Positions 1 through 32,088 are shown, counted from the stretch's first letter. The stretch is DNA of 32,088 bases from an uncultured SAR86 cluster bacterium (GCA_902511425.1 CABXFE010000015.1:1-32088); one strand, 5' to 3'. The notes: generated by a model not told the origin, from the sequence alone. A program made the numbers and translations.

Positions 1-370
1 TATCTCTAATCATAAATCTTCCTGATGCATGTGTTGGTTTGATGCAACAGGAGTCTGGAAAATTAAAATTATCAATCTGCTCATCAGAATATAAAACTGC
101 AATGGTGGGGACATTGTACTTTTCGCCAACAGTTGCTGTAATAAAAGTTTTTACAAGTTCTTTATCAGAAGTAAAAACTCTGATTGGACTAACAATTTCA
201 TTGCTGGTTTTAATTTTAAAAAAAATGTCATTAATAAGAAATGAATCATTGTTTGGCAACCTTCGATGAGCACGGTAGAAATTAATGAATCCAGCCAACT
301 TATCAAATATTACAGACTGCGGCAGAGTTAATAGCATAGAGTCAAGGATACTTTTTAAAAAAACTTTCAT
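1..370 (-). CDS. TupA-like ATP-grasp protein (polysaccharide biosynthesis), N-terminal part, truncated by window edge
   Basis: Manual reverse-strand translation from ATG at 370: MKVFLKSILDSMLLTLPQSVIFDKLAGFINFYRAHRRLPNNDSFLINDIFFKIKTSNEIVSPIRVFTSDKELVKTFITATVGEKYNVPTIAVLYSDEQIDNFQLPDSCCIKPTHASGRFMIRD (approximate near the Q/N-rich stretch); open to position 1; 'IKPTHASG' resembles the ATP-grasp motif of TupA-like proteins. Not in the ORF track because it runs off the edge. Confidence 0.8.
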   Translation of the reverse strand, partial: MKVFLKSILDSMLLTLPQSVIFDKLAGFINFYRAHRRLPNNDSFLINDIFFKIKTSNEIVSPIRVFTSDKELVKTFITATVGEKYNVPTIAVLYSDEQIDNFNFPDSCCIKPTHASGRFMIRD

Positions 371-1533
371 CTCTTAATTAATGCAAAAAATGACCCAAGA
401 ATGTATATTGGAGCCTTTAAAATATCAAGTATACACCCTAATAAACCAACTTTTATCCAATATATTGGAAACAAGGAGGATGGTAAAACATTATTTTTTA
501 GGGGCACAAAAATTCCTCTATTTATAACCGATGCAAACACTAGCGAGCCTAAAAAAGCTTTAGTGATATGAGGTATGTACAATGAAATTGATAATGAGAT
601 ATCTCCTAAGAGATCATTCCAACGATACACACTATAAAAAACAATAATATACGAAAGATATTTTAAAATTATCAGGGTATTTGAAGATCGTTTTTTTAAT
701 AGAAACCTATTTAAGAAATAGTAAAAAATAAACAAAAATAATAAAGAGAAATAAATTTTTTTTGTAATGTCATCTATGAAAAATGGGCTTTGATCCCAAT
801 CTGATAGCAAATAATTCCATCTAGGAATTAGTAAAAAAACTAATATTAAAAATAAACTTAAATATGCTTCTTTTATATTTTTTAAAACATCAAGCATAGC
901 TCCATAAAAAGAATTCCTGATATATTTTAAGAGAAGTTCTCCATATGAAGATGGTAAGCTGGAATAAGTTAACAATGGTTTATTGGGATTGATTCGAGAT
1001 GTTGTTGTTTTAATTCTATCTCTCCACTCAATATCCTCAGCAGCTCTAGCCTTTGGAAGAAAGTCACCAATAACTTTAAAAAAGTTTTTTTTAATAAGTG
1101 TTCCAGGAACTGTTTCATGGGCTGCATTTCCGTATGTACAATATTGATATAACCTTTCAAAAGAGGACGTCGCTCTGAACACTGTAGATCCAAAAACATA
1201 TTCACTATCATAATAATTTATTGTTTTAACCATTTCTTCCAGCCAACATAGAGATGGGATGGTTTTCATATCCAAAAATGCAATATTTTCAAATTTGGAC
1301 TCATTCACTCCAATATTTCTGCTTCTTCCAGGATATGAGTTAGGCGAATGAAAATATTGTTTTTTAGCATCTAGTTGAAATTCTTGAAAATGTGAACGGA
1401 ATAGCTCATCAAGCGAAGTATCTATTAATATAACTTCTGAAGCTGGATAAGTTTGATCGTTAATCGCATTCATCTGACTAAAAAATTGAACTTCGGATTC
1501 ATTATGAGCTATCAACACAATACTAATATTCAT
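367..1533 (-). CDS. Family 2 glycosyltransferase with C-terminal transmembrane segments
   Basis: 388 aa; N-terminal GT-A pattern (ISIVLIAHNESE...VILIDTS), mid-domain 'RAAEDIEWRDRI', then several hydrophobic helices. Confidence 0.8.
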   Translation of the reverse strand: MNISIVLIAHNESEVQFFSQMNAINDQTYPASEVILIDTSLDELFRSHFQEFQLDAKKQYFHSPNSYPGRSRNIGVNESKFENIAFLDMKTIPSLCWLEEMVKTINYYDSEYVFGSTVFRATSSFERLYQYCTYGNAAHETVPGTLIKKNFFKVIGDFLPKARAAEDIEWRDRIKTTTSRINPNKPLLTYSSLPSSYGELLLKYIRNSFYGAMLDVLKNIKEAYLSLFLILVFLLIPRWNYLLSDWDQSPFFIDDITKKIYFSLLFLFIFYYFLNRFLLKKRSSNTLIILKYLSYIIVFYSVYRWNDLLGDISLSISLYIPHITKAFLGSLVFASVINRGIFVPLKNNVLPSSLFPIYWIKVGLLGCILDILKAPIYILGSFFALIKR

Positions 1534-1659
1534 AGATTAAATTTAAAAGTTTATTTTCATTGAGAGATTTATGCTCATATTAACTGATTTATACTTAAAA
1601 AGTTTGCTGACAAATCAATTGGCGTAAACATTTACTTATCTCAAAGCTTATAATGAATT

Positions 1660-2082
1660 ATGTTTTTAAAAAAAATAGTAATGCTGCTGAAGAAATACGA
1701 ACTCAATCATCTTTTTAATTATTTTTTTATTGGTGGCACTGCAGCGATAGTTGACTGGATGATATTTGCAGTTTTGGTTTTTATCATCAATATTAATTTT
1801 TTAGTTGCAGCATGTATATCATTTTTCTTTTCAACGTATGTTAACTATGCGATAAGTATAAAGACAATATTTCAATCAGAGATAAAGTTTAAAAAAAATA
1901 AAGAAATCTCTTTGGTTTTTTTTGTTAGTGGGATTGGATTAATTTTTAATTTAGCCTTTCTGACCATCTTTGTTAGCTACATGTCGCTTAATATTATGCT
2001 ATCAAAAATTGTTGCAACTGGGCTTACATTTTTATGGAATTTTGGATCAAGAAAATACTTCATTTTTAAAAGTTCTACTTAA
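1660..2082 (+). CDS. gtrA: GtrA-like flippase family membrane protein
   Basis: 140 aa, four hydrophobic helices with GtrA-type pattern '[21 protein letters not shown]...[14 protein letters not shown]...[13 protein letters not shown]'. Confidence 0.85.
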
Positions 2083-2770
2083 CAAACCTATATTTAATAA
2101 TGCAATATATGGCTCTAAAACCGTCTTTCCAACCAATTTTTTTTCCTTCGTCATAAGTTCTTCCATAGTAAGAGATTCCTACCTCAAAAATTCTTAAGTT
2201 TTGTCTAGCTATTTTTGCGGTAACTTCTGGCTCGAAACCAAATCGGTTTTCTTTTATATCAATGTTCTTTATTACCTCAGATTTAAATGCTTTATAGCAA
2301 GTCTCCATATCCGTTAAATTGATATTCGTCATCATATTTGAAAGAAGCGTAAGAAAGCCATTTCCAATTCGATGCCAAAAATATAGAACTCTTTTTACAT
2401 CTCCACCAGAAAATCGAGATCCATAGACTACATCAGCCTTATTATTGATAATAGGTTCAATTAATCTTGGATACTCGCTTGGATCATACTCTAAATCTGC
2501 ATCTTGAATAATAATAATATCTCCATTTGCTGCAGCAATACCTGTTCTTAAAGCGGCCCCTTTACCCATATTTTTTTCATGCATGAGCACAATATCTATA
2601 AGTGAGTTAACTTCTTCATTATTATTGATCAGGTCCCTGGTTCCGTCTGTAGAAAAATCATCTACTAAAACAATTTCTTTATTTTCATAAGGTGATTCAT
2701 GAACCTTTTTTAATAATTCCAGCAATGAATTATATTCATTGAAACATGGGATGATTACAGATAATTTCAT
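2075..2770 (-). CDS. DPM1/GtrB-like polyprenyl-phosphate glycosyltransferase (GT2)
   Basis: 231 aa; '[21 protein letters not shown]...[17 protein letters not shown]...[30 protein letters not shown]...DMETCYKAF' typical of DPM1-like enzymes. Confidence 0.9.
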
Positions 2771-3702
2771 AATATTGATTTAAAATAGTTAATTGTTGCA
2801 TCTAAGCCTTCTTCAATGTCTATAGATGGTCGCCAGTTTAACTTTGAAACTGCATAAGAAATATCTGGCCTTCTTTGCTTTGGATCATCGCTGGGCAAAT
2901 CATTAAAGCTGATTGAGCTTTTTGAGTTGACTTTTTTCATAATTAATTCAGCAAGCTCCAAAATTGTAAACTCACGAGGATTCCCTAAGTTTATTGGGGT
3001 CTTTGATTGGTCAGTATCCATGGTTTTAATAAAGCCATCAATTAAATCAGAATAATAGCAAAAGCTTCTGGTTTGGCCGCCGTCACCAAAGATTGTTAAA
3101 TTTTCACCTTTAATGGCTTGTACTATAAAGTTGCTTACTACACGCCCATCATCCTTATTCATTCGAGGGCCATAGGTATTAAAAATCCTTACTATTCTCG
3201 TATCTACTCCAAATTGTCTTTGATAATCAATACAAAGAGTTTCAGCGCATCTCTTTCCCTCATCGTAACAGCTCCTGACTCCTATTGGATTAACATTGCC
3301 CCAATAAGACTCTTTTTGAGGATGCTCCAATGGATCCCCATAAATTTCAGATGTCGAGGCCTGTAAGACTTTTGCGTTATATTTGTTAGCAAGTTCAAGA
3401 ATATTAATTGCTCCTAAAACGCTAGTTTTGATTGTTTTTACTGGGTTATGTTGATAGTGAATTGGAGAGGCTGGACAAGCAAGATTATATATCTCATCAA
3501 TATCTGCATCCAAACCATCCAACGCAGTAACATCGGCGTCTATAAAATTAAAGTGTTCATTTTCTTCAAGATGACTAATGTTATTTTTTGAACCTGTGTA
3601 TAGGTTATCTAGACATATAACAAAATCCCCTCTTGCAATAAGAGCATCGCAAAGATGCGATCCAAGAAATCCTGCACCACCAGTGACTAAAATGCGTTTC
3701 AT
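2767..3702 (-). CDS. UDP-glucuronate decarboxylase (UDP-xylose synthase, UXS-type SDR)
   Basis: 311 aa; [13 protein letters not shown]-binding motif, '[33 protein letters not shown]', '[14 protein letters not shown]', 'IFNTYGPRM' are UXS-like. Confidence 0.9.
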
Positions 3703-3723
3703 ATTAATTAAAAAGGGAGATAA

Positions 3724-5250
3724 TTATTTTATAAATATATTAAAGCCAGTTATTTTATACTCTTTATAACCAAAGTTAACAATTTTTTTATATGACTGAG
3801 TATTAAAATCAGAATTATTACTGATAACTATAATGTCGTAAATTTTATTCTCTATTTTTTTTTCAATATTTATATATTCATAACTTTGTCTTTGATAGAA
3901 CCTAGGATTTTGCTTATCTAAACTATTTAGGGAATCAATATCTTTGTGATCAAGGTAATATTTGAGTATATGAGGTCCATTTGCTAGTATTTTTTTGATT
4001 TGTAGTTATGTTCATCTAAGAAGTATTTAAGTTCGTCAATAGAGTCAATATGATCACTTCTAATTTCAACTGGAAGTAGCAAGAAAAGCTTAAATATAAA
4101 AAAAGCTGTCAAAATTAATATAGAAGGATCAAAAGATTTATATAGTAGTCTTTTCATGTTGAATATAAATTCCAAATACTATTAATGTAACTGCTGGGAT
4201 GAAATATGTATAATTCAGAGCAAAAGGCATTAAAAATGCTCCGTACGCTAGCCCCAATACGACTGGGACATTGAAAATTTCCTTTGTTGAATTTTTTGAA
4301 ATAAGCACTACTATATTTATGATAATAATTAGTGTTAAAAGTAAATTTGAGCTTATAAATTGCATTAAGTTTGAAAAAATATCTAAACCTTTATATTCTG
4401 CGTTTGAATTAAAGAAAATTCTATAGACATACATAAACCAAGATTTGATAGGGCCGCCTGAAATGATTGCGCCTGGCCAAAAAACAATGAAAATCATAAA
4501 AGACTTTACAAACAATCTTAGTAAATCAGATGAAAGTAAATATTTTATACCCTTATAAAAAATAGCGGTCAAAAAACCAACAAATACTACAAAGATGCCT
4601 GTTTCTAGAGTAAGCAAAAGGCCCGCAAGAGAAAAGGCTAAAAACCATTCATTTTTATTGGAGTATTTTTTTAGGTAATTTTGAAGATTAAATGCAAAAA
4701 ATAAGCATGCTAGGGCGTGAAAAATATGAAAATTTAATGATGAATTACTTAAAAAAAATACTGGGGAAGTGAACAAACAAAATACTAATAAATCTTGCAA
4801 AGGGGATTTATTAGGCTGAATCTCTTTCTGTTTCAATCCAAGGGTTAAAAATAATACAATAAATAAAATAAAAAAAAATACTGAGCTTAATCTCAATGGC
4901 AAATCAACAATGCTGTTAGTAGACGTAGTAAACAAACTCCAATAATAAACTGGCAGAGGCGGATGAAAATGTCTCATCAAAAATGGTTGCTCATCCTCTG
5001 GAAAGACTTCTGAGGAAATTTTAATAATTTCATCCCTATTATTGGATGACTTTGCCATTCCTATTTTAATAAATTGGATCATGTTAAGGTCTTTTAAATC
5101 AAAAGCATTAATAAGAATCCCTTCCCTAGATGCATTTGCATAATCAACTTCATCCCAGGAAAGCTTAGATGAAAAAAAACCAGAATTAATTAAAAATAAA
5201 ATAAATATAAATGACGATAAAAAGATAATCAGAATGTGTTTTGTTCGCAT
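3724..5250 (-). pseudogene. GT-C (PMT/ArnT-like) glycosyltransferase interrupted by two compensating frame changes
   Basis: ORF 4138..5250 (370 aa, multi-TM, 'DEVDYANASREGI' near N-terminus). Coding potential continues in the +1 frame (ORF 3984..4175, '...LLYKSFDPSILILTAFFIFKLFLLLPVEIRSDHIDSIDELKYFLDEHNYKSK') and then returns to the original frame after an A7 run at 3990-3996 ('ILANGPHILKYYLDHKDIDSLNSLDKQNPRFYQRQSYEYINIEKKIENKIYDIIVISNNSDFNTQSYKKIVNFGYKEYKITGFNIFIK*', stop 3724-3726). Type 'pseudogene' is provisional: assembly indel or recoding are alternatives. Confidence 0.65.
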
Positions 5251-5317
5251 AAATACTATAGATGGCCAAATAATATAGCTAATTATATTGTTATTAAATT
5301 AAAAAATATCAATTTTA

Positions 5318-6544
5318 CTAAATTATAAGGCTCTGAATTGATCCAATTATTCCATTGAACTCAATAAGAAAATTGCCATCTCGACAGCAATGTTTCAAAT
5401 TCCATGAGCTCATAAAAATCAATAAAATAATTGGCATCCCATATCCTAAAACTTTTTCTGATGTTGAATATTGTATGATGTGAGTTTCAGTGTTTTTCTT
5501 TGATTCTAAAAAAACTATCATAGATAGTCCCAATAAAATTGATTGAATATTAATCCATCTTCCCCAGTCAGTAGCTACGATAAATAGGGGCGACATAAAT
5601 ATTAGCTGCAGGATTAAACAGTAAAAAAGCTTTTTAGATACCCTGCTTAAAAGTATGTTGGAAGAGCAATATAAAATAGGCGCAATTAGTGGAAGAGTCA
5701 AAATTAAAACTAATCCGAGAGGCGTCCAAATGTTATAGATACCAAGATTTAAAATAAAACCTTCAACTACTCCTGTGGCCGGCCAACTCAAAACTCCATC
5801 CTGACATACACTAGGATCAACTCCAGCCTGGACTATCCTGTCACATACCTCAGTTGCATTAAAGCCAGTTGGCGCAAACATCAATATTATTAGTGTAATG
5901 ATGGATGATGCTGGTATCAAAATAGAGACGTTAAATGTGAATAACTTTTTATCAAAATAAATTAATGTAAATAAATAAAAAATGACGCTATAAAATACAA
6001 AAATCTCATGAAGAAGTGTAATAAAGACTGCTATAAGGGAAAAAAATATTGAGGCACGTAAAGTTAAATTTCTTTTTTTGGCTAAAAAAATGATCCAGGC
6101 AAAATATGAAATATAAATTAATATTTCTTTTCTAGATATTATGGAAGGGTCAAAAAAATAGAAAGATAAAAAAGATGGTGATGCAAAAATTAAGAAAAAC
6201 CAGAAAGTTATTTTCTTTTTATACAGTAAAATTAATATACTAAAAAATAATAAAAACTGAAAAAAAGAAAAAAAGTAGAATAGAAAATCTAAAACATCCC
6301 AGTTAAAAAAATTGCTAATTAGAAAAATTAACTCTCCAGATAAACCTCTACGAGTAAATCCTCCAGAATAATTAATCAGCCAGTCTGCCACAAGCCATTC
6401 GTTGAAGGAGTAAACAAAGAAATTAATATAATATATGGAATTAATTAGCAACAAGACCAAGAACACCACTATCAGAGGTAGATAAAATCTTTCAAATTTC
6501 TGATCAAATATTTGAGAAATTTTAAAAAGCTGATGAAATAACAT
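5318..6544 (-). CDS. Polytopic membrane protein of polysaccharide locus (possible Wzy/GT-C-like)
   Basis: 408 aa, many hydrophobic helices, 'WLINYSGGFTRRGLSGELIF' motif near N-terminus. Confidence 0.6.
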   Translation of the reverse strand: MLFHQLFKISQIFDQKFERFYLPLIVVFLVLLLINSIYYINFFVYSFNEWLVADWLINYSGGFTRRGLSGELIFLISNFFNWDVLDFLFYFFSFFQFLLFFSILILLYKKKITFWFFLIFASPSFLSFYFFDPSIISRKEILIYISYFAWIIFLAKKRNLTLRASIFFSLIAVFITLLHEIFVFYSVIFYLFTLIYFDKKLFTFNVSILIPASSIITLIILMFAPTGFNATEVCDRIVQAGVDPSVCQDGVLSWPATGVVEGFILNLGIYNIWTPLGLVLILTLPLIAPILYCSSNILLSRVSKKLFYCLILQLIFMSPLFIVATDWGRWINIQSILLGLSMIVFLESKKNTETHIIQYSTSEKVLGYGMPIILLIFMSSWNLKHCCRDGNFLIEFNGIIGSIQSLII

Positions 6545-6686
6545 CGTTAGAATTTAATTGACTAATGATGATGCATTTAGTATGCGTGGATAAAGGCTTA
6601 ATCTATGCGTAATCATGAAGCTTTAAAATGAGTAACTTTGACTAATTGAAAGCTGAAAATCAAAATTTTTCATAAAACTAACTAAT

Positions 6687-8099
6687 TTACCTCTGCAAAA
6701 GATGAGATGAGAGTCTCATAGCTAATTGTAAAATTGTTAGAGTAGGATTTGCATGCCCCCCTGTAGGAAAAACAGATGAGCCCAATATGTAAAAATTTTC
6801 TTTATTAAATACTTTTAAGTTAATATCTACAACCCCATCAGAAATATTGGTCCCCATCCTAGTTCCTCCCAAGTGATGATGGCCGCCTGTCTCAATGCTA
6901 TCAGGAAAAGGCCCCTCTGTTAAAAGCCAATTATTAAATTTAAATCTGCCCATATTTTCAAACAAAACCCATGCATTAATTTGTTGAAGGGTTTTACTTA
7001 TAGTTTCTATATCAAAGCTGGTCTTTTTCCAATTAAGTAGCGGTCTAGGTATACCAAATGAATCGAATTGATTCTCAGAAATTTGTATTGCGCTATCGAT
7101 ATTGGGAACTTGTTCCCATGCGCCCCTTATTTCTGCAGCACACACAAGGTTCTTTTCAAAAAGATTGCCAATCTTTTTTCCTAAATCGGGTGCAACACAC
7201 ATAATATCTTTGATTAGTGCAGTAGCACCCTCATCCCCAAGACCTTCTATTCTAATACCCGCATTTAATATCCCCAGACTTCTTCTAGTTGCGGCATCCA
7301 AACCAAGATATGCATTCTCCCATCTTCGATCTAAAAATGCTTTACCAATATAAAAATGAGGATGTTCCATCCAGTATTTGCCAAGTGGTGACCGGTCATC
7401 GATCAATTTTATTTGATTTTTTTTATTAAACCAAAGTAATAATCTTGAATTTTCTATGCCTCCCGTTGCCAGAACAAATGTTTTGGCTTTAGAAATAAAA
7501 TTATTTCCAGTATAGGAATGAAACATCGCCTCATAAACACGAGTGTTGTCATATATTAGATCTGTAAGGTTTGCATTTAAAATGAGATGAATGGAGTTAG
7601 ACTTTTCTATTCGGTTTTTGTACTTTTGACCAAACCTTACAGGCGGTGAAAAATTAAATTGCTGGGCTTCAACACCAAACTCTGTTGAAAGAGATTCGTT
7701 AGCAAAGTTAGAATCTACTTCTAAAATCTCACATGATTTCTGGAGATAGGGATCGAGATCTTTTTTTGAAATTGGCCAATTAACACCAGAAATTTTTCCT
7801 GAACTAAAATCACTTTCATCTAAATTTCTGCACCAACCAGTCCAGTGATTGCTTGTACCGCCAAAAAATCTTTGCCTTGTAAATGCTAAATCAAAATATT
7901 GATCTCCACTATTAACTCCTTTGTAGCAATCAGTAGACTCTTTCGTCCATTGAACATCGCCTGCTTCCATTAACAAAATATTTTTTCCAGCCCTTTCGAG
8001 TTCTAAGGCAAGAGTAATCCCAGCAGGACCAGATCCAATAATACAATAATCAACATCGGATATATCTTTAATATCTAACTTATTAAGATCTGAAATCAT
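6687..8099 (-). CDS. GMC-family FAD-dependent oxidoreductase
   Basis: 470 aa; 'VDYCIIGSGPAGITLALELERAGKNILLMEAG' FAD motif; 'GGTSNHWTGWC'; C-terminal 'GGHHHLGGTRMG...NFYILGSSVFPTGGHANPTLTILQLAMRLSSHL'. Confidence 0.92.
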   Translation of the reverse strand: MISDLNKLDIKDISDVDYCIIGSGPAGITLALELERAGKNILLMEAGDVQWTKESTDCYKGVNSGDQYFDLAFTRQRFFGGTSNHWTGWCRNLDESDFSSGKISGVNWPISKKDLDPYLQKSCEILEVDSNFANESLSTEFGVEAQQFNFSPPVRFGQKYKNRIEKSNSIHLILNANLTDLIYDNTRVYEAMFHSYTGNNFISKAKTFVLATGGIENSRLLLWFNKKNQIKLIDDRSPLGKYWMEHPHFYIGKAFLDRRWENAYLGLDAATRRSLGILNAGIRIEGLGDEGATALIKDIMCVAPDLGKKIGNLFEKNLVCAAEIRGAWEQVPNIDSAIQISENQFDSFGIPRPLLNWKKTSFDIETISKTLQQINAWVLFENMGRFKFNNWLLTEGPFPDSIETGGHHHLGGTRMGTNISDGVVDINLKVFNKENFYILGSSVFPTGGHANPTLTILQLAMRLSSHLLQR

Positions 8100-8290
8100 T
8101 TATCAATATCGCTACTCAAAAGCATCCACCCATTTTTGTGAGTAACCCTTGGAAATTTATTTACGTATGAATTTTTATAGAGTGGTGAAAATAAAAGCGA
8201 CCCCAGTCCAATAAAATTTATTAGAATAAAGCTGTCTTTCAAAAAATTTCTTCTTGATTTTAAAAAAACTCCTCTTTGAACTCTATTCAT
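8096..8290 (-). CDS. 64-aa protein with twin-arginine (Tat) signal, possible small subunit/export partner of the GMC oxidoreductase
   Basis: 'KSRRNFLKDSFILINFIGLGSLLF' matches SRRxFLK Tat consensus plus hydrophobic segment; stop/start overlaps the GMC gene (8096-8099) and the nitroreductase (8283-8290). Confidence 0.75.
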   Translation of the reverse strand: MNRVQRGVFLKSRRNFLKDSFILINFIGLGSLLFSPLYKNSYVNKFPRVTHKNGWMLLSSDIDK

Positions 8291-8945
8291 GTGTCAAAAA
8301 ATGAGCCCACTCTTCTAATGGCTGCCTCTCACTGCATAATTCGTTTATGACAGATTCTGGGTTTTTGTAACCAACTGCCATACCGCAAAAAAGCATTAAC
8401 TCTTCCCCAGCATCAACAAAAGAACTAACACTACTACTTCTAATTGACCAAGATTCTTGCGCACATGTGTCTAGGCCAGCTTCTCTTGCTAAAAGCATAA
8501 AAGTTTGGAGAAACATACCTAAATCAGACCATTGAGGGGGTCCCATTTGCCTATCAACAAAACAAAAAAAACCTGCAGGAGCGCCAAAAAAATTAAAATT
8601 TTTCATTACCTGCTCTAATCTTGCTTTTTTATCGTCTTTTGGAATATCAAGCAATCCATACATCTGCTCTCCAAGCTGATATCTATTAGTGCGATATGGC
8701 TCCTTTAACTTAGGCGGATAAATTTCATACTCTTGCACTTGATCGCCGACCCAGCCTTCTTCAAATATTAAGAAATCTTTCATAGTTTCTTTATTAAGCA
8801 CAAATATCTTCCACGGTTGAAGGTTTCCACCTGAAGGAGACCTAGATGATTTTTCTAGTAATGATTTTAATAGAGCATTATCCACAGGAGTATTTAAAAA
8901 ATCTCTGATAGATTTTCTAGATCTTACGGCTTCTGAAACTTTCAT
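8283..8945 (-). CDS. Nitroreductase-family FMN oxidoreductase
   Basis: 220 aa; 'AVRSRKSIRDFLNTPVDNALLKSLLEKSSRSPSGGNLQPWKIFVLN' nitroreductase N-terminus; C-terminal 'LFCGMAVGYKN'. Confidence 0.92.
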   Translation of the reverse strand: MKVSEAVRSRKSIRDFLNTPVDNALLKSLLEKSSRSPSGGNLQPWKIFVLNKETMKDFLIFEEGWVGDQVQEYEIYPPKLKEPYRTNRYQLGEQMYGLLDIPKDDKKARLEQVMKNFNFFGAPAGFFCFVDRQMGPPQWSDLGMFLQTFMLLAREAGLDTCAQESWSIRSSSVSSFVDAGEELMLFCGMAVGYKNPESVINELCSERQPLEEWAHFLTHE

Positions 8946-9147
8946 ATTTTTATTATTGAACAGTATAGTAACTTAATTGATTTAAATCACCCTCGTCTAA
9001 AACTTGCTATCATTAGACAATTATACTGAAAATCTAGGCTAATCATTAGAAAATTATATGAGTGTGCCTTTAGCGAAATCACATTCATGCCACATATAAT
9101 TTAAAGAATATTTTTGATAGAATGCATATAACATTCCTCGTTAAATT

Positions 9148-9375
9148 ATGAAAAATCTTAATGCTCTTGAAAATATTTTTATAGAAATATTCGACCTTGA
9201 GTCCAATCACGATATAAGCACGCTATCGAACGCTACTCAAAAAAATTGGGACTCAATGATGCAGGTAAACCTTATTGTTGCTGTAGAATCGGAATTTAAT
9301 ATATCAATTGATCCAGATGATTATGAGCAATTTACGTCTTTTGAAAACATCCACCAGATTATTAAAAAATATTAG
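9148..9375 (+). CDS. Acyl carrier protein
   Basis: 75 aa, four-helix acidic; 'NWDSMMQVNLIVAVESEFNISI' with the DS phosphopantetheine-attachment site. Confidence 0.88.
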   Translation: MKNLNALENIFIEIFDLESNHDISTLSNATQKNWDSMMQVNLIVAVESEFNISIDPDDYEQFTSFENIHQIIKKY

Positions 9376-9412
9376 CTTTTGAGTTTTTCCAAATTTGTTA
9401 AAAAAATTAATC

Positions 9413-11044
9413 ATGGGTAATAAATCTCTAACTTATCTTCAAGCCCTAAAAGTAATTAAGAATACTGCTACTGATCAAAGTGAATCACGATCGATAACTT
9501 GTTCTGTAAATATTGATCCGTTAATTCATTTTCTTAGAGCTAATATGATTCAATCCTATGATGCTGATCTACTAATATCAACAAATGAATTTGGCACTCT
9601 GAAACAACATTTGATATCTAATACGCTTAATGATCGAGAGATTTTATTTCTCTTCCCTTGGGATTTAATTGAGTCTCTTAACTGGAGAACTGGAATAACA
9701 TCTCTTGATGCTGAGTATCAAAATGAACTAAATCAAAACTTTCAACTTATAGATAAACAATCTTTTCAAGAGATATTTTATTTTTCAGCTCCCTTGCCAC
9801 CAATTTTTTTAAATTCTAACGAAAGAGAGTCTTTAACTAGTGAACTTAAAATGCTTGCGAGTAAGCTAGGCTCAACAATTATTGAGAATGGCATATGTCT
9901 CAAAAATTTTATTTCAAATGGATGTCCCTTTGATAATCTGTGTCTTGATGAAACTGCAAAAGAAATTTTACTTGCTTTAAACATTTCAAATAATGAGGCT
10001 AAGAAAATAATCATTACAGATCTTGATGAGACATTTTGGAAAGGAGTTTTGGGAGAAGATGGTTTGGACGGTATCTCAGCCGAGACGGATCCCTCAAGTC
10101 ATATCCATTTTGTATACCAAGGGTATCTTAAAATTCTTAAAGAAAGAGGGATTTTATTGGCTATATGCTCAAAAAATGATCTTGACTTAGTCGAAGAAGC
10201 TCTCAGAACAAAACCATTTCTTGTAAAGCATGAAGATTTTGTTGCAATAAAAGCTTCATATGAAAGAAAGTCAATAATGATTAGGGAGCTATCTAAGGAA
10301 TTAAATCTTGGCTTAGAGCATTTTGTGTTTATTGATGATAATCCAGTAGAGGTAAATGAAATATTAGAATATTTACCAGAAGTTGATACATTTCTCTTTC
10401 CAAAAGATTTAAACGGCCTCAACAAAATTTTTACAGAACTCGAAGTAAAAGTTGCAACATCAAAAATAACAGCAGAAGATAAAAATAGAACAAAAATGTA
10501 TAAAAATGTTGTTCAAACTTCTCATGATTTAAAGAATGAAATTATTGATCTTTCTGACTATCTTCAATCATTAAAAATGCAGGTAACCATCCACGATAGA
10601 AGTGAGGATGATAATCAAAGAGCTATACAACTTATTAACAAAACAAATCAATTCAATCTAAATGGAATAAGAAGAGATGAAAAGGAAGTTTTGGAAATAA
10701 TAAAAAATGGTGGCAACCTTTTTAGTGCAAGTCTCTCTGATAAGAATGGTGAGCATGGTGAAGTTATATCAATATTAATTGACTCAACAAATACTGCTTT
10801 ATCATTTGTGATGTCATGCAGAGTTTTTCAAAGAGATTTAGAGTATTACTTTTTAAGATACCTTCTGAAGAATGTAACACCTAAGTTAAAAATTATTTTC
10901 GAGTCAACAGAACGAAATAAACCAGCATCAATGTTTATAAATAAGATTTTCAATAACAGCAATGATGATGTTTATGAAGTAGATTTAGTCAAAATAAAGC
11001 CCTGGGATAGCGGCCTTAATAAAATTTTTATAGATACGATATAA
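9413..11044 (+). CDS. FkbH-like protein (HAD superfamily phosphatase/acyl loading enzyme)
   Basis: ORF 9395..11044; likely ATG at 9413 rather than TTG at 9395. 'IIITDLDETFWKGVLGEDGLDGI' HAD DxDxT motif in FkbH context; 'FVFIDDNPVEVNEI'; 'NKTNQFNLN'. Confidence 0.9.
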   Translation: MGNKSLTYLQALKVIKNTATDQSESRSITCSVNIDPLIHFLRANMIQSYDADLLISTNEFGTLKQHLISNTLNDREILFLFPWDLIESLNWRTGITSLDAEYQNELNQNFQLIDKQSFQEIFYFSAPLPPIFLNSNERESLTSELKMLASKLGSTIIENGICLKNFISNGCPFDNLCLDETAKEILLALNISNNEAKKIIITDLDETFWKGVLGEDGLDGISAETDPSSHIHFVYQGYLKILKERGILLAICSKNDLDLVEEALRTKPFLVKHEDFVAIKASYERKSIMIRELSKELNLGLEHFVFIDDNPVEVNEILEYLPEVDTFLFPKDLNGLNKIFTELEVKVATSKITAEDKNRTKMYKNVVQTSHDLKNEIIDLSDYLQSLKMQVTIHDRSEDDNQRAIQLINKTNQFNLNGIRRDEKEVLEIIKNGGNLFSASLSDKNGEHGEVISILIDSTNTALSFVMSCRVFQRDLEYYFLRYLLKNVTPKLKIIFESTERNKPASMFINKIFNNSNDDVYEVDLVKIKPWDSGLNKIFIDTI

Positions 11045-11051
11045 TTGAAAT

Positions 11052-11675
11052 ATGTTGAAAAAATATTTTTTAAAAGGCCATTCAATAGAATTGCGAATTC
11101 CTACTGAGAAAGATGTAGCTGAATCAGGCTGGCATAATTGGTATAACGATTCTGAGGTGACAAAATATAATCAACATGGCATCTATCCAGTTACACTAGA
11201 TCAGGAGCTAGAAATTGTTCGTAAAATAATTTCTGATAAATCAAATATTTTACTTTCAATTTATGACTCATCGTCAGATCTATTAATCGGAAATATCACC
11301 CTGCAGAATATAGATCACTTTAACAAACGATCTAAATTAGCTATCACGCTTGGTGAAGAGCATTCAATGACGGCTGGAATTGAAGCTATGGGACTTATGA
11401 CTCATCACGCATTCATGAAACTCAATCTTGAGCGCATAGAAGAAGGCACTCATGAAAAACTATCTGGGTTTGTAGATATGCTATCTATATTTGGATATAA
11501 AAAAGAGGGAATTGCTAGAAACTATTTTTATAAGGATAATAAATGGCAAAATAAAATATATTATGCCGCGCTTAGAAAAGATTTTATGAATTCATTAAAG
11601 AAGAGAGATGGTCATTTATTATTTAAAGATCAAAACACTTTAAAAAAAGAAATGCTTAATTGTATTTCAAGATAA
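11052..11675 (+). CDS. GNAT-family N-acetyl/N-acyltransferase
   Basis: 207 aa; 'IELRIPTEKDVAESGWHNWYNDSEVTKYNQHGI...LIGNITLQNIDHFNKRSKLAITLGEEHSMTAGIEAMGLMTHHAFMKLNLERIEEGTHEKLSGFVDMLSIFGYKKEG' RimJ/PseH-like. Confidence 0.85.
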   Translation: MLKKYFLKGHSIELRIPTEKDVAESGWHNWYNDSEVTKYNQHGIYPVTLDQELEIVRKIISDKSNILLSIYDSSSDLLIGNITLQNIDHFNKRSKLAITLGEEHSMTAGIEAMGLMTHHAFMKLNLERIEEGTHEKLSGFVDMLSIFGYKKEGIARNYFYKDNKWQNKIYYAALRKDFMNSLKKRDGHLLFKDQNTLKKEMLNCISR

Positions 11676-11837
11676 GATCAAAAATTTTATTTCTAATAAT
11701 CTATGGTCCTTCTAATTAAGAATATATAGTTAGATTTGACTAAATTTTTTAGCAGATAAAGATAAATATTATCTTTTAAAATTTTTTAAACTAGGCATTT
11801 ACACATCAAAGTTGCCTTTAATTTTTTACAAAAGAAT

Positions 11838-12968
11838 ATGAATTATTGCAAAGAATGTCTTCAGCCTGATACCAGACCAAACACTGTTTTTAAAAAAGGT
11901 GTTTGCCCAGCTTGCAATTATTTTAAAAAATTTAAAGAGGTAAACTGGGAAGAAAGAAAAGGAATTCTATTTGACTTAGTAGAAAAGTATAGAAATCCAT
12001 CAGCTCAATATGACTGCATAATTGGGGTAAGTGGTGGCAAAGATAGCTTGAGGCAGGCTATATGGATAAGAGACTACCTTAAGTTAAGGCCTTTGTTGGT
12101 GAGCATACAATATCCTCCTCATCAGCTAACAAATATTGGAGCAAATAACCTTTCTAATTTAATTAATAGAGGGTTTGATGTTTTTCAAATATGCCCTGCT
12201 CCAATTGTTTGGAAGAGGCTTATGAAAGCAGGATTTAAAATTTTCGGAAATTGGGCAAAATCAACTGAATTAGCACTTTTTTCTGGAGTTCCGAGGCTGG
12301 CTATTGACTTAAAAATCCCTTTAATTTTATGGGGTGAAAATCCTGGACTGCAAAGAGGCGATCTAAAAACTCTAGGAAAAACAGGTTTTGATGGAAATAA
12401 TCTCAGAAATATGAATACACTTTCTGGTGGTGATTTTTCATGGATGTTGAAATCTGGGTTTTCTGAAAAAGATATTCTTCCGTATAAATATCCCTCTAAA
12501 AAAGAAATGTTAAAAAATAATATACAGATTGTTTACCTTGGCTGGTTTTTGGGTGACTGGTCTCTAAAAAATAATGGAATGATATCAATTTTGAATGGAT
12601 TAAAGGTAAGAGATGATTCCCCAAGTAATACATCCGATCTTTTTCAAACTAGCGCATTGGATGAAGATTGGGTTGTCGTGAACCAGCTAATTAAATATTT
12701 GAAATTTGGTTTTGGAAAAACGACTGATTATGTTAATGAAATGATTAGATTGGGTGAAATATCAAGGGATGAAGCAATTAAAATTGTAGAAAAGTATGAT
12801 GGAAAATGCAGTGACAAGTATATAGATGAGTTTTGCAAATATATTGAAATCTCAAGAGACGAATTTTGGATTACAGTACGCAAATTTTCTAATACAGAAC
12901 TCTTTAAAATAGATAGAGCAAATAATAGTATCTCTCCAAAATTTAAAGTTGGTGTTGGAATTATATAA
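11838..12968 (+). CDS. N-acetyl sugar amidotransferase (WbpG/PseA-like), copy 1
   Basis: 376 aa; N-terminal CxxC...CxxC ('CKECLQPDTRPNTVFKKGVCPAC'), PP-loop 'VSGGKDS', 'PLILWGENPGLQ'; coupled to HisH (TAATG). Confidence 0.9.
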   Translation: MNYCKECLQPDTRPNTVFKKGVCPACNYFKKFKEVNWEERKGILFDLVEKYRNPSAQYDCIIGVSGGKDSLRQAIWIRDYLKLRPLLVSIQYPPHQLTNIGANNLSNLINRGFDVFQICPAPIVWKRLMKAGFKIFGNWAKSTELALFSGVPRLAIDLKIPLILWGENPGLQRGDLKTLGKTGFDGNNLRNMNTLSGGDFSWMLKSGFSEKDILPYKYPSKKEMLKNNIQIVYLGWFLGDWSLKNNGMISILNGLKVRDDSPSNTSDLFQTSALDEDWVVVNQLIKYLKFGFGKTTDYVNEMIRLGEISRDEAIKIVEKYDGKCSDKYIDEFCKYIEISRDEFWITVRKFSNTELFKIDRANNSISPKFKVGVGII

Positions 12969-13558
12969 TGAAAAAAAATCTTGTTGGGGTTTTGGATTAT
13001 GGCACAGGGAATCTATCATCTATATTAAACTGCCTTCAATTGCTTGGTTGCAATACCAAAATTGTTAAAAAAGAGATGGACTTAGGCGGAATCTCTACAA
13101 TCATTCTTCCTGGAGTTGGATCAATGAATTTTGCAATGCAAAATATAAAGAAGAATAATTTAGATGTTTTAATACATAAAATTTTTATTAAAAATGAGAT
13201 AAGAATTATTGGTATATGTTTAGGCATGCAGCTATTTTATGAATTTTCTGAGGAGGGAAATACTCCATGCCTCGGGATAATAAAGGGTAAGGTTAAAAAA
13301 TTTCCTAAAAATTATTGTCATATAGGATGGAATAACGTTCACACAAAATTATTGGATGGCATTGAAAATAAATATAAAAATTTTTACTTTAATCACTCTT
13401 TTTATGTTCCCTACAAAAAAAATAATTCTGTAGGAGTAACCAGAAATATTGAAAAGTTTTCTTCAATAGTAAGTAAAGGTTCATTTTTTGGTCTCCAATT
13501 TCATCCTGAAAAAAGTCAACTTATTGGAAGAAAACTTTTAAATGAGTTAATAGCGTAA
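12968..13558 (+). CDS. hisH: HisH-like glutamine amidotransferase subunit
   Basis: 196 aa; 'VLDYGTGNLSSI', nucleophile 'GICLGMQLF', 'HIGWN', 'LQFHPEKSQ'. Confidence 0.93.
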   Translation: MKKNLVGVLDYGTGNLSSILNCLQLLGCNTKIVKKEMDLGGISTIILPGVGSMNFAMQNIKKNNLDVLIHKIFIKNEIRIIGICLGMQLFYEFSEEGNTPCLGIIKGKVKKFPKNYCHIGWNNVHTKLLDGIENKYKNFYFNHSFYVPYKKNNSVGVTRNIEKFSSIVSKGSFFGLQFHPEKSQLIGRKLLNELIA

Positions 13559-14340
13559 TGATTAAAAGAATAGTTGGAGTAATAACTGTAATGAATAACT
13601 GGGCTGTTCAATCTATTGGATATAATACTTATAGACCGCTCGGAAGGCCTGAAATAATTGCTCAAAATTTGGATAGATGGCAATTAGAAGAAATAGTTGT
13701 TTCTGATATTTCAAGATCTAGGCATGGCCTTGGTCCAAATATTGAATTACTTGAAACCATAGCTCAAAAAAAAATATCCACTCCTTTAACCTATATTGGC
13801 GGGATAAGAGATGTATCAGATGCTCTTAAAGTAATTAAGTCAGGCGCCGATAGAATTGGTATTGAAAGTTTAATAGATTCAAAGCCAGAAGCAGCAAAGA
13901 ACATCTCTTCAGCAATTGGAGCACAGGCATTAGTAATAGCGCAATCAGTTTTTACAAATGGAAATGGCTTAAAAAAATTTAACTACATAGATAAAACCAC
14001 CAGCAATTTAAATACTAATAAAATATTAGATAATATGACTTCTGCAAGCGAATTATTGCTAATTGATGTCAAGAATGAGGGCAAGAGTGAATCTTTTAAT
14101 AAAAAAATATTAACTCCATTTCATGAATCTGATATTCAAATTATATGTTTTGGGGGTATTTCAACAGGCTCACAAATCTCCAATCTTTTAAATAATAAAA
14201 ATGTTTCTGCTGTTGGAATAGGTAATTTTTTAAATTATTCAGAATTAGCGAACTGGAATTTAATTAAAAATAGTCAGCATAAATCTACTCGACAACTTAG
14301 TTATGGAAAACTGACCCAAGGTGCAAAAGAATGGTTCTAG
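13558..14340 (+). CDS. hisF: HisF-like protein of a sugar amidation pathway
   Basis: 260 aa TIM-barrel HisF-like ('IVVSDISRSRHGLGPNIELLETIA', 'TYIGGIRDVSDALKVIKSGADRIGIES', 'FGGIS'); TAATG overlap with hisH. Confidence 0.88.
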   Translation: MIKRIVGVITVMNNWAVQSIGYNTYRPLGRPEIIAQNLDRWQLEEIVVSDISRSRHGLGPNIELLETIAQKKISTPLTYIGGIRDVSDALKVIKSGADRIGIESLIDSKPEAAKNISSAIGAQALVIAQSVFTNGNGLKKFNYIDKTTSNLNTNKILDNMTSASELLLIDVKNEGKSESFNKKILTPFHESDIQIICFGGISTGSQISNLLNNKNVSAVGIGNFLNYSELANWNLIKNSQHKSTRQLSYGKLTQGAKEWF

Positions 14341-15581
14341 AGTGTAAGAGATGCTTATATGATTCTAATCATCCTCTTGGTCTTGTAATTGATGAGGAAG
14401 GAGTTTGTAGCGGCTGCAGGATACATGAAGAAAAGAATTCCCTGGACTGGTCACAAAGATTTAAAAAGTTAAAGAAGATTACAAATTCCTACAAATCAAA
14501 AACAGCTAAATACGATTGCATAGTCCCAGTGTCTGGAGGTAAAGATAGTTATTTTATAATAGACATGGTTAAGAATAAGTTAGGGATGAAACCACTACTT
14601 GTAAGTTACAACAAAATGTTTAACTCAAAAGAAGGAATAGATAATATTGCTAATTTAAGAATAAAATTCGATTGTGATTTTATTCAAAAGAATGTAAATC
14701 CTTCCATATTAAAGAAAATTACACGCAAAACTCTCTACAAATACGGAAATCCATACTGGCATTGCATAGCAGGTGAAACAGTATTTCCTGTTCAAATGGC
14801 TGTGCAATTAAAAATCCCGTTAATAATTTGGGGGGCTCATCAAGGTCTAGAGCAAGTCGGAATGTTTTCACATACAGATGAAGTAGAGATGACTAGACGA
14901 TATAGGCAGGATCATGATCTTTTTGGGATAGAGGTTAATGATATATCAGATACTTATGATGACTTAGATGAGCATGATTTAATGAATTTTCTATATCCTC
15001 CTTTTACAGACATTGAAGATATTGGAGTACGAGGAATATATTTAGGTAATTATGTAAGATGGGATCCTTATGCTCAGCACTTACAAATGGTAAAAAAATT
15101 CAACTTCAAAGGCAAAAAACTTTCTAGAACTTTTGACTGTTATGATTATTGTGATAGCTTGCTGTATTCTGATCTTCATGATCTTTTGAAATATTTCAAA
15201 CATGGATATTCAAAAGTGACAGATCATGTTTGCAGAGAAATAAGATTTCATAGAATCTCGAGAGATCAAGGTAAAAAAATTATTGATTTTTATGCTCAAC
15301 AGCAACCAAGAAATATTGATATATTTTGTAAATGGTTGGATATAAATGAAAAGGCATTGCAACTTATTCTTAATAATCATAGAAATAAGTCATACTGGAA
15401 AGAGGTCACTCAAAATAAATGGATTAAACGAAAAAGAGTGTTGGTACCAACCAAAACTCCTCCATCACTTAAGTACCCAAATGTAGCTTTAAAAGCTCAT
15501 AGCGATAATAATTATACGACTGTTGGAAAAGGAGTAAATTGGCCAAAAGATGTGTCAAAACAGATTCGAAAATGGCTATAA
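14331..15581 (+). CDS. N-acetyl sugar amidotransferase (WbpG/PseA-like), copy 2
   Basis: 416 aa; 'CKRCLYDSNHPLGLVIDEEGVCSGC' zinc ribbon, 'PVSGGKDSYFIID' PP-loop, 'PLIIWGAHQGLEQVG'; overlaps hisF by 10 bp. Confidence 0.9.
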   Translation: MVLECKRCLYDSNHPLGLVIDEEGVCSGCRIHEEKNSLDWSQRFKKLKKITNSYKSKTAKYDCIVPVSGGKDSYFIIDMVKNKLGMKPLLVSYNKMFNSKEGIDNIANLRIKFDCDFIQKNVNPSILKKITRKTLYKYGNPYWHCIAGETVFPVQMAVQLKIPLIIWGAHQGLEQVGMFSHTDEVEMTRRYRQDHDLFGIEVNDISDTYDDLDEHDLMNFLYPPFTDIEDIGVRGIYLGNYVRWDPYAQHLQMVKKFNFKGKKLSRTFDCYDYCDSLLYSDLHDLLKYFKHGYSKVTDHVCREIRFHRISRDQGKKIIDFYAQQQPRNIDIFCKWLDINEKALQLILNNHRNKSYWKEVTQNKWIKRKRVLVPTKTPPSLKYPNVALKAHSDNNYTTVGKGVNWPKDVSKQIRKWL

Positions 15582-16619
15582 CTTCAAAATTTTATTTGAA
15601 TAAACTTTAATAAATTTAGCCAGAATTTCCTTCATATCTTTGTTTGCAATATCTACAGTTGCACCAGTATAGTTAGAATTTTTTTGAAAGAAGGATCTTG
15701 CAAAAATAAATGACAGCATATAATCATGTCTGCCAAGAGACCATAAAGGGTTTTCTCCAATATTCATAACATTTTTTTTGTACCATGGATCATGAATTTG
15801 AGAGGACAGGACAAAGTCATAACCCTCAACCTTAAACTCACTATCTTTAAAAAAAATAATTGAAGCATGAAGCGTTCTTTGTAAATTCATCAAGCAAGAT
15901 CCAAAAGGAAACTGTGGAAAGTTTGTGAGAGCTGGATGTGCAATTGTTTCATTTGTCTCAGCAACAGAAAAGAATACTAACTTTGAAAATTCTAGCTTTA
16001 ATTGACGTATATATTGAATATTAGATTTTGCCCATTCATTTCCTGTGATGACAATAATCTTCCCTGGATATTGTTCTAGTATTTTTTTTGGGGGTGGTTT
16101 ATTAACAACTAAATATTTATATGAATTGATGTCAATTTTCTCAAAAGAAAAAAGAGGTCCTGCAATTAATACTGTAGTACTCGTATCAATGGGATCAATA
16201 TCGCTAAATTCATGTTTAAAATTAGCCTCTTTAATATAATAATTTTTTAGTGTAACTATTTCCTTTTCTGAAAGATTCAGTAAATCAATAAATTCTTCAT
16301 TCCAAGAAAAATAAATATAGTTTTTAAGATAATTGGCATCGTCATCTAGTTTATTGGAAATAATCTGAGCTAGGTGTTGATATCGCAGTGAGTATGCATC
16401 TATTAGCTTTAATTTAAAAAAATTTGATTCATATCCGCACCTAAAATACAACGCAATAACTTTCTTTAAAAGTTTATTATTTGGGCTATTTTTATGAGGA
16501 TTGATTCCAAATATATTAAAAAAAAGCCTAATAAATCTGTATATGACTACTGATCGATACATCAATAGAGTTGTGGAGACAAAATGTTTAAAATTTGACA
16601 CTTTACTCATTTTTTTCAA
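15576..16619 (-). CDS. Hypothetical protein, possible sugar transferase (sialyltransferase-like fold suspected)
   Basis: 347 aa; 'TVLIAGPLFSFEKIDINSYKYLVVNKPPPKKIL' followed by 'GSCLMNLQRTLHASIIFF...WSLGRHDYMLSFIFARSFF'; no family firmly recognised. Confidence 0.55.
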   Translation of the reverse strand: MKKMSKVSNFKHFVSTTLLMYRSVVIYRFIRLFFNIFGINPHKNSPNNKLLKKVIALYFRCGYESNFFKLKLIDAYSLRYQHLAQIISNKLDDDANYLKNYIYFSWNEEFIDLLNLSEKEIVTLKNYYIKEANFKHEFSDIDPIDTSTTVLIAGPLFSFEKIDINSYKYLVVNKPPPKKILEQYPGKIIVITGNEWAKSNIQYIRQLKLEFSKLVFFSVAETNETIAHPALTNFPQFPFGSCLMNLQRTLHASIIFFKDSEFKVEGYDFVLSSQIHDPWYKKNVMNIGENPLWSLGRHDYMLSFIFARSFFQKNSNYTGATVDIANKDMKEILAKFIKVYSNKILKL

Positions 16620-18009
16620 TTCCCAACATTTGATGAATTAAATACATGGAAACCTCAAAGGGGTCCTTTGATTTAACCGGAAGAATAGTTGCTGTTTGAT
16701 CAGTAAGAACTCTTTCAATTCTGGGCTTAAAGACATTGATTTGAAATTTTTTCTCTAATCTAATGCACTGCTTTTCACCTAAGACTTTTGCTTGAATATA
16801 TTCCTCAAGACCAGCAATTGGCTCATCAATAGCAACTGAGGATGGGTAAAGAATTTTTGTTAAACCATTATTAATTAGACTTTTGGAAATTTCAAAAAAT
16901 TTGTCAGCATAAATTTCTTTAAATCCCTGAAAAATTTTATCATCAAACTGATCGGACTGTTTGCCAAAAATTTTTGGTGTAGCAAAATAATATAAGTGAT
17001 CAATGGGTTCTTTAATTTGATCAATGTTAAATTTATTTACATCTAATTGTATGGATTTTGCTTTTCCAAAAGACTTTTTATTAATTTCATTTACTAACTC
17101 AGCTGCCTCAACTTTACCAGAGTTGTAGGTAATAATAATATTTGCACCAATTGCTGCTAAGATTTTTGCCGTCCATGCACCAAGCCCTCTGCTGCCACCA
17201 ATAATTAATACTGTTAAATTTTCAAGATTAATATTTAAATTAACCATTTGAATAATTTTGTCATAACTTTCTGGTTTTATTGGCTTTGGTCGAAAAAATG
17301 CAGTGAGGTTTGCATGCAGATTCCTTCCTTGATATGAAAGGTAGACTTGATTAAAACGTTTTTCGATTTTCTGTATGTGGCAACTAGGAATTATTTTATT
17401 TTCATCAAAGCCAATAATGCACTCAGAAAATATAGAATGTAATCCAGGAATCTGCATGCCGATGATGCTTGAAAGTCTAGTAATTTCAAATATACGATAT
17501 TCACCTAAAACTTTTGAGAGATCTGCAAAAAGAATACATAGCTGTGCAATATCTCCAATACAGAAATCATTAAAAATATCGCCTTGGGATAAATCATCTA
17601 TCTTTGTATTTTTCGGATGATCTAATTTTAAAATTTCTTTTTCTATACTAAGTTTTACATCAACCAATGGTTTTTGAATCGGTATTTCACACCTCATGCT
17701 TAATAGAGTAATCTCATTATAATTTTTCAATGTAAGCAATGATTTAGCTTCATCCCAGTAACAAAATACAGGTTCCTCTAAAAAAACAGGTTTAAGAAAT
17801 TTAATTTTATAGGTTTGAAAAATACTTTTTTTATTTTTAACTAAGAGGTCCAAAACCCATAAAAAAGTATGAATTCCATGGACCACCTGTCGCCCAGCAA
17901 TTGTTTTCCTAGCCTCTAATGAGCTTGAATGAAGGGGATTAAAATCACCGCTTATTTCACAGAATAAGCTTTGATCTTTTTCATAAAATTTTCTATGGCC
18001 TATGAGCAT
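16603..18009 (-). CDS. MaoC-type (R)-hydratase double hotdog fused to short-chain dehydrogenase/reductase
   Basis: 468 aa; N-terminal 'EISGDFNPLH...RQVVHGIH' hydratase-2 motif; second hotdog-like segment 'IIGMQIPGLHSIFSE'; C-terminal SDR 'VLIIGGSRGLGAWTA' (GxxxGxG) and 'PSSVAIDEPIAGLEEYIQAK' (S...YxxxK). Confidence 0.85.
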   Translation of the reverse strand: MLIGHRKFYEKDQSLFCEISGDFNPLHSSSLEARKTIAGRQVVHGIHTFLWVLDLLVKNKKSIFQTYKIKFLKPVFLEEPVFCYWDEAKSLLTLKNYNEITLLSMRCEIPIQKPLVDVKLSIEKEILKLDHPKNTKIDDLSQGDIFNDFCIGDIAQLCILFADLSKVLGEYRIFEITRLSSIIGMQIPGLHSIFSECIIGFDENKIIPSCHIQKIEKRFNQVYLSYQGRNLHANLTAFFRPKPIKPESYDKIIQMVNLNINLENLTVLIIGGSRGLGAWTAKILAAIGANIIITYNSGKVEAAELVNEINKKSFGKAKSIQLDVNKFNIDQIKEPIDHLYYFATPKIFGKQSDQFDDKIFQGFKEIYADKFFEISKSLINNGLTKILYPSSVAIDEPIAGLEEYIQAKVLGEKQCIRLEKKFQINVFKPRIERVLTDQTATILPVKSKDPFEVSMYLIHQMLGIEKNE

Positions 18010-18044
18010 AATTTTTCATTAAAATAAGTTTTTAAGTAAATAAA

Positions 18045-18785
18045 CTAAGATTCATTTAGGTAATTCTGCACTCTTTGAATATCACTAGGTATATCCACAG
18101 CAATTGATGAGGTGTCTACCTCAAGCATACATATTTTAAGATTGTGATCTAATAATCTAAGCATCTCTATATCCTCAATCGATTCAAGAGAACTCTTTTT
18201 TTTGCCTTCTCCATAAAAACTTAGGCTTTTTTTATTCAGAATATAAACACATACTTGACGATAGGATTTTGCTAACAATTTATTCTGATCTTTTCCTAGA
18301 GGGATTGAGGCTCTAGACATGTATAACAAATCATTATTACTGTTAACTGCAACTTTAATAATATTAGTATCAGCAAATTCACTATCTAGTCTAATTTTAG
18401 CCATGCAATTGAGAACATCGGGACCTTGATTTTTATAAAAATTAATTGCTTCTAAGATGATTCTATCTTCAAGAATTGGTTCATCACCTTGGCAGTTAAT
18501 AACATACTCAAAATTTAATTTTTTATTTGCCTCAGCAACTCTATCCATTCCTGTTTGGCAATCCCCGGAAATTAACAGTGCATTCCCGCCGATGTCCTCA
18601 ATATGGTTTAGAACTTTTTTTGAATCAGTTGCCACCCACACATTTGAACAGTCAAAGTTTGTAATACAATTAGTCCAAATTCTCTCGATCATTGAAATAC
18701 CATTTATTTTTTGAAGAACTTTGCCTGGAAATCTAGAGGAGTTGATGCGAGCTGGAATAATAATTCCAAAATTTTCAATGTCCAT
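18045..18785 (-). CDS. KdsB-like CMP-sugar (3-deoxy-ulosonate) cytidylyltransferase
   Basis: ORF 18045..18806; ATG at 18785 ('MDIENFGIIIPARINSSRFPGKVLQKINGISMIERIW') is a likely start; 'NCQGDEPIL', 'SIAVDIPSDIQRV' are KdsB-like. Confidence 0.85.
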   Translation of the reverse strand: MDIENFGIIIPARINSSRFPGKVLQKINGISMIERIWTNCITNFDCSNVWVATDSKKVLNHIEDIGGNALLISGDCQTGMDRVAEANKKLNFEYVINCQGDEPILEDRIILEAINFYKNQGPDVLNCMAKIRLDSEFADTNIIKVAVNSNNDLLYMSRASIPLGKDQNKLLAKSYRQVCVYILNKKSLSFYGEGKKKSSLESIEDIEMLRLLDHNLKICMLEVDTSSIAVDIPSDIQRVQNYLNES

Positions 18786-19419
18786 AAATCTCCTTCCAAT
18801 CTTCAAATATATGATAATTCATTCTGCGTGCCTCAGCTTCAAGTTCATCTCTTACTAAAGAGTATGGCTTGTAGAAGAAGAAATCGATATTGTTAAGTTT
18901 TGAAGCTTTCATATCTTCAAAGGAGTCACCAATAAAAATGAATTTTGCATTACTTGACTTTACAATCGAGTTGATATTTTGAGCTTTTGAAATAGGTGAA
19001 CCCAGTATTTTTTTAAAAAATTTATTTATTTTTTGCTTTTTAAAAACTGAATTTAATTCGGCCTGATCAGAGCCAGAAACCACGTATTTATCTGATTTAC
19101 ACTCTCTTAAAAAATCTAAAACGCCCTCACACAATGGAGTTAAATGATATTTTTTACCTAGTGTTGTGGCATAGCTCTCAAGGAATAATTTTTCGAAGTT
19201 TGCCACTGGTTTATGTATTAAGTTTTTGAATTGACGAACATGCCAATATCTAGATTTACCAAAATTTTTTTTAAAACTCTCTATGGCCTCTGGAACTTTT
19301 TCGCTAGGAAAGATATCAGATAAATTAAGAAGAACTTCTTTAGCTACTTCAATCTTTAAATTATTAGAGTCTAAAATAACCCCGTCACAATCTAGGATAT
19401 AAGATATAGGTTTTTTCAT
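18775..19419 (-). CDS. HAD-superfamily phosphatase
   Basis: 214 aa; 'YILDCDGVILDSNNLK' motif I, 'VVSGSDQAE' motif II, 'FIFIGDSFEDMKAS' motif IV. Confidence 0.88.
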   Translation of the reverse strand: MKKPISYILDCDGVILDSNNLKIEVAKEVLLNLSDIFPSEKVPEAIESFKKNFGKSRYWHVRQFKNLIHKPVANFEKLFLESYATTLGKKYHLTPLCEGVLDFLRECKSDKYVVSGSDQAELNSVFKKQKINKFFKKILGSPISKAQNINSIVKSSNAKFIFIGDSFEDMKASKLNNIDFFFYKPYSLVRDELEAEARRMNYHIFEDWKEIYGH

Positions 19420-19428
19420 ATCTCGCTT

Positions 19429-21051
19429 TTAATCAATAAGACTAAATATAGATGATGATCTTATGTTGCATGATGTTTTGGTTAAAGAAGATATCTTATC
19501 CCTGCCATGTAATTCTTTAAAAAACTCCAACAAATTATTCATTTGCTTGCTTCTCGGGTCAGATGTTGAGTACCCATCAAATCCAGCGAGATAAATATGA
19601 TTTGCGCCCATTGAAATAGCCGAGGCAATCGCATAACCTCCCGATAAATAACACTGTGAAGAAAAATAATTTTTTTCTATCTTATTTATATCAGAGGCGC
19701 AATGCCCATAATAAAAAAAATCTTTACATCTTTGGAAGGTTTTTTGATTAAAATCATAAATATTTTTTGGCAGGATCAATCTCCTATCAAAATTGCTATA
19801 GCTTTCTAATTCTGAAACTAATGCATTATTTGAAGTTGCACATAAATACTGTGCTTGAAAATATTTTTCAGATTTAATGTTTGCAGAGATACTTACCAAA
19901 TTCCTTTGTTTTTCAAACACTTTACACATTGCTCCAACCTCAGCCATAGACTTACCGCCACCAATGATAAGAAAATCTCTATTTGCGTGTATTTGATTAA
20001 TATTCCCTTTCCTAAAGTCGTCATTGGAGAAATTGGCAGCACTGAAATCAATTGATAGACAATTATTATATTTATCTTCAGAAAATTTATTCGGCTCTGC
20101 CAAACTCTTCATTCTTTCTATAATGTTTATATGTGTAGTTTTTTCCACACCTTGATCCGCTGCGAGAGTTTGAATATATGTTGGATGAATGGAATATTTT
20201 GCAGCCATTCTATATAAAAGGGTGGGACCATATTCATATTTCTTTTTTAAATCGTCAAAATAAGTCGTAACAAGATCATAGATATTTTTCATTTTATCGA
20301 GTGAATGCTCTTTGATGTAAAGAAAAACATCTTCCAAAGAAAGATTTCCAGCCCCCCTTCCCATGCCAGTAACTGTTGCGTCAAGCCATTCTAGTCCTAA
20401 ATTCTTACATTCAAGAGCATTTTCAAGGGCTAGCCCCATATTATTATGAGCATGAAATCCTATTGCTCCTCCCCAGCTTTTACTCATAGTTGTGTATATT
20501 TTGTTTACATCTGTGGATGTCATGCTTCCCAACGAATCAGCAAAATACAATGCTAAAGGCTTTACTTTCCAATCTTTAACAAGGCTGCAAATTTTAGAGA
20601 GTTTATCGCTGTCAATCATGCTAACTTGCATAATATTTAAAGCTACTAGGTATCCTAATTCATTTAAACATTTTAGAATTTGCTCAGATTTAATTACTTC
20701 GTCAGGGTGTGCAGCAATTCTTACAAGAGAAATTTTACTATCTTCTTTTCTTTTAAATAGAGCATTAATTGATTCTTCAATAGTGCTCCCTTCGTTCTGT
20801 AATATAGTTCCGGCATCTATCATCACTCCATATTTAGGGCCGGATGGTAAGTTAATGCTATTAAGAAAGCTTTCAGGAGTATAAGCAAATGGACCTAAAT
20901 GTTTTGATTTTGGAAATTGACGAAGGCCTAACTCTACATAATCAACCTGAGAGTTCGTCATACATTTTAGGTAGCTTGAAACTAGGCCTGCATTAAAATC
21001 CCAATTTGTGTAGTAACCGCCGTCTCTTAAAGTACAATCTAGAATCTTCAT
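19429..21051 (-). CDS. DRE-TIM metallolyase (HMGL / 4-hydroxy-2-oxovalerate aldolase-like) fused to a C-terminal MptE/GT42-like Rossmann domain
   Basis: 540 aa; 'MKILDCTLRDGGYYTNWDF' and 'GFHAHNNMGLALENAL' (metal HxH); C-terminal ~200 aa 'FLIIGGGKSMAEVGAMCKVFEKQRNLVSISANI...YLSGGYAIASAISMGANHIYLAGFDGYS'. Confidence 0.85.
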   Translation of the reverse strand: MKILDCTLRDGGYYTNWDFNAGLVSSYLKCMTNSQVDYVELGLRQFPKSKHLGPFAYTPESFLNSINLPSGPKYGVMIDAGTILQNEGSTIEESINALFKRKEDSKISLVRIAAHPDEVIKSEQILKCLNELGYLVALNIMQVSMIDSDKLSKICSLVKDWKVKPLALYFADSLGSMTSTDVNKIYTTMSKSWGGAIGFHAHNNMGLALENALECKNLGLEWLDATVTGMGRGAGNLSLEDVFLYIKEHSLDKMKNIYDLVTTYFDDLKKKYEYGPTLLYRMAAKYSIHPTYIQTLAADQGVEKTTHINIIERMKSLAEPNKFSEDKYNNCLSIDFSAANFSNDDFRKGNINQIHANRDFLIIGGGKSMAEVGAMCKVFEKQRNLVSISANIKSEKYFQAQYLCATSNNALVSELESYSNFDRRLILPKNIYDFNQKTFQRCKDFFYYGHCASDINKIEKNYFSSQCYLSGGYAIASAISMGANHIYLAGFDGYSTSDPRSKQMNNLLEFFKELHGRDKISSLTKTSCNIRSSSIFSLID

Positions 21052-21104
21052 TTAACGTTATTTTACAAGGTTTTTATCAAACATAGATATATAATACTTA
21101 TTAA

Positions 21105-22259
21105 ATGAATAAAGCAATCATTCATATACGAGAAAACAATGATTGTGATCATTTTGCTCCAATAATATTTAAACTTTTAGAGTCAGAATGGCAAGTAGTA
21201 ATAATCCCTATGTATGGATTTAATTATAAAAATGACCATAGGATAAACTTTCTTTTAGAAAATTTTCACAATCTTAAAGTTTACAATCTCCCCAAGATCT
21301 ATTCTCTCAAGAGCACATTTTTATTTAAGGTTTTGCTTAGATTTAATTATGAAAATACGCTTATTAAAGCTATATTTAAAATCATAAACTTTCCATTTAA
21401 AGTTTTTGAGAAAGATTTATTTCACAATAATCCATCTTTAATTTGGGACTGGGGAAATCCAGGAAGGATTAATCACTTTGAAGCCTTACTTTACGAAAGA
21501 CCTACAATTGCATTTCCTCATGGAATTGATATTTTTTTAAATCGATATAAAGAAAAAATAGATTTAAGCGACAGGTCAATTTATGATTTTTATTTTTTGA
21601 ATAGCGATTTTCATATTGATATTGCAGCATCTCTATTAAACATAAATCATCAAAAACTATTTAAAATTGGTAGCCCGAGATTTTCAAAAAATTGGATTTC
21701 AAAATTAAGAGAATTTCAAAATAGCTTTAATTTTGGAAAAAAAGATAGCAAGAAAATTTTATATTTCCTTCCACATGCAGACCATGCTCCAAACTTTCAA
21801 GAAATTGAGGATTTAATATTCAAGTTAACTAATATTGATAATATTTCTTTAGTTTTAAAAATGTCGACAAGACAAAAGAATATTTTTATTCCTAGCTCAT
21901 CAAGGCTCTCAAAAAATACAGATAAAGTATATTTTGATTTTGATACGCCCTCAACATCTTTGATTGAATGGTCTGACATCGTAATTAATCACGGAAGTAG
22001 CATAGTATTCGATGCACTTCAACTTAGTAAAGTAGTTATTCATGCATCCTTTCTTGACAAATTAAATACCATATTTGATGAAAGCGATTGTATTTATCAT
22101 GCAGACAATTTTGATGATATATGTGAAATCATTGAATCAAGTGATGCTTACCCAGCAAAAAACTCATCACAGTTTCTTCACAAGTTTGTGAACTGTAATA
22201 ATGACAAGGAACCTATTGATGAGGTTTATAACTTTCTTCTTTCACTTCAAGGCAAGTAA
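21105..22259 (+). CDS. GT-B-like surface carbohydrate biosynthesis protein / putative glycosyltransferase
   Basis: 384 aa; 'SDIVINHGSSIVFDALQLSKVVIHASFLDKLNTIFDESDCIYHADNFDDICEII' resembles the C-terminal donor half of CDP-glycerol/polysialyl-type transferases. Confidence 0.55.
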   Translation: MNKAIIHIRENNDCDHFAPIIFKLLESEWQVVIIPMYGFNYKNDHRINFLLENFHNLKVYNLPKIYSLKSTFLFKVLLRFNYENTLIKAIFKIINFPFKVFEKDLFHNNPSLIWDWGNPGRINHFEALLYERPTIAFPHGIDIFLNRYKEKIDLSDRSIYDFYFLNSDFHIDIAASLLNINHQKLFKIGSPRFSKNWISKLREFQNSFNFGKKDSKKILYFLPHADHAPNFQEIEDLIFKLTNIDNISLVLKMSTRQKNIFIPSSSRLSKNTDKVYFDFDTPSTSLIEWSDIVINHGSSIVFDALQLSKVVIHASFLDKLNTIFDESDCIYHADNFDDICEIIESSDAYPAKNSSQFLHKFVNCNNDKEPIDEVYNFLLSLQGK

Positions 22260-22263
22260 TATT

Positions 22264-22968
22264 TTAAATAGATACCATTTTTTTGATAAGCAATTCTTGC
22301 GCAAGAATAAAATCTTCTTCCCAATCAATATCAAAACCTTCAAGTCTATCTAAACTAAAAAGGTATGGATGTTTGCCGATTCTATTATTGAATTTTTTAT
22401 AAATTTCATCGCTAGCAAGAAAAACAGCACTGTTAATATCAAATAATTTTTTTAAAGATTGGGTTCTTGGCCATTTTTCTTTTTCTGGATCATAGTTTAT
22501 TGGTCCAGAATCGTCCCAAATAAAATTATATAATGGAGTCACTGTCATCAATGAATCGTATCCCTCTTCAAAACAAGTAAAATACTTTTTAATTATGTGC
22601 GTATATTTTTCAGCAGTCACAAATGGTGATGTAACATGGGTCCATAAAATATGGGCATCATCGATTAATGAATGAGAATAATTAATTAGATCATCAGTGC
22701 TGGTTGCAGACGAGGATAATTCATCCGATCTTTCATCAATTATGATTTTACTATCGTTGAAAGTTGAGACAAAGTCTATTATGTCATGGTCGTTAGTTGA
22801 GAGAATGATCTTTCGAATGGTTTTGCATTTTAGCAGTTGATTTAATTTAATTTCAATTAGCCCATGTCTATAGGTTGCAAATTTCCTAATATTTTTTCTT
22901 GGAACGCGCTCACTCCCGCTTCTGCATGGAAGAAAAGCTATCACAGGTTTTTTTTGTATGTTTTGCAT
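22264..22968 (-). CDS. Acylneuraminate cytidylyltransferase-like protein (NeuA-like)
   Basis: 234 aa; 'VIAFLPCRSGSERVPRKNIRKFA' nucleotide-binding motif, 'ILSTNDHDII', 'LWTHVTSPFV'. Confidence 0.87.
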   Translation of the reverse strand: MQNIQKKPVIAFLPCRSGSERVPRKNIRKFATYRHGLIEIKLNQLLKCKTIRKIILSTNDHDIIDFVSTFNDSKIIIDERSDELSSSATSTDDLINYSHSLIDDAHILWTHVTSPFVTAEKYTHIIKKYFTCFEEGYDSLMTVTPLYNFIWDDSGPINYDPEKEKWPRTQSLKKLFDINSAVFLASDEIYKKFNNRIGKHPYLFSLDRLEGFDIDWEEDFILAQELLIKKMVSI

Positions 22969-23153
22969 AATTATTGACTTATATTTTTTTTAACTTTACA
23001 ACATGCTTTTACTCATCATTCCCACTCAATGAGTAATACTCTCTGAAACCCTTTATTTAAAGGGGTTTTAAAAAAGTTTGTATTAACTTTGTATAAGAGA
23101 GGTTTCATTTTTTACCCATTGTTGTATGACTATACCTATAACCTAGGTGTTTC

Positions 23154-23168
23154 ATACAAAGTTTGTAT
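23154..23168. promoter_or_regulatory. 15-bp near-perfect palindrome ATACAAA-G-TTTGTAT, candidate operator
   Basis: Read directly; its right half AAGTTTGTAT recurs as a direct repeat at ~23075-23084; partial copies (TTTGTAT/TTGTAT) lie between. Confidence 0.3.
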
Positions 23169-23198
23169 CAGAAAATTATACATGTTTTGTTCACTGAC

Positions 23199-23339
23199 TC
23201 ACTGTGTCAGAAGATAAAATACTGCCGCTGGGGTATCCAGCCCTTTAAGCATTCCTTTATCTTTTTGTTTGTCACCATGAGCGTGAACTACAAAGCTAAC
23301 CGTCATTAATAAAACGAGTAGTATATTTCTTTTTTTCAT
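23199..23339 (-). pseudogene. Truncated 46-aa remnant of a secreted copper-cluster protein (possibly NTF2-like)
   Basis: Manual translation: MKKRNILLVLLMTVSFVVHAHGDKQKDKGMLKGLDTPAAVFYLLTQ*; signal peptide followed by 'HGDK...LKGLDTPAA', which from memory resembles the mature start of ~150-aa NTF2-like proteins in copper operons, then an abrupt divergent tail and stop. Confidence 0.55.
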
Positions 23340-23358
23340 TTTCATTCTCTTTTCAGGT

Positions 23359-24252
23359 TTAATTTACAGGGCCGACAATACTAGTAAGCACTGCTGTTAC
23401 AGATAAAATGGCAATAGCTACAAACATTTCAATTGAGATTGATTTGGATAATGTTTTTCTGCCATCATTATTTTTGAGCTGCGGGACTAATTTCAATTTA
23501 TGTGTAGCGGCTATCTTCATTACGCAAATCACTAACAACAATTTAACTAATATGGTTTGTCCATAATTAGTAAATAGCAGAGCATCTAATCCACCCACCA
23601 ACTGAATTGCCAATAATAAGCCAGCGATTAAGAGCAGACTTACCATGACACTAGCTTGTTTTCCAAACCTTTCCATCAATTGATAAAGCTTTTCGAATTC
23701 CAACTTATTGCAGGCTTTTTTAAGAGGGTAAAGGGCACCAAACCACCACGCCATTACAATGACATGCACCATTAATAGACCTTTTTCAAAGACCCCCATG
23801 ACGGAAACGTGTCCAGCCAAAGTAAATGAATAAGAAAGAAAAAATAGACATATGACAAGCACGGCGTTTAAGACATATTTAGTAAGCTTCCAAACACAAA
23901 ATTGAGAAGAAATTACTACTATCGCAACCCCAATCAGGCCAATCAAGCGCCATAGTGTGGTATCGCCTATTGACGAATCCCACATGATACTAATCATATC
24001 TAGGTCTAGCGCTCCTACTATTCCTTCTTCAACCATTGCGCCAGTGTTAGCAAAGAACCAAATTGCATTTGCTAGAAAAGCTATTAAGGCGGCAATAAGG
24101 GTTATCTGACTAAATGATCTTCTTTCTCCATTTTCCAAAGTATTACCGCCGTACACATTGCCAAAAAATGTATATCCAGCAATACAGGCAAAGCCAACGT
24201 AGAACGCAGTTTTCGTCAGCACTATGACCGTATTCCAGATATAAATTTCCAT
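23359..24252 (-). CDS. copD: Copper resistance protein CopD
   Basis: 297 aa, ~8 TM; 'HVSVMGVFEKGLLMVHVIVMAWWFGALYPL' typical of CopD. Confidence 0.9.
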   Translation of the reverse strand: MEIYIWNTVIVLTKTAFYVGFACIAGYTFFGNVYGGNTLENGERRSFSQITLIAALIAFLANAIWFFANTGAMVEEGIVGALDLDMISIMWDSSIGDTTLWRLIGLIGVAIVVISSQFCVWKLTKYVLNAVLVICLFFLSYSFTLAGHVSVMGVFEKGLLMVHVIVMAWWFGALYPLKKACNKLEFEKLYQLMERFGKQASVMVSLLLIAGLLLAIQLVGGLDALLFTNYGQTILVKLLLVICVMKIAATHKLKLVPQLKNNDGRKTLSKSISIEMFVAIAILSVTAVLTSIVGPVN

Positions 24253-24270
24253 AGTAATTACTCTACTTAA

Positions 24271-24618
24271 TTAATGAACCATGAAGCCAAAGTTGTCCTT
24301 CATCTTGTGACCATCTTTACCTAAGAAAGTGACATCTACGATGTAATTGGCTGGAGCCAACTGAGGTAGCTTCCATGAGAATTCACTGCTCGCTTCTTTT
24401 GAAGGTTGAAAGCCAAACTTTACTTTTTTTCCCTGCTTATTTTTTAACGATACTTTGACTAAACGCACTTCTTTACTGAACTTAAGTGTAAGTTCCTCTG
24501 GGGATGTCATTAACATTGCATTATCCGAAGGCGAACTTTTTTCAAGATTTACGTGTGCGAACACAGGGCTACTAATAACAACGCTGATTACCGCTAAGAT
24601 TTTGATTAATGCTTTCAT
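24271..24618 (-). CDS. copC: Copper resistance protein CopC (periplasmic)
   Basis: 115 aa; signal peptide then 'HVNLEKSSPSDNAMLMTSPEELTLKFSKEVRLVKVSLKN...GHKMKDNFGFMVH'. Confidence 0.93.
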   Translation of the reverse strand: MKALIKILAVISVVISSPVFAHVNLEKSSPSDNAMLMTSPEELTLKFSKEVRLVKVSLKNKQGKKVKFGFQPSKEASSEFSWKLPQLAPANYIVDVTFLGKDGHKMKDNFGFMVH

Positions 24619-24650
24619 ATTTACCTCTTTTAAAATTTATGGTTTAACGA

Positions 24651-27600
24651 CTAAATTGTACTTTTTGATAACTCTTGATTAAAGAAATTTATTTCTCTCT
24701 TTTTAACAATTGAATAAATAGCAGGCAGTACAATGAGAGTTAGTAACACTGCACTCGTCATCCCACCGACCATAGGTGCTGCGATGCGACTCATGACCTC
24801 CGAACCAGTGCCTGTTCCATATAAAATAGGTAATAGACCGATGATGATTGTTGCCACGGTCATCATGACAGGGCGTACACGCAAACCAGCGCCATGTAAC
24901 AAGGCATCTTGATAATCTGCGTCAGAAATCTGTTCTGCTCGCTCGGTCGCTTTTTCCTTGAGATCTGTAAGAGCTTGATTCAAGTAAACCAGCATGATGA
25001 CTCCAATCTCTACGGCAACACCTGCTAGCGCAATAAAACCAACACCTACAGCGACGGAAAAATTAAATCCTTCCAAATACATTAGCCATAAGCCACCAAT
25101 CATTGCCATAGGTAATGTCACGACAATAATGGCTACTTCGCTAAACGAGCGGAAATTCAAATAGAGCAAGATCAAAATAATGGCTAGCGTTAAGGGCAAA
25201 ACAAATGTCAATTTTTCTTTTGCTCTTTCCATATATTCATACTGCCCAGCCCAAGAGATTGAGTAACCTGTTGGAATTTCTAGATTTTGCTCAAGGTACT
25301 CTTTAGCATTCTCTACATATGTCCCGACATCCACGCCTTCGATATCAATAAATGACCAGCCATTAATGCGAGCGTCTTCACTTTTTATTCCCGGAGCGCC
25401 ATTCTCAACACGGATATCTGCTACATCTCCCAATGCGATACGCTGATCATTCGGAGTAATAACAGGCAATCTAGCGAGTTGCTCAGGCGAATCTCTATAG
25501 TCTTGTGGATATCTTAAATTGACAGGGTAACGCTCTTGTCCCTCTACAGTTTGAGTGACATTCATGCCTCCAATAGCCGTCGATACCACCTGCTGAACAT
25601 CAGCAATATTTAACCCGAATCGACTCGCCTTTTCACGAGAAATATCTATCTTGATATAACGGCCGCCAGCTACACGCTCGGAATAAACCGATGCTGTTCC
25701 CTCTACCGCTGGTAACAATTGTTCAATTTGCTGACCTATTTCTTGAATCTTATCAAGGTCAGGTCCTGCTACCTTTATTCCAACAGGAGTTTTGATACCC
25801 GTCGCTAGCATATCTATCCGGGTTTTTATTGGCATCACCCAAGCATTTGTTAAGCCGGGTAATTTAACCAATTCATCAAATTCAGCTTTTAAACTTTCAG
25901 TGGTTACTCCGTCTCGCCACTGCTCTTGTGGTTTCAACTGAATGAATGTTTCAATCATTGTTAAAGGGGCAGGGTCAGTGGCGGTTTCAGCACGACCAAC
26001 TTTGCCAAAGACGGTCTCGACTTCAGGCACTGTGCGAAGTAACTTGTCCGTTTGTTGTAATAATTCGCGAGCTTTACCAATGGATATGCCGGGGTAAGTT
26101 GTTGGCATATACATCAGGTCACCTTCATCCAATGGCGGGATGAATTCACTACCAATCTTATTAACAGGCCAAAAACCCACGGCGGTAACCAATAACGCAA
26201 TTACAATGGTTGATTTAGGGAATTTCATAACCTGTCTTAACACAGGCATATACAGAGCGGTCAGTACGCGGTTCAATGGGTTTTTCTTTTCCGATATAAT
26301 CTTTCCACGAATAAAATATCCCATAAGAACGGGAACCAGAGTTATTGCCAATCCAGCGGATGCAGCCATCGCATAGGTTTTAGTGTATGCAAGAGGGGCA
26401 AACATTCTTCCTTCTTGAGCTTCTAGAATAAAGACTGGTAAGAATGACACTGTGATAATAAGTAGACTGAAAAACAATGCTGGACCAACTTCACTTGCAG
26501 CTTTAGCAACAATTTGCCAACGGTTTTCATCCGTCAATGGCACGCCCTTTTTATTAAGAGCTTCCATGTGCTTGTGCATATTTTCAATCATTACAATTGC
26601 ACCGTCCGTCATGGCTCCTATCGCTATTGCAATCCCACCTAATGACATAATATTGGCATTGATACCTTGCATGTACATGATGATAAAAGACACCAAAATT
26701 CCTAAAGGCAAGGTAATAACTGCGACAATGGAAGAACGTAGATGAAACAAAAATGCCGCACAAATTAGTGCAACCACAATTAGCTCTTCAATCAATTTAT
26801 CTGATAGATTGCTAACCGCTCGTTCAATTAACTTAGATCTGTCATAAACAGGAACAACTTCAACACCTTCAGGCAAAGAGGCTTTTAATGATTCAAGTTT
26901 TTCTTTTACACCGTCAATTGTTTGCTGTGCGTTTTCTCCAAAGCGCATTACCACGATGCCCCCAACAACTTCGCCTTCACCATTTAACTCCGCTATCCCT
27001 CGGCGCATCTGTGGACCCAATCCAACATCAGCTATATCGCCAATACGCAATGGCGTACCCTGCTCATTAACGCCTAACGGTATTTTTTCGATGTCACCAA
27101 CGGATTGAATATAGCCAGTGGCAGTTACCATGTACTCAGCTTCGGCCATTTCAACAACAGACGCACCTGTTTCTTGGTTACCTCTTTTCAGCGCCATTTG
27201 AACGTGAGTCAATGGTATACCGTAGGCTCGCAACTTATCTGGATCAACTTGAACTTGGTATTGTTTAACCATGCCACCAATTGCAGCGACCTCAGAAACT
27301 CCCGGAACCGTTTGAAGCTCGTATTTTAAAAACCAGTCTTGGATACTTCGCAACTGACTAAGATCATGATTACCAGATTTATCAGTGAGCGCATATATAT
27401 AAACCCAGCCCACACCTGTTGCATCAGGCCCTAGCTGTGGTTTTGCTGCATCTGGTAAACTCGAAGCAACTTGACTCAAATACTCCAACACACGACTCCT
27501 TGCCCAATAAAGGTCTGTGTCGTCGTCAAATATGATGTAGACATATGAGTCGCCAAAGAACGAATAACCTCGAACCGTTTGTGCTCCCGGTACTGAAAGC

Positions 27601-27818
27601 ATCGCAGTAGTTAAAGGAAAAGTTACTTGATCTTGTACTACCTGAGGTGCTTGTCCCGGATAACTCGTTTTGATAATTACTTGAACATCTGACAAGTCAG
27701 GAAGCGCATCGACAGGTGTATTTTTTAACGCAAATATTCCACCAAATGCGATGATAAGCGTGGTTAATAACACAAAGAAACGGTTACCCACTGACCATCT
27801 AATTATTGATTCAATCAT
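24651..27818 (-). CDS. cusA: Heavy-metal (Cu/Ag) efflux RND transporter CusA/CzcA family
   Basis: 1055 aa; 'NTPVDALPDLSDVQVIIKTSYPGQAPQVVQDQVTFPLTTAMLSVPGAQTVRGYSFFGDSYVYIIFDDDTDLYWARSRVLEYL'; HME-RND features throughout. Confidence 0.96.
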   Translation of the reverse strand: MIESIIRWSVGNRFFVLLTTLIIAFGGIFALKNTPVDALPDLSDVQVIIKTSYPGQAPQVVQDQVTFPLTTAMLSVPGAQTVRGYSFFGDSYVYIIFDDDTDLYWARSRVLEYLSQVASSLPDAAKPQLGPDATGVGWVYIYALTDKSGNHDLSQLRSIQDWFLKYELQTVPGVSEVAAIGGMVKQYQVQVDPDKLRAYGIPLTHVQMALKRGNQETGASVVEMAEAEYMVTATGYIQSVGDIEKIPLGVNEQGTPLRIGDIADVGLGPQMRRGIAELNGEGEVVGGIVVMRFGENAQQTIDGVKEKLESLKASLPEGVEVVPVYDRSKLIERAVSNLSDKLIEELIVVALICAAFLFHLRSSIVAVITLPLGILVSFIIMYMQGINANIMSLGGIAIAIGAMTDGAIVMIENMHKHMEALNKKGVPLTDENRWQIVAKAASEVGPALFFSLLIITVSFLPVFILEAQEGRMFAPLAYTKTYAMAASAGLAITLVPVLMGYFIRGKIISEKKNPLNRVLTALYMPVLRQVMKFPKSTIVIALLVTAVGFWPVNKIGSEFIPPLDEGDLMYMPTTYPGISIGKARELLQQTDKLLRTVPEVETVFGKVGRAETATDPAPLTMIETFIQLKPQEQWRDGVTTESLKAEFDELVKLPGLTNAWVMPIKTRIDMLATGIKTPVGIKVAGPDLDKIQEIGQQIEQLLPAVEGTASVYSERVAGGRYIKIDISREKASRFGLNIADVQQVVSTAIGGMNVTQTVEGQERYPVNLRYPQDYRDSPEQLARLPVITPNDQRIALGDVADIRVENGAPGIKSEDARINGWSFIDIEGVDVGTYVENAKEYLEQNLEIPTGYSISWAGQYEYMERAKEKLTFVLPLTLAIILILLYLNFRSFSEVAIIVVTLPMAMIGGLWLMYLEGFNFSVAVGVGFIALAGVAVEIGVIMLVYLNQALTDLKEKATERAEQISDADYQDALLHGAGLRVRPVMMTVATIIIGLLPILYGTGTGSEVMSRIAAPMVGGMTSAVLLTLIVLPAIYSIVKKREINFFNQELSKSTI

Positions 27819-27832
27819 TATTTTCTTCCTAT

Positions 27833-29587
27833 TTAATGGTTCGAATGATCGACAACAGCTTTCTGTTCATGATTTGTCTCATGTTCGTCGCTGTTTTTTT
27901 CATTTGCTTCAAGGGAAATTTCAGTGATAACCAATTCATCTCTCACTTCAAACGTGAAAGTGACGTTGTCACCAACATTAAAGTCAGCTATTTCTATATT
28001 TTCCGCGACGATAAAATCCATCGTCGCAGCAGGTCTATCCCACTTCTCTATTGGGCCTTGACTAATATTGAAAGTGCGATTGCCTAAGGTTATTTCATTA
28101 ATTAAACCTGAGACTGTTGCAGAGGATACTTCTGGCTGACTCATGATATGAATACCAGTTACTTCATATCCACTATCTTCGGTTTTAGACACCTCGAAGT
28201 GTAAAGATTGACCTGACTTTAAAGAGTCAACATCAACATTCTCAGCCACATTAAAGTCCATTGTCATTTCCGGCCAATCCCAAGCTTCAGCCGGGCCATG
28301 TGTAATATTGACCATACGATGTCCTGTCATGACGCTGTTTACTTCACCTTGCATCCAGATAGAGTTCGGCACCTCATCATGTGTCATACGCTTAAAGTCT
28401 GATGACTTACTTGATTCCGAATCAATTAGGAATTGAGCAGACGTAACAACAACATCATCTTCATTTAAACCGCTCAGAATCTCGATACTATCTTTATCAA
28501 CTCGACCAATAGTTACCTCAATTGATTTAAACTGTCCGTCACCTAAGGCGAGGACGACTCTGTCTTGCTTGCCTGTGCGTATGACCGCTTCTTTAGGAAC
28601 AATAATCGCACTGTCGGCTTGATTCGCATGGATCGAAACTTGTGCGAACATATTGGGCTTTAATTGAAAATCAGGATTACCAAATTTCAAGCGAACTCTA
28701 AGTGTGCGAGTTTTACTGTTTAATGCTGGGTAAACATAGTCAACCACACCTGTCCAATCTTCTCCGGGCAAGTAGTCTAGAGTCATCGATACTGGCAACC
28801 CTTCTTTGATAAGCGCTGCATCTCGTTCAAACACTTCAGCCTCTACCCATACTTGGTCAAGTTTGCCGATACTAAGCAAAGTATCTCCCGGTTTCACATA
28901 GAAACCTTCTCGTATCTTTAACCCATCTACAACACCTGCTTGAGGCGAATAAAAGGTAATTGTTTGTTGAACTTTTTTTGTTTGCTCTAGTTCTTTAATC
29001 AAGCCTGCTGAAAGTTGTAAGGCTTTAAGACGATCTTTAGCTGCCGTAACTAACGAGCCGTTATTGCGCTTTAAGGCGATTAACAATTCTTCTTGAGCAT
29101 TAACTAACTGGGGAGAATATAAGCTGTAAAGGGGTTGACCTTTTTCTACAGGGTCACCCTCAGCCTTAACGTATAGTTTTTCGATCCAGCCATCAACACG
29201 TGGGTGGATATGAATTAGTTTATCTTCGTCATATTGTACATAACCCACCGTAGAGATTTCAGTGTGCATATTTTCTAGCTCAACAGGTGCGGTACGAACA
29301 CCAAGATTATTCACCACATGAGGAGCGACCCTAACAGCACCGGGGCCGAAGTCATCAGTTGATGATTCATCTTCATACACAGGAATTAAGTCCATCCCCA
29401 TAGGAGATTTACCGGGCTTGTCCCGGCGGTAGTTAGAATCCATCGGGGCAACCCAATAAAGCGGCTTTTTCTCTTCAGAATTTGTTTTCGGTCCTTCAGA
29501 GTTAGGATTTAGGAATAAACCCAATATCCCAGCACCTATTGCTGCACCAATGATGATCGCGATAATTATTTTTGTATTAGATGACAT
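27833..29587 (-). CDS. cusB: RND periplasmic adaptor CusB with two C-terminal CusF-like domains and His-rich tail
   Basis: 584 aa; HMBD-like 'YWVAPMDSNYRRDKPGKSPMGMDLIPVYED', adaptor core, then 'ITHGPAEAWDWPEMTMDF' and 'ISQGPIEKWDRPAATMDF' CusF-like repeats; ends 'DEHETNHEQKAVVDHSNH'. Confidence 0.95.
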   Translation of the reverse strand: MSSNTKIIIAIIIGAAIGAGILGLFLNPNSEGPKTNSEEKKPLYWVAPMDSNYRRDKPGKSPMGMDLIPVYEDESSTDDFGPGAVRVAPHVVNNLGVRTAPVELENMHTEISTVGYVQYDEDKLIHIHPRVDGWIEKLYVKAEGDPVEKGQPLYSLYSPQLVNAQEELLIALKRNNGSLVTAAKDRLKALQLSAGLIKELEQTKKVQQTITFYSPQAGVVDGLKIREGFYVKPGDTLLSIGKLDQVWVEAEVFERDAALIKEGLPVSMTLDYLPGEDWTGVVDYVYPALNSKTRTLRVRLKFGNPDFQLKPNMFAQVSIHANQADSAIIVPKEAVIRTGKQDRVVLALGDGQFKSIEVTIGRVDKDSIEILSGLNEDDVVVTSAQFLIDSESSKSSDFKRMTHDEVPNSIWMQGEVNSVMTGHRMVNITHGPAEAWDWPEMTMDFNVAENVDVDSLKSGQSLHFEVSKTEDSGYEVTGIHIMSQPEVSSATVSGLINEITLGNRTFNISQGPIEKWDRPAATMDFIVAENIEIADFNVGDNVTFTFEVRDELVITEISLEANEKNSDEHETNHEQKAVVDHSNH

Positions 29588-30972
29588 TATTTCTCTCCGA
29601 ATTTACCAGTGTGTGCGGGTGCTGATTTTGAATGTGACTGTGCGAAGAAATAATTGATACGAGTTACTGTTTTCAATGCATCAACATCTATTTTTAGTGC
29701 GGAAATTCTGGCATTAAGCATTGCGATTCTAGCTCGAACAACTTCAGAAAAATCACCATCATCGTTGGTATAAGCAGTCAACGAAGCTTCTGCGTGGTCG
29801 TGGGTTTGCGTAAGCAATTGTTCTTTATATATTGACTGCCTTTCTGATAGTCTTTTCAGCTGCCTTAGCTCTTTTTCAATTTCGCTAATCATTTGTTTTG
29901 TTAACAGCAATTTCTCTGTTCTGACAGCTTCTGTTTCCGCGATTGATGCGGCAACTTGTTTATCTTGTCTATTTTTTGTGAATAACGGTAAATCAAACGT
30001 CACACCAACAGAAAACAAGTCTGCTCTATTATCTCCTGATGGCATATCATCACGATAGGCATAGCTGGCGTTTACTCCCCACTGGGGCTTATATTGTTGT
30101 TTGGCTATATCAACAGCTGTTTCAGTCACTTTTTTCTGAACATCAATTGAGCGAATCGCAGGGTGATTTTCTAATTCTAATGCCAGAGCATTTCGCGAAT
30201 AATGAGCCTTCTTTAAAAATGCGGGGGTTTGCAATCGAATTTCAGGTAGAGTTTCTGAGACATTGAATGCCATTGGTTGCGCGTCAAAATCAAACGTTTT
30301 TTCATAGTTACTGTCATCATAAAGATGAAGCCATTCGTTTAGACGAGCAATTGAGGTTTCTAATTTTTGCCTCTGGACTGTCAACCTATCTTCCAATTGA
30401 ACGATTTCTAGTTGTGCTCGAATGACATCTTGTTGTCTTGTTTTTCCAATCACATTTGAGTAACTGGCTTTTGCTATCTCCGCCATCTGCTCAAATAGTT
30501 CCCAATCGTTCTCGATTAACTTAATGGTTTGTTGCGCTAGAAAAGCGTCTAACCAAAGTTGGGAAACTTCACTTTTCAATTTCGCCTTACGATTTTCGCG
30601 TAACAGCGGGTATTTAGTTGATTCGATTTTTAGCTGTTGTCGTTTGAGTTCCAAACTATCTCCTCTAGGAAACATTTGAGAAACTCCAACTTTAAATTGA
30701 GTCATACCTTCCTGATCTAAGTTCCATGTATCTGTTGGTAAATTCATCATGCCCACAGACATAATAGGGTCAGGCAATGTTCCAGAAGCTATACTGTTAT
30801 ACTCAACAGCTTGCTGTTTCAACTTGCTGCCGTGCAGCCAAGGGTCATTTTGCTGTGCTAATGCTATCGCCTGATCAAGTGAAATGATCTTTTCTGCTTG
30901 GGCATAAAATGCAGAAAATCCGATCATTAAACTAACAGTAATCTTTAACAGACTTGGAATTCCAAATTTCAT
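29587..30972 (-). CDS. cusC: TolC-family outer membrane efflux protein (CusC-like)
   Basis: 461 aa; signal peptide, coiled-coil OEP repeats, 'YNSIASGTLPDPIMSVGMMNLPTDTWNLDQEGMTQFKVGVSQMFPRG'; stop/start overlap with cusB. Confidence 0.92.
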   Translation of the reverse strand: MKFGIPSLLKITVSLMIGFSAFYAQAEKIISLDQAIALAQQNDPWLHGSKLKQQAVEYNSIASGTLPDPIMSVGMMNLPTDTWNLDQEGMTQFKVGVSQMFPRGDSLELKRQQLKIESTKYPLLRENRKAKLKSEVSQLWLDAFLAQQTIKLIENDWELFEQMAEIAKASYSNVIGKTRQQDVIRAQLEIVQLEDRLTVQRQKLETSIARLNEWLHLYDDSNYEKTFDFDAQPMAFNVSETLPEIRLQTPAFLKKAHYSRNALALELENHPAIRSIDVQKKVTETAVDIAKQQYKPQWGVNASYAYRDDMPSGDNRADLFSVGVTFDLPLFTKNRQDKQVAASIAETEAVRTEKLLLTKQMISEIEKELRQLKRLSERQSIYKEQLLTQTHDHAEASLTAYTNDDGDFSEVVRARIAMLNARISALKIDVDALKTVTRINYFFAQSHSKSAPAHTGKFGEK

Positions 30973-31469
30973 TAGAATTGCTCCTCATAGGTTTTCACCT
31001 CTGCATACACTTCGCTAGTACCATCTTTAAATAGAATCAACACGTTATAAGGCATAAAACGTTCACCTACTTCCATCCCCGGAGAGCCAACAGGCATCGC
31101 TGGGACTGACAAACCAATGGCGTTGTTGTGTTTTTCAGCTAAAAATTGTTTTATGAATTTGGCAGGCACATGCCCTTCAAACGCAAAGCCATTTCTAGTA
31201 ACGGCTGTATGACAAGAGCGATAATTAGGTTTGATACCGTACTTAGTTTTTATATTGGAGATGTTGCGGTAATCTTTGGAGTGCGCAATCACCCCTTCAT
31301 CTTCAATATGGGTTATCCACTTTTTGCAACATCCACAAGTCGGAGTTTTGTAAACTAATAACTCGATTAGCTTTGCTTCGACATGACTTTCATGATTATG
31401 CTCGGTAGCGTGAGTAAACGCTGGTATTAGCAGTATAGCTACCGCTAACTTAAAAAATAATTTGATCAT
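30972..31469 (-). CDS. DUF411 metal-binding secreted protein
   Basis: 165 aa; 'VYKTPTCGCCKKWITHIEDEG...IKPNYRSCHTAVTRNGFAFEGHVPAKFI...GLSVPAMPVGSPGMEVG'. Confidence 0.93.
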   Translation of the reverse strand: MIKLFFKLAVAILLIPAFTHATEHNHESHVEAKLIELLVYKTPTCGCCKKWITHIEDEGVIAHSKDYRNISNIKTKYGIKPNYRSCHTAVTRNGFAFEGHVPAKFIKQFLAEKHNNAIGLSVPAMPVGSPGMEVGERFMPYNVLILFKDGTSEVYAEVKTYEEQF

Positions 31470-31574
31470 TTTGCCCCCCCAGACAATGCTGGATAAAATA
31501 TAGGCGCAATAGCGCTTAATTAATTAACAAGAAAAGTTATTCTGTGCGTAAATTTTGGACGCACTAACCCTGTG

Positions 31575-31952
31575 TTAGGCAAATATTGGTGGACGGAAAA
31601 GGGAAGTAGACATTGACTTTGGGTGTTCAGCGCCTTGGTTCACTATAGCTTCAGTAAAGCCCAAAATATCAGGTGAACCATTGTTTGAATTCAAAAATGT
31701 GACTGATGTACATGCATTTGCAGGACAAATACAGTCTACGTCGCAGCAGTCTTTTGAACTTGAAGCACTAGCCTTCATATCACCATGTTCCATACCTTCA
31801 TGAGACTTCATTGAAGAGTGTTCCATAGTCATATGAGATTGATGAGAATCTGCCGACATTTCACAAGACATAGATGTATAAGCCAATGCTTGCCCAACAA
31901 AGGCATTAAGCATGGCAACAACAACTAAGACTTTTGAAAGTGGTTTAAACAT
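31575..31952 (-). CDS. His/Met/Cys-rich small secreted protein, CopL-like
   Basis: 125 aa; signal peptide; 'MSCEMSADSHQSHMTMEHSSMKSHEGMEHGDMK' and 'CCDVDCICPANAC'. Confidence 0.7.
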   Translation of the reverse strand: MFKPLSKVLVVVAMLNAFVGQALAYTSMSCEMSADSHQSHMTMEHSSMKSHEGMEHGDMKASASSSKDCCDVDCICPANACTSVTFLNSNNGSPDILGFTEAIVNQGAEHPKSMSTSLFRPPIFA

Positions 31953-32011
31953 ACAGTTCTCTTAAAAATACCTTATCATGATAATCTAAACTTGTGTTTG
32001 TGTAAATATAG

Positions 32012-32037
32012 AAAAAGGGCTTTATTGCCCTTTTTTT
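32012..32037. terminator. Bidirectional rho-independent terminator
   Basis: Perfect 9-bp stem AAAAAGGGC-TTTATT-GCCCTTTTT followed by further T on + strand; T-run on both strands. Confidence 0.85.
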
Positions 32038-32088
32038 ATTTCTTAACAATCTTCCTTATATGCTTTGGTTTAATTCCTAATCGCATAA
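32036..32088 (-). CDS. C-terminal end of a CDS entering from the right edge
   Basis: Open reverse frame ending '...MRLGIKPKHIRKIVKK*' with stop 32036-32038 immediately at the terminator. Confidence 0.4.
   Translation of the reverse strand, partial: MRLGIKPKHIRKIVKK

Follow-up and report, generated by a model that had tools for sequence, protein, structure and literature searches.

Three packed genes in a polysaccharide locus

What do a KdsB-like cytidylyltransferase, a HAD phosphatase and a DRE-TIM aldolase make when their genes are packed together with neither NeuB nor KdsA in the locus? To our knowledge, the known CMP-ulosonic acids (sialic, pseudaminic and legionaminic acids, and Kdo) all come from PEP-dependent synthases. 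Genome surveys take NeuB and KdsA as markers. The three genes, called the triad here, lie on contig C15 of a MAG of 1.14 Mb that is 56% complete. This contig is the entire window, i.e., the whole stretch of 32,088 bases that was analyzed, and the reading ends at the contig ends.

All three genes are on the minus strand. The aldolase gene (19429-21051) codes for 540 residues with an HMGL-like domain (PF00682, 1e-23), the HAD gene (18775-19419) for a 214-residue phosphatase of the HAD_2 type (PF13419, 9e-12), and the third gene (18045-18785) for a 246-residue KdsB-like cytidylyltransferase (PF02348, CTP_transf_3, 4e-43; NF009905, the NCBIfam KdsB subfamily, 1e-70). Pfam and NCBIfam profiles confirmed the KdsB-like, HAD and HMGL/DRE-TIM aldolase families assigned in a sequence-only reading of this DNA, and the tight packing that it described stands in its ORFs, coordinates and strand. 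The 9-bp gap at 19420-19428 is present, and the 11-bp overlap at 18775-18785 is borne out by the start of the KdsB-like gene, an ATG at 18785 preceded by a strong ribosome-binding site, GGAAGGAGA. The catalytic residues D10, D12, S115, K145, D165 and D169 of the phosphatase are kept in about 90 to 100% of 56 triad HADs.

The triad is surrounded on C15 by polysaccharide genes: glycosyltransferases, an acetyltransferase and a WbuX-HisH-HisF-WbuX amidotransferase cassette. As the sequence-only reading had noted, NeuB and KdsA are missing from the window; a profile search found no NeuB or DAHP/KdsA-family gene on C15. A second cytidylyltransferase gene (22264-22968, minus strand; PF02348, 1e-13) is PseF-like, with a score below the cut-off of the PseF model.

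A conserved metal site and an additional domain in the aldolase

The N-terminal DRE-TIM domain of the aldolase (20047-21051, minus strand; residues about 1 to 335) belongs with the family of PDB entry 3dxi (profile E value of 1e-122), DmpG being more remote (1e-30). Entry 3dxi, which shares this N-terminal-domain family, is BVU_2661 of Bacteroides vulgatus, a structural-genomics "putative aldolase" whose PDB title records no function. An AF2 model of the domain, built with 64 natural homologues (pLDDT of 91.6), matched 3dxi with a TM score of 0.87 by target and DmpG (1nvm) with 0.74. The nearest characterized NCBIfam model is that of 4-hydroxy-2-oxovalerate aldolase (TIGR03217), against which the protein scored 81 bits, short of the equivalog cut-off of 286.

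Residues R9, D10, Y13, W17, N139, D172, H200, H202, N204 and R232 are invariant in the 64 aldolase homologues. In DmpG, we take the metal ligands to be Asp18, His200 and His202, the catalytic arginine Arg17 and the general base His21. Alignment with 1nvm places D10, H200 and H202 together with R9 at this metal/Arg site (64/64). In contrast, the position of the base His21 is held by Tyr13, again in 64/64 homologues, and in the GMGRGAGN sequence the invariant Arg232 is found where DmpG has Ala. As the metal/Arg site is kept while the base and Arg232 are changed, pyruvate-enolate chemistry with a second substrate unlike that of DmpG appears likely from the sequence, and the replacement of His21 by Tyr13 suggests that the reaction itself may differ. 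Thus, the triad aldolase resembles DmpG, BphI and AmnG in its fold and its metal/Arg active site, and pyruvate-enolate chemistry is expected of it. It differs from them in these two residues, in falling far below the equivalog cut-off, and in its polysaccharide context and extra C-terminal domain.

The latter (19429-19998, minus strand; residues about 352 to 540) is an MptE/sialyltransferase-like Rossmann domain. It scored 27 bits against PF06002 (CST-I, GT42), for which the Pfam cut-off is 25, and gave a weak profile match to Cst-II (E value of 0.03). When modeled alone (AF2, pLDDT of 90), its closest structure was the archaeal HPPK/MptE 8sd5 (TM score of 0.60), followed by SteA and human ST8SiaIII; the fold of the model is closer to MptE/HPPK than to GT42, and an active GT42 sialyltransferase is one candidate reading of the domain. 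MptE-like proteins also account for 8 of the 140 next-door neighbors in triad loci, where the adjoining genes are glycan genes, and a GT29 sialyltransferase-family protein is encoded near the triad in one locus (L115).

Linkage and fusion of aldolase and cytidylyltransferase genes

If the triad is a functional unit, it should recur elsewhere, as the sequence-only reading proposed to verify. We scanned 85,462 species genomes as well as viral contigs. This yielded at least 80 and at least 54 loci, respectively, which were chosen by aldolase similarity and do not amount to a census. Among the matches listed, the scan loci together with relatives and plasmids made 85 distinct cellular loci, next to 35 distinct viral loci. 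Co-occurrence was scored over all reading frames. A CTP_transf_3 gene lies within 4 kb on the same strand in 70 of the 85 cellular loci among the matches listed (45 KdsB-like and 28 PseF-like, with both in 3 loci), a HAD gene is found in 53, and both accompany the aldolase in 50; 15 are without a nearby cytidylyltransferase and 32 without a recognized HAD. Only 12 of these 85 listed loci contain NeuB anywhere in the fetched sequence (up to about 21 kb). Among the viral matches listed, a cytidylyltransferase is present in 30 of 35 loci, and aldolase and KdsB form a single ORF in 22 of 35. The triad recurs in several phyla, its loci spanning Pseudomonadota, Bacteroidota, Bacillota, Cyanobacteriota, Omnitrophota and others. 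An annotated triad is also found on Leisingera plasmids in the plasmid collection, and two partial matches come from phages in the phage collection, one annotated as 4-hydroxy-2-oxovalerate aldolase and one unannotated.

A set of 274 genomes drawn evenly from the class of the window provided a fairer test than loci chosen by similarity. The two-domain aldolase occurs in 6 of the 274, each time with an adjacent cytidylyltransferase (6/6), PseF-like in five cases, including the window with its additional KdsB, and KdsB-like in one. A PseF-like relative is found in eight genomes, of which five belong to those six (hypergeometric probability of 2.7e-8, for the PseF-like overlap alone). The arrangement of the triad genes is not due to chance.

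The cytidylyltransferase partner of the aldolase can be KdsB-like or PseF-like. The PseF-like protein of the window, a distant relative of PseF, clusters with aldolase-adjacent proteins, and its subfamily takes the place of KdsB in other genomes. With two different cytidylyltransferases on C15, the aldolase could serve either.

A product that is probably not Kdo

One alternative product of the triad would be CMP-Kdo itself, the aldolase acting as a non-homologous substitute for KdsA that joins pyruvate and arabinose-5-phosphate. The nearest solved relative of the KdsB-like protein is indeed a capsule enzyme, KpsU (1gq9, E value of 5e-32), and some carriers of the triad lack KdsA, both of which would fit. 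The sugar site speaks otherwise. The CTP/Mg residues R10, R15, K19, D95 and D219 of Aquifex aeolicus KdsB (PMC3149649) have counterparts in R13, R18, K22 and two Asp positions, retained by the window protein as well as by the triad enzymes. In contrast, the window protein reads RQVCVY where Kdo enzymes have a KHxGxY motif. The comparison of KQVCIYAF with RHIGIYAY in triad and housekeeping KdsBs, from which six triad KdsBs nearer the housekeeping clade were left out, gave Gln in 61/61 triad and fused KdsBs against His in 22/22 housekeeping KdsBs, as well as a sugar-domain Lys in 61/61 against Arg in 22/22; Cys/Gly and Phe/Tyr also differ in most. These positions are located in the C-terminal domain, to which Kdo binding and dimerization have been attributed (PMC3149649), and the changed residues would contact the sugar.

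The phylogeny points the same way. In a tree of 96 sequences, the triad KdsBs are apart from the housekeeping KdsBs that their genomes also encode; of the 23 housekeeping sequences, 22 form one group (98/76), and the fused viral KdsBs form one clade (99/90). The window KdsB sits on a long branch in a group of 23 rows, 20 from triads and 3 viral (95/87), and six triad KdsBs fall nearer the housekeeping clade, so that the separation holds for most triad enzymes. In the 274-genome sample, RQVC-type KdsBs are found in the window, in G196 (judged by its place beside the aldolase) and in G320; the gene sits with the aldolase in the first two and with a HAD at a contig end in the third. Two further genomes (G229 and G350) have close KdsBs with HVG/HIG in place of the RQVC type and no aldolase of the triad type.

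Gene content also argues against CMP-Kdo, as 26 of 30 carrier genomes have KdsA above the cut-off in addition to the triad. In Bacillus sp. ISL-41 (G108, locus L102), a single run comprises kdsB, kdsA (above the cut-off), a SIS-like protein with resemblance to KdsD and another protein that is KdsC-like, the last two identified by reading the sequence, and continues with two MptE-like proteins, the aldolase, a second KdsB and a HAD. That a complete Kdo gene set lies next to this triad suggests another product. This, together with the changed sugar-site residues, makes it probable that the triad product is not Kdo, and we regard the CMP-Kdo proposal as unlikely.

Carriers without NeuB or KdsA

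Alternatively, the genes may be linked without acting in sequence, the cytidylyltransferases activating nonulosonic acids made elsewhere by NeuB and the aldolase supplying or degrading something else. The genome of the window has two NeuB genes, and amidotransferase genes typical of nonulosonic acid modification are close to the triad. However, the two NeuB genes lie on another contig, C2, and each has a cytidylyltransferase gene of its own at a distance of no more than about 1.5 kb; the sole DAHP_synth_1 match in this 56% complete MAG is a 350-residue DAHP synthase on C51.

Although 20 of the 30 carrier genomes have NeuB matches, the triad also occurs without them. In genome profile searches, neither KdsA nor NeuB was found in Rossellomorea aquimaris (G107, locus L064), with a KdsB-like partner, or in a Bacillus MAG (G109, locus L117), with a PseF-like one. 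Weak KdsA and NeuB matches in these two genomes coincide in one 365-residue and one 397-residue frame, the size of DAHP synthases, and the triad enzyme is their only CTP_transf_3 protein besides one weak, GlmU-sized match each (458 to 471 residues). Mangrovimonas (G124, locus L120) has a PseF-like triad and no NeuB beyond weak matches of DAHP-synthase size. Thus, a NeuB or KdsA from outside the locus, which the sequence-only reading had considered as a possible feeder, is not hidden in G107 or G109. NeuB-free carriers exist for both kinds of partner, and the gene fusion in viral contigs joins aldolase and KdsB directly. We therefore consider a non-sequential relationship quite improbable.

The last alternative is a CMP-phosphonate pathway, and DRE-TIM enzymes do also act on phosphonopyruvate. 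Although bacterial phosphonate tailoring is reported to involve cytidylyl activation commonly (PMC6697681), we rejected this pathway as very improbable because searches of carrier genomes that would require PEP mutase did not reveal it: none scored above the cut-off in G109 or G134, the matches above it in G107 and G108 are only isocitrate-lyase-sized frames on other contigs, and the enzyme is not among the commonest neighbor families of triad loci.

A proposed aldolase-based route to a CMP-ulosonic acid

We estimate at roughly two in three the probability that the three genes by themselves encode a pathway leading to a CMP-activated 3-deoxy-2-ulosonic acid, which would be destined for a surface glycan. 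In this proposal, a metal-dependent class-II DRE-TIM aldolase would condense the enolate of pyruvate, or of a closely related 2-oxo acid, with an aldehyde sugar phosphate. The resulting 3-deoxy-2-ulosonate phosphate would contain the bond for which KdsA and NeuB use PEP. Its phosphate would be stripped by the HAD enzyme, as an analogue of KdsC or NANP, and the KdsB-like enzyme, or its PseF-like counterpart in other species, would join the acid to CMP. The CMP-sugar could then pass to a transferase, perhaps a neighboring MptE/GT29-like protein or the C-terminal domain of the aldolase itself. The listed loci contain no dedicated enzyme for a special aldehyde. This hints at a common metabolite, and our guess would be glyceraldehyde-3-phosphate or a pentose phosphate. 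Cleavage is unlikely to be the working direction of the aldolase, since it is fused to the CMP-transferase in viruses. The aldolase-HAD-KdsB route put forward in the sequence-only reading thus gains support from linkage, fusion and synthase-free carriers, and is refined in that its product is probably not Kdo and its partner may be PseF-like.

The three-step logic of C-C bond formation, dephosphorylation and CTP-dependent activation is that of the Kdo pathway (KdsA-KdsC-KdsB, or KpsU), to which the KdsB-like partner is homologous. Unlike that pathway, the triad has a DRE-TIM aldolase and not KdsA for the C-C bond, a phosphatase of the HAD_2 and not the KdsC type, and altered sugar-site residues in KdsB. 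With the NeuB-NeuA, PseI-PseF and LegI-LegF systems it would share a CMP-activated 2-ulosonic acid destined for surface glycans, and it differs from them in that the locus is without NeuB, as are several carrier genomes altogether. The triad would follow the known logic of CMP-ulosonate synthesis, with another enzyme to form the C-C bond and probably another sugar as its product.

A literature search, with most subscription journals outside its scope, found no description of an aldolase/KdsB/HAD pathway, and nothing on point for 3dxi, for phage kdsB with an aldolase or for pentulosonic acid. The triad is apparently a compact, widely shared and undescribed assembly line, although a paper outside the scope of the search may exist. 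We lean, if only slightly, toward the broader view that it represents a third general route to CMP-ulosonates, in which an aldolase uses pyruvate and not PEP, and that it makes an unrecognized surface-glycan sugar acid in at least five bacterial phyla and in many viruses encoding the aldolase-CMP-transferase fusion. If so, surveys based on NeuB and KdsA overlook a class of acidic surface sugars in Gram-negative, Gram-positive and viral genomes, and the triad offers a three-gene test set for finding the sugar. The aldolase-synthetase fusion could also be useful for enzymatic synthesis.

Other aldolase neighborhoods and flanking genes

Some relatives of the aldolase accompany TPP enzymes, radical-SAM-like proteins or aminotransferases, which indicates that the family is not tied to a single pathway. 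In eight viral loci (L166-L172 and L176), a family aldolase lies beside a TPP-dependent acetolactate-synthase-like enzyme and others, without a cytidylyltransferase. The two-domain aldolase of three Pelagibacter-type loci (L052, L057 and L097), likewise without a cytidylyltransferase, adjoins a 529-residue protein whose sequence resembles that of a radical-SAM/B12 enzyme. In rhizobial and Paraburkholderia loci (L041, L043 and L106, the first two on plasmids), a single-domain aldolase is found with SDR genes; aminotransferase-like and HAD parts are joined in one protein in L041 and are neighboring genes in L043. Other genes separate the aldolase from a KdsB of a different clade in L050, L065 and L073; in L073 they code for an LdpA-like Fe-S protein and for what looks, from its sequence, like an HpaI-type aldolase.

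In the window, two genes 3' of the triad on the same strand are possible operon members. One codes for a MaoC-SDR fusion (16603-18009, minus strand; PF01575 and PF00106) that has no homologue among the other triad loci fetched. The other, at the end of the same-strand run (15576-16619, minus strand), codes for an orphan protein of 347 residues with no Pfam or NCBIfam match and no homologue in the fetched triad loci. The amidotransferase cassette (11838-15581, plus strand) has a WbuX-HisH-HisF/WbuZ-like-WbuX order, with two WbuX amidotransferases in a single operon; such cassettes are used in the amidation of acetamido groups on nonulosonic acids. The region from 23359 to 31952 carries copper/silver-type RND efflux and CopD/CopC-like genes, the RND gene having a G+C content of 42%, compared with 31 to 34% in the triad and PseF-like genes.
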